A DNA stretch of 64,000 bases from Capitulum mitella. Lineage: Eukaryota > Arthropoda > Thecostraca > Pollicipedomorpha > Pollicipedidae. A model generated the notes under the pieces. The model was given only the letters and a program-made list of their open reading frames with translations, was not told where the DNA came from and made no database searches. Location of the stretch: positions 20,584,596 to 20,648,595 of the forward strand of contig CP099844.1 in assembly GCA_030062745.1 (NCBI GenBank), in the 5' to 3' direction. How positions within the stretch are numbered: the stretch's first letter is position 1; every line of letters begins with the position of its first letter. This document shows positions 1 to 64,000 of this stretch, piece by piece. Both the position numbers and the translations under genes were made by a program.

Positions 1-209
1 TTTTCCGATGGGTGAAAACTACCTGGAATGCTCCCCAGTTCTACGGTGAGTTTATAGTCCACAGGAGTCCGCTTCCACCTTTACTGCATAGCTCCCCCTT
101 CTTACGTCCTAGATCCGCTTCTGCATTTCCCGCTCTCACGGGCCGCATCACATCCTGTCCCTCGTCAGCATTTGAGTCCGTGTACAGCTGTCTGTTCGTT
201 CGGTCGGTC

Positions 210-228
210 CGTGGCTCCCGTTCATTGG
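210..228 (-). promoter_or_regulatory. ER stress response element, reverse orientation
   Basis: Read on the - strand this is CCAAT, nine bases, CCACG, an exact match to the ERSE consensus (CCAAT-N9-CCACG). On the + strand it appears as CGTGG (210-214) and ATTGG (224-228). In vertebrates NF-Y binds the CCAAT half and ATF6 or XBP1 the CCACG half of such sites in chaperone promoters. It lies about 160 bases upstream of the calreticulin ATG, the expected kind of target. Function here is inferred. Confidence 0.85.
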
Positions 229-241
229 CTGTTGGTTTGGA

Positions 242-260
242 CCAATGAGAATGAGCCAAT
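242..260 (+). promoter_or_regulatory. Paired CCAAT boxes between the two ERSEs
   Basis: CCAAT at 242-246 and 256-260, separated by nine bases, sit between the two full ERSEs. They lack the CCACG half. They are likely extra NF-Y sites supporting the calreticulin promoter. No convincing TATA box is seen near the presumed start of transcription. Confidence 0.6.
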
Positions 261-275
261 GCAGAGCGCTGGCGA

Positions 276-294
276 CCAATAGCTGTTCTCCACG
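276..294 (+). promoter_or_regulatory. ER stress response element, forward orientation
   Basis: The bases read CCAATAGCTGTTCTCCACG, an exact CCAAT-N9-CCACG element. It is about 96 bases upstream of the calreticulin ATG and points opposite to the element at 210-228. Two perfect copies in a 390-base upstream region is strong evidence for unfolded-protein-response control of this gene. Confidence 0.9.
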
Positions 295-390
295 AGAAGG
301 GACCGTCCGAAAGACCGGCGGGTAGTGAGACGGAGCTGGCATTCGTTCTGTGTCCGGCATTTGGGAGGGACCCGCACACAAATTTCAAAC

Positions 391-1365
391 ATGAGGCTCC
401 TTGTTCTTGTTGCGTTCGTTGCGTTTGCGAGTGGCGAGGTCTATTTTCAAGACAAATTCAGGGATGGAGGTGAGTTGATAATACTCTAGGTTGTGTGCGC
501 CGCACTTTGCGTTAGGTGTCTTGTTACTGGATATCGAGACCAGTTAACGTTAAGAAAAACTGTCCTGGACTAGTACCGTCTGGTCGTTGTAACCACTGTC
601 ATTTCTTGTGCATTGGCTTGCCACTTGTTATCCTATGGCATGTTAACTGCTGGAAAAAATGCTTGTTGATACAGGGACCATTTTGGGCAATCCTTTAGAA
701 GCGCACGCCGTAAACCAAGCACACTGGATGACACATATACGGCGCGCGTGGCAAAAGGAGACGTCAGCTGTTGCGAGGAACAACAACATTATGCACTGGA
801 GCTCCAGGTTGTAGATCACCTACTATTCGCTCTTGTTTTACACAGTAGGTTAGGTTAGGTTAGGTTAGGTAAGGTAAGGTAAGGTTAGGTTAGGTTAGGT
901 TAGCGAATAGTAGGTGATCCACGACCCTGGAGCTCCAGTGCATAATGTTGTTTCTCGCAACAGCTGACGTTTCCTTTTGCCTCGCGCGCCGTATATGTGT
1001 CATCCGGTGTGCTTAGTTTATGGCGCACGCTTCTAAAGGATTACCCTATTTTGCGTAGTGATTGGGGGGCGAGCCGAGGGCCACCCCTCCAGATGTGACT
1101 TTCATGGTGGATTTAGCCCACTTTAGACAGGTACATAGCCAGGATTTTGCAGGGGGGAAAATGTCAAATTTGGTCATATCTCATTGGCATATGGCAAAAT
1201 TCATAAGATCGAGTAGCAATGTTATGCAATTGGCCTCATATTAAACATACATGAAAAACAGGCAATGTGGATTTTGCATCATATATATTATCACTATTCC
1301 ATATACTTTTGAAACTGTTAAATATTGATGCTTAAATATACATATATATATGTATATATATATGC

Positions 1366-1405
<40 letters not shown>

Positions 1406-4400
1406 CATGCTTGGGTCAGGGGAGCACAGCCCATGGTCCCCTATAGTCTGTGTGTCTGACTAGGTCACTGGTCTGTTTCACATCACTTGCATAAAGGTTA
1501 TGACCAAGGTGGAGGAACTCCTCCACAGTTGGGAGGAGGGGGGAGGCAAGAAAACATTAGAGTCAATTATTTTTAGTCAGTGCCCAAAGCATCATTGTTA
1601 AATATTCAAAAAGTTGGTGGAAGCTGCCTCCCCCCACTTCCTGCATCCTTGAGCTATGATGTAGAAGGAAGATTAATGCAATGCGGAATGCTCAGGCTAC
1701 TCATGAAAACATACCATTTCAGACACCTAAAGATTGTAATTTCCAGGGGTTTTAGAACTCTGGGAAGTTAATCAACTTCAGGCAACATGTGACATCAACC
1801 TGATGGCAGCATGTAAAAAGAAATGGCAAAAGTCATGCTTGTGCACTTTGCCAGTCTTGACAAAAGTTCTGCAGCTGCTGGTAATTGCTATGTAAAAATA
1901 CCACAACAATACATTGTTAAGCTATAGCATGCAGTAACAAACATATATTTGCTGTCATGCTTTGAGATGCTATTATTGTGACCATTATGACTGTCCCATT
2001 GAAAGTAGAGATGAGATGAGATGAGATGAGAAGAGAAATAAGATAAGAGAGGAGAAAGTAAAGATAGAGAAAAGAAGAGCAGATCTCATCACTGTTCATT
2101 GAGTGATGTCTGTATACAAGAGGAAAGGCTTTTTGTAATGAAACCTACAGTCAGGGGTGTAGCCAAGGGTGGCCATGGGGACCATGCACCCCCCCCCCCC
2201 CTGAGCCAAGTGGTCTGTGCTACATATGTAGTGATTTTGCAGGAATATGTAATAGTGATCATATATATGTTGCAAAAGCAAAACATATGTCTTCTTGCAT
2301 GTTAAATGCAAGGCAAATTACATAAAACTGCTGCTTTTCTGATAAATTTCATCATATGCTAGGGGCATATGATAAGATTTGCCATTTCCCCCTGCCCCAG
2401 GGAAATCATGGCTATGTGCCTCCTTACATGGGCATAACTTTGTATGCCTTTGGTATAGAGCTTTTTGTACCAAAGAAAATTGTTGACAGAATTATGTACC
2501 AAAATCTTTTCATCATCAAAAAACTCATTGATATGTTTGCATCCTTTAGAAAACAAAGTCACATCAGCAGGAAAAATATTTCTGCACCAAAATTCTTCCC
2601 AATTCTACATGCATGACAACCTAGCAAATAGAAAGGAAATAAAGTAAAGAAATGAATTAAAATAAATGTTATGGTAATGGTGTGGCAGGCCCTCACCACA
2701 CAGCTCATTACCTGTGGCAGTGACACCACAGACTGGCTGTGAAATTACAGGATTGTAGACTTGCTTTCCACACTAATCCGCCATGGTAAAAGGTGGCATG
2801 GGAGAAGTTTGTATGCAAAAGATCCAAAAGATCATACGAGCAAGGTCATATGGCAAAAGATCGCGTCGCAAAAGTTCTTTCGCGTACGATGGTGTGGCAA
2901 AGTTGGTCATAAGGTAGTAATACTTAACCTAACCTGACCTGACCTAACCTAACCAAAGCTAACCCAACTCTTATAGCAAACCGATCACTACGCCTATGGC
3001 AAACCGACTTTGCTAATGCGATGTTTTCTTCTTGCGGTCTGTATCGATGCGATCTTTATCTCGCACAGTTTTTCCCATACGACCCATAGGCGGCGGAACG
3101 AGAGGGCACGGGGCATCGTGCCCCATCACTCTCCCTTAACGGGCGAAATTTAAGATTGACCCCATGGCATTGCATGGAAAGAAATGTCTTGGAAAGTAGC
3201 CGGTGCCCCCTTGCCGGAACACGATCCCCCCTACTGATGCGACTTTTTGCTTACGACCTTTTGTCACACGACCTTTTGCCATACCATCTTCTACTCGTTC
3301 ACTCCTGGCATGGACTGGGGTATTCCACCACTGTCCATTGACCACTGGCGGATCCGTGGAGCGAATTTCAGCTGTGCTCCCCTACCGTGATTAGGGGGGT
3401 CAAATAGAACCCTTCGAACCCACGGCAAGCGTCTTCAGCCCCCCCCCCCATTCGCTGATTCGCTGGCCTACCATCCATACCCAGCAAATATCCGATGAAC
3501 GGGGGGAGGGGCCTTTCACGCCTCAGTGTTCATCTTGAGAACTAATCGTTTGATTCACCTGAACGGGAATAGGGTTAAGATGACATTTAACACGCGTAGT
3601 GGAAGGGGGTTGCGCGCTAACGCGCACTGGAAGGGGGCGCGAAAGTACCCCCCCCCCGATCTCGGGAGCGGAAAGAGCTAGAGGCATGATAAGAAGATAG
3701 GGTAGGGCAATAAAGATTTACATAGCTTGGAAAAGATTTACATGGCCCTAAATCAATATCTTCAAGGTCAAGTAGGGTCAAAAAAGTCAACTTTGGACAC
3801 TTTTTGGCCTGTACAGGCCATTTCTTACGGCTTTCGGAACAAAATGGGAAAATGGTTGTTAAGAGCGTTAAAACGTAGAAAACGACAATTTCCAGTCATT
3901 TGGCGTCGTGATGTAGGATTTTGGGTCGAGATCATGCCAGGTCATTGACATATGTCATTTTTCTTCTTTTTGCAGATCAGATTTCTAGCAACACGGGATA
4001 TTGGTGTGCCCTGAGTTTAAATAAGGGCGCTAAACGTATCTTTTGGCGTATGTTCAGTGAAGATAGCTAACATCGGTACATTTGATCACTTCTAGCGTTC
4101 ACTAACTTCCGCGAGGTCAAAGGAAGTGAAGCGAGGCCATTAAGCTTGGATGAAGTTTGTGACCCAAAATAAGTTTTATGTCAGCTCATTGCGCTAAAGT
4201 TATTTCGTAACATTGAACCCAATTACTCGATTTGATTACTATAACACGCAAAACGCATATGTGTATAATATATATATATATATATTTATGTATTTAAATT
4301 CCTGGCCGGTTTTCGATTTTTTTGCGTCAATCGACGAGTTATTAAATTGCCATGTCATAAAGGAGCAGCGACCAGCTCCGACCCGTTCTGGAGATTTTCA

Positions 4401-4755
4401 AGAAAAATAGGTGGGAGACACAAAAGTGCCTCCCTTCCAGTCTGCGTGTTAAGATGACCAAGACAAACTCATGAATTTCCAAGTAAAAACTTCCAGAATA
4501 GGGTTATATTAGTGGCGATATCAGAATTGCTGGATGCTCAGAGCACTCTGACGTGGAAGTTATGCGGAAGTTATGCGATGAACTTCAGTTCAAACGGATC
4601 CTTTCATGGTTTTCCTAATCGCCGTCCTAGGCTTCGTCGTCACTGGTGACAGGTGATTAGTGATCGTTCACGCCTGCCCTACAGTTCCGTCGACGGCGAT
4701 TTTTACTTTATTTTTTGGGGTTACCATTTACGAAATAAACTACTGAAACTAGCAC

Positions 4756-4813
<58 letters not shown>

Positions 4814-7681
4814 CTGGTAACCATAAGTTCGTTAAAACTAGCAGAAAATAATGGTGGGCCAAAGTCGCGCATGGAGGGGGCCAATATCTACCTTGGGAAG
4901 GGCCGTGGCTCATACAAAAGAATCCAAGTTGACACTCCGATACTGACATATGTTATTTTTCAATAAAATAACAACATTTTCTGTTTTTGTTCTCCAGATG
5001 AATGGGAGAATCGCTGGGTAGCGTCGGAGCATTCTAAGGACAATGGAAAGTTTGTCCTTAGTGCTGGAAAATATTTTTCGGACAAGGAGGAAGATAAAGG
5101 TAAGTTGAACCAAGTGAAGAAAATCATTTACCCCCTGCTCTGAAATGATTTCCAATGCGGAAGTGCCTGTGATGTCGACTGCATACTGGCAAGTATGTGC
5201 CAAAGGAGAGTCAGGTTTATTAGACTGCACCAACCAGGCTGGCAAACTATGTTAAAGGCATCGAGGTATTTGAGCAGCATCAATCCCTCATCAAATGGGG
5301 CAGGTCCTAGAAATGTGATTTCTCGCCAGACCACTCCAGTTAGTGGTGTAGTGGTGCTGCTGCTCCGTTTTTGACATTGCTTCTCAGTGAAAGATAATGA
5401 TAAAGCGTACCCTGCAGACAGACTGCGGCGTTTGCGACTGGTGTGGTGTCCACTGCAACGTAACTCTCGCTAGCAGTACGAACTGTCGTTCGCGCTCTAC
5501 GCAGCCCCTGCCTCTTCTCTGACCTGACTGTCCGCATCTTGCACGGTTTCTAGAAATGTTGCGAATCACCTGGACGACTCCTTACCTCGCGTGACAAAAC
5601 CAGCTCACTGGCGGTTTACTTGTGTAACATTTGCGTAGAACCTGGAAACCAAATGTCTCGGCAGCTTTGTCATTGCTCTGCTTACAAACAGTTACCGATG
5701 TTTCAGGACTGAAGACCTCTCAGGATGCCAAGTTCTATGCACTTTCTTCTAAGTTCCCAAGTCTGTCTAACAAGGACAAGACGTTGGTTGTCCAGCTGTC
5801 AGTGAAACATGAACAGAACATTGATTGTGGAGGAGGTTATGTTAAGTTGTTCCCCAGCTCTCTTGACCAGAAGGACATGCATGGTGAATCTCCTTATGCC
5901 ATCATGTTTGGTCCTGATATCTGTGGTCCTGGTACCAAGAAAGTGCATGTCATTTTCAACTACAATGGAAAGAACCACCTGATCAAGAAGGACATTCGCT
6001 GCAAGGATGATGTTTACACCCATGTGTATACTTTGATTCTCAAGCCTGACAACACCTTTGAGGTATGCCTTTTTTGTTGTTCAACAGAAAAACACTTCAC
6101 AGACAAAGTGCCGCCTGGTCATATGTGTATACTTATATACACATACACTGTACTTATACTGCATTGATTTTGTACTTATACTGCAATGATTTTGTAAAGC
6201 GCTATGATGTAGAGGTATTCTTGTTTTAGTTTATCATTGTCTTTTGTTTGTTTCATTGAGTTTGTCATTGTCTTTTTGATGATTCATACCAGCTTGATTA
6301 TGTACAAGAGTGCATAAGGTTTGAGGAAAATGGATGATCGTGCTTCTTCCTGCTTTCGAATTTTGCACTAAGAGGCTGAGAACCTCACCTGGTTAAATGC
6401 AGTTGATGTTTGAATAATATGTGCCAACATTTAGTTTCCTTGTGTTTTTGTTTCAGGTTCTTATCGACAATGAGAAGGTAGAATCGGGCGACCTCGAGAG
6501 CAACTGGGATATGCTCCCACCCAAAACCATCAAGGACCCGGAGGCCAAGAAACCGGAGGACTGGGACGATCGGGAGAAGATCGACGATCCCGAAGACAAG
6601 AAGCCTGAGGACTGGGACCAGCCAGAGCACATCCCGGATCCCGACGCCACCAAGCCGGAGGACTGGAATGAAGACATGGATGGTGAATGGGAGCCGCCCA
6701 TGATCGACAATCCGGACTACAAGGGCGAGTGGAAGCCCCGTCAGATCGACAACCCCGAGTACAAGGTATGTGCTGCCACCTTGTCGAACTTACGTATCGT
6801 GTCTGTCTAGTTTAAAATGGTTTGGTCGGCAGTACACTGCAGTAAGTATATTTAATTTTGGATGATTGTGAATGACAACAAATTTGTTCATTGATGACCG
6901 TGCAGATTGGTGTTATTTCCCAGCCACATAATGTGGCTGAGGCATTCTTGCATTTTCCTTGGCATTGTTTAGGTCCGGCTTTGTATTGCCGGACTTTATC
7001 ATCAGTCGAGTCTTGACACCCTGCTCAAGGTATATGAGCGGCATTGGTGGGGGGGGGGTAGGCGTTCAGATTTAGGGGTGGGATAGGTGCAGACCATTTG
7101 CCACTTTTTCGTCAAGTCCTCTGGATCATTGTTAAATGGTGTTGTTCAAAGGGAAGGGGCACAGTATCCCAGCGCTTGAATGGCTACGACGCTTCTGGTG
7201 AGCAGCCAAATTGCGTCTTACACCACTATCATAATGTGGCTGCATTTTGTCGCTTACCGCGCGTCGTTGCATAGAAGTTTCTTTTTGTGTATAACTCAAA
7301 GGTTTTGCTCGGCAGGGCAAATGGGTGCACCCGATGATCGACAATCCTGAGTACGAGGCTGACGACACCCTGTACCTGCACGAGGACATCGGCGTGATCG
7401 GTCTGGACCTGTGGCAAGTGAAATCCGGTACCATCTTCGACAACTTCCTTATCACCGACGATGTTGAGCTTGCGAAGGCAGATGCCGAGGCTGTGCTTAA
7501 ACGGGTGGAGGGCGAGAAGAAGATGAAAGAGGCAGAGGAGGAAGAAGAACGCCAGCGGCTAAAGGAGGAGGCTGACAAGGCCAAGGATGAAGAGGGAGAT
7601 GAGGATGAAGAGGAAGACGAAGATGAGGATAAGAAGGTCGATGACGAGGATGACGTGCTGGAAGCGCACGACGAGCTGTAG
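391..7681 (+). CDS. CALR: Calreticulin, complete, five coding exons
   Basis: ER-lumen lectin chaperone that binds monoglucosylated glycoproteins and stores calcium. Coding exons are 391-469, 4998-5099, 5707-6062, 6457-6765 and 7316-7681; all junctions are GT-AG and the phases agree, giving 403 aa. Residues 1-15 are a signal peptide ([15 protein letters not shown]). The globular domain has the family signature [12 protein letters not shown], the disulfide pair C101/C133, a free C159, and the sugar-binding residues Y105, K107, Y124 and D131. Exon 4 and the start of exon 5 encode the P-arm: three repeats of the IxDPxxxKPEDW type, then three of the GxWxxxxIDNPxY type. The C-terminus is very acidic and ends HDEL, the ER retrieval signal. 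Length matches the family (about 400-417 aa). Codon use changes sharply between exon 3 and exon 4 (see findings). Confidence 0.97.
681..1052. mobile_element. Foldback element with a TTAGG-repeat core
   Basis: Two inverted arms of about 151 bases (681-831 and 902-1052) match closely: the reverse complement of the right arm reads almost the same as the left, including the shared stretches CCTTTAGAAGCG, GATGACACATATACGGCGCGCG and TTATGCACTGGAGCTCCAGG. The 70-base centre carries a near-perfect TTAGG/TAAGG array (846-902). There is no coding capacity. It lies in calreticulin intron 1. It could be a MITE or foldback transposon; no clear target duplication was found. Confidence 0.8.
846..902 (+). 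repeat. TTAGG/TAAGG pentamer array (arthropod telomere-like)
   Basis: About eleven pentamers, eight of the form TTAGG and three of the form TAAGG, lie in the loop of the foldback element at 681-1052. TTAGG is the ancestral arthropod telomere repeat. This copy is interstitial and too short to be a telomere. Confidence 0.85.
1081..2780. other. CpG-depleted block in calreticulin intron 1; no gene
   Basis: I count only 2 CpG dinucleotides between 1,081 and 2,760, while the DNA on both sides is CpG-rich. The block contains a TA microsatellite (about 1,343-1,401), an AGATG-type purine run (about 2,007-2,062) and one copy of a dispersed repeat (2,150-2,430). No coding exon is seen. Depletion of this kind is expected from long germ-line CpG methylation. 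Confidence 0.75.
2150..2430 (+). repeat. Dispersed repeat, copy 1
   Basis: The stretch with the poly-C run, GAGCCA, a GGAATA motif and TAGTGATCATATATATGTTGC is repeated with modest divergence at 49,015-49,270. The similarity also covers the downstream part ending in GTGGCTATGTGCCT or similar. It starts near a GTGTAGCCA motif like the ends of the GGCGTAGCCAGG elements elsewhere in the window, so it is probably a degraded MITE. Confidence 0.65.
2814..3292. repeat. Inverted short-repeat arrays around a CCTAA/CCTGA core
   Basis: The left side (2,814-2,920) has degenerate units like GGTCATATGGCAAAAGATCG. The right side (2,985-3,085 and 3,236-3,292) has their reverse complement, for example ACGACCTTTTGCCATACC. 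Between them at about 2,924-2,955 is a CCTAA/CCTGA array, the complement of TTAGG/TCAGG. This is the same plan as the elements at 681-1,052 and 47,330-48,258. No protein is encoded. Confidence 0.65.
3340..3412 (-). repeat. Dispersed repeat, inverse copy of 24,390-24,465
   Basis: Read in reverse, this stretch (CTATTTGACCCCCCTAATCACGG ... GGATCCGCCAGTG) matches 24,390-24,465 with few changes. It is part of a dispersed, non-coding repeat family. A CCATGGCATTGCATGGAAAG motif just upstream (about 3,161) also recurs at about 17,498. Confidence 0.55.
3413..4997. other. Rest of calreticulin intron 1; no gene seen
   Basis: Contains poly-C tracts near 3,440 and 3,650, TA microsatellites at 4,267-4,286 and 4,761-4,802, and otherwise unique-looking sequence. 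I see no exon or RNA gene. Confidence 0.6.
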
Positions 7682-9030
7682 AGCTGGGCGGTAGCAGAGC
7701 ACTTCATATTTAAGCCGTGATATAACGTCCTCATATGGAGCTTCATTTTCGTCGGACAGTCTCCATTGTCGCGTGTCTCCAGGTTCGCTGGTCAGGAAAG
7801 TGAGGGCAGCCATTCGAAAGACCGATAATGAGGTGGCTGCGATGTGACGTCAGTACATTGCCCGAATGCGTGGAAATGTGCCGGTATATGGGGAACGTGT
7901 CATGTGTGTGGCATTGTCTCGTGTTGTCCATTTGGGATAGGGGTGGGAGTTTTAAATGGAGGGGGGGGTCACGCAGCGTTGTGGCATACCGTTATGTGCT
8001 TCTGTGATTAATGCACTTGGGATACTGAAGCACCTTTTGTTATAAAACGGTTTTATTTTCCCAGATTTCTTGTTTCCCTTATGTAAAAAGTTGCTTACGA
8101 GATTCATTCACCGATGTGTGCTCAATACAAGGATTGTGTTGTAGCAAGGAGCTGTCACATGAAAACGGGGACCTCCGTGAAGATCAGAAATAAGTTACTC
8201 TGTTTGCCACTTGCTCATTATTGCAATTTCCAGTACAGCCATCATATACGGTGGATTTCAGTCATGATCTGACGGCCGTGGGAAATACCGATTACCGCAG
8301 GCACGGCACACCCGGGGATTACCATCTCGGTCGGTGCATCTTTATGTACATGTGTCTGATTGTTTGCCGTAGCAATGTTTGCGTGAGGCCACCGACAGAA
8401 AACAATTTAGCCCACTGGAGACGGCGCTTGGGGTGTTTTCCACGCATGCCGTAGAGAGCTTCTCTTAATCCTATGGCCCTACAAAGACAGTGCCAACCAT
8501 CCCAAGAAGCAATTATAAATTTGTCTTCAAGAAAACACGGGAACTTTTCTAACGCGCCTCACACAACCGCCCTGAAGCCCTATCTGTCATTCGGTTTGCA
8601 AGGTATGGACAAACACTGAGGCGGTCGACTCGATCATTGGAAGATGTGGAATAGGAACACCGCTCATTTAAAACTCACTTTAGCGGCTAATAAGTTTAGC
8701 GGAAAATCCATAGGGTGGACGCAAACATGTATTTGTCTTGATATGTACATTTATCGTAGACCTATGTAGCTGCTGCATTGCTCATCTTCCGAGGCCATGC
8801 CTTTTTCTTCTGAGATCAGCCTATGGCAGACACACAGCCGGGCCGGTCGTGAACCGCTAAATCATAAAGCAGAATGCACGGCGTATGGCTTCAAGCATTT
8901 GGTGCGAAAACTTGATGACATGGGGTTTGCCAATGAGGGCTTCAGTTGAAACCGGCGTCGTGTTGCTAGGTGGAGCCGTCCTTGAAGTTACCAGTTGGCC
9001 CTAATCTGGACTTCTGCCAACATCAATAAA
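7682..9030 (+). other. Probable calreticulin 3' UTR with AATAAA
   Basis: No coding signal follows the calreticulin stop. The first canonical AATAAA I find on the + strand is at 9,025-9,030, which would give a 3' UTR of about 1.35 kb. A variant signal closer to the stop is possible, so the true end is uncertain. Confidence 0.4.
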
Positions 9031-11719
9031 TCCAATAAGGTATAAGAGGGGTCATGCCCCAGCAAAACTCGTCATGCAAGACAGCCGCTGGACGCAATCG
9101 CGGAACTTTCCCCAATGACATTGTCCCTGGGCACACGCATACAGCGGCGCCATCTGGAAAATTCATTTGTCGGGTGACGCCTCTAGTGGACTGATAATTC
9201 GTCACGCAGGCCGGGACAGGAGAAACAGCAGTAAGGAGAATCGAGATTATCGATTACACAGTCGCCACAAATCCTCCAAAAAATGTTCATGAGCCCCAGC
9301 AGAGGTTTTCACCATTTCCTCTGAGTAGACACCCTTTGTCTCCATGTCAAAATCCCAAAGCATTTTGCTGCGCCCAAGTGGCAGTTGGTTAGACGCTCCC
9401 CCTCGGTACACGCTGGTCCCTACATTTACCACTAACCCACGACTGACAGGTAAACACAACACAATTAGCTTGCATCTTTGCTTTTCAGATCATACATGAA
9501 ATGAAGGATACAACAATACATAAGTCACTTACACTTAGACGCAATAGATACGACCACAACCGCAAGCCTCTAATGTTGTCATCAAATGCCACAGAAACAT
9601 CACAACATTAAGATATGCTAGGAGCAAAATTCAATCTTTTCACATGGGCATTTGGTTTTTTGAGCATCCAAAACTGTCTCATTAGTTACTGCTGTCAAAG
9701 CCAGCTTCCAGCGAGGTGTAACAACAAAATTGGCCTAAAGAACTCTTATGATTTTTGGCAACAACTTTTTTACACTACGCAGACCAATAGCACATTAAAA
9801 GCGCAGAAACCACGACACAATACAACCCGCCGCTCCACAGCACAAGCAATTGCCCTTGACCGCTGGGTTGTTTACGTTCGACTCCCAGCGACCCATTTGC
9901 AGTGACGTCACCGCGGGGTCGTTGTTAGCAAAATGGGCTTTCCTATGGCCGATAACACTGGCGACACCCCCCTGGTGATACTTATGATCAGGAAGGATAA
10001 TGCTCTTATATTTAGTGACATCATAGTGTCGGATCATTGGTTGACAGGTGCATAAAAACCGGAGGGGTGGGGAGGGGGGAGTGGGCAGAAGGCATTTAAC
10101 ATTTGTCCTTCAGCGGTGTATGGCAGTGGCGGTGTATGGAAAGCTGTGCATGGAGTGAAATGTGGTGAAAGTGTATGGAGATGGCGGTGTATGGAAAGCA
10201 TCATGGTGAAAATCACGTTTGTCCCCACTCCCCCCACCTCCACAGGAGATTCCTCCGCTACCGTTGGTTGATAAACTTCGGAGATCGGTCACAGCATCTT
10301 CTGAGATTCCAGGAAAAGATCGCCACATTCTGCAGCTATTTTTATAATGCTGCTGAGAAATGAGGAAAAGCTGCCTTGTTCTGGTGTTGCACAATGGACA
10401 ATAGAGTCGGAACCTCTGCGGAAATGGGGGGGAGCAAAATTGAATTTTACCTTGTTGCTTTCCATGCACCGCCATAGCGCAAATCTAAAATGTTATCCAA
10501 AGCTGGAGACAATTGCTCTTGCTCCTTCCCCCACCCCCGCACCCCCGTTACTACGCTCTTGTTGTTGGTTTGATGCTACTGAAGCATATGCTTCTATTGT
10601 CATAGCGCGGCTACGCTAAATTTTAGTGAAAAATGTTTAATCAGACAACTACGGCGCTTTTGTTACAATTACAAGAACAGAATGACGAAGGCCAATCTTG
10701 GATCAAAATGTGTTTGTGTTCATTGTGCAATAGTCATTCGCGCGTGGGTTGTCGCAGTACGCATCGGTACCGGAGCACACCGTTTGTTGAAAGTGAGGCT
10801 GAAATTAGCCTACGCTGCTTCAGCTCGTCGTCTGCAGACGACACGGACTGAGGTTTGTTGCAGTTTCTTTGCAATATCAAAAGGTCTGACATTGTCCATG
10901 ATTAAGATCTCGAAGAGATTTGCCGTGGTTTCCAGACTGACTATACCCCTCTTTCATGCATACCAGACCTGCTGCTGTTTAGCCTTTGTAGGTTTGTAGG
11001 AAGCACATCATCTGACAAATTATGAAGTCATTGCAGGCTACATATTGTGTTAAATATTGACAATGTAGTTAATAAAACAAACTCTATTGTATCTGGCTCA
11101 GGTTGCAACCTGTCTGAGCTTGACACATGGCCGGTATGCACCCTCAGATTCATATCCTGTCAGACTGCTTGGAGCTGAGAAAATGTCAATGATTCCATGA
11201 TTGTCTGGCTGATATGTGATATGGTTGTTAACCAAATGTCATGAACTACCTTTGCTGGGCACATGTTTAGATAAATTTGATCCAAATGATCTGCTAGGTT
11301 GATCAGGATCAGAGCCCATGTGGAGTATATGTGACCATCACATGTATTCCTCACCTGATTGTGCATCTCCAGGCCATAGAGATGAAGCAAATTGAATGTG
11401 CCATGAAAGATATGATAAAGCTGTGTGGTAGTCAGTATGTCCCTCCTGTTGCCAATTGCCATCTGGTCCACAGGCCATTTTGTGTACTAAAGTGACTTAG
11501 ACCTGCTTTGCTATGGCAGATAAACTTTCATATGGTCTGCAGTGCTCCCCAAGAGTACCAGGTTTACCCAAACCTGCTTTGCAAGGCCAGGGAGATTAGT
11601 GTGCAGTTTGTGCTGCTATCCCAGTGACATGGATAAGGAGCTGGATGATAAAATCTGATGGGAGTGTAGTTTGAATTACATGTGTTGAATGCTAAATTGG
11701 TGCTACTTTTTTGTTGCAG
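9031..11719. other. Intergenic region, candidate promoter near 9,903
   Basis: Between calreticulin and the PTH2 gene. A canonical cAMP-response-type palindrome TGACGTCA lies at 9,903-9,910 in a short CpG-rich stretch (9,825-9,960), a candidate promoter for the downstream gene, whose first coding exon begins at a splice acceptor and so needs an upstream leader exon. Around 10,050-10,250 are degenerate GGCGGTGTATGGAAAG repeats. From about 11,000 CpG drops to nearly zero. No coding region is seen. Confidence 0.4.
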
Positions 11720-11720
11720 A

Positions 11721-14700
11721 ATGTCTGGAGGAGGGGAGGAGAACGTATCTGGCAGTGATAATGAATCAACTGATGAGCCTTGGGAGCCAAATGCAGAATT
11801 TCTGCAATCATTGCTAGAAATGGGTATTACTGAAAATGCTGCTAAAAGGGTATGTGTGGTGCATGTTTATAGGTTTTCATATTTTTGTGCTTAAGTTATT
11901 ATGAGGAGTGTGTCCAGCTTGCTTTTGGCTGGATTGCTCAGTTTGAGACATAAGCTCAGGTCTGTGTAAGCTCAAGCTGTGGGGGTCATCCATTTATTGG
12001 CTGTGAGAAGTGAATACACTGATGTACATTTCTGGACAATTGCGATGCAGTCGTTGGTGCAGAATTCAAGATCGGCCTTACTGTAGTTGCGTATTGTTTC
12101 ATGGCTACTCCATTGAATGTTCTTCATGTCATTCTGATCCTTCTGCTTCAAAACATGCATTCTTGGCCTCACCTGGTCCTGTGATGGATAGTGTGGGACA
12201 AATAAACAGACTACAGTATGGTCCAAGGGGACAACTGACAAGTGCCACAAAAATGCTGCAAAACAGAACAATGGTCACAAGAGCACATCAACATATGCAT
12301 CAGCTTGTACTTTTATGAGCTCATGATCAAAGTAGATCCTTCTGAGGTATTTACCTACATAAGGGAGCAAGAATGGAGTTTTGGTTTGTGGCTACCTGCA
12401 CATCAAGCAGTTGCAAGGCTTCTTGTTTATTGTTTTTCTGGTTCCCAAGGGTCTGGAAACTGTCAGGTTAGGCCAGGTCTTGTGGACTTTTTCCAAAAGA
12501 TATTTTTAATAGCGATACATTGCAAACCACAGAATAAGGTTCTTAGATTGCTTGTGGAATTTGATAAAATAACTTCAGTGCAAAGAGCAAATCCACATAG
12601 ATTTGCTTGGTGCCATTTGACACTCTATACAAGGTGAATGGCAAAAGTTAGGCAAAAATGGCTTTTGGTCCTTTTGTTAATGAAGGGTCACTCCATCATA
12701 TAATGACTGTTAAATTGCATCATCTCTCATTGTTCAACTCATGACAACATTTCAGTTAGATTTTGTCACTAAGCACAGTGGTGGTTTGGGTCTGTGAATA
12801 CCAGTAATGCAATGTGCTTATGTCATGGAACAATCAGATTGCAGGACGACTGTACCTGGTATATATGGCCTTGCATTAGCCACATTTCCATGACACTAGC
12901 AAACCCAGATTTTCCTTCAAATCCCAATTTCAGAAGTCATGGAAATGCACCTTTTAGCAAACTAAATTAGATTTCTGAATCTAATTCTGGATTGAAAAGG
13001 AAAGTTTCCTGTGAATTGGAAGGATGTGGTAGCATTATGTGCCATATTTGTTTTGGGGTCCTGTGAATGTGAAGCTAGTGCTTAACTAAGTTTTTGTCTG
13101 TTGGCGGCTTCTTGGTAACAAAATAACTAAATAATAAGATAAGATAATAAAATATAATAAAAAAGATAATAAAATGAATGGGCACTTCATTGTTCTCAAA
13201 TCTCTCATGCATCACCAGCCTCTTACAGCAACTCAATCCATAGGGTAATTACTGTGGAATTTGCTTCCTCGTGCCCTGGACGGCAGTGTCACAAACAGCG
13301 ACACAAGCACATTGTCATCGGCAAATCCGAGATTTCCCAAAAATAATCCAGGCTCGGAAATCTTGAATGTAGTCCAGATTTCTTGCATACGGCCATGGGA
13401 ATATCTCTTGAAAACCCCGATTTCCCTTCCGAGAGAGATCCGACTTGAAATCCAATCCTGTCATGGAAACGGGGCTGTTATGATTTACTGTTTGCCCCAC
13501 AATACATGCCACTGGTTGATACGGAGGTCTTTTTGTTTGAATCGTGTTCATGAAGTACACCTGTTTGATTCGTTTTGTTATGATCACATTTTCAGCAGCC
13601 CAGCACCTCTTCCAGTAGGCCAGGCATAGCCTCCTTTGACCTCGTGTCGAAGACCATTGTACTCGTACTGTCAGTTTGTTTCTGTTGTGGATGCAGTCAT
13701 AAAATGGTATTGATATAGACTTGGCGGACATAATTGGGAGACCGTATACGATCCCATAAATATGAAATCTTTGCACGTAGTCTGGATGTCCTGCATACGG
13801 TCATGGAAATGCCTCGTGCACGGCGATCGGTTATGGTGGCCAGGGCCTGTACCACACGGACAACGAGTCGGTGCAAGCGGCCGCCGCCTACATCTTCGAG
13901 CAGCCCTCTAACCGGGTCAACGAGCCGTTCGATCCGGAGCTGACCGACGCCGCCGAGGAGCACGACTACAAAATGGTGTTCGTCGTCAACACCGGACTCG
14001 GCATGGGCACCGGCAAGATGGCCGCCCAGGTACGGGTCAGCGCGCGCCGCACGGCTCGGCTTAGTTCGCGAGCGGAGCGGCATGCAGCCGACCGCGGAGG
14101 CTTAAACGTTGTCGAGTCGTTGTTTGCTGAATTTTCAGTATTGGTTTGCTGAACTTTAGCCAGTAATGGTCCTTTGAAGCTCTTAATGAACCTCAGTAAG
14201 TCACACTCAGCTCTAATTTTCGTTGTTGTATATTCGTACGTCGACGATAACTGTTTGTCTTCGAGTTACATAACGTCGACGATGACCTGCTGCGAGATGC
14301 CTGGTGATATGTTATTGGATACTTGTTACTGGATGAAGTAAAGGGCTTGTTTACGTGGATTCATGTTCCATATTTCAGCGTATTTTTCGTTTGTTTTGTT
14401 TATTTATTTTTTTAATTTTTTTTGCCAGGTCGGCCACGCTGCTATCAGCCTGCACCGTATGATGCTGAGCGATGACAAATACGCGGAGGCAGCCGAAGAC
14501 TGGGAGGAGGAGGGGTTAGTATTATCCTGCATGTGAAACGTGTTGAAGGTGGGACACTGTGCTTGTATGTGGCTGTTTGGTTTTGGGGACTTTTCAAAAT
14601 GCACGTTGTATTTTTCCCTTTTACCAAAACCATTCATTCAAAACTGTACCATCCTTAGGGAGAAGAAGATTGTTTTGAAGGCTGATTCGACCGAGGACCT

Positions 14701-15739
14701 GCTGTCGCTTTATTCCAAAGCCATGGACATCGGGCTGCTGGCGTGGATCGTGGAAGATGCCGGCCACACCCAGGTGGGCGCCTCGCCATAACCGCCACGA
14801 TGTGGTCCCGGATGCTGCACGCATGCGCTAACAGTTATCGTTCCCAATAGCACCACAGCGTAGCTGCCTCAACTTGCGCTGTGCGGTGTGTAATGTGGGA
14901 CAGAGGCGCAGGCGTGAACACTGTTGGACCGGTGAAAGTTGGCATATGGTTGGCAGGTACACAGCTTTGACAGGTGTCGCTCGCCCGGCCGTGCCGGTCG
15001 ATTTCGGACGAGTTTCGGCATTGATTCGGCGCCACTGCCGTTTACGCTGCGCCTGTCATGAATTTCGCCGGCAAAGCCACTCGAAATCGGTTTAACCAAC
15101 AGAACTTGCGTTGCGTCAACGCAACGCAAGTTGTCCCCCTCTGCGAAGGTAGTTGACGTTCGTCCTCTTGTTAATCGAGAATGCTGTCAAGGGCTGGAAA
15201 AGTCGCTGGTTGTGTGATGGTCGCTGGTCCGGTGGACCTATGGTGTGTGACGGCCGGTTGGCTGGTGGTCCCATGTTATGTGGCGATTGCTGTGACGGTG
15301 GTCCTGTGTTGTATGACGGCCGGCCGGCCGGTGGTCCTGTGGTGTGTGATGGCCGGTCGCTCGGTGGTCCTGCGGTGTGTGGCGGTCCCTCAGTCGGCGA
15401 TCCTCTGTTGTGTGGCGGTCAGTGGACCGGTGGTCCCGTTTTGGGTGGCGGCCGGTTGGTCGGTGGTCCTGTGTTGTGTGACGGTCCCTCAGTCGGTCGG
15501 TGGTCCTGTGTTGTGTGACGGTCGCTGGGCTGGCGGTCCCGCTTTGTGTGACGGCCGGTTGGTCGGCGGTCTTGTGGTCCGTGACGGCCGGTCGGCTGGT
15601 GGTCCTGCGTTGTGAGGCCACCCGATGCTGACGCCGCCGCCGCCGCCGACAGGTGCCGGAGGGTGCCCGGACCGTGCTGGGCCTGTTCGGGGAGGAGGTC
15701 CTGGTCGACCAGGTGACAGGGCCGCTGAAGCTGCTCTGA
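11721..15739 (+). CDS. PTRH2: Peptidyl-tRNA hydrolase 2 with N-terminal UBA domain, complete
   Basis: Releases amino acids from peptidyl-tRNA that has dropped off ribosomes. Coding exons are 11,721-11,849, 13,844-14,029, 14,429-14,514, 14,659-14,773 and 15,653-15,739, all in phase, giving 200 aa. Residues about 22-62 form a ubiquitin-associated domain (LLEMGITENAAKR then GLYHTDNESV). The PTH2 domain begins near residue 86 with KMVFVVNTGLGMGTGKMAAQ, continues VGHAAISL (K101 and H108 are conserved), and ends with DAGHTQVPEG and a VTGPLKLL tail. Intron 3 uses a weaker GTTAGT donor. An acceptor (TTGTTGCAG) directly before the ATG implies a non-coding first exon upstream. The UBA-PTH2 fusion is the usual invertebrate form; the vertebrate orthologue has a membrane anchor instead. 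Confidence 0.93.
11850..13843 (+). other. PTH2 intron 1, CpG-poor up to about 13,250
   Basis: No exon seen. CpG is rare from 11,041 to about 13,250 (2 CpG counted in 11,041-12,000, one of them in exon 1), then becomes frequent. A short AATAA/GATAA-rich run lies at about 13,120-13,175. The acceptor of exon 2 (GGTGGCCAG at 13,835-13,843) has a poor pyrimidine tract, but the protein match across the junction is good. Confidence 0.6.
15103..15132. repeat. Perfect 13-bp hairpin in PTH2 intron 4
   Basis: AACTTGCGTTGCG, a four-base TCAA loop and its exact complement CGCAACGCAAGTT. It is not followed by a T-run and is eukaryotic intronic DNA, so it is not a bacterial-type terminator. Function unknown. 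Confidence 0.7.
15230..15616. repeat. 33-bp minisatellite in PTH2 intron 4
   Basis: About twelve degenerate copies of a 33-base unit like GGTGGTCCTGTGTTGTGTGA plus CGGCCGGTTGGTC. Because 33 is divisible by three it stays open in several frames and mimics an 11-residue protein repeat, but it ends just before the acceptor of PTH2 exon 5 and shows no independent gene signal. Confidence 0.85.
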
Positions 15740-18690
15740 GGCTGGGAGCGCCCGTCGCCCACCGGCCTGCAGCTCAGGACGGCCAGCGTCCCAGGGACGG
15801 CCCGGTCTGTGTGATCGTGCTGTTCCCCTCCGGCAAACGATCGGCGGCGTGTTCCGACCGCGCGCCGGATCTTGGATCAGGCTGTGAGGACTTTTGGACT
15901 GTTGGCATCGGTATTGGCGCGTGCGAACGCAGGGTTGCGCGTTTACGCGAGGTCGTCTTGCAGACTTCAAGGGAAATCATGAAATGTTCATTCCCAGGTT
16001 TAGTTGGCTTGGTGTGCTGCTTCGTGCCATGCATCACAGTCTAGGCAGACATGGAATCGTTCATTGCATGCTCTGTGAGTGACAAAACGGGCGTTGGCGT
16101 GTAAGGTGTTGCTGTTTTGCCAGAAACCCTATGAAGGCAGTGTTAATGCGGGAAAACTCCAGTCAGTTATGGGGGATAAGTGTTCTGTAGCAGTACGCAT
16201 TATCATAGTCTCTGTCATTTGCTTCAGTATTGCTTTTTCGTCGAAATTTGAAATTCTTCATGCAGTGACGTGGAAAATATTGTGTGCGCACCCGTAATGG
16301 TGATAATATGTTATATGTATATACTAATGCTTCCGCAGTTATCTTCAAAATCAAATGCATCTTTTTGCGGGCGTAATTTGGTGACAAAATGAAGAGGACA
16401 CGTACACTAACGGCAGCCCGTTCATGATAACAGGGCCATTAGCCGACAGTTTCGCCTTGAAGGGTCATTTTGCGTTTTAGTCTCACGCCGGCTGTGGCGG
16501 GAAGGGCGCTTTTAGTGTCGGAGCCCACCGCCAGGCGGCAGTTATCCTAACTGATGCATCGTGGTGTTCCATCGAAACTCTGCCAACAGCGATAGCAAGA
16601 CCGGGGTCGCATTACGATTCTTGAACTTATTTCAAAGGATAAGGCAAAATCTCATATGGTGGCCATGAATTCTATGGAGAGGCGAAATCCCCCCTCCCTT
16701 GCCTTATAATGCTTATGTCAGTGTATGTATATCCTTTATGCATTCATACAATTAAGTAACCATTGTTCCCTCCTTAGCGGTAATTCCTTTCTGTGGAAGG
16801 CCTTCGCTGTCGCACATCGTGGAATGCGGAGGCGAAATCCACTCCCCCGACCTCAGAAAACATAATTACCAAGAGCACCAGATAAACATAAGGTAGCTGG
16901 GGAAGTTCCGGAAAACTCAGTTGCCTGAAATGTCAAGGCCTATGGGATCGCTATCGACCAAGGCAAATAAGGTCATGTGTCCCGAAATCGTCCTGCGCCT
17001 ATGATGTTTCCACTACCGAGTTGTAAATTCGGGTGCTGTAGAGAAAGAGTAGGGTTTTGATGTCTGGCTATGTGAAACAAACAAAGGGCGAACACCTAAA
17101 TAGGCAATCAAAGGTCCAGTTCGTTAGGGATATCGATCTGTATCTTTTCCAAGAGGCCATGATCTCCATGTGGATCTGGCCCTCTAAAGGTGACCTTGCC
17201 CCCCCCCCCAAACATTTTCTACTTGTGTTGCAGGCTTGTTGTTTGGGAAATGATGCAAAAAATAGCTATAACAATTGCCGTCAAACCAAATAAAATGGGC
17301 AAAATCTGTTGAGAAACCTATATCTGGCGGAAGATATGGTTCTTAGGCCCTCGACCGTTCCCCACCCCACAATCATTTTCACAAAACGACACCCCTGCGG
17401 CTAATTTATGGTCGCAATGGCTAGTGATTATGGGCGTTGGAACCGGGGAGAGGGGACTGCTGCCCCCCAACTCTGGGCAACATTTGACATTAACCCTATG
17501 GCATTGCATGGAAAGAAACGAGATAAAGATCGCGTTTGCTCCCCCATCTCCACAAAGGTTCCACCGTTCTTGCTTGTGATCGAATTTTACTGCGATGTTG
17601 AAGCCCCAGTATTTTGGCTTTTAACCAGCTTACTTTTTGGACCTTTATGTTAACCTGGGTGGCAATTTTTGTCACGAGACTTCAGAAACAAATGGTCGCT
17701 ATTCTTGTAAAAACCATTCTAGGTTTTGGCGCCAAAACCTTGAACTGTAATACATGACCCTTAACTGTAATATACTATGAACATCTCGCAAACCCTGGAC
17801 GTTTCTATTCCATTGCACGTAAAACTGCACTTTCCATACAAATACGCGGTTCTTAGGACTCGCACCAACTTTTCCGTGACCCATCCACGAGTAACCTGGA
17901 TGACATATACAATGTGCGGATGACACTGCGTACGCGCAGTGTAATAGAAAAAACAGCATTTCTCGTGGTCCAGGCACAAATCAAGCAAAATGGAATGCGA
18001 TGAAGGGAACCAGAACATATTCAAGATGTAAAATGTTCACAGAGCACATAGCTTCTTTAGGTTATATACGTCATCAGTTTCAATTTGGCTGTGAAATGAA
18101 AAACATGAAAGTTCACGTTCGCCTTGGTCAGATGTAAACACAAGTGCAGAAGCGTCTCCGTGAATGTGTGCAGTGTTTGAAAAGTCTGTTGTGTTTGGCC
18201 GCGTGGCCCTGTGTTTCTTATGATACTTGGAACGACATATTCTTCAGTAATTATTATATATATGGAGTAGGAGGGTTCTAGCATCTTCAAAGGTATCTGG
18301 CTGCTTTACTGTAGCGTAGTATGTGGCAGTATCAGTCATTGTGTTGTTCGCGTGTCTTCAACATAGATGTGCGTCACTCGAAAGTGGCGTCACCGGTGGC
18401 CGTCGTTAAAACTGCAAAGTGGCTTGCCCGCTGGGCTCCGTTCACGTGGCAGAGCGGTGTTGCGCAGCCGGAGGTAGAGAGACACATCAGGTGTTCAGTT
18501 TGAAAATGTATTTAAGGACTTCACTCACGTCAGGCACGGATGCCACCGGCGATGGTATCGTTGGTTTATGATGGTGAAGTGTAACGAGTCTATGCTAGGT
18601 TGTTAAGATCTACTGCTGGTGGCGCCACCGTCTCAGGGGATGCGTGTTTATGCTGAGGGGACGCGAACTGTACCAATGGTGGTATTACGT
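15740..18690. other. PTH2 3' flank and intergenic DNA; no gene seen
   Basis: The first clear AATAAA downstream of PTH2 is at 17,289-17,294, so the 3' UTR end is uncertain. Short dispersed motifs (GGCGAAATCC with a C-rich tail at about 16,682 and 16,831; CCATGGCATTGCATGGAAAG-like at about 17,498) recur elsewhere in the window. No coding exon recognised. Confidence 0.45.
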
Positions 18691-20840
18691 AGTTTTTCCT
18701 CTTGATCACTTTCTGTGCATGGTAGTTTGCATGAAGTGGTGGTGGGCAGTGCTGCTGGGGCTTACAGGGAGCTCATATACTTTTATGCCACAAACTAAGT
18801 TTTCTTCTTGGAAATTAGATGTCCATTTGTAGGCCTAGATGAAGCAGGATTTGTGTACATTTTGTATTAAATGTTGGTCTTGACTGTCTGGAGCAAGGTT
18901 TGAAATTCAGTTTTTGTTGTTGTTGTTGGAGTATGATTTTCATCTTAAGTGCAAAATTTTCTGGAGACTGATATTGGTTTAAATTGGCATCCTTGGCACA
19001 AGTCAGTTATGACATCATACCTGCATCTTACTGAACAGGAAGTCACTTGTTTGCAGAGTTAGAAGTTGGTCAGCATGGTTATAATGCAGGTTTTTGCTCA
19101 AGGCACAGTATCATACTTTTGCAATATGAAATGTTCTTGGAGCACATATTTTCTGGTGTCTTTCAATACCAAAAAAACAACACCTTTCCAACATTGGTTT
19201 GGGGACATTTCATGGATGCTGACCACATCTTTTTGTTCCCTCATTTTCCAGCTAATCATGATTCTTAGATGAACAGGGCAGTAACTGAGAATGTGTGGGA
19301 ATGCTGGCAGATTGGTATTATTAGGAGCAGTTTTAGGTGTACCTTTCCATGCACTGGCTATAGGCCCAATTCTGAATTTTAGAATTAATGTTTTTGCATT
19401 TGCGGCATCAAAAGTGAGGATGATTTTATCCCTATGGATAATGGGTGCTGTACTGTGTAGCATTATAATTCCTCAATGGTTTCAGCAACTTGCTGAAGCA
19501 CTTCAGCATTTTTTGAAATATGTGAACCCCTAGATGGAGGTTTGCCCATTTTATGTGATGTCAAGATGTCAAGTGGACACTTGTGGACACAGCACTTGAT
19601 GCTCTGTAGTGACAAGCCACTTGTTGCTTTACTTGTTGGCAGAGTAAGAGCATTTAACTAAATGATCATGGTGAGCAGTGCTGCAGTTAGGTGCATAGGA
19701 AACTGTGGAAATTGATATGGCCAGACTTATTTTGAAGTCATTTCTTTCCATGCAGAACCAAAAGGCTGATATTAAAATTTCAAGAGAATTGGCAGTGGTG
19801 CTGTTGTACCTGCCCATGTACTATCACACCCATGGCTGCAGTACTGGTGTACAAGGATGGGAGTAATGAATAAACACTCCATGGATAGTCAGGTACACCT
19901 TGCCAATGTTTTTTCATTCATGTCTCTGGGAACTTATCTGGATTGTGCATTCTGAAATTCTCAAGATGCTGTTTTCTACATTGTATAAACAGTTTCTTTT
20001 AAATGGTACATGCCAGTGGTGTGGCTTGGAACTCACCCAATGGGACAGAAGTTGGAAACCTGAACCCAATGTCTGTTTTCACCCTGTTATAGAGGCCAAA
20101 ATAGCCCAGCTTGAATCTTAGTAACAGCTGTAATTTTGATCTTGGCAATATAGGTTGATAGTGCTAAAACCATTTTTGTTTCATTTGCCATTTACACAGG
20201 GTTAAAATATGTTTAAAAGCTGTCAGTGCAGAGGTTTGTATGTTTTGTAAAGGAGATATGTAAATGTATGATATTGTCATCCATTCCTTGTCCTCTATGC
20301 CTTGATGCTGCCCATACAAATGTTTTATTTCTGCAGATGTTGATCAGTAGATACTGCATTGCAAACCAGTGGACTGTTTTCTTTACAGGGGATGTGATGG
20401 CAATGTAAGAAGTTTTTGGTCAAACTTTACAAGCCATTGCCAGTAAGGCCACAGGCTGATTGAGTCCAAATTGAGTCTTACTTCAATTAAGTGAGTCATA
20501 TCGAGTGACCAGCCTGTTCTGGGTACAGTAGTTTTGACAGGCTAATAATTTTGCAATCAGTGCTTTTGAATTGTTTGATATTGATGGAAAATTGTGTCAT
20601 GGACACATTGTGATGATTAAAGTTGCAGTTGTTTTAGTGCAGAGCGCTAGAACTGATCAATAAATATCCATTTGTGTTGCAGAATACATCAGGGGGAATA
20701 AATATGGAATGGTATGTCAAAATGCATTGCAAAATTCAAGAATAGATTCAGCATGAAATACTTGTCAAGCACCCCACAAGACATTATACTGGTATTCCAA
20801 TAAAATTGGTAATACATGATCTATAACAAGGTCAAAACGA
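18691..20840. other. CpG-free block; no recognised gene
   Basis: I count 3 CpG in 18,721-20,820 (2,100 bases), with abundant TG and CA as expected from deamination of methylated CpG. Both flanks are CpG-rich. No conserved protein is recognised. Similar blocks cover the 5' parts of the calreticulin and PTH2 genes, so an unseen transcribed unit is possible. Confidence 0.7.
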
Positions 20841-23450
20841 TGGCCCAACATAAACAAAATGACATGATACGAGCAAGGCACTTGTGTTTTGCAAAAAAAA
20901 GCAAAAAGCACCACATTTATTGCATCGGTGCAGGATAACTAAGAGACCTGACAAATGTGATGCCACACTTATCATTGTGTTATCACATTTGCAGGCCAGA
21001 AATATCGGAGGTCAGTGATGGAACGACCTTGGCCTGATGTGCCGAGGGCGTGTTTACCAGTCATCCACTGGTTGACATATCTCAGGGTGAATGTCGTGCT
21101 GTTTGAGCGCTACCACGGGGAAAGCCTTTGCGGGTTATTTCGATCCGGCGTGGATGCATAATTAAGCAAGCATTTGGGATGGGGTGCTGGTTGGGAGGTT
21201 CTCCACTTCCGTTTTTTTGCGCGCAACGGAAATGCGGTTGATATGAGGCGTACCAGGTATGCAGCAGCCATAACTCAAACAATGTAGCATGGTCTTTGGA
21301 CTAGTGTTTGTGTTCTTTTGTGCAGTTCCATTGGATGGCGTTGGCCCCGGGTGGGGGGATGACCCTGTGGTTTGTTTAGCTCTTGAGCGCATTTGCACGG
21401 ACAAATTATGCATTAATGCATAGCAAATGTCGTAAGGAATCGAGTCGTATCAACATTGACGTTTAACACATCTCCAATGGGGAGCGTGCGATTTCATTGC
21501 TGAGATCCCTTCAGCGCTGACCGCGCTGCATGAACTTTTTTACATAACTACGTCGTAATTGGGGCGACAGTCACTGCTGTCTCTAGTCTAGTCTAGTCTA
21601 GTCTCTAGTACGGATGCGCCATTTTTTGCGTTCGCCAAGGTTTTTAAATCGAAACAGTGGAGACATTGCGTTGTTACTGAGCTGGCGTCCAGCCCACCCT
21701 GTCCGGAAATGCGGGCAGCGCAGTCGGATGTCTGTTTTGGTGCGTCGGCGTCATTTCGCTCTGCAGCCGGTGCAGAAACGCCTTCTGCGTGTTATGAAAC
21801 TAGAGCAGAAGAGCGCCCATACTCTGGTGGCCTTTTTTGTTATTTCTCCGTGTTAGGTACCACTTTGACGCCTTTTGTTGATATTTATCCATTGTATTTG
21901 CTACTTGAGCACCTTTTCCTTTTGTGAAGCGTTTTGTGTGAAAAGGATGCAGAGCATTTCCATTCGGGATGGCTTTGCATTTTTCTGTGGTGAAGGTGCA
22001 CTGCGAGAGCATGATGGTGATTTGTTTTGGATTTCTGACCATGCAAGAGCCTTATTCGTTGTGGGGTGACAAGCGAACCTTGGAATCAGTATTGCAGATG
22101 GGTGGTGGTGGAATTTGAACACCTTGACATAGGTGATGGTCCAAAAAAAATGGGGTGAATTTATTCTTGATCTGCTCACTTGTCGTCCTCACTCGTATGC
22201 ACTGCACTAATTCCCTGCTACTAACTCTTATTCAACATTAACTCGTATGTGTGCCAACCAAGCCAGAGTATGTGTAGGCCTGGTTGATTGTTTGGAAGTT
22301 GTTCATTACCCAAAGTTTGGAGCTGATTGTTGAAAAATAAATAAATGTTACTTATAAAATGCATATCTGTTTGTTTTCTACCATGTGCTGAAAGACTGAA
22401 GAGGTCCCCTCGTGCTTGCTTTTTGCGCACATTACATACATTTTTTCACACTGTCGCCTTTAATCGTTAACCCTGTGAAGAGGAGCTGTTTTTGCTGGCA
22501 TTTCTTTCTGTAAATAGGCATCAAATTCTTCTTTTGAATTTACGCAGACAAATTTAGGTAATGGTTGTTGGCCCGAGCATGGGCATTCAGGAGTGCTGAG
22601 CCTGGATTCACACCACTCCCGTCAGCCGTTTAACGGGCGCAGTAAACGCAGCCGCACTTTACGGGTGCGACACGAGAGATGAGAGTGATTGTTGACTTCC
22701 GTCTGACGCCGGAAGGTTAAGATTTTATTTTTTACCTACGTCAGAAAATCAGTACAAGCAAACATTGTTTTTCTTTTTCTGTTAGTTTCCTCTTTCTCTC
22801 AGTCAGGATTCGTCATCGATACCTCTGAAATACAGGCATGCGTTATAGCTATGTATTCCGTGGGTGTTGGCAGGCTTAGATCGCAGGTGAAGGACTCCTC
22901 ATTTTTATTGGACGTGCTGATAGGTAACAGAGTTACAACATAGGTCCATTGAAATGCGACACGTAAACTTCAACTGCAACAGCATCTGTCATCGGCCGTA
23001 AACATCAAACAGATAACGCGAACAAAACAAAGCCAGCTTGTGTGCACTAATATGATCACCAGTTCATTTGCACGGATGAAGGTAGCTTGTCCATCTACTT
23101 TGCATTGCCGAGTAAAATATGGGTATGATCTCAGCGCCATCCGGACGACTAACAGTGCATCTTTGAAATGAGCCTCTCAATCTCCACTTGCAAAAGGAAC
23201 GCGCAAGGAACGCCGCCAGAGGGATCTCGTTGAGAGAATTGTCGACGAGTGTCGGCCGCTGCCGGTAACTCTGGAGGAAAGCCACGCAACCGGTCCTGAA
23301 CAGACAGCGCAGGTCGTATGTGAGTTTTGAACAGTTCCGTTACAGAGCTGGCGACAAACATGTCCCGAAATTCAGCATTTTGTACCCGTAGTTGGGGTCT
23401 AGGGTTTGGAGTCTGAACAGCCCATTGTATGAAACAGTAACCGGTAACGG
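20841..23450. other. Intergenic DNA; TCTAG microsatellite
   Basis: CpG density returns to normal. A short TCTAG pentamer run lies at about 21,588-21,612. Open frames in the region are short and match nothing I know. No RNA gene seen. Confidence 0.45.
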
Positions 23451-25665
23451 GACAAAAAGTTAAAACCAAGACATCAAACGACAAAAAGTCAATTGGCAAA
23501 ATTTTGAAGCGATGAAAGTGAAATGGAAAAAGGGCAAAAACCAATGAGTCAAAACGACAAAAAGTCGAAAGACTAAAAGTTAAATGCAAAGAGTCAAGAA
23601 TAAAAAGCCAAAAGGATAAAAGTCAAAGACGCAGTAAGTGGAAAGGACCAAGGGACAAGTCAGAAGTAGAAACGTCAAATGCAAAAAATCAAATAGGCAT
23701 AAGCCCAAAAGCCAAAAAAGATTAAAGCCACATGGATAAAAATCAAAAAGGCAGTAAGTCTAAATGGCCAAAAGGCAAAGGAATAAAAATTAAAAGCCTT
23801 AAATCAAAAGCAACAGAAAAACAAGCAAAAAGTCAAAAGGGATAAAAATGAAACAGACACAAAGCCAAAAGAAGTAAAAGTCACGGGGACAGAAGTCCGA
23901 AGGATGAAAATGAAATGTAAAATGTCGAAAACTCAGACGTCCAAAATCGATAAAAAATGGGCAAAAAGTTGAATTCATACTGAGATAGGGGAGATAAGTC
24001 ATGTTGCGCACTGTTCAAAAATGCGCCCGCCAACCGCTCCAAACCTCTTGATGATCACAAGGTGTGACGATTTTTTGCGAATTGCGGCGCTCCTGAATCC
24101 TTGTTTTTCCAGGCCTGATGCTGCTGGGATATTAGTTGTATTCATCTGTGAGCGATTTCTAAAATAGTTGATCTTCTTCACTGCGCCAAGCCGCTTCTGG
24201 CGTGCACCACGCCAGCAATGTATGAAATACGTTAGGATATTGCACCTTATTTAATTGGCTGATGATATTCCTTAAACATTTTCAAACACACATCAACGCT
24301 CTAGGATAATCTCACGAGTTCCATTTGCAACATACCTCAGTTACTGAATGTTCACAAATGTGAGTATTAGCCATGTCTTTCTTTGGGGGGGGGACAAATG
24401 GCTATTTGACCCCTCTAACCGTGGTTGGGGGCATGGCTGAGATGGTCCCCTGGATCCGCCAGTGAAGAGTGGGGTAAAATAAGGCGTGCGGTGAGATGAA
24501 CCGCCCCCGTCTTCTCGGTTCCTATGAGATCACAAGACCCAACCTGACCCTTTCGGCCCACTGTCGTGGGTCGACTGGCCACAAGTGGATATTTTTTTCG
24601 CGATTAGAAAGACAGTTAACCTATCTACAGTTTTACCCCGATGGAGTCCAAATTTGGGGATTCAAACCCCATGTTAAGAAGTACAAAACTGGGGCCACCT
24701 AGTTGCGCTGACCTGATATGGGCTCAGAAAGGCCGTTAAACATTAGGGGCCAAGCAAATTTTGACCTTTGATTTCTCAACGCGTACCCCATCCACACGGA
24801 AATTTCCTCCGGTATTGCACCTTGTAGCCTAACGCATCCATGGCCGGCATAATGGTTTTCTTTTGTTTGGGGGGGGAGGCAGTTCAAACTATGGAAGGGT
24901 GACTTGGTGACCCAGATATCACCAAAAGGGCAAGGAATCAAATAACAAAAGATTAAAAGTGACAACAGTAACTTCTGCCCATTTTTGCTTCAGCACCTGG
25001 TAGCGACATGAGTGGGAAGCCGTTTGATATGATTGCCTGTCCGTGGAAAGAGGTTTGCGGAACCGAGGTAAAACTGTATGACTGACAAGGTCAAAAAACA
25101 AAAAGTCGAAAGTTGCGAAATCAAAATCCTTTTCAAATCCTTTGACTCTGCCGGCCTTAAATCCTCGGGCTCTTGCCCCATGGCTTCGCGATCAGTGGTC
25201 CTTAAGCCCTTTGAAGCTTGGCCCGTTTGGACTCGTGGTTTTTTAAATCTTGCCCGTCTGACATTTTTAATTTAGCTTTTTGTTCATCCACATTTTTCGA
25301 CTTTGTTTGGCCTTTTTACGCTTCATTTTCAATCTTTTGGCTTCTATCCCGTCGACTTTTTACTCTTCTGATTAACTGCTATATGGCCTTTATCCTTTTT
25401 GATTTTTTACATTTGACTTTTACTTTGTTGACCTTTATCCCTTTCACTTTTAGTTCTTTTGGCTTAGTGAATTTTTTATTTTTATCCATTTCATTTTTAT
25501 CCCTTTTGACTTTTTGCATTTGACTGGTATGCTTTTGGCTTTTTGCCATTTGACTTCTGTCCTTTTGACTTTTAGCGTTTTCACTTTTCGCATTTGATTT
25601 TTTATCCCTTTTGGCTTTTTGTCATTTCACTTTTTGCTTGTTAAGTTTTTGTCCAGGAACCGTAT
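23451..25665. repeat. Two inverted minisatellite arrays flanking 1.3 kb
   Basis: The left array (about 23,451-23,975) is built of purine-rich units such as GGCAAAAAGTCAAAAGGATAAAAGTC. The right array (about 25,253-25,665) is the inverse, e.g. GACTTTTTGCATTTGACTTTT. The outer ends also match in inverse (GGGACAAAAAGTT against AAGTTTTTGTCC). The enclosed DNA has no recognisable gene and includes a dispersed repeat at 24,390-24,465. It resembles a long foldback element; unlike the others it has no TTAGG core. Confidence 0.7.
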
Positions 25666-28600
25666 GAACCTTTTGACGTAGAACCTGAAAGACTAAACTG
25701 AAAACGGAATGACAATGGTGCTGGAACCGTGATGCACCCAACAGAAATTCCAGAAATGTCTCCCCGTCTGCCCGGTAAGACTGCTGGAGGATTGGAATCA
25801 CGAATGCGGCTCGTTTAAGTCTGACAAATTAAAATATATTTCATGTGAATATTTTGGTATGTGAATCCCTAACATAAGAGTCCATGGTAAGCAAAAATTG
25901 TCCCACGGGCACTGAGCCACAAGTACAATAGGTCCAATTTAGTACGGTACTTGCAATAAAATGTGATAGGGCCCCACTTTTTAGCGTCAGTTTAGGCGCT
26001 TTAGAAGTTCACCTTATGTGGCCAGGAAGAAACAAAGGAATTGTACGCACGGTCGCGCACTTCCAAGTTAACGGCGTTTTTCCTATATCCCGGAAAACGT
26101 CAGGCAGCTCAGCACAGACTCAGCAGGGGCTCAGGTTAGCTGACACCTGCACATCTGACAAATATCGTTGTTCTTGTCCCAAACATACCGAAATCCTCCG
26201 CGTAACCCGTTAATGGACAATACATGGCCTTCAAAGTAACTAACAGCTAATGCTTATTTGCACGCAAGCCTTAACGAACAGGATCTTGTGAAAAAATCAG
26301 TCGCATACGTTATGTGATACTCTTATCAAGTTTTACCCGCCGTAACTGGATTTATGCACTAAAAACTTTGTGTTTTTTTCTTGCAAAAGGCCGCATTTGC
26401 TTGCACGGTCACGACGGGTGGGCTCTGAGAACTGCACGCCGTTAACCTTCGCCGGGACGGGGGATGGGCATGAGAATCCCTTCTCCGGTTTTCTAATGCT
26501 AGCCAAAAAACGAAAGGCCTTAAGATACGAAACATGGGATACTTTTTCATACACCACTTTTTTCACCTTGTGCGAATTTTTCAATGCGGGGTCGTTTGAG
26601 ATGATTAGCCTAGGACAGGTCAAGTAAGGCCGTGTTTCAAAAATGAAAGTGACGTAACGTTTTGCAAAATAAGGACAGGGAACTTGCCGTAGTTAAAGAA
26701 CACGACGATTAGAACAATTCTGCTATCTCGAATTTTCTGAAATGTTCAGGTCATTCACCTAATGTCAGCTGAACTTTCCGCCTTTTTAACGTTTGCTGTT
26801 AAAATTGTGGGACTGGTTCGGCAGTTTTGGAGCTTGGATGCAACCCTGCTGTTAATAAAGCTAATAAACTTCGGTGCTTCTCACTTTCGCATACGTAATT
26901 GTACTACTCCCGTGACTGGGGTCAGGTTACATTTCATACCGAATTTTCAGACCCGCAACCGACCACAATGCTTTCTTTGGTTTATCGTTTTGGAATGTCA
27001 GTTGGTAGTCATCGGAAGCACTGAAACATGACAAGAACTTATTTGCCAATGACTGGTCCAATCCAGTTTTACCCAGGTTGACCTGGTTTGCGTTTTTGAA
27101 ATATTATGCTCGTTTTCAATGCGAACACACTTTGTATGACCATAAATGCTAGGAAGTACAAAGAACTACACCCATGCCTTCCTTCTGTACAGTTTCTACT
27201 GCCCAAATCCTCTTATTTCTGGTCGCCATAACAGAGCCCTTTTGGTCGCAAAAATAACATCCCGTCAATTACTAGGTTTTTGCAATGGGGCCGTCGCCCA
27301 GTATCCGAGAAACTTTGTGAAAAACGCTGCGGGGTATGGGTTTCGCAATAAAGAAGGAATATCATATGATCCAATGTGTCGGAATTTTACGCTGCTCCGT
27401 GTCCGATCAGTGGCAGTGCGGCAGCTAATACAACAGACACTAAAAACGCATGACATAGGCGTCCAATGTCTTAACCTAGGTTAACCTTGTTTGACTTAAG
27501 TATGATAATGAAAGATTTCATTTGCATGCCAGACACATTTTCGGCGTATTCCAGCCAAGTCACACACACGCTCGGAAAAAACGAGACTCCTGCCCTTACA
27601 AAACGGTGATTTTCTGCCTTAATTTTGCGCTGTCCTTGAAATGGTCAAATTTGGCGTCATTTGCCCCTTTTCCGCCCCACCTATGTATCTCTGGCTTTCA
27701 TTTTACTGTGGAAGCTCTTTGAAGCAAAGGAGAAGCCTTGGTCATCAGTTGCCTGCCAAACATGTTAACAGGGTGATTTGACTTAAGATTACCTCTGTTG
27801 ACCCTAATATGTTGTTGAAAGAAATATAGGTGCTTTCTAGTTTCTCCAAGGGTTTTTCAGCGATGTTTCTGTTATCTTCTGTGGGGCTTAGAGCTCTTGA
27901 GATTTTGGGGTTCTTATGTACCTTTCCCCCTCCCCGTCCCGGCGAAGGCGGATCCGGAGGCCTGCCCGGCCAGGACTAAGTGCATTGGCGGCGAAATCCG
28001 CCCCTGCGATCTCGAAAGCCGTAACAGCTTAGAACATAAAACTGTCAGGACAGGTGCGTTAGATTAGTAGGGAGATGCTATATTTTTTACGAGTTTTAAA
28101 GTCCTAGAATAATATCCTCTAGACCAAAAAAGGGCGTGCGTCGCCGGCCGCTCGTTGTTCGCGGCAGCGAGTCTCCTTCATCCTAATGCTTTAGTGTTGC
28201 TCGGAAGGCACGGCGCCCACCAAATGCGAATGAGAACATAGAATATGACCGATTGACCTTTATTCCGCATTCACCCATAAAAAATGGGTTTTGGGCTTTT
28301 GAGGTTTGTTATCTCTGGTATATCCTTACGCATTTGACACAACATTGAAATGACTGGCAATGCTAGGTAGCCAGGAAAGGTAATGCCAAAACGTGCTTTA
28401 ATGTCCTCAGTCGCTGAAGTAGGGTATGACGTGCCTTCTGGCATCTGTGAAGGAGTGCATTGAAAGGTGGCAGGGCGGGAACCATCGTCAGGTGATATCT
28501 GCCCTTGCAATAAGGCCTGCTTTTCCAATTATCCATAGCCGATACGAACGGCGACAAGTAGGCAGCGCCGCCGTCCTGCCGGCCCTGTGGGCTGCTACAT

Positions 28601-29650
28601 CCGTGCCTTCCTGCATCTGCACCATCGCCGGCGGAAAGAACATGGTTCTTTTGAGTTTGTCTGTGCTTTTGTTGTGCTTTTTAAGCAAAGCCGTCCACTT
28701 TCTCCAAATTTAGGCAAATATTTATGTTTTCAAAAGGACATGTTGTAATGTTTCAAAGACGAGGACAGCATAGCTATTTCTTTTTTTTGAAAAGCTGGCA
28801 TTGCTCTTTTCATTATTTGCACCCGTCCCAAAAAGTGACGGATCCGCCCTCGTGCTGAACGCTTAGTTACGAATAGTTCAGCAAGTAGGGCATTAATTAG
28901 ACATGTTAACATACGGCTCACGTTACGATGGACGACTTCACTAGCGTGTTACGTTAACTGGACAGATTGCATTAGTTGGTTGGTTGAATACAATAGTTGG
29001 GCGTCAAGCGGTCCTATATTTCCTATAATTCCAATAATTCTGGCACCGTCCTATAAGCTATATTTTCCACAAGAATCCTGTAATTCCTACATTTGTTCGG
29101 CTATGGGTTAATTCTCGTATTCTAAAACGGAAGACGCAGGAAATGTCTTCATGGAGAAAAGGAACCACAAGGGGAACATACGGTTGCATTCAGCTGCCGA
29201 GCCTTACTAGCTGCCTCGCAGGAAAAGTCAGTGTACGCTATGTTCATTCTTCGAAACGTATGTGACTGAGGTTAGGAAATGGAACTAAGAATGTTTTCTC
29301 CATGTACCTGTTGTGCAGTTTCTGTGCGTGTTTTGCACTATGTGGTGGTGCGTTTATGCATATTTTGTGTTATCAAGAATTTTTCCGTTCATATGCTGGT
29401 TGTGCATTTTCTGTGTGTTTTGTACTTTTTGTTGATGTACTTATGCATATTTTGTACCCATTGGATAGGAATGGTTCGTATAATTCAAGAACTGAATAGC
29501 TGTGATAGCAATGTGAAGAGCACGCTCTAATGTACAGAGTATTTATTGTAACATCATGGTAAGTTTATGGCATTGATGTACGTCATTACTCTTAGTAATC
29601 TTGGTGAAATTTCCTTTTTGCACTGTTCTACAAAAAGATAACTGCCTGGT
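25666..29650. other. Intergenic DNA with degraded repeats; no gene
   Basis: A CCTTCGCCGGGACGGGG motif occurs at about 26,446 and inversely at about 27,934, next to GGCGAAATCCGCCCCTGCGATCTC at about 27,989, suggesting old MITE copies. No exon, tRNA or other RNA gene recognised. Confidence 0.4.
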
Positions 29651-29654
29651 TATT

Positions 29655-31180
29655 ATGGAACTGCGCATCAGATTCTGATAACCCCCATTAAATGACCTGC
29701 TAAACCCAGATGGATCTCTTACAGTATACGAGGACTTTAAAACATCATATAGAATCCAGGCAACATTTCTAGACTATGGTGTCCTGCTAGACAGTTTGCC
29801 TGCAAAGTGGAAACAAGCAAGAGAAAGTAAAAAGATTAACGAACCCAACATGGATCCTACTGTTTGCTTTACTGTGGATAGGAAGACCCGTACATCTCAC
29901 TTGTACAACGTTATAGTAAAAAAAAAAAAAACAAAAACAAAAGGCCAGGTCAGTATATGGGAAGGTGCGTGGGAACGAGAATTTCAGGAGAAATGATTGG
30001 GCTGGCGTATATTTAAACCTTAAAGCACCCCCTATTCAATACAGAGGCACCCGTTACAAAATAATTACTAGAGCTGTGGCCACAAGTACCTTGCTAAAGA
30101 AAATGAAAATAAAACACACAATTATGTGTGATCATTGTCCAGAGCGAGCTGACATTTTACGTAAGTTCTGGCATTGCCCCTGAGCCCAGAATCTCTGGAA
30201 TGCCTTGATAGCCTGGTTGAATACAAAACGCCGTAATGATTTAGCAATTAAAATTGACAAAAAGGACGTAATCCTGGGAGTTGAAGGCGGCGGGATTTTA
30301 AGCTATTTGGTAGGAAGTGCAGTACATATGATTAATACTAGGGGACGTGCTTCGCTCTTTTCCATATCAAGCGTGCTACGCTTGATATGGAAAAGCCCAG
30401 AGCCCAGAATCTCTGGGCTCTGGGCTTTTTGGGCCATTCCAGAGCCCAGAATCTCTGGAATGCCTTGATAGCCTGGTTGAATACAAAACGCCGTAATGAT
30501 TTAGCAATTAAAATTGACAAAACGGACATAATCCTGGGAGTTGAAGGCGGCGGGATTTTAAGCCATTTGGTAGGAAGTGCAATACATATGATTAATACTA
30601 GGGGACGTGCTTCGCTCTTTTCCATATCAAGCGTGCTACGGTCAGATGTGGTAAGCGAGTACTATAATGCTAAGATCAACAACACGCTGGAGAAATTTCA
30701 TAAAAAATGGGCTGGGCTGAATTACCTAGTCATCGATCTTCGGAACTAAACGATAGCAGCACCTGGTGCTAGCTGTGCCTTTTATCTGCTAAAGGTTTTC
30801 CAATCACTTGTTGGCCAATACGTGCCCCGACGGATCTCATTGTTCTGTGCTTGGTCCGTTTACGTTTTGCGTTTTTTTCGTTTTTGTTTTTCCAATCGAC
30901 GCCCCGTTTTTTGAGCTATTTCCTGTCTTGCGCATCTGACATTTTTTGCAAGGAATAAGAGTGATTTCCTCAGTGTGCGTGGATGATGTTGTGAACGTTC
31001 AAAACTGTCTTTCGTTGGTAGGCAATGCTCTAGCTCCTGTGGCTGGGCAGGGCCGCGTGCGTCTTTCAGCGCCGGTCGTGCCAATGTGAGTGCATGCTAT
31101 GTGTAATGTCAGAAAATGTTGTCGTAGATGTGAGTGGTAATCATGTGAAAATAATAATAAACTAAGGAGAGAGAAAAAAA
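29655..31180 (+). mobile_element. Degraded non-LTR retrotransposon 3' end (LINE, L1-like)
   Basis: The frame from about 29,694 (NDLLNPDGSLTVYEDF then FLDYGVLLDSLPAKW) and the later WHLYNVI-like, DWAGVYLN and MCDHCPERADILRKFWHCP stretches match the C-terminal part of LINE ORF2 after the reverse transcriptase, including the CxxC/HC motif. It is broken by frameshifts and A-tract expansions. A 199-base segment is present twice (30,182-30,380 and 30,442-30,640). The 3' end is probably the AATAATAATAAA and A-run at about 31,145-31,180. The clade is inferred from general resemblance. Confidence 0.8.
30182..30640 (+). repeat. Near-identical tandem duplication inside the LINE
   Basis: Copies at 30,182-30,380 and 30,442-30,640 differ at only a few bases. 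The 61-base spacer begins with the inverse of the copy-1 end (TTCCATATCAAGC ... GCTTGATATGGAA) and has a second hairpin, GAGCCCAGAATCTCTGGGCTC. Such structures fit template switching during copying. Confidence 0.85.
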
Positions 31181-32748
31181 AACTGATAACTCGTGCCACT
31201 GTGTGACAAATGCATGATGATCCAACCAGCTGTCATAATAAGTTTGGAATTGCTGCGATTGTCCCACCCATGGATGATATCTAGATGTGTTTAATTTTTT
31301 GTGTCATCCCAATGCCTAGTCTCTGAGGGGATTGCGTCAGCCTGCCCCATGGGTTTGCCAGCTAAGCTGTGATGCCACCATTTCCACCTAGAATTGCAGC
31401 AGTCGTCACCTCATAGTTTAAACAGGTTGAGCATGTGATTCCGAAAAATGTTTTCGCCCGACAGTTCGTTTTCTGCTATGACGTACTACCTACCTTAACA
31501 AGAGGCAAGTGATAAAAACATAGGTATATTTATAGTGAGCAGCATTCCGTTGAAGTGCCAGTAAGCCCATGTAGAGCAGATTGTTTTGAACTGTTTCTCT
31601 GACCCACATTGATTGAGACATTGGTCTTCGCTTCGCGGTCAGAGGTCCTCTTGACGGTCAGAGGCCCTCCATTGGCAGTCTTGAGGCTCTCTGTGTGTGC
31701 TAAAAGACCTGTTGCGAGCAGACGGGGTGGTACGGGGGGAGGTTGCTGCAGGGTTCAAGGGCTTCTGGTGTTTGGAACATTGGATCCGGTAATCTGGTAA
31801 TCCGGACTCATTCCCAAGGAACAGAAATCTGTCCTGCGAAAGGTCTACAGTGGTGTTGGCCGGATTTAGTTTAGTACTTAGGACCTAGTTCACCTATCTG
31901 GATGCTCCCTCACCATATGAACCCGCCACATCCACGAAAACATTCAGGATGCAACGTTTCATCTGCATTGGACTGCTATTGCTCCAGCTAAGGGCCTATA
32001 CTAGTCCCATATTTTGGATAAAGACCCTATAATTGTCGCATATTTTCATAAAATTAGTCCTTCAAAATCCTATATTTCCACAGACTGACGCTTGACACCC
32101 TGCAACAATTTATTTTCTGCCGCTATATCACGGTAAAGTCGGTGTGCCATTAGTTCACAAGGCCCCAATGCTCAATCACTGTTGACGATAGTTGGATATT
32201 TTGTTAGGACGTATACTTGATACTTCGACATGGTCATTTTTGCGGGGGGGGGGACTATGTGCTGCGTTTGTCACCGTCAGATTTTTCCAGGTTATCACGA
32301 CTCTGATGCACGAGCCACGTTGTCAGCTGCGTCTGTTCGGAGAAAGGGTTGAGAATGGGGAGGCTGAGTGGCCGGCTGGGCCACGCGCGCTGACTGGGTG
32401 CTGGCTGCGGCCCCAGCCACCCGATGGCTCTGGAACTGGCCCACGGCAGCGGCTGGCGGAACTGGTTTGGTCGCTTTGGAGCAGCGGGACAGCCAAATTT
32501 GTCCATTCACTTATTGATTTTATGTATGGAAAACATGTGAACACACCGTCGATGCGTCCTGAAACAAAAATAGCCAACCGGCCAGTCATTCGGCATGACG
32601 AGAGTCCCGCGCTCGGCTCGGATTATGCGACCCAATATCAGATAATGGAAACTTGCAGCCTGGCACGCGCAGACTATGTAGTGGAGAAACTCGAGGCAGT
32701 AAAGTAAAACTATGTGAGGGTGATCAATCAGGCAGCCAGGCTTGCCAT
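31181..32748. other. Intergenic DNA; unsupported open frame at 32,192-32,707
   Basis: A 171-codon open frame (32,192-32,707, +) has no recognisable domain and no gene context, so it is not called. Nothing else supported. Confidence 0.35.
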
Positions 32749-33977
32749 TTAACCCGCGCACGACCGTCGGTCCGTCCCGAACACCGTCGACTGGGGGGGG
32801 GGCAGTTGACTGCCCCCCCCTCTAACTCACGAACGGTTGGTCGCACGATAAAAATAAGCATACCGTTGGAAAGCCCGTCACGAGTAGAGCTCGAAACTGG
32901 TCTCATATTTAGTTTTAGATAATATGTAAGCCAATTTACGCCCTATATATGTTTTCTCATAGCCGACTGCATGAGACCGAGAAATGGCCTGAATCTCAAG
33001 GGCTGTGACTAATAACGCATAGGTAAAGGCACCAGCGCACAAGTAAATGTCCGCGGATGCCGATACACGTCTAATTTCCTCATATTTGTTCAATATATAC
33101 GCCGAAACGTTGAGTTAAAGACATCGTAATTCTCCCGTCAGGCGTCACTGTGCGCCGCTGCCTTATGCGGTACCAAATTGACGGGAACTAATTTTAGCGT
33201 TCCTTTATTTTCGCGAAAAAAGACAATCTATGTAAATTTTATTGATCTTTGTGGTTCTTGTGATGATTTCTCATGCTTAAATTTTGGAAAAATTGATTAG
33301 TTGCCAATCTACAAAGTTGGCGGAGCTTTATTCGCGAGAGCCTGTTTATTTCCAAAATATGCTACTTTTTCAAACTTTTTGAGGTTCCTGGTATTACTTA
33401 CGTCTGTGCAAGCTAGTTCTGCCATTTTCTACCCATTCTGAGTAATTCATCGTCGATTTTGACGGTGATACATTTTGGCCCACTTCAGTTATTCGTGACC
33501 TGACCTCAGGTCAATGGCTGGAAGTCACTGGTACTTTGCCCAATGACGGTAACTAGATGTCTGCTTCACTCCACACTAAAAATGTGATGAAATATTCCGT
33601 CAATTTCCGAAAAAACGGCGATATGTCTTAAAAATGGGCTTGACCTTAGGTCAATGACCCGGAAAATTCCGAAAAATCCGAGATAGCAGATTTGTTGCAT
33701 CTATCACGATCACTAATCCCTGAAAGTATTATTGAGATATCTTGTTTTGCGAAAAAGTTAGAGGGCGCTAAACTTTTTTGGACTTTGGTCTGTTTGGCCT
33801 GGTCTAGGTCAGACACCTGACCTGACCTGAGGTCAAAATTTTGACACGAGACGTAAAATTGATGGAGCAAAAGGTACACAAAGTTTTGTGACTCTGTGTT
33901 TGTTGGTTCTCTCGCAATCCAAGAAAAACCTCAGGGGGGGGCAGTCAACTGCCCCCCCCCAGTCGGGGACGGGTTAA
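32749..33977. mobile_element. Non-autonomous piggyBac-type element with TTAA ends
   Basis: The ends read TTAA-CCCG (32,749) and CGGG-TTAA (33,977), the signature of piggyBac insertion at TTAA. Sub-terminal inverted repeats match well: GACTGGGGGGGGGGCAGTTGACTGCCCCCCCC on the left and its inverse on the right. The 1,229-base element has no transposase; the interior holds repeated GACCTGACCT/AGGTCA motifs. It would be moved in trans by a related transposase. Confidence 0.8.
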
Positions 33978-34502
33978 CGCTGGGTGTGGCAAACCATTTT
34001 CCACTGAAAGGGCGTGTAGCAGATTTCTAACTGCCTGCGTGATAGTTCAACTAGTGACGACCTCGCTCGTGCCAGTCTCTCGCGAGTCAGTCACAGAGAA
34101 AATCTTCAAAGTCCAACTTCTGTTCACTTAAAGTCATTCACCAAATGCTTATACCGACCCCACACTATACGGAGATCCTTCCACTATGCCTTAAAAATCA
34201 CAAGTGTCTGCATGACGACGAGGGGCCGCTATATGTACTCCCTACAAACGAAAACGATCTGCGTTAGGAGGTACAAAACTGACGTGATGTCAATGAATGA
34301 GAGACGGTAACGTCATCAAACGAGGGGCGTAAACCAGTGGTGTCAGGAGTCCTAGAACAATCAGAGTTGGCGGCATCGCATAGCGACTCCAAGAAACACC
34401 GGATGCCAGTCTGCATTGTTTGTCGCTTGCACTGACTTTTTTCACGGGAAGTATCGAGTCCCATTGCTGAGAAAGAATGCCAGTTAGCGCAACACTCCCA
34501 TT

Positions 34503-34662
34503 CAGGGGCGCAGTCAGGATTTTCTTGGGGGGGGGGAAGCCCAGTGTGAACTGAAGCCACACGAAAACCATATGCCGGGAATGCGATGTACAATGGTTTC
34601 CGCAAAAAATACCGGCCTAAGGGGGGCCCGGGCCTCCCCCCCCCCCCCCGGCTGTGCCTCTG
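34503..34662. mobile_element. Short MITE, GGGGCGCAGTCAGG family
   Basis: Starts CAGGGGCGCAGTCAGGATTTTC and ends GGCTGTGCCTCTG, imperfect inverse ends. The interior (AGTGTGAACTGAA, ACGAAAACC, TGCCGGGAA, GATGGTTTTCGCAAAAA-type) is shared with 46,556-46,719. It carries G and C homopolymers. No coding capacity. Confidence 0.75.
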
Positions 34663-36614
34663 TTGCCATGGTTGAAAGCAAGAAGACCTTCGGCATTCCA
34701 GACGCCTTTGTCTGGGACGTCGAACTCAGTCTTGAACGGCTGAATAATGGGACTGTTCTACAAATGGAGATATTTATAGGAATTCTTAAGAATCTTATTT
34801 CAAATTTCTTTAGAACCGAGAAATTTTCGGGCTAGGAAAATAGCTGTGTTACAGGGCGTTCTAGTCAGTTATTTAACCGATGACATCGGCCGCGGTGAGC
34901 CTTTCTCAAACGGTATGGTAGCATTACAACGAGGGCTGTATTTGGAGAGAGTTGCAATACTGACGACTGGTGGCGGCGACAAACGAGCTATCCCTGCTGC
35001 GTGTGTCCACCCGAGTCATTCTGGACGAGTCGCCAGTCGCGTTATTCCGCCCTAGTGATTCTGGCTGCAGGAGCGCACGGCTACCGGCGGTATACGTACC
35101 ATATGCCGGGAATGGCTGAATTTGTAGCACACTCACATGTAGAATCCAAATATGATTTTCTTGGAACCCGAGCTTTCTCTTTTTCGAGAGTTCCATTTAT
35201 TCATTAGGGTACTTTTGGTGACCAAAGCCTAATACCGAGGTGTATGCGCTAGTTTTTGGCTCGTTTTTTGCTGTAGTGACAGAACAGACAACACAGACTG
35301 CACGCATCCAAAGTGCGCTTAAAGAGTTGTGAGAGAGAAAAGGAGTGGTTGTTCTGTGATACACCAGCAATTATTCAACGGTGAAAACGGTCAAAATGCC
35401 ATCGGGCGGCGCATGCATGTTACCTGTATCGGAATCTGGTGCCGTCCCACGCGACTGCCATTGAGCTGATCTGGTGGGGCACGATTCTGTTGTGACGTCC
35501 TCAATGGTCGTCTCGAAAACTGTGGAGACAAGCGGAGTTCGTATTTGTGTACAGGACTTAAAACACGCAAAAAAACTTAAGATCCTAGAGTCATTGAAGA
35601 CTGTGTTAAGGCACGCACCAACTGGCCTCTGATGATGCTTTTCGATGCTTTGCAGTCCCCAGTATCTTACCACGAAACCAACTCAGAAGGGTTGACCTTA
35701 ATCCATGGCTCTGTAATCTCTTCTCGAGTCACTGTTGGGCATATGAGGTCAAAATGAAATGTGATAGTAACCATTTTAGCAGTTAATGGCAGCCACACGT
35801 GGTGGCGGCCGGCGGCCGGTCGGGTCTTTCAGCTTTGTGACTTGGTATGGTCGTGGTTGACCTGAAATGACATGGGTCATAAATTACTGATATGATCTTC
35901 ATTCAAACCTTCCTGGCTAGTTTCATCTCTCTAGCTTTACAGGTTTGATTGTTATCGTTAAATTATCTCGACGTTCTATCACCCGGCGGGCCCCAGCTCA
36001 GTTTCGCTTTAAAATGTACGTGTACGCACAAGCCTTTGACCGACTATTAATTGTTATTTTTATTTTAGCGTTACGTGCTCATGCCCCGCTTTGTTCTCGA
36101 GGTACACGCGAGAAACCTCTGGGAGGGAGCGTTCTTTGCTCTCCTACCGAGCGGAGTCCCATACGAAACACGCCGGGATAACGTGCTTTACGTCTTTTTT
36201 TGCACTCTGAAAGATTTCTGGATGCCGTGGATAACATACGATCGTGAACGACGTGTGGCGTTCCATGTCGTGTTGGTGCATCATCCGCAGCACCTTAGCT
36301 CCCAGGAGTGGCGAAGGACCTTGTTCTGTAATGAAGAATGCGGACCAACGTGTCCAAAAGGCAGCCCATCATGGTGGTATCCTTATCCTGAAAGGATAGT
36401 GACAATCTTTGATGCCTGGCATCAGCGGCTCGAGATCAAAAGCTGAGTTGATATTCGGGTTTTCAATAGTTCGTGCCGAATAACGCCCGTGGCGCACGAA
36501 TGTACTATCACGCGGATTCAGTGAATAGGCTGACTTTACTTCCACCGTTATTGCTGCGATTCCTTGAAGTCTGCGCCGCTCCGCGTTCGCTGACGAACCG
36601 CGTCTCTGTTTCAG
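34663..36614. other. Region upstream of dlg1; no gene assigned
   Basis: Holds an unassigned open frame from an ATG at 36,081 to 36,446 (+), rich in W, H and Y and about 170 bases upstream of the dlg1 exon. I recognise no domain and cannot say it is coding. A non-coding leader exon of dlg1 may lie here or further upstream, because the first coding exon starts at an acceptor. Confidence 0.35.
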
Positions 36615-36661
36615 CGGAGAGCGGTCCAGGCCACCGCTGGGGATGCCCGTCAAAAAACAAG
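36615..36661 (+). CDS. dlg1: dlg1 first coding exon (L27 isoform)
   Basis: Acceptor CTGTTTCAG at 36,606-36,614, 28 bases of leader, ATG at 36,643, and donor GTCAGT at 36,662. It encodes MPVKKQ and the first base of a glutamate codon completed at 37,805. Because an acceptor precedes it, transcription starts further upstream. Confidence 0.88.
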
Positions 36662-39600
36662 GTCAGTGAATGCCCACTCTGACCCGATCTGAATAAAGTT
36701 TTTGCCCCCTTTTTGCTCGTCGCATCGTCGAGAATGGTCGATATGGTGCGGGTATGGTGGATGTGATAGTGATCGGCCCATTAATGGTCGTTGAGGTGGG
36801 ATGATCGGCCAGGGAATGGTCGGTCTGAGAGTGGTCGGCCTGTTATTAGCCGGCCTAGGAGTGGTCGACATGGGAGTCGTCGCTCTGGGACTGGTCGGTT
36901 GTGAAGTGACCGCCCCGTTCCCGTCCTTAACTTTTGTAAATGTCGGCCAGCGTTGCTGCGGTTTTCCTGTCCGGTCACGGTGGTGCCGGTCGTAACTAGC
37001 CGCTGTTTGCTGGCCTCGACCGGTACGGATGTCGCCGCGGCGTGCTTGTATTGTCACTCAGCGCGTATGTGTCTGCTGCGATGTCCGTATTTCATTATCC
37101 CCGAGAAGGGATTTTTTATAGTGCAGCCGATCGATTCCTGTGGCCACAGTCAATCTTTGAGCTATTAACTCACATCGGTCACGACCGCCATGCCGTGCCT
37201 TGCGTGGCCGTTGGACGTACGATCGAGTTGGAAAGCAGGATAGGGTTTTCCGAAGTGCAGTTCCGCTGATGGGATTTGGCGAAGTAAGGCAATAACGCTT
37301 GATGGCGGCGCGTGTGGCTCATCTCCGCGACGTCAGAGGGTTGGCCCTTGCTTCCATTGTTTTGAGTACAGGGCAGCGTGCGCTACAGCGAGCTCGTATC
37401 CTTGTAATAGACATCGTCGCATTTTGTCTGTATAACCTGCGCTTAACAACTAACCATTCGACGAAGCTTTCTAATTTTTCTCCTCGGTGTCCCCGAAAGT
37501 TCGGTGTAGCCAGTCGAGGCCGTTCCTTTATGATGCGATTGCCAGCTTATGTTTGCATTTCATGTGAGGTATGAATAAAAATGGATTTCGGAAAAAAACA
37601 GCTTGGGCGAGATTAGGATTGTCGTCGCCGGACACGTGAGCGCCATGCCCAGCTCGAACTGTGCACTTCTCGACGCCTCTCAGGTCATACAGCTCGCCCA
37701 CATAATTGTTTAAAATAGGAAACGCCAGGAATGTAAAACCCTCCAATGCGGGGACTTGCTGGTCGGTCATGTATAATGTGGCCTGGATCGGCGTCCCGTT
37801 ACAGAGATCCACCGCGCCCTGGAGCTGCTGGAGGACTACCGCCGCCACCTGGTGGACGCCCACGAACTGCAGCTGGCCGCCGCCATCGAGAAACTCATCT
37901 TCGTCTTCAAGTCTCGCCTGTTCCAGGCGCTGATCGGTGAGTTTCCGGCCGACGGTTCGCCCGCTGTATTCTTCATCACTGGTCCGGTCAGGCGTAATGC
38001 TGGTGCCCTGCGTGCCAGTGGGCAATGTGATTGGCGGTTGGGCGTTTGTTGGAGGTTATTTGCCGACGTTTCGACCGCCTCGTTCATTCTGCGTATCTGG
38101 TTCCAACGCTAGTTGTCGGGAGGACCAGATACGAACGAGATTCAGACGACGAGAAGAAAAACAAAATAAAACGAAGAACAAAACCTGCACGGACCAGATT
38201 CGAACCAGAAACTTTTGGGCCCGGAGTCGAACGACGCTTCTGCCAGACACCAGACGGGCTTACACCCGCTGGCCTGCCGTCTGTCCGGCCTGTCTGCTGT
38301 CTGTTCAGGTGCTGCTGCCACTTTTTCGGTGATGCTGTGCCTCCGACGTTTTTGCTGTGTGCTTTGGCGTGTCTGCTGCCAGCCGGCTGTGTCCGCTGTC
38401 TACCTGGTGCGTGGTCTGTCTGCTGTGTCTGCTGTCTGGTCCTGCATATGCTGTCTGTTGTGTCTGTTGTTTGGCCTGGTTCGTGCTCTGTTTTGTCTGC
38501 TGCCTGACCCTGTGCGGGCTCTGTCTACTGTCGGCTGTCTGCTGTCTGGCCCGGTGCGGGCTCTGTCTGCTGTCGGCTGTCTGCTGTCTGGCCCTGTGTG
38601 ACGCGGTCGTCAGCCGTCTCCGCTCAGGCGCCGTCCCCTGCATTGATCTGAGCTGGCCGGTTGGCCTGGTCGTCACGTGGCGTCATGCTCAGCCAGCTGG
38701 GCGCCGATTACCCCCCCCCCCCCGCTTCTCCGCCTAGGTGGGGTCCGGTCACGTGCGGCCGGGCTTCCGCCGAGTAGTCCGGTCACAGTAGAGGTTCGAA
38801 CGTGGCCTTTTGATGGGGATCTGTATCTTCCGCACGTTGCCCGCTGGTCCCAGTTTGGCCCGCGTCGTCAGCTGGACGTCAGGTGGGGGCATTACACCGG
38901 GCTTGTTGGGGTGCTTTTGGCGCGCAGCCAACCGCAGTAATGGATTTCTCGCGTTGGAGATGGTCTCGCTAAATGTTGTGGACGTGCCCTTTGTCACGCC
39001 TTCTCCACTGCTCTCCCGACGGCGAACCTTTTGGTTCGGGATCCGATAATGGATGAAACTTGGGAACGTGGTCATTCGCTGGTGATGCGTTTCAGTAGAT
39101 GAAACTTATTCCCACTTTTTTTTGCCTCCAGTAAGTCTGAAACTTTTTACCGCTGGGTGAAAAATTGTGTTCGCCTGCTAGCAGAGGCGTAGCCAGGGAG
39201 AGGGGGCATAGTCGATCTCTTGAGGGTTGAAAACTTTGACGTTTCCTTACTCACCAGAAACAACATAAATATAGTTTTCCGGAACTTGCAAATAGAGTAG
39301 CCGAAATCCGAAAACTTCTCAATTTTGAGTGGGGCTAGGTTTGCCCTTGCCCCTCCTTGACGAAATCCTGACTGCGCCGTTGTCTGCAAAACGAATTTGC
39401 CATCTTCCGAGATGGCCGTCTTGAACGGCGAAGTTTTTGAAAACCACCTGATGGTGTTTGTATCGGCCACGGCCAGCCCACGGAGGCGGAATCGGCCTGC
39501 CATTGTTCAGGAATAACGCCCAGACGTGTCAGTCCAGGTCTGATGTGTGTAAGACAGCAGAGTGATGTACTTCGTGCTGTGTAGGTATCTCGGCGGTGAC

Positions 39601-42600
39601 CGTCCGGGGTCGCTCCGCCGCTGGTTCAGCCGGTCTCGGCAGGACCGCACCACCTGGCCCGGAGGTGTCCGCATGGCGCAGCCGGCCCTCCTGACTTTGT
39701 CTCTGTTGACTTCGAGGGTTGCTCACTCGGGTGCCACTGGTCTTCGGGTGTTATCCTTTTCCGTCTACATCATCGCTGACTGGACCCATTTCGACTTCCG
39801 TAATGTCAACTCATTCAGTGCGTTGGGCACGGTCCGTTTTCCCCGGCTCGTGGGGGCGTTCGGCCTCACCGTCTCTGCTGGTTGCGCGGCGTTGCTGACC
39901 CGGTCTCTGGGCCGGGCTCCCGCGGCGCGGCCTGGACCTTGGACCCGGCGGCGGCCGGCGGCGGCGCCCGGTGCCGATCGATGGCCGGTGGCCGCCGCCG
40001 GAGGCGCCGTGCGTGCGCGACCGGCGGTCCGCGGCCGAGCCATTCCCGGCCGACACAGCCGTCGGCCGACTCCCGTCTGTCTGTCCCCGCCCTCGCTTGT
40101 CTCCGGCAGGCCTCCCCCCGTCTGTCTTCAGGAGGTTCCCCTTGTCTGTCCCGGTAAGCCTCCCCTTTCTGTCTTCGGAAGGCCTCCCCCCGTCTGTCTC
40201 CAGGAGGTTCTCCCTGTCTGTCCCGGTAAGCCTTCCCTTCTGTCTCCGGCAGGCCTCCCCCCGTCTGTCTCCAGGAGGTTCCCCTTGTCTGTTCCGGTAA
40301 GCCTCCCTTCTGTGTTCGGAAGGCCTCCCCCCGTCTGTCTCCAGGAGGTTCTCCCTGTCTGTCCCGGTAAGCCTTCCTTCGCTCGGAAGGCCTCCCCTGT
40401 CTCCGGGCCCCCGTCTCCGAATGGGCTCCCTTGGCCGTGTCCGGAAGCCGTCCCAGTCTTTCCCCGGAGGCCTCTTCCGGGAACCGTCCTGCCGCCTACT
40501 CCAACTTTCCCCGGCCAGCGATGTCCAGTTCTCGTCCACTTTGGCTCGTCCGAGTCATTTGTATCATATCTTGCTATTATTACGAAATTTAGGCTGTACG
40601 TAAGGTATGTACGCATAGCGCCAGTGGATCGGCCAAAATCAAAAAAGCAACATTTAGACCTTTCTTAGCGAACTCCGTCTGTATCTCGAACAGATGAAGC
40701 ACATGTGGCCGGATGTCGGGTACAGCGCCGTCCGTTTGTCCGCCGGAACGTGCCGCGATCGGGGGTCACTCGCCGGACGGGCGGAGGGAGTTTTTGCCGA
40801 CCGCTGGCGGCCCGGCTCGGCCGGTCTGGCCATCCCGCGCGCCGCGTCAATACCGGACTCCGGCGCCGGAAGTGGTCGACGACGTCCTGCGTGGCGCGGC
40901 GCCCGGCAGACGGCTGTCTCTGTGCCGGCGGGACGCGGGCGGCCGCCGCCGGTCCTGCCGTCGTTCCCGGGGATGGCAGATTGGCGACAGGGCCGGCCTC
41001 TGGCGGCCCGGCCCGCCTGGCCGGCCGGCCGCCGCCCGCCCCGCCATCAGGGCCCGGGGGACGGAAGGGATTGGTGGCAGTGTCCACTGGCCGGACAGTC
41101 CTGCTGGGCTCTCCGCCTGCGGTTGGTCCGAGCAGCAGGAAGCGTAGTTCTCGCCACGAGGGCGCGAGTGCACGTGTGTCGCCTACTTACCGGATTGTGA
41201 CAATGCTTGCGTGTCATTGCACAAGCGCAATGGAAACGTTCCTGCTCTCCCGACTTTGGACTCGTGCTGGAGCTCATGACGACGGGGCTTGGCGGAGGCG
41301 CTAGCGCCTTGAGCCGTAACCGACCCGGGTTAATGGACGAGCTGCGGCCGCCCTGTCGGCCGTCTTTACATGTCTTGGCTGACGCCAACGCCCCGAGCTC
41401 CCGTGCCCCGCCACCACTAGGCCGTCAATCGGCAGTCTTGTGTCGTGGCTGCGCCGAGGTCACCGACGCGGGAGAGCTCAGGAGACTGCTGTGGGTCGGG
41501 CCTTTTATGTTTCACCGCGTGGTTCTGGGAGAGAACAGCGTGCATTTTTTCCGCTTGGTCCGCTGGCCGTCGGATCCGTCCGGCGTGATGAATGCTTCTT
41601 TCGCCAAGAGACAGTCCGACATCGTTATTCTCCGGCTGGTATGGCAGGCCGGTCAAGACACCATTGGTCCTCCATTGTTGTCCTGTGTTGCGTATCTCGA
41701 GTGGCGGGTCAGGAGGGCGCAGGACGGCGGGCATCTGCATGGCGCGGCCATTAGTGGCGCCGTGGCCGGCTGGGGACGGCCAGCGGAGATTTCTAGCGAA
41801 CAAGACGCCTTAACCGTCAGAGGCGGCTGTGCTGTGACCTGCCGCGCCGCTTTGGCTGCAACCACCGCAGATCGCTGACGGGGGAGGGAGGGAGGGGCGT
41901 GTCGTGACCTGCCAGTCAGTGTGCCGGGGTCGGGAGGCAATGCCGGCGATCGGTGTGACGTTAGGCGTTGGCGCTGAGTCGATCTGTCCGGCCCGCTGAC
42001 GCGCCGTCGGCCGGCGCCGAGAGCACCATCAGCGCGCCAGACCGAGGCGATATTGCGCCGCGTGGCGTGCGGCCGGCGTCCGGCCCGCCGCCGCCGCCGC
42101 CGCCGCCGCTGACGCCGGAGCAAGAGCGTCCGACCGACCGAACAGGGCGGCGTCTGAGCCCCGACCGAACAGGACGACTTCTTAGCCCCGGGCGAACAAA
42201 TCTGCGTCTGAGTCCCGACTAGAGCTGAGGATTCGAATTCGCAGGATTCGACTAGATTTGAATCTTGGGAATCCTCGAATCCTGAAAACGAGGATTCAAA
42301 CCTCGAAAATCAAGACCCGAATCTGAAAAAAACACATTGAAATGCTGGAAACTGCTGTTTTAATATGTCAATATTTGCACTGAAATATGCTCTATACTCG
42401 GATTTTCTTCAGATAAACTAAACGTAATGTGTGATAAACTAAATGTATTTGTCGGTGATGCATCGGATGGAGTCGCCCGTTCCGCGTTTTATTACATTGA
42501 ATTAATTATTACCGGACTGAGCTGCTGTACGTACTGCTTTTACTCTGCCAGCACCATTTTGCGGGTTTGCTGTTTCACTGGTTTTCTGTCAAAGGTTTCG

Positions 42601-43961
42601 AGATTTCGATGCGAAGACTCGAATTTATTCGAACCTGTTGGAATCTCGAGTGCCAGTCCGAATCCGAATCCATCCGTCCTAAGATTCCAAAATGCATGCG
42701 AAGCCTTCGCTATAGCCCCGACCGAACAAAGCAACGTTTGAACCCGGATCGAACAACGTAGTGTCTGAAACCCGACGAACAGGGGAACGTCCGAACCCAG
42801 AACATTGCGACATCTCAGCTCCGACCGAACTATGCAACATCCGAGCCTTTGGTGGGCAAGGTAATGGCTGAAGCCTTGCCGAATAAGGGGCGTCGGAGCC
42901 CCAACCGAAGAGGGTGACGTCTGAAGCCCCGCCGAACAAGGTAATGTCTGAGCTCCCTCTGAACAAGGCAGCCTCTGAGCTCTGATCGAACAAGACAACA
43001 TTTGTGTTCCGACTGAACACGGCAACGTCTGAAGTCTGGCCGAACAAGGCGGCGTCTCAGCCGCGACCCACGTCGTCGGCTGCCGTCAGGACAGACACGA
43101 TAAAGCGAATAGACCTCTTGGCCCCGGTCCTGGTGCCGTTGCTGACGGGTGTGGCGAACCTGTCATGCCCCGGCACGGCGGGCGTCGGCCCCGGCTGCGG
43201 AGACACGTTTCTGGCTCTGCGCCGCTGCCTGTGGCGCCTGTGGCGCGCCGGGGCCGTTTGCGGCGCGCCGGCGGCGATGTTTGTCAGCTGGATGAGAAAT
43301 GGACCCGTCGTGAATAAACGGAACTGGGCGCTGCTGCGGCCGCCGACTGCTGCCGCTTGTTTGGAAGAGCCGGCCGGCCACTGATATGCGGCGAAACTGG
43401 CGCCCGGAGGTACAACGGCGGGCCTGCGAGAGCGAGCCGGATGCAGCGGCGAAGTTGGCAGCAGTGGGAGACAAAGTTGGCTGGTGATGATGAAGTTGGA
43501 TGGGAGCCGGAGATGTTTTGCTCGCTCGCGGGTGCGTCTGTTCCGTTTGATTTCGATGTTCGTAGTGGGATATGCTTACTTGTGAGGTTGAGCTTCTTTG
43601 GTACGAAAAAAGTGGAAACGCACATGAGCGGAAAACGTGATCTCAAGCGCACTGTGGGCGAGTGTTTTGGGCCAGGGGTCTGTACTTTTCGTAGTAATAG
43701 AACAAAGGTGGGACAGAATTATTAAACAGAATAACGAAACAAGAGAAAAGACTGGATTATAACAAAACAAAGGCAACAGTGCCAGGGGTGTCAGTTCCTG
43801 TAAATCGTTGGGTGGGCCGAGCCGTCGGCCCGACGACCTAACCTTCCCCAAATGTAGGTTTCGCAACGGATTTAGCCCACGTTATTTTGATCAGTGGATA
43901 TTTTTGAGTGTTTCGTTACAGAATTTTTGAGTTTTTCAAATAAAAATAGTGCATATCCCAT

Positions 43962-44012
<51 letters not shown>

Positions 44013-44685
44013 CCCGAATAAGTTGTTTTGATAGGGACGGTTACGGGCTGATTGAAATGAATCATTTTTGAACAAACAAAGATAAGGCCAATCGACGCAT
44101 GCTTCGTTTCTCAGATCACCTCCTTCCAAATATTGTGTCAAATTTCCGCTTAGGAAATCAAAATGCCCTAAGGCCAAACCGTTTCGCACATGCTTCAACA
44201 TCAAATTTAACATGGCCTGCAACGGGCCAAACCTATTTCCTAAATGCACATGCTAGTGCATAACAGATGCTTCGACGTATGTTAGTCCTTATCACAGGAC
44301 CAGCCAGCAAACTGAACGAAGGAAGAACCAACCGATTATATGAGTCGTACCACAAGAAAATGTTTAAATTTGCCAGTCAAAAAAGCGACAGAGCATTGCA
44401 GAACCCCATGGATCTTGATGAACGCAGTCGCGTGGAAAGTTGGACAGTGCGCATGGGCACTGTTCGGGGGTGTCGATTTGTATTCTTTCGAGGGGGCTCT
44501 GGCCCACCCAATGTTGATTTGGGTCCGTCCAATGTTGATTTGGGCCTGTCCAATGTTTTCTGCCGGTTTTAAAGGGAACTGGGCAAAAATAACGGAAGAA
44601 ACTGCCGCCGTAGCTAAAAAATCAGCAGAAAGTAAAGAACAAGGCATAAAGTAATGTATCTATCTACCTTTCTTATCTTACCTAG

Positions 44686-44736
<51 letters not shown>

Positions 44737-44817
44737 GAAGATGGAAAGGTAGATAGATACATTATCTTATCTTATCTTACACATACATCTTATCTAACCT
44801 AGGAAGATATATATATA

Positions 44818-44861
<44 letters not shown>

Positions 44862-47800
44862 GTAGGATGGAAAGGTAGATAGATACATTACTTTATGCCT
44901 TGTTCTTTACTTTTTGCTGATTTTTTTAGCTACGGCGGCAGTTTCTTCCGTTATTTTTGCCCAGTTCCCTTTAAAACCGGCAGAAAACATTGGACAGGCC
45001 CAAATCAACATTGGACGGACCCAAATCAACATTGGGTGGGCCAGAGCCCCCTCGAAAGAATACAAATCAACACCCCCGAACAGTGCCCATGCGCACTGTC
45101 CAACTTTCCACGCGACTGCGTTCATCAAGATCCATCAATGCTCTGTCGCTTTTTTGACTGGCAAATTTAAACATTTTCTTGTGGTACGACTCATATAATC
45201 GGTTGGTTCTTCCTTCGTTCAGTTTGCTGGCTGGTCCTGTGATAAGGACTAACATACGTCGAAGCATCTGTTATGCACTAGAATGTGCATTTAGGAAATA
45301 GGTTTGGCCCGTTGCAGGCCATGTTAAATTTGATGTTGAAGCATGTGCGAAACGATTTGGCCTTAGGGCATTTTGATTTCCTAAGCGGAAATTTGACACA
45401 ATATTTGGAAGGAGGTGATCTGAGAAACGAAGCATGCGTCGATTGGCCTTATCTTTGTTTGTTCAAAAATGATTCATTTCAATCAGCCCGTAACCGTCCC
45501 TATCAAAACAACTTATTAGGGTGTCGCCAGTGACGTCACGGTCCTCGACAAATTGGAGACCGGCGTGAGCCGGCCGTCAGCTGGCTAGCCGATTATGACA
45601 GCTATGTTTACTTACGATGAGCTTCGACGGGGAACGGGATTGGGCATTATCTGCTTGTATGTCGTATTTGATTGTATCAGTAGATGCAGTTTTATGTTGT
45701 CGTGGATCCGTTTAGGATGGCTTTGGCGTGGGGTTAAACAATGACAGAGCTTTGAGGACCGGGACAGTTGCAAGCATGTTGCAGGAGTGGGAGGCCTTGC
45801 CAGGCGATCGAGCCTTGGCAGGATCCTGTATAGGGCCTTGGGCAAGATTGGTGTGGGGTAGACCGCACGTAGCTGTCAGCCGTAGACTAGGCTATTGTTT
45901 CATATGTTTGGCTTCTCTTGTATTTAACATGCTTTATGTCGAAATAATGCAGAAGTGCGCGAGTTAACACGACTGTCTTACAGACTTAACACGACTGTCC
46001 GCATACTGGCGGCATATCGCCTTTGACGTCACGCCAGACGCTACTTTGGCTGGACGGTCTTACCTGAACTTTCAGGACCTTGATGTCAACAACCCAGTGT
46101 AGGTGAATAAATTTGCCCACATTTTTGTCAGTAGACTATGTATTTTTTATGTATCCGCTTCACAAATGCGTAAAGCAAGCGTGCACATAACAGAGTAATG
46201 TGAGATACAACAGCCGTGGATAAAGCTATAGAAAAAAGGTAGGCCGTGACTGAAGCAGAGTTCGACGGCTGTCAGGCCCAGGCTACTGTGACGACCTATT
46301 CAGTTTTGTCTGTCACCGTGAGCATCGTCAACAAACCGAATTTCTGAGGTATTGAGGTAAAAGGCTAGCTGCAAATATAAGCCAATCACCAGACAGGAAT
46401 TTTGCGCGCAAAAGCAGATCGAGCTGGGCGCTGATTGGTACAGGTACCTTACGTCAGCTGGGGAGCACATTTTATCGATTGGGCCATTGGCGTAGCCAGG
46501 AATTTTTTCGGGTGGGTCCTAGGGGGTGAGGGGCCCCTTGAACACTACAGGGGGCCAGGGGCGCAGCCAGGATTTTCTAAAGGAGGGGAGGGCGGAGCTC
46601 AGTGTGAACTGAAATCGTACGAAAACCGTCTGCCGGGAAGACGATGTGCGATGGTTTTCGCAAAAACTGCGGGCCTAAGGGGAAGAGCCCGGGCCCCCCG
46701 CCCCTTTGCTGCGCCTGTGCGGGGGCCCCATAGCCAGGGGCGCTGTTTTGTATAAATGAATTGGGGGAGGGGGTAGATGAAGTGGGCCTCTCAGCCTAAC
46801 CTCTTCCCAAATGTGAGTTTCTCAACTTCTGAGCGGATTTAGGGCACTTTGTTTTGACTGGCCGACGTTATCCCATGGCAGGAGGATCTTTCCTGGTTGG
46901 CGGCTCCTTTGCAGAGGAGCATCCTTTCCTGTGCTGGCCTTTTGGTAGGTGCATGCCGGGGCACTCACCCTTTCCGGCCAAGGGCCCCCGCTATCCGCCA
47001 GAGGGGACTTAGCCTGGGGTCTTGGGGCCCTTTGCAAAGGAGTGGGTTGTGTTTTCCGGCCAGGAGGGCTCCATTAGGCCAATGTCAGGGGAGCCCCTTG
47101 ATGGGCCAAAAAATTTCGGGGGGGTTCCAGGGCCCCTGGGGCCCCCTGGCTACGCTACTGGATCAGCCGTTTGTTTTGAGTGGAAAAGCAGTGCAGAGTA
47201 ACTGGCACGTGATGCCGAATCCCCGGTATTCCAGTATTGCGGGTATGTCCTAAGTAGTTATTGCAGATATTTTTGTTATATGACGTGTGTTAAGGTTTCA
47301 TGCCCACTGTGGGTGGTTTTTGAGGTCTTCGGGCAGAAGTTCATCGGACTAAAGTTTGTAGGACAGTAGTTCGTCGGGTACTAGTTCTTAAGGACAAAAG
47401 TTCGTTTAGGCCAAAAGTTCGTCTCCCGAAAATTCGTGTGGACAAAGTTCGTCAAGGACGAAAGTTCGTCTAGGGCAAAAGTTCGTCACGCCAAAGTTCG
47501 TATGGGACAAAAGTTCGTCTAGGACAAAAGTCCGTACTGGACGTAAGTTCGTCTAGGACAAGAGCTCGTCCAGGACAAAAGTTCGTCTCGCAGAAATTCA
47601 TTTCGAACAAAAGTTCGTTTGGGACAGAAGTTCAAGAAGGGTAAAAGGTTAGGTTGGGTTACGTTAGGTCAGGTTATTATTTTAGGTCCGTTTCTTTTCC
47701 GATACGAGCCTTAAGTTTACGAATGCTTGGTTACGAACTTTCATCCTTACGAACGTTTTCCCTTACGAACCTTTCCCTACGATCCTTTTGCATGCGAACC

Positions 47801-50800
47801 TTTTGCAGTACAAACATTTTCCATCAGCAAGACGAATTTGTCCTAGACGAACTTTTGCCGCTGACGAACTCTCCTTCTAGACGAACTTCTGCATGACGGA
47901 CTTTCGTCCCAGGCAAAGTTTTGCCCCGCACGAGTTTTTGTCCTAGACGAACTTCTGCGAGAAGAACTTTTGTCCCAGACGAACTTTTGTCCTAGACGAA
48001 CTTTTGCCCTAGACGAACTTTTGCCCTAGACGAACTTTTGACCTCGACGAACTTTTGCCCTTGATGAACTTTGGCCCTAGACGAACCTTTTTACGGCAAT
48101 CTTGCACGACGAACTTTTGTCCTGAACGAACTTTTGTCCTAGACAAACTTTTACACGGCGAACTTCAGCACGACGAGCTTTTGTCCGACGAACTTAAGTC
48201 CGACAAACTTTTTTTTGCACGGCGAGCTTTTCTACGATACGCACTTTTGCCTTAAAATCGGTTTTTAAAGTTGACAGTGAAAAGCTTATGTGTAAGCGAG
48301 CTCGGACTGTGATCTGTGCTTGTGTTTTTCTTTGTATTTGAAGGTAGGATGCAGGTTAGATGGTACGTACTTATGAAAATTGTTTTGAACCAGTGTTTCT
48401 ATTATACTGAAAAATATGTTTGGCAGTGGTATCACAATTAAGATAAAACCGATCAAGTATGGGGTTGTGCGTTGATTGTGGCTGATTGTGTGTAGCGTAC
48501 CAAGAACCGCCATATTATTTTTATTTTTTTGGGGGCTCTGTTCTCAAAACATGGCATTACCAATGAGATCTTGTGGGTGCTAGGGCAGTATTCAGCGGTG
48601 CTAATTGGCACTAGGTGCGTCTTACCTCGTGTCAGGCGGCCTGTGCAGACCCCCGGACAAAAGTGAGGCAGTACTGGCGTGATCACAGCCACAGAAAAGA
48701 AAAGACTGTCAGTTCCTTTGCCCTCATTATGCTGCGGCATTATGATATTTGAACGTCATGAATTTCACATTTCACCGTCATCAAAAATTAGTCACCTAAA
48801 TTTACATTCAGTAGACATTTAGTCAACATTTGCAGAGCTCTGACACAATATACCATGCCTTGATGTGGAGACTGTTTGAATGCCATGAATGTTATGGAAA
48901 ATAGTCGTTTTCTTGGTGCTCTGTACCCTGACAGACCCTCACACTACTGGAAACTGATGTGGTGCAATATCAGTATTACCTAATCTAAATTGTTTTTTGA
49001 ACTGACCTGGTATAGCAGGGACGTAGAAGGGGGGTCATGGGGGCCGTGCTCCTCCCTGAGCCAGGCAGTCTGCACTAGATATATGAGTTTGCAGGAATAC
49101 GGGATAGTGATCATATATATGTTGCAAAAGCAAACATACGTTTTCCTTTGCGCCAAATATGAAATCAGTTGGATAAAATGGCTGTTTTTGCCATAAATTT
49201 TCGGATATGCCATATCACAAAATCAAATATGTGGCACCCTCCTGAGGAAGATCGTGGCTACGTGCCTGTACGCAGTGATAGGCGCCTTACGTGGTCACGT
49301 GGTCTTGTGATGAATCACCATTTGAGTTCAGCCATAGAAATACGGCTGAACTTTTATATCGCAGTACTGGTCGCCGATGCGAGTGCTGGTGTGGGATGGC
49401 CTTATGGGTACATCCGTTCAACAGCAGGACCAAACGGAGCACGAATTTGCCATCAATTTTACAAAATGAGACGTTTGACCCGACCTAACGAAACCCCTAA
49501 CTGACCCACCAACAAAAACTGCACACCAATCGTAGATGTCGTTCGCAGCAACACGCCGATTTTTTTCGCGGCGCTCTATGACTCCTGGTTTTGCGGAGAT
49601 GAAACAAAAAAAAAAAAAAAACGCAAAACGTGCTTGCTGTAACGGCAGTCCAAAGCCAACGTGCTCCCCAGACGGCGTCACGCAGAGCGCATCTTCAAAG
49701 TCGAGGGACCGCTCGCAACAGCCGCACGTGCTTTCTTCCATGGATCTCAGGATTCTGAGCTATATACATTTTTGGTGACGGCAGTAGCCTAGTAGAACCT
49801 GGGGGGGGGGGGTATGCTGTATCTCATGCAATTGTGCCGTTATTTCTGGACGATGTGGACGTTCCATTAGTTTCAGATGCTAAAAGCTACAGATGCCTGT
49901 GATGATGTCGCAGTGTTCGGCACACCAAACTTAGTGCCTGTTAAACGCTTCCAGGCATTACAATATGGTTTGGTTGTAAATGTTATGAAATAGCGCTAAG
50001 AAATATCGTAAAATACGGATATGGTTGACTTTAGAGGCAGAGTTTCTCCAGATATTTGCCGTTGCTAGTCGGAAGTAAAGCTCTGAGCGAACGGCTTATG
50101 GTAATATTTTCGCCCGAAGCCGGCAATTAAATCTGTTCACCTCGTCTTTTTATCGGAGGCACCTCGGGCTTACCGGCCCTCGGCGCCTCCGATAAAACTC
50201 CGGGTCCGTGCGGGAACATATAGTCCTTGTCCATGACTGTCATGAAGAGAACACCAGACAGAGGTGTAATTGGTGCCGCTGTAAGACCGATCTCATCTGC
50301 GACGATTTTCAAATCCATTGTCCGCGCCGGCGAGACTCGGAATCGACGCAGGCTTATTAGCAGAAAGCAGACGCATCTTCGCTCGCGTCGTGGCGCGATT
50401 TCTCTGTTAGAACGCGACAAGATAGTGTTTGGTCCGTTGTATGGCGTTATTTCATCACCGTTTTGAACACTGCCTGAAGTAGTCCGTTTAGGTATGATCG
50501 AAAACTGACGGTTGAAAGAGCGGCTCGACCGGACCTAGCCTGGGCAAACACGTTTTGAAGACGTTCTGCGCTGTTACCCAGGGCTCACGCAGCCTTGCCG
50601 TTTGGCTTCACCACGTCATAGAGGGATCGATTCTGGTTTAATCTATCGTGTTATATCACTGTGTGCCAACAGTGCTGTGACGCAAGCGTCACGCACCAGC
50701 CAGTGCACCTGGGATCGTCTCGTAGAGGACTTCAGTTTCGTGAGTCCTTCAGTATGAAATTTAACATTCAGAACTGAGACACATTCGACGACTGTTGTGA

Positions 50801-53800
50801 ATACTCGGTTACCGTCGACTTTTAGAAGGTGACGTATACCAGTCAGCATGGATCTCGGAGATCAGGGGTTCTCGGGCTTCGCGTCTTAACATGTAACACT
50901 GGCGGCAATCGCTGTAGAATTCTCGTGATCATGGCACTCAGATTAACCGAAAATCTGTAATGCTAAGCTTCTTCATCGACACCATTTTTAAGCTGTCGTT
51001 CAGTGAAGTTAGCAGGTAAATTGAACGTACGTGTAATGCAGTTAAATAGCTTACTTCGTACCGTGCAGTTGTCACGCCGATCATTGGCAACGGTGGACGT
51101 GTGCGGAACTTCTACAAGTATTCGTGCTTAAAAGCACTGGCCGCCGCTCGGGACTGATGGGACGAGCGTGGCCCTGGGTGCTGCAGTGGCCGATGGGACG
51201 ACCTCACCTCAGGATGCTGCGGGCCAGCACGGTCAGCCGGTGGTCGCGGCCGGCGAGATGAGCTGGTCTCCGCGCGGCCGGACAGGCCGATTGCCGGATC
51301 GACACGGCATCGGTCATGGGGGCTGGGCAGGCCGGGGACGGGCGGGGCCGGGCCTGCGTGCCTGTCGGCGGGGCGGGGGCAAGGCAGCGCCGCTGGCACC
51401 GTTCCGGGCCATGATAAATAGCCGGCGGCGGCGGCGGCGGCTCCAGTGCTGCGCCCGCCGACGCGCGGGCCGGCCGCCTCCGCCGCCGCCATGGCCTTGT
51501 TCGGCATCATGGCGTGGATGAAGGACAAGACGCTCGAGTGTCCGCACTGCGACGAGGAGCTGCGCGCGGCGCGCGCCCGCAAGCTCTCGTCTCCGGCGCC
51601 GCGCCAGAGCCTGTCGCCGGTGCCGGAGGCGCGCGCCGCCGACCTGTGCCCGCGGCACCGCCGTCTGCGCAAGAGGAGCCTACCTGCCGGCGTGGAGCGG
51701 CAGCGGGGCCCGGAGGACCGGGCGCCGCGGCGGCGGACGGCCGCGGACGGCCAGCGGCGCGGCGGCGGCCCGCCGGAGCGGCCGGTGCCGCCGGCCGGCC
51801 AGGACGGCGGCGGCCGGAAGCCGGGCGGCGGCCGGCAGCAGCAGCGGCAGGAGCAGGCGTGCGGGATGGCGGGGCCCGACCGCGGCGCCGGCCGCTGCCG
51901 CCTGCTGGCCAGCTGCGTGTCGGAGGGGTGCGGCTGTGGCGGAGCTGGACCGCGGGCCCCGGCGGCCGACTCTTGCCGGCTGGCCGAGTGCGGCGGCGAC
52001 AGTCCGCTGTGGCGGCGGCCATCGGACCGGGGCGAACACCGGGTACAGCAGCTGAACGCCGCCATCGCGGCCGAGTACAACCGCGTGTTCGGTGCGGCGT
52101 TCGGGCGGGCGCGCGGCGCGGCGGCGCGGCGCGTCTCGTGCGCGGCGCCCGCCGACCGGCCGCCGCCAACCGCCGCCGCCACCGTGCTGGCCAACGGACC
52201 GCGCCTGCTGGCCGCCCTCGACGACGAGCCGCCCTGCACCTGCGAGTGTACCTGTGAGCCGGAGTCGGCCGGCGCCGAGTCGGACAGTCCGTGGCCGCTG
52301 GCGTCTGCTGAGGCGGACAGCTCTTGGCCGCTGGGGGAAGCCGCCGAGCGCCGGCTGCAGAGGCTGGCGGTGAGCGGCGGGCCGCCGCCGCCGCAGGTGG
52401 TCGGCGCCCGGCCGCGCCTCCTGCCGCTGCCGTGGCGCGCGCCCAACCGGCCCGACCTGCCGGCCACGGCCGAGCTAGGTGAGAGCGACAACTCGTCCTC
52501 GTCCTTGTAGCCGCCGCCGGTGCCGAGCAGTGGGAGGACTCGGAGTACGTCGCGCGGTCCGAGATTTCTACCGGCTCTGCTCCTCTCGGCTGATGGTGGG
52601 CGGACCGGCCGGGCAGCGGCGCCGCACGTGCCGAAGTCTGCCTGCCGAGGGTGCGCAGCGCGTGACAGAAGGGATCGTGTATTCTGCACCCGGAATGTCT
52701 AATTGCGAGGTAGCGGTAGAAAGAGTCGTCCATCTGCCTTGCTTTTGGCCTGTGGATTATGAGATGCTCTCATTGTCTGTATTTGTCCAAGTAGAATAAA
52801 CTCGAGCCGTGATAATAGTTTTAATGAGTTGATATGAGGTCATGCGGCATGGTGCTTGATGAAGCCAATTCTCGAGCGGTGCTGGTAGCTATATGGACGT
52901 GGTATGAGATCATGCGGCATGGTGTTTGCTGAGGCGGCGACGGAGAACGGTAATTGCAAGTTGACTGTCGGGTATATGTGTGTGCCCGTAGGAAGCAGAC
53001 TGGCGGGCACGGCTGAGGCTTTGCGCTCTCCTCTGGGCCGTTGTCGACGGTTCGTTGGAAACGAAAGCAACAGTTGTACGTTTTATTGCATATCTTTACA
53101 AAAGTTACAGAGGGTTGGCTTTTAGGCAAATGTTACATGGCTCGCCTTACTGGGATTTGCATTCTGCTAGGACTCATTTCGTCTCTCTTCAATCATCGCA
53201 AGCACTGAAGAACCGACTGAAGCGCCTACAGTCACCATGATGGCGTGTATTTATGGCATTGCTCTGAGATGGAAGGACCTATAATGCTAGCTGAAAGTAG
53301 CCACCGTCATGCACTGGCTCCAAGACTCGCCGAATATTTCCTGTGGGGAGCTTCAAATAGCATCGACTCCAGAGTGGGATAAACATCACCAGAAAACGGT
53401 TGACTGAGAACGTCAGCAGCTATGCGACCATTGTGCCACTGTTTAGGCGCCCGTTTAGAAGACAGCTTTGAGGCGTAGCCCGCTGTTGGTGTGGAAGATG
53501 GCAGTCTCAGCTGACCAAGGAATGCACGTCCTTTGTCAGTTTTGTGAGTAGTTTGGAATGATTAGTCCCATTGCGATTTCAGCATTCAGTGATGTGTGAA
53601 AATCTGGACACCGAGATTCGGACAAAACGCATCCCTGCAATACGGCATGCTGTTTGTCATTGCATTGCACACATTTGTTTAAGTTATGTCCTTCCTTGCA
53701 GTAGTCTTTTGACGTCTAGGTAAAAAGACAAAACGACTGACGGGGATCATTACTTTCCTCCGTTTGGTGTTGTAGTCGTTTACAGCTGAAGAGCTCCTGG

Positions 53801-56800
53801 CAGTGGGGCGGGAACTCCTCTTCAGTTTGGGGACAAAGAAGCATTTTAGGTCAGTTCTTTCTAGCATCTCCCTTAGGGTCAGTGTTAGATTTCAAAAGAG
53901 CTGGGGACCGCTGCCCATGCCCTCCCCCTCCGCAGGAGCTTTTGGCTCCTGGTGTCCGTTGCGGGATGCGGCGTGCCATTAGCGAGCGCCGCCCGAGGGA
54001 TCTCTGCAGGGGGGCAACGAGCGGTTGGCATGGGAGCGGAGGCGGCAGCGGCATCCGAGATCGGCGTCCCCGGACGTTGGTATCCGAGATCGGCGTCCCC
54101 GGACGTTGGTATCCGAGATTGGCGTCCCCGTACGTTGGTATCCGAGACTGGCGTCCCCGGGCGTTAGTATCTGAGACTGGCGTCCCCGGACGTTTGTATC
54201 CGAGATTGGCGTCCTCGGACGTTGGTATCGGAGACTGGCGTCCCCGTACGTTTGTATCCGAGATTGGCGTCCTCGGACGTTGGTATCGGAGACTGGCGTC
54301 CCCGTACGTTGGTATCCGAGACTGGCGTCCCCGGGCGTTGGTATCCGAGATTGGCGTCCTCGGACGTTGGTATCGGAGACTGGCGTCCCCGTACGTTGGT
54401 ATCGGAGACTGGCGTCCCCGGACGTTTGTATCCGAGATTGGCGTCCTCGGACGTTGGTATCGGAGACTGGCGTCCCCGGACGTTGGTATCCGGGATTAGC
54501 GTCCCCGGGCGTTGGTATCCGAGACTGGCGTCCCCGGACGAGCTGTGTCCGGCGCTGATGGAGACGCATCGATTAGCTGTCTGCTGACTGGCCAGGTTAC
54601 CCAGCAGGAGGCCGGGCTCGATAATCCAGGGTCGTCCGACGGCCGTCTCTGCGGACCTTTGGGAAACCGGACCACCGGAAAATCGGACTGCCGGGGGTAC
54701 AAGGCCGCCGAGGAGCCCGGACCACCCGGGGAGTGGACCACCGGGGAAGCCGGACCACCGGGGAGAGCAGACCGCCGGAGAGACCGGACCACCGGGGAGA
54801 CTGAGCCACCGTAAGACCAAACCACCGGGAAGACGGGACCACCGGGGGACCGGACCATCGGGGGACCGGACCACCGATAGAATGGATCGCCGGGAGACTG
54901 AAGAATGAACCGCAGGGAGATCGGAAAGTGGGACACCGAGAGACCGGAGACCGGACCATCGGGGACTGGAGATCCAGAAGTTGGGTCACTGGGAGACAGG
55001 ACACCGAACACTGGAGACCGGAATACGGGAGGGCGGGACCAACGGGGGACTGGAGACCGGACCACTGATAAAATGGAGATCCCGGGAGACCACGGGAGAC
55101 CACCAGTAGACTAGAGACTAGACCACCTGAAACCGGACCACCGGGCGACTGGACCACCAGGACACCGGAAACCTTTCTGCCGGGAGATCGGAAGCGGGAA
55201 CACCGTGAGACCGGAGACTGGACCACCGGGAGACCAGAGATCGGACCACTGGAGGAAGGGGAACCGGATACCGGAATACCGAGAGGGAGAGGGAGGGGGA
55301 GGGGGCAGAGTCCAGTGTAACCTACAAGAAACACTGTGATTTTAGAGTTCCGTCGTTTTCTGCGAGTGATTCACTTTGGTTGTCTTGGGTTTCTGTTGCA
55401 TGCTGTGAAACTTTTTGGTGGGAGTTCCACGAGACCCTAATGACCAAGTGCCGCTCACCGCACTTTACCCAGTCCAAACCAGTAAAATGCCGAGAAAGAA
55501 CTTTCTCTGCAGTGACATATCGGCCACATCAATGACAGCTACAAAGCTTTAGAAGGGAGTAATTGGGCTTTCCTGTTTTTCTGAACGCCCAGAGTATTGT
55601 TTGGGTGACGTACACCGCTGTATCGTCGATGCTGGGCGGGTTCTTTGGACATGATTGCAAGAAGTGCGCACGGCACGGTCTCCAGGGGTGTGAGCACTAC
55701 TGCTGAGAACAGTGGACTCGCACAGTGAGCGTGATCGTATGTTCTGTGGTGCCTGGTGTGATCGTATGTTCTGTGGTGCCTGGTGGCGCGGGCTTTCTGT
55801 GCGTCCTTCAGTGTGGTTGTGCGGACGTCGGCCCGCTCTTGCCGAGCGGTGTGGCTTCGCGGAGGACCAGAGTTTTGTCTGAGGGCAATTGCCCATTTTT
55901 CCCGTTGCTTTTTGTTCTGTTTTGTTTCTCGTTTCTACATTTTAGCCTTTTCACTCACACAACTGTGTATGAAAATCCTCGGTACTGTACGGGTACCCTG
56001 ATCTGAAAAAACTGACAGAACTTTTTCGGAACAGCTGTCGGAAAGCTCTGCTAACCTCAGTTGCATGTATTCATTCCATTTCATCGCGGCTCCTGTCAGT
56101 CTTTGATTAATGACTTTCGGCAGGTTTTAACGCAATGAACCGACTCATCTTGATTCCATTTATTGAACTCGGTAACATGTGTGACTTGTTACAGTCGTTA
56201 CTGTTCTTACCGTTGAATATGCCGTCATATTTGCCGATTGCGTCTCATTCTCAGACATCCAGGAGTTTTACGAGCTGACCCTGCTCGATGCGTCCAAGTC
56301 TGTGCAGCAGAAGACGAAGGAGACGATGCAGGTGGCCAACAAGTGGGAGAGCTCGTCCCCAATCGGCCCGTGCATCATCGCTGGCCAGGTCAGCTCGGAT
56401 GACAGGAGTGTCCGCCTGTCGTGTGCGTGACGCCTGTCCATCCCCGTCACGCGAGTAGCTCCTGCTTGACCGACGAGATGATGCAGTGATTGCTGCTGTC
56501 GTCGAATTGAGCAGGACGGAAAGGAGGAAAACATGGGCACGTCTTCTGCTGTGCGTGCCCTCTGTCGTCAGGACTGGAAAGCTTTAGTTGAGCTTCCTTT
56601 CGCTGACGGCGCCCGGCAGTCTTCTCGGGATTTAGACAAGCATATTGTCTGCGCACTGGATTTCTCGCTGTTGGGCCACGCTCTGTTCTTCCTTTGCTGA
56701 GCCGATTTATGTTGAACTGGTCCTCACAAGATGCCGCGGTGATGTTCTCAGCCAGAAACCGGCACGCTCCGAACGTTACCTGCAGTTGCAAAGTTCAGTG

Positions 56801-59800
56801 GGGGCCAAAATGAGAGTGCTTGCGTTTTGCCAGAGCGTGGCGTAATAGTTGCGACACTGCTATTACTTGTGCCCGGCGTGACCACAATGATATATTTTAG
56901 TTCACGCGACAAAAACGACAGTGCCGCTGTGTGTTGATACACTTTTGGTGATTGGCTTCAATTTAGTCAGGAACACGACATTCACGTCACAAGACTGTAT
57001 CGCAGCCGAAGGCCAGAACTCGGGCTCTCATGGTATGCTGATACCCCAAGCTGGTGAGAGCTCAGCGCCTCCTGGCCCCCAGTTCCGGCGCGGCTGTAGC
57101 TTAGCTCGTGATGGACGGATTTGGACGGTGAGCTTTCACGGACGGACCGAGAGGTGGCCACGCAGGGCACAAGTCAGGTGGTGGCTTGTGGTTGGGCAGT
57201 CGTGGACCTTCGCTCGCTGTAGGTGACGCCCGTGGTGTCTGTTGAGTCGTTAAATGGCGGTCTCTGGAGAACGTGGATGGTCTTGCCATCTTGCGAACTA
57301 CAAGTAAAACGTCGCCAGCTCCGTAACCATGGCCGCTCGTCCACCCTGATTTCGTGACTTTCTCGTGACTTTAGGCATGTGGAAAGGCTTCCGGTGCGGG
57401 CATATTTTTAGAGTCTAAGTTATCGCCGCAGGAAAGTGCTGGTTTCATTTGGCTTGCCGGAAGCCCACTCATTGCGCACTGACATTTTTCAAAGAACGCT
57501 GTCTGTGGGGAGCCGGCTAGCGGCGGCTGATTACATGGGCCTCAGTGATGAATTCCAGGCAGGGGCTGAAAAGTTGCATGAAAAGTTGGTCCCTTCCGCG
57601 ATAACTTTGTTCGTCCTGGTATTTCGCGCCGATGATGTAGGCTGCTTTGGCAGTTCTCTAAAACAGAGTAGAGAAGCCATTGGCACATCGGACTGTCTTT
57701 GCCGTAGGGTTTATTACGTTTGTCGACGCTCATGGCAGGCGCTGTCTCTGCATTGGTTCAGCGCTAAAAAACGTGCGGTCCTATGAAATGTCGCTAAAGG
57801 TCTGGAGCTTTCAGCAGAACAGAACTCGTCATATAGTTTCAATGGGTGCGAATAATCTTTTGTTTTTGTAGATGGCAACTGGGTAAGGGAAAAATCAGAA
57901 CCGTTTGATGTGTCAGAATCTTACAGTGTTATATCAGTCCTTTTACCATTTCTTGTATTTTAGTGTCATTTAGAAAAAAAAAGTTTGTCATCCACTACCA
58001 TGACGGTTTCTTTGGGCACTGGCTTAAGTGGTTAAATTCCGTCCCTAAATTAGGGGAAAATGAGGTACCGTTTACATTTGTTTTCGCACTCCCAGTTTGC
58101 CGCGTGAAAAGTACGAAGAGTCAGTCCGGGCTTTACTCTCGGATGCTGACATGCATATTGCCGCGAAAAGGTTTTGGTTCACCAAGTCTTGCAGCTCTTC
58201 GAGCCTTTCAGACCTTGTTCTGGTTTTTCATTTCAACCCTCAATAAAGGACATGCCGAGGAACGAAGAAATGGAGTCGTGCGATCACGTATTTTGGTACA
58301 ATTTCACCCAGATGGATGGCGTGCGAGACAGTAGAAACGGAACCGCGTGTTGCCTTCAGACATTAAAAAGGGCGTACACCAGCTTCCTTATCGAATTATC
58401 CCGCTTTAGCAGCGTCCAGAGGGCAGCCAACGGCCGCCGTCGGCCGTCGGTAAAAATATCCGCCTCCGCCTCCGGCGCCGCGCCGCGCCGCCGCCGCCGC
58501 CGCCACTGCCGCCGTCTCGGTGCGTCTCGGCGGCAGCCGCCTGCCGTCTGTCGTCGCCGTCGGCGGCGGGCGGTCGGGCGGCGGTCGGCCGCCGGCCGGC
58601 GTCATGATTGACTGGGTCTCCATCGTACGGGCGTCGCGGCGGCGCTCCTCGCAGCGCGGCCGGCCCGGCCAGTGGCAGCGGCCGCGCGGCCGGCGCCGCC
58701 CCGTACCGCAGTACTACGACGACGACGCCTGCTGCGGCGGCTGCCTGGGCGGACACGCGGCCGCCGCCGCCTACCCGGTGAGTGGCGACCGCGCGCTGCC
58801 GCCGCCCGGCCGGCAGATCAGGGGAGCTGGCCGTCCCCTCGCGGCTGTAGGTCCGACCGACCGGCTAGAGGCGACACTTGTCGCTCCTGCCGCGACCAGG
58901 TCCGGCCAGGTCTGGAACCAGAGCTCAGTGGCCACTTCTGATTGTCGCGGTGGCCGACTTTAGGGACAGATGTGCACTGGATATGATTTCATGTGCCACA
59001 GTCGGACAGCACCTGCACAGATTTGTTCGGTACCAGACCTGAGCGCTGTGTGTGGTCTGTCCCTGATAGAAGTGCGTAATCAGCTGTGGCCGGTTATTCA
59101 CGATGGTGGTGCGTGAGAGCAGTGACTTAGGCCTGTTCCATATCCACATGGTGTGGTGGTGGTTTGACTGAGGCAGGAAGGATCTTCCTGCTGTGGACGG
59201 CGGAACTGTGCATTACTTAGTTATCCCATGATGCAATTTTTAGTCGCTCATGAGGCAGACTGCGCCGCACGTGACACTAAATATGCTGGTAGGTGTATTG
59301 CGGTCTTCTGAACAGCTTGGTCCTCTCCTGGTTTACGATGAAATGACCTGGGGCCGAGAGTTGACATAGTAACTCGCAGATAGTGGCTAATCATGGCTAA
59401 ATAGAAAAACTGCCATTGCAAGGAAACTTGTCATATTTGTGTTTCTTGAGCATTCATCTTGTAGATCGTCAGTTTTCTTTACAATATCAGACCGCCAGTT
59501 CGTCGCCATAAAGCCACATCTCATTTTACGATCACTTTTCGTTGCCGAGTTTAAATCAGAATCGCGTCCTGATGGGGTGGCCTTGCGCCGTCTGTTGCTA
59601 CATTATCCCTCGTCGACACGATCTTGTACGCTGTATACGATATGGGGCTTATTGGGCTCATCCATCAGGTCCGGTGCATGTCGGCAATCCTCGCCGCACT
59701 GATATGCGCCGGATTGCTCTCTTTCTGAGGGAAAGGAGATGATGGACCTTTGCTCTTAGCTGACTAGGGGGTTTCTTTGCTCAGCGCTGTATCGCGTATC

Positions 59801-61020
59801 CGAAACAACATTCGCAACAGCCGGATGTGGAGTTCTTTATAATTTGGCAGCATACGTCATAAGAAACAGGACGTATCACATCCCGCCGTTGCAGACATAG
59901 CCAAGTCAGAGCTCAGCTGTGTCCATTTTACCTTATACTTTGAGTGACGCCGAACCAGATGGCATTGATTCACACAGGAAGGGTCCGCGCTGATGGCTTC
60001 TCAGCTGCGTGTTGAGTCTGCATAAGGGCAGGCATGCAGGGTCTGAGACACAAAGCGACGCCGACCTCACGCCAGTTGTCATGGACACGATCGAAAGAAT
60101 TCCGCCTTGGAGCCAGGGACGGTTCCGCATTCCGGCAAGTGTCCGGTCGGTGGAGGTGACCGCGTGACCGTGTGGAAGGAACGCTGGCTGCTTGCGGGAA
60201 ACAGAGCCGGCGATCCTGCTGCAGTTTGATGCGGTGACTCGGACTGCTGGACGTGGCGTTCAGTCATCCACGCTGCCTGAATTATCGGGACGCCATTTGG
60301 CCCGGGTGTTGGCGTTCCTTTCGCTCCAGTCACTGTTGCTACTATTTTTGTTTAACATCAGTATGATCCGAAAGTCCCAACTGAACGACGTTACGATCAG
60401 GATCCGTATTAAGCAGAGCAGGTTGTCCAGAGTCTGACTTCGCTGTTCAGGTGGGTCCAGATTTGTGGCAGTTTTAACTCAGACGCTGGACCTCGCGCCT
60501 CTTGCGAGCAGTGAAGGGCGGCCGCGACACGGACGCCTCGGCCTGTTCGACCCGCTCTGTCTCGTGTCAGACAGTGGCGATTGTGTGCCAGACATTGATA
60601 ACTCGTAAATATTAAACATCGTTGCCTGTCACACGCTGGCCGTGAACCGCGGTTGTTACCACGGACCACGGGGACGGCGTCGTCGGGAACTACCGGTGCA
60701 TCGTCATGCCGTCGGTGATGGTGGTCCTGTAGTGTTACAGAAGACGTCACTTGCGATGGTTGTCCTGTGGTGTTACAGGGGGAGCCACCGCTGGAGGTGG
60801 TGACGGTGGTCCTGTGGTGTTACAGAGGGAGCCGGAGCCACCGCTTGAGGTGATGACCTGTGCGCCGGTGCAGGCGCTCAGTCTGAACGAGTTTCCGGCC
60901 CTGACCGGCGACTGCCGGGCTGTCCCGGACGGAAACGGCCAGTACCCGAGCCCTCTGACCACCGTGGGCCAGACCGGGACTGGCTCATACGGAGACAGCC
61001 TGCAGTACAGTAAAGCCCAG
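36643..61020 (+). CDS. dlg1: Discs large (Dlg1/SAP97-type MAGUK), 5' part with L27 domain
   Basis: Scaffold of cell junctions and synapses. In the window: exon 36,643-36,661 (MPVKKQ plus one base), exon 37,805-37,936, exon 56,255-56,388 and probably exon 60,826-61,020, with agreeing phases (160 codons). Residues about 4-64 form the L27 domain, which binds partner L27 proteins such as CASK/Lin-2: EIHRALELLEDYRRHLV, FKSRLFQALIDIQEFYELTL, then LLDASKSVQQKT. The start MPVKKQE equals the insect DlgS97 start, so the L27 isoform is encoded. PDZ1-3, SH3, HOOK and GUK exons must lie beyond the window. Intron 2 is 18.3 kb and repeat-rich. Two introns use a GTCAG-type donor. Confidence 0.93.
36725..36905. 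repeat. Degenerate GGTCGGCC-type short tandem repeat
   Basis: Units of about 15-20 bases such as GAGTGGTCGGCCTG recur about ten times right after the first dlg1 coding exon. Non-coding. An AATAAA at about 36,689 precedes it but has no clear gene to end. Confidence 0.6.
37805..37936 (+). CDS. dlg1: dlg1 exon 2, L27 helices 1-2
   Basis: Acceptor GTTACAG, donor GTGAGT. 132 bases, entering with two bases of a codon and leaving one. It encodes IHRALELLEDYRRHLVDAHE, then QLAAAIEKLIFVFKSRLFQAL, typical of the Dlg L27 domain. The exon joins in phase to 56,255 to complete aspartate 51. Confidence 0.95.
38150..38290 (-). mobile_element. tRNA-derived SINE head or tRNA pseudogene
   Basis: On the - strand an A-box (TGGCAGAAGCG, complement of 38,235-38,245) is followed by a B-box (TGGTTCGAATC, complement of 38,197-38,207) at tRNA-like spacing, then a T-rich tail (GTTTTATTTTGTTTTTC). 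It does not fold into a full standard tRNA by eye, so it is read as a SINE or pseudogene with a pol III promoter. Confidence 0.6.
38340..38610. repeat. CTGTCTGCTGTCGG-type tandem repeat
   Basis: Degenerate CTGTCTGCTGTCTGGCC units, the last copies (about 38,515-38,600) being about 31-45 bases long and nearly identical. Lies in dlg1 intron 2; open frames through it are repeat artefacts. Confidence 0.7.
39182..39387. mobile_element. MITE with GGCGTAGCCAGG ends
   Basis: Begins CAGAGGCGTAGCCAGG and ends CCTGACTGCGCCGTTGTCTG, an imperfect inverse. About 206 bases, no protein. The same end motif occurs at 46,485-47,160, with a related one at 34,503. hAT-like by its termini; no clear target duplication. 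Confidence 0.65.
40108..40405. repeat. About 70-bp minisatellite, four copies
   Basis: Units begin GGCCTCCCCCCGTCTGTCTC, continue AGGAGGTTCTCCCTGTCTG and TCCCGGTAAGCC, and are 67-72 bases long. Each unit carries a CCGGTAAGCC string that looks like a splice donor. Several frames are open through it, but the unit length varies and the copies frameshift, so it is not a protein. Confidence 0.85.
40406..42124. other. GC-rich intronic region; no gene supported
   Basis: CpG-dense DNA, densest at about 40,730-41,160, with several overlapping open frames on both strands (for example 40,694-41,200 and 41,207-41,878). None has a recognisable domain and frames on both strands are open together, as expected from GC content. 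A CpG-island promoter is possible. Confidence 0.4.
42125..43065. repeat. About 30-bp minisatellite split by a hAT-like insertion
   Basis: Units like GCCCCGACCGAACAAGG followed by CGACGTCTGA occur before 42,219 and from 42,715 to about 43,065. The array is interrupted by the 495-base element at 42,220-42,714. The copies are degenerate and non-coding. Confidence 0.85.
42220..42714. mobile_element. Non-autonomous hAT-like element with 8-bp target duplication
   Basis: Left end TAGAGCTGAGGATTCGAATTC and right end (inverse) TATAGCGAAGGCTTCGCATGC are imperfect terminal repeats. Flanks are GTCCCGAC (42,212-42,219) and GCCCCGAC (42,715-42,722), a 7/8 match fitting the 8-bp duplication of hAT elements; because the target is a tandem repeat the match could be partly pre-existing. 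No transposase is encoded. ATTCGAATC-rich sub-ends are typical. Confidence 0.75.
43066..43500. other. CpG-rich patch; possible promoter, no exon supported
   Basis: Dense CpG with an ATG in good context at about 43,279 (MFVSWMRNGPVV...), but the frame stops at 43,384 without a convincing splice donor. Left uncalled. Confidence 0.35.
43826..43890 (+). repeat. Dispersed repeat fragment (GGATTTAGCCCAC)
   Basis: CCTAACCTTCCCCAAATGTAGG ... CAACGGATTTAGCCCACGTTATTTTGA is shared with 46,795-46,860 and more weakly with 1,071-1,130. Marks an old dispersed family. Confidence 0.55.
43965..44011. repeat. TA microsatellite at the palindrome border
   Basis: An uninterrupted AT run directly abutting the left arm of the large palindrome at 44,012. 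Two more long TA runs (about 44,688-44,734 and 44,806-44,864) lie in its centre. Confidence 0.9.
44012..45522. mobile_element. 1.5-kb near-perfect palindrome (foldback element)
   Basis: Arms of about 660 bases (44,012-44,677 and 44,868-45,522) are inverse copies with few differences, the largest being about 10 extra bases at about 44,400 in the left arm. The ends match as ACCC(G/T)AATAAGTTGTTTTGATAGGGACGG. The 190-base centre has TA repeats and a smaller nested inverted repeat (GGAAAGGTAGATAGATACATTA). Open frames in both arms are the same sequence read twice and match nothing known. Likely a recent foldback transposon. Confidence 0.88.
45523..46484. other. Intronic DNA, nothing supported
   Basis: TGACGTCA (about 45,530) and TGACGTCACG (about 46,025) palindromes are present, and a short direct repeat TTAACACGACTGTC at about 45,964 and 45,986. 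No exon seen. Confidence 0.4.
46485..47160. mobile_element. MITE with GGCGTAGCCAGG ends, containing a nested MITE
   Basis: Left end CATTGGCGTAGCCAGGAATTTTTTCGGG and right end AAAAAATTTCGGG ... CCTGGCTACGCTACTG are inverse. It includes the smaller element at 46,556-46,719 and the dispersed GGATTTAG motif at about 46,835. Flanks GATTGGGC and GATCAGCC agree at 5 of 8 bases, too weak to claim a target duplication. Confidence 0.7.
46556..46719. mobile_element. Nested MITE, second copy of the 34,503 family
   Basis: Starts CAGGGGCGCAGCCAGGATTTTC, ends GCTGCGCCTGTG, shares its interior (AGTGTGAACTGAA, ACGAAAACC, TGCCGGGAA) with 34,503-34,662. A GGGGGCC string lies on both sides, a possible target duplication. 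Confidence 0.75.
47330..48258. repeat. Inverted 17-bp minisatellite arrays around a TTAGG-like core
   Basis: The left array (47,330-47,640) repeats AAAAGTTCGTCTAGGAC; the right array (47,695-48,258) repeats its exact complement GTCCTAGACGAACTTTT. Between them, at about 47,645-47,690, is GGTTAGGTTGGGTTACGTTAGGTCAGGTTATT. Units are degenerate at the edges and most uniform in the right array. It has the same plan as 681-1,052 and 2,814-3,292. Non-coding. Confidence 0.85.
48259..49014. other. Intronic DNA; nothing supported
   Basis: AT-rich, no exon or RNA gene recognised. Confidence 0.4.
49015..49270 (+). repeat. Dispersed repeat, copy 2
   Basis: Matches 2,150-2,430, including GATAGTGATCATATATATGTTGCAAAAGCAAA-type sequence and the downstream GTGGCTACGTGCCTG. 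It lacks the long poly-C run of copy 1. Confidence 0.65.
49271..51490. other. Intronic DNA rising into a CpG island; hairpin at 50,148-50,197
   Basis: Contains an A-run at about 49,606-49,621 and a 13-bp perfect stem (TTTTATCGGAGGC with GCCTCCGATAAAA, 24-base loop). From about 51,120 the DNA becomes very GC-rich, leading into the candidate exon at 51,491. No other feature supported. Confidence 0.5.
51491..52478 (+). CDS. Candidate CpG-island first exon, alternative dlg1 N-terminus?
   Basis: The ATG has a near-ideal context (GCCGCCGCCATGG) and is followed by about 329 codons ending at an AG/GTGAGA donor at 52,479. The first residues MALFGIMAWMKDKTLECPHC are not what GC bias alone would give; the rest is rich in A, R, G and P. 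The exon ends one base into a codon, the phase needed to join dlg1 exon 56,255 (giving AEL-D-IQEFY). Other frames and the opposite strand are also open (up to 525 codons), so composition alone could explain the length. No domain recognised. Confidence 0.35.
52479..54056. other. Intronic DNA; nothing supported
   Basis: Contains a short direct repeat (GAGATCATGCGGCATGGTG-like) at about 52,837 and 52,905, and otherwise unique sequence. No exon seen. Confidence 0.4.
54057..54545. repeat. 29-bp minisatellite, about 17 copies
   Basis: Unit TTGGTATCCGAGATCGGCGT plus CCCCGGACG, with variants at a few fixed positions (ATC/ATT/ACT; CCCC/CCTC; GGACG/GTACG/GGGCG). As 29 is not divisible by three, all frames of a strand give the same 29-residue repeat, which explains the long open frames here on both strands. 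No spacers, so it is not CRISPR-like. Confidence 0.92.
54655..55265. repeat. About 17-bp GGACCACCGGGGAGACC tandem repeat
   Basis: Some thirty or more degenerate copies of a unit like ACCACCGGGGAGACCGG directly follow the 29-bp array. Open frames on both strands follow from the repeat. Ends in a GA/GGGA-rich run (about 55,279-55,306). Confidence 0.8.
55266..56254. other. Intronic DNA before dlg1 exon 3; nothing else supported
   Basis: A short direct repeat, GTGATCGTATGTTCTGTGGTGCCTGG, occurs twice at about 55,731-55,785. No exon seen until the acceptor at 56,254. Confidence 0.4.
56255..56388 (+). CDS. dlg1: dlg1 exon 3, end of the L27 domain
   Basis: Acceptor CATTCTCAG, donor GTCAGC (weak but the same GTCAG type as exon 1). 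Encodes D-IQEFYELTLLDASKSVQQK, then ETMQVANKWESSS. IQEFYELTLLD is nearly identical in fly and vertebrate Dlg. The exon enters with two bases of a codon and ends in phase 0. Confidence 0.93.
56389..58603. other. dlg1 intron 3, first part; nothing supported
   Basis: No exon recognised. From about 58,430 the DNA turns CpG-rich with a CCGCCG run (about 58,480-58,515), the start of a CpG island around the candidate exon at 58,604. Confidence 0.4.
58604..58777 (+). CDS. Candidate alternative first exon of dlg1 (no L27)
   Basis: ATG in a CpG island, 58 codons beginning MIDWVSIVRASRRRSSQRG and ending CCGGCLGGHAAAAAYP, then a strong GTGAGT donor at 58,778. It ends in phase 0, matching the phase-0 start of the exon at 60,826. 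Dlg genes commonly use alternative promoters to make isoforms lacking L27 (DlgA in flies, PSD-95 in vertebrates), and this position fits such an isoform. The cysteines recall palmitoylated starts, but that is speculation. No homologue recognised. Confidence 0.35.
58778..60725. other. Intronic DNA; nothing supported
   Basis: No exon or RNA gene recognised. Ends in the tandem GTCCTGTGGTGTTACAG acceptor copies. Confidence 0.4.
60722..60825 (+). repeat. Three tandem copies of a splice-acceptor segment
   Basis: TGGTCCTGTGGTGTTACAG, or a near copy, occurs three times, ending at 60,740, 60,778 and 60,825. Copies 2 and 3 are followed by closely similar DNA (GGGGAGCCACCGCTGGAGGT; AGGGAGCCGGAGCCACCGCT). 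Only the last joins the phase-0 upstream exons to an open frame; from 60,741 or 60,779 the frame stops within about 25 codons. Confidence 0.75.
60826..61020 (+). CDS. dlg1: Probable dlg1 exon 4, linker between L27 and PDZ1
   Basis: Acceptor GTGTTACAG at 60,825 and donor GTAAGG at 61,021 give 65 codons in phase 0 at both ends, matching exon 3 and the candidate exon at 58,604. It encodes EPEPPLEVMTCAPVQALSLN and a G/S/Y-rich tail ending in YSKAQ. The PPLE stretch loosely recalls the linker after the N-terminus of vertebrate PSD-95. Linkers are poorly conserved, so support is mainly from splice sites, phase and place. Confidence 0.45.
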
Positions 61021-61270
61021 GTAAGGGCAGACCGAGACCGGCAAATACGGAGACAACCGACAGTACAGCCAGACTCAGGTAGGGTCGGACCGAATCTGGC
61101 TCATACGGAGACAGCCGACAATACAGTCAGACTCAGGCAGGGTCAGACCGAGATCGGCTCATACAAAGACAGATGGCAGTACAGCCAGAGCAGTACAGCC
61201 AGACTCAGGTAGGGTCAGAACGAGACTGGCTCATACAGAGACAGCCTGCAGTACAGCTAGACCGAGGTGA
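60984..61270. repeat. 58-bp minisatellite carrying the exon-4 splice donor
   Basis: Five copies of a unit starting CTCATACGGAGACAGCC; copies 1-3 are 58 bases, copy 4 is 72 with a 14-base internal duplication, copy 5 is partial. Each contains the donor position: GTAAGG, GTAGGG, GCAGGG (lost), GTAGGG and GTGAGA. Confidence 0.88.
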
Positions 61271-62204
61271 GATCGACAAAGACACGGCCAGGCAGACAAG
61301 ATCGAACTGTGGAGAAAAGTCATATATCTGAACTGTCAGCTCAGTTCCTTCGGGCACAACTTACCTGTCTGGGTGCTGTTTGTGACAAGAAAACGGATGT
61401 CACCACCCTCTCATCGGCCCGCCCATGGCCTTGCCTGGCTCACCCTCGCCTCCCTGAGAATTGCCATCGCGTGGTGTGACCCGGTCACCAGTGTGCGTCC
61501 GCCGCGCGTCCCTCCCAGCTGGGTAACACGGTCCCGTTCACACGTTCCGGCCTCCAGTTTGATCATCACGTGGTCTCTGCGAGCACTGAGCATCGCTCCC
61601 TTCCATGCATTTAGCGCGGATCGTCATATGGTTTCAGCCGTACTTATGCCTCACCGTGCTGCTAGAGGGCTTCACATTCGGCTGTCTGTCCATTTCAGTT
61701 ACTGAATGATTCCATGTACCCATCCGTCGTCCCTCCGACATGATGCATGTTGTGGCGTACGCAGTATGGCTTATTCCGCGTTCAGGCATCCCCAGGGCCT
61801 CGCCTCTCTCCCCAGCAATAGACGGCGACCCTGTCCCGCGTGCCCACTAACACGCGCCGTACCGATCTTGTTTCCGCAGTATCGGCGTAATGACAACGGG
61901 GAGGCTACCCTCGGTGGCCTCATCAGCTGAATGAATCGTTGAATATCCAGAAACCAGGATATCTTATCTTGAAAGACTGTGCTGCCAAATTTCGTACCCC
62001 CTTGAGAATGGTTAGTTTTGTTAATGGTTAGTCGTCAGCTGCAGGGTCTCGCTTGACCCGGCTCGCCGCCGAATCTTGTGGTGTGTGGCGAGTGGCGGCC
62101 CCTGTACTCGGTCACGGCGCGGTCCGTTCACGATGTCCCGCCTCTCAGCAGCGTCTGGGCCCTCTTTCCGGGCCCCGGCCTTACCTCACGGCAGCGTTTC
62201 AGGG
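61271..62204. other. Intronic DNA; nothing supported
   Basis: No exon recognised, although this stretch lies where further dlg1 linker or PDZ1 exons might be expected. No PDZ motif (GLGF type) is seen in any frame. Confidence 0.4.
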
Positions 62205-62690
62205 CCCTCTCCGGCTGGCGTCCCTTCCCTGCTCCGGGGTCTCGACAGCGTCCGGGGTCCGACTCCGGCTGGCGTCCCTCCCCTGCTCCGGGGTCTCGAC
62301 AGGGTCTGGGTTCCCTGTCCGGCTGGCTTCCCTTCCCTGCTCCGGGGTCTGGACAGCGTCCGGGGTCCGACTCCGGCTGGCGTCCCTCCCCTGCTCTGGG
62401 GTCTCGACAGGGTCTGGGGTCCCTGTCCGGCTGGCGTCCCTCCCCTGCTCCGGGGTCTGGACAGCGTCCGGGGTCCGACTCCGGCTGGCGTCCCTCCCCT
62501 GCTCCGGGGTCTCGACAGGGTCTGGGGTCCCTGTCCGGCTGGCGTCCCTCCCCTGCTCCGGGGTCCCTCTCCGACTGGCGTCCCTTCCCCGCTCCGGTGT
62601 CTCGGCAGCGTCTCTGGTCCCTCTCCGACTGGCGTCCCTCCCCTGTTATGGGGTCTCGGCAGCGTCTCCGGTCCCTCTCCGACCGGCGCC
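62205..62690. repeat. 54-bp minisatellite, about nine copies
   Basis: Unit TCCGGCTGGCGTCCCTCCCC plus TGCTCCGGGGTCTCGACAGGGTCTGGGGTCCCTG, with two subtypes that mostly alternate, giving a 108-base higher-order period. Since 54 is divisible by three, five of the six frames stay open for 225-336 codons. A 39-base deletion copy occurs at about 62,548-62,573. Not a protein repeat in my reading. Confidence 0.9.
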
Positions 62691-62902
62691 CTCCCCGGCA
62701 CCGGCTCCGTCTCACGGCAGCGTTTGGGATCCCTCTCCGTCTGGTGGCCGTCCCCAGTCCCGAGGCACCACCTGGCCGGACTCGGACGATCAATGGGCCA
62801 CGTGGGCGGCGGCCGGCATTGATTGGGTGGCCGGGCACGCGGCGGCGGCCAGACGCCGGACACACGTGCTCGCGGCCCGGCCGCCGGCGCAGCGACGGCG
62901 TC

Positions 62903-62956
62903 ATGCTGGAGAAGCTCGGCGGCGGCCGCCGGCCGCTCCGCTCCGCCTACTGCCTG
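62903..62956 (+). CDS. Candidate short alternative first exon of dlg1
   Basis: ATG in a CpG island, 18 codons (MLEKLGGGRRPLRSAYCL) and a GTGAGA donor at 62,957, ending in phase 0. The plan resembles 58,604-58,777: GC-rich leader, ATG after GGCGTC, arginine-rich peptide. The next exon would be outside the window. Could be chance in GC-rich DNA. Confidence 0.28.
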
Positions 62957-64000
62957 GTGAGACTGCGCGGCTGCTGGGCGGACTCGGGTCCCTGCTCGGC
63001 GGAGGTGCTCGGCCGGTGGGCGCGGTCGGCCGTCGCTGACAGCGCCCTCTGCTGGGCGGCCCGTCCTCGCATGGTGCTCGTCGGATGATGGTTGTTCTCG
63101 TTGGACCGCTGTGGTTGGGTACGGACAGACCGCTGTGGCTGGGTGCCGGTGCGGACGGCCTTTTGTCAGGCTGGGTGGACGAGCCGATGTCAGGCTGATC
63201 GGGCCGAGAGCAGGGCGGCTGTCCGCCGTGGCCTGCTCTGGACAGTACCGGGCGTATCGCCGACGGTGGATAATATTTGTTTTCAGCCAGCGCGATGTAC
63301 GGTCGCCGCGCGATATACAGATATAGTCAATCGCCGTGTGATCGGAAAGCTCCGCAGGGGGCGGACCGGCTCTGCGCAGGTCTGCTATTTTCAGTGGAAT
63401 TCAACAGACGTCATCACTGAGCCTTGGAGTGGCACTTCCGGTGAAATCCTGCGATTGGTGTCGGATAGTTTTCAATATTTGGGTTTGTCGTCTGGCGATC
63501 ACCGTCGTTGAATCGGGCGAAACCTCCTAATGTTTTTGTTCAGGTCGAAACGGCGTATGCCTGCAGTGTTTTCATCAAGCGTTTATGTTGGACAGAACAA
63601 ATCATGATGTGTCCATGAGGCATGGGGGTCGGTTTAAGGACGTTTTTGCGTTCGTTGACCGCGATGAGAGACAGGGTATTTGCGTAACTTACGGCAGTTG
63701 TTTCCCCTATATCGTCCAACGGTACGTCTCCGGGGAGCAGTGCAGCGTAGCGCTCATCTTGCGTTCACTTCTGGGCGAATGGTCTTTATTGTCCTTAATG
63801 TAAAAGACTGGTCGTGCCAGCTAATCGAGAAAACTAGAAAACGTGTCCTACATTATATTTTGGGTCCCATCATTGTCCTACATTACACACACTGACTGAT
63901 TCTGTGGTATGGAAATTTGTGGCGAAAGATTTGTCGCCTGAGCTTCGCAGACTTTGTGAGGGAATTAGCTGGCACAGCGGTGTGTGCGCATGTTTTATAT
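62957..64000. other. End of window; intronic DNA, nothing supported
   Basis: A short repeat (GGTTGGGTACGGACAGACCG, CTGTGGCTGGGTGC) lies near 63,105-63,150. No exon recognised; dlg1 continues beyond the window. Confidence 0.4.

Follow-up and report, generated by a model that had tools for sequence, protein, structure and literature searches.

How a tract of telomere-like TTAGG repeats came to lie between two inverted arrays of 17-bp units is the question raised by a locus in the 64,000-nucleotide stretch of Capitulum mitella DNA analyzed here (the window). Interstitial telomere-like repeats are usually put down to chromosome fusion or break repair. In our best reading, the element at this locus (E3) and its kin are DNA transposons of the foldback/MITE type, non-autonomous and with a telomere-like core that is inherited. 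E3 itself is very probably a foldback-type, non-coding (non-autonomous) copy, belonging to a set of at least eight families with an internal TTAGG and an inherited core.

The 17-bp units, the turn in orientation and the TTAGG-like core were all found by TRF, arm alignment and core score at the positions given in a preliminary description, whose limits, 47,330 to 48,258, were adjusted to 47,324 to 48,259, with GGTTTTTGA and GGTTTTTAA just outside. TRF gave 14.8 copies of the unit AGGACAAAAGTTCGTCT on the left (47,391 to 47,633), 19.2 copies of the 17-bp unit TTTGCCCTAGACGAACT on the right (47,837 to 48,152) and a variant unit of about 16 bp right of the core (47,731 to 47,803). The left arm matched the reverse-complemented right arm in 231 of 309 alignment columns (score of 144, compared with at most 28 in 100 shuffles); the arms are thus only 75% complementary, not the exact complement described before. 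The core reached a (TTAGG)n score of 49, and eight Markov-resampled windows yielded one match, with a score of 22. It is telomere-like as described but not a center, since it lies at 0.37 of the element length. No stop-to-stop open reading frame of at least 130 amino acids overlapped E3. The features are collected in Table 1.

Table 1. Features of the inverted elements in the window (positions are those of the window)
Feature	Positions	Strand	Sequence	Basis or remark
E3, foldback-type non-autonomous transposon copy (best reading)	47,324-48,259	+	5'-GGTCTTCGGGCAGAAG...CTTTTGCCTTAAAATC-3'	Family alignment, located ends, genome matches
E3 target-site duplication, left copy	47,315-47,323	+	GGTTTTTGA	8/9 match with right copy
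E3 target-site duplication, right copy	48,260-48,268	+	GGTTTTTAA	8/9 match with left copy
E3 left arm, array of ~17-bp units	47,329-47,631	+	GGACAAAAGTTCGTCTA	TRF and arm alignment
E3 decayed (TTAGG)n core	47,646-47,687	+		(TTAGG)n score
E3 right inner domain, ~16-bp units	47,688-47,836	+	...CCGTT...TACGAACC	TRF and family alignment; also in F2
E3 right arm, inverted 17-bp unit array	47,837-48,250	-		TRF and arm alignment
E1, MITE-like palindrome	686-1,045	+	5'-GGCAATCC...GGATTACC-3'	Arm alignment, family matches
E1 core	846-903		(TAGGT)n	Tract score
E1 duplication	678-685 and 1,046-1,053		CCATTTTG / CTATTTTG	7/8 match
E2, decayed array element	2,801-3,305	-		TTAGG core at 2,922-2,968, minus strand
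E2 duplication	2,794-2,801 and 3,306-3,313		TGGCATGG	Left copy overlaps first base of E2 as drawn
E4, ~15-bp unit arrays, inverted, on either side of a ~1.3-kb stretch of different sequence	23,436-25,661	+	GGCAAAAAGTCAAAT
E4 duplication	23,427-23,435 and 25,662-25,670		GTATGAAAC / GTATGAACC	8/9 match

The 477-Mb source genome held 971 candidate relatives of E3, of which 40 places were scored; the 39 other than E3 were 73 to 80% identical. Relatives were found on all 16 contigs, and E3 is one copy of an old, dispersed, multicopy element, with the long terminal inverted repeats of tandem subrepeats and the target-site duplication at its ends that mark foldback elements. The core occupied one same place in the ten copies read, which comprised six alignment members (five of them found by their TTAGG) and four copies picked by full-length match, all four judged by eye. 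E3 contains the TTAGG core as one of its own parts, and the two are copied together. Duplications flanked L160 (10/10) and L161 (9/9) and, with shifted ends, L159 (10/10, shifts of 1 to 3 nt) and L158 (a weak 8/9); because three of the four located members (L133, L125 and L091) showed none in the family-end test, the case for duplication in this family rests on E3 and L158 to L161. The first duplication scan tried 45 by 45 positions, and a lone 9-mer with one mismatch was thus not rare by chance. Copies of the E3 family terminate in AATC or AACC, unlike the CC ending usual elsewhere. AAAAGG stands just before the tract in E3 and its relatives and also occurs in variant arm units.

On contigs C1 to C3, 58 of 68 TTAGG tracts fell into eight repeat families (F0 to F7, with E3 in F4) with homology on both sides. 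These tracts are 70 loci minus L096 and L115, duplicates of L095 and L114; out of 255 places in total, the loci take in every one listed for C1, C2 and C3 bar a single C3 place, and the sample excludes those listed for C4 and all unlisted ones. The families were gathered by selection on TTAGG, and E4 represents one similar family without it. Long inverted arms were present in four families (F2, F3, F4 and F5) and absent from the other four: a TTAGG tract between inverted arms is one form within a wider group. When inverted flanks were compared with controls, the tracts stood far above background, with a score of at least 25 at 24 of 68 tracts; this score was reached at 15 of 223 off-tract points within these loci and at 15 of 198 points within the window. 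All but two of these 24 tracts (L103 and L150) were members of F2, F3, F4 and F5. Mis-paired flanks (35 of 210 with a score of at least 20) were unusable as a null since the flanks of different tracts are homologous. The preliminary description had named independent placement of arrays and TTAGG as the outcome that would speak against it. In part the two do occur apart, in that the E4 array lacks TTAGG and 35 of 39 tracts of at least 100 bp had no inverted flanks within 600 bp; yet inverted flanks at tracts exceed background.

What the tracts have in common is that they belong to dispersed elements whose ends are alike and whose target duplications measure 8 to 9 bp. Family elements start with GG and mostly finish with CC (ends drawn at homology borders), and their end sequences include GGTTTTCGGGCAGAAG, GGTAATCCTT and GGCTAAAGGTAAG. 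With family ends entered by hand from these borders, an 8- to 9-bp duplication flanked 31 of the 47 copies for which both ends were located, versus 9 of 2,162 mis-paired control flanks (F0, 13/19; F1, 2/4; F2, 2/3; F3, 5/6; F4, 1/4; F5, 4/5; F6, 3/3; F7, 1/3). The 47 copies are 61 rows minus 14 with an end not found; L151 (F2) was left out, and L101 and L144 were entered under F0 and F1, respectively. Scanning for exact 8-bp duplications with no family ends supplied was not decisive (GG ends at 17 of 71 loci, AA at 19 and AT at 17).

Three elements of one plan, E1, E2 and E3, had been proposed for the window. Each of them does hold one of the three TTAGG tracts in the window with a score of at least 22, and three tracts placed randomly all fell inside the five inverted elements, whose limits were drawn post hoc, in 0.064% of 200,000 trials. 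The inverted arms are less secure in E2, where the arm alignment score was 21 versus up to 18 in shuffles, barely over chance. The inversion of E2 was seen mainly in its units, judged by eye, and E2 probably carries a nested insert near 3,090 to 3,230. The E1 family, with 40 places scored of 588 candidates and the other 39 at 85 to 96% identity, is like MITEs with palindromic arms in its length of about 360 bp, its arms of about 145 bp and its number of candidate places; 9-bp duplications flanked 4 of 6 located copies. Unlike in palindromic MITEs, a TTAGG tract, whose length varies, forms the loop. No TTAGG core was found in E4, the fourth inverted array of the window. E4 has a diverged family in the source genome. 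No transposase could be tied to ends of this kind: the 2 kb inside one long E4-type copy contained no Pfam domain. Rfam gave no match at the gathering threshold anywhere in the window.

The view that the plan is conserved and not the sequence was not supported by comparison between families. F4 and F2 have arm sequence in common as well as the domain to the right of the core, and by eye the units of E2, E3 and E4 have a common GG.CAAAAG-like motif. A module of about 60 to 75 bp left of the tract, found at 349 places, is common to families with unrelated arms (77 to 89% identity in the best between-family pairs). It was followed by TTAGG in five of six exact places chosen without regard to TTAGG, L165 being the place without. 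Right of the tract, the motif TTACTATTTTAGG is common to some families. The E1 family and F5 showed no left-module homology to other families and lacked the right motif (0/11); therefore, at least two tract acquisitions are likely. RNAalifold gave no convincing fold for the left module in 20 sequences, which were chosen by a 31-nt pattern (up to 6 changes) with TTAGG nearby, so that identity is inflated inside that stretch. A permissive Rfam scan of L154, L140, L102 and L153 produced 14 subthreshold matches, none at the module, which were taken as chance.

Could the tracts have arrived separately? Palindrome centers may break and be healed each time with TTAGG by telomerase or captured telomeric DNA, an explanation that we regard as possible but somewhat unlikely. 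Telomeric repeats are added at breaks in mammals, as reported by Nergadze (2007; PMC2246262), the palindrome center of E1 is exact apart from the tract and 14 further nt that interrupt it (CTATTCGCT / AGCGAATAG), and the two or more acquisitions suggested by the E1 family and F5 agree with it. However, the tract sits at one place within aligned families, and the unique flanks expected from separate insertions were not seen, as 58 of 68 tracts lie in multicopy families with both flanks in common. Independent telomeric insertion can account for origins, not for the present distribution. Slippage from an arm unit (AAAAGGTTCGT to AAAAGGTTAGG), unrelated to telomeres, is favored by the AAAAGG before the tract of E3 and its relatives and in variant units, but it is very unlikely given that F0, F1, F3, F5, F6 and F7 have the same tract with arms without homology to these units.

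The inverted arrays around a one-directional TTAGG tract in E3 are also what a relic of telomere loss and fold-back chromosome fusion would look like, with subtelomeric arrays around a residual telomere. Since the inversion stops at ends less than 1 kb apart with target duplications, and E3 relatives lie on all 16 contigs, such an origin is extremely improbable; it was rejected on the target duplications. Elements that target TTAGG arrays, such as TRAS/SART-like retrotransposons and telomere-inserting nimaviruses, are known in arthropods (PMC10871703). Here, TTAGG is internal to the element and not outside its ends, and the flanking duplications are varied 8- to 9-mers, and this reading, to which we give hardly any credence, was rejected on those grounds. 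As for TTAGG as the telomere motif of this host, contig ends were checked for TTAGG arrays: the listed tracts begin 1.3, 5.1 and 0.1 Mb into C1, C2 and C3, respectively, and the last lie more than 1 Mb from the contig ends; the assembly may lack telomeres.

We return to E3 as a foldback-type transposon. It resembles FB-type elements in its long terminal inverted repeats of tandem subrepeats, variable non-coding middle and 8- to 10-bp duplications; FB of Drosophila and the TU elements of sea urchin are of this type, with inverted repeats of tandem subrepeats. Target duplications of about 9 bp are typical of the Mutator-like (MULE) superfamily, and the 8 to 10 bp observed here agree with this size but also fit other superfamilies, e.g., hAT, P and Merlin. 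Unlike in FB, Galileo, Tetris and TU, the units are just 15 to 17 bp, and the middle holds (TTAGG)n kept through the family. Tetris duplications are given as 8 to 9 bp in complete copies and 9 to 10 bp in rearranged ones (PMC4079207). A transposase encoded elsewhere may recognize the GG... ends, and the repeated arm units may offer it additional sites to bind, a role already proposed for such units in Galileo and Tetris. Arms would grow and shrink by tandem duplication and be swapped between families without loss of the core. An ancestral element may have taken up the tract on one or a few occasions, through telomeric capture or break repair in a palindrome center, and transposition would have spread it since. 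A more doubtful proposal gives the tract a function of its own. A single transposase system would then mobilize many different-armed families by way of the kind of ends that they share and of a conserved cassette at the core, made up of the left module, (TTAGG)n and the TTACTATTTTAGG motif. The tract would attract telomere proteins or telomerase, or act as the joint for exchanging half-elements; as the architecture recurs in a second arthropod-like genome, these would form a recognizable class of telomere-cored transposons.

Most sampled interstitial TTAGG tracts here lie at a fixed place in transposon families and therefore look to have been spread by transposition, which becomes a testable third source of interstitial telomere-like repeats. 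TTAGG blocks in arthropod karyotypes should accordingly not be taken as fusion scars. That the core recurs in families whose arms are unrelated exemplifies modular evolution in transposons, and a further question is whether a transposon benefits from a telomere-binding tract. The tracts are like mammalian short interstitial telomeric sequences, which arise by insertion at double-strand breaks, in being short telomere-like tracts within chromosomes (PMC2246262) but differ in that most of those sampled sit at a fixed place in multicopy element families. They are also like the (AACCT)n microsatellites of penaeid shrimp, an abundant arthropod telomere motif in a crustacean genome, in a paper whose main text does not contain "inverted," "foldback" or "palindrom" (PMC3124438).

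The E3 and E2 arm units had no matches in the viral contigs searched. Viral and prokaryote collections were also screened for exact TTAGG runs of at least 5 units; 61 of the 75 tracts were testable, and 4 scored above all 100 shuffles: phage contig L008, bacterial MAG loci L062 and L056, and the apparent animal contaminant L014. The same plan was present in this animal-like contaminant genome (contigs of L014 and L076).

The inverted element E3 is laid out in the table below with other features of the window. Its left and right arms aligned over 231/309 columns with a score of 144, the maximum of 100 shuffles being 28. E3 was flanked by a target-site duplication (GGTTTTTGA / GGTTTTTAA), and no stop-to-stop ORF of at least 130 aa overlapped it. 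The window lies at C6:20,584,596-20,648,595 in a 477-Mb genome with 16 contigs, a number that would suit a barnacle; for Pollicipes pollicipes, 16 or 17 chromosomes have been suggested (PMC8917513). The window is animal DNA, with two calreticulin stretches, a G+C content of 0.496 and a CpG observed/expected ratio of 0.93.

Features of the window (positions 1-64,000)
Feature	Coordinates	Description
E1	686-1,045	Arms, 132/146 columns aligned; TTAGG tract, 846-903
E2	2,801-3,305	TTAGG tract, 2,922-2,968
E3	47,324-48,259	Order: ~17-bp unit array, decayed TTAGG tract, short domain, inverted 17-bp unit array
E3 left array		~17-bp units, GGACAAAAGTTCGTCTA
E3 decayed TTAGG tract	47,646-47,687	
E3 short domain		~16-bp unit; between TTAGG tract and inverted array
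E4	23,436-25,661	Arms, 311/467 columns; without TTAGG
Palindrome	~43,940-45,522	97%; ~670-bp arms, (AT)n centre; without TTAGG
Calreticulin	within 5,628-6,810	Two stretches
Another repeat	1,116-1,325; 2,224-2,433	Oppositely oriented copies, 69% identity
Minisatellite arrays	15,209-15,614; 40,098-40,397; 54,053-54,540; 62,205-62,755	Periods ~24 to ~140 bp

The three TTAGG tracts of the window with a score of at least 22 are those inside E1, E2 and E3. The chance of all three falling inside five inverted elements was 0.00064 under random placement, with element limits drawn after seeing the data. E1 and E3 were clearly inverted. The E2 arm alignment was weak (score, 21; shuffles, up to 18), and its inversion rests mainly on inverted units judged by eye. 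Two strong inverted elements, E4 and the palindrome, lacked TTAGG, and no target duplication was found at the palindrome with the element limits used. By eye and from partial counts, a GG.CAAAAG-like motif was common to units of E2, E3 and E4. E4-type arms also occurred inverted and far apart at C1:2,748,291-2,756,246 and C6:23,875,371-23,880,115, possibly as longer parental elements; no Pfam domain was found in 2 kb of the interior of the latter.

TTAGG is the usual telomere motif of arthropods (PMC3124438). Searching the genome with a pattern that marks where a perfect (TTAGG)4 tract begins gave 255 places (133 + 122), versus 2 for the reversed control. We read 70 loci (68 distinct), comprising all listed places on contigs C1, C2 and C3 except one; among the matches listed, none lay at the ends of these contigs. 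Inverted flanks, defined by a score of at least 25 within 600 bp, were found at 24/68 tracts, versus 15/223 off-tract points in the same loci and 15/198 window points. They accompanied 20/29 tracts shorter than 100 bp and 4/39 longer ones. Homology on both sides grouped 58/68 tracts into eight families (F0, 20 loci; F1, 8; F2, 7; F3, the family of E1, 5; F4, the family of E3, 5; F5, 5; F6, 5; F7, 3). Among the ten ungrouped tracts, the flanks of L101 matched F0, and L144 and L148 matched F1 on one flank. The 24 inverted cases were all 22 loci of F2 to F5, L103, and L150, a member of F1. No inverted flanks were found in F0, F6 and F7; therefore, long inverted arms are not general. The plan of inverted arms around TTAGG, proposed in the preliminary description, holds for four of the eight families. 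In L094, L102, L127 and L130, the F2 core is enclosed by a larger inverted element whose ends resemble GGTAATGGTTGAGCAGGCC, an arrangement that is nested or composite.

Family ends were set at homology borders and entered as GG... patterns. An 8- to 9-bp duplication reached the set threshold in 31/47 copies with both ends located, E1 and E3 included, versus 9/2,162 mis-paired flanks (F0, 13/19; F1, 2/4; F2, 2/3; F3, 5/6; F4, 1/4; F5, 4/5; F6, 3/3; F7, 1/3). Examples were GAGGACGAG, CAGAAGTTA, GAAAAACAG and GGCAGACTG in F3, CAACATTG, GCCAAAAT, GCTTTTTG and CCATGGAG in F5, and GCTTCAGTG in F6. The F4 members L133, L125 and L091 had no duplication at the set threshold. Because the F4 duplications were weak, four extra copies (L158 to L161) were read, selected on full-length match rather than on TTAGG. 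Duplications were found in L160 (10/10) and L161 (9/9) and, with shifted ends, in L159 (10/10; shift of 1 to 3 nt) and L158 (8/9). Judged by eye, the decayed TTAGG core occupied the same position in all four. The 3' end of F4 was AATC or AACC (AATA in L161), not always CC. The TTAGG-bearing families are transposons, and TTAGG-cored elements are a real, mobile, multi-family feature.

Families with unrelated arms had common sequence beside the tract. A left module of ~60 to 75 bp was common to F1, F2, F6 and F7, the best between-family pairs being 77 to 89% identical over 55 to 95 bp. In an alignment of 20 sequences, between-family identity was 0.67 to 0.78 in six successive 10-column bins, and 0 to 0.36, then 0.48, in upstream bins; the rows were chosen via a 31-nt part of the module, where identity is inflated. 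With at most 2 mismatches allowed, the module pattern matched at 349 places, and its reversed control at none. Six exact places were chosen without regard to TTAGG; in five, a TTAGG array lay 24 to 29 nt on (degenerate in L167), and in L165 none followed the module. To the right of the tract, TTACTATTTTAGG occurred at up to 3 mismatches in F0 (20/20), F2 (6/7) and F4 (6/6), versus 4/38 other tracts and 27/2,600 in a synthetic null; F0 and F7 had a common right flank. F3 and F5 had only a terminal GGYAATCCTT in common with each other. These sequences therefore indicate at least two lineages of TTAGG-bearing elements; one resembles a mosaic in which arms were exchanged around one core. The eight families are unified by element type and partly by common core sequence.

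For E3, 40 places were scored of 971 candidates, spread over all 16 contigs; the other 39 were 73 to 80% identical, some partial. For E1, 40 of 588 candidates were scored, and the other 39 were 85 to 96% identical; the E1 family therefore looks younger. One E1 place was partial, and 39/40 spanned 341 to 409 bp, a variation that probably reflects core length.

E3-type elements are dispersed, carry duplications and an inherited core, and have no long ORF. They may be mobilised in trans by a transposase encoded elsewhere, with the arm units as repeated binding sites, as has been suggested for Galileo and Tetris (PMC4079207). The arms would grow via tandem duplication, and the tract may have been gained through telomeric capture or break repair, which has a precedent in mammals (PMC2246262), and then copied along with the element. 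The elements belong to a known kind, foldback/MITE-like DNA transposons; the telomere-like core kept across families is provisionally new. TTAGG-cored inverted elements were not described in the open-access titles and abstract beginnings searched.

Outside the source genome, TTAGG tracts lay inside repeats at L014, L055 and L076, contigs of the Campylobacteraceae MAG DT_9 that seem to be animal contaminants of this GTDB genome. L014 and L076, contigs of one assembly, carried copies of one TTAGG-cored inverted element with GGTATAGTTAACAATTAGAGCATCGACTTATAG arms and a CCTAA tract (inverted scores, 51 to 53; shuffle maxima, 23 to 33). By eye, the L076 copy had an 8-bp duplication (GTAATTTT); the L014 copy had no clear one. 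At L008 (973-1,127; IMG/VR contig), inverted GAAGTGGTCAGA iterons flanked (TTAGG)8 on both sides. They lie upstream of a large ORF, phage primase/helicase-like by eye, and this region may be a replication origin of convergent appearance.
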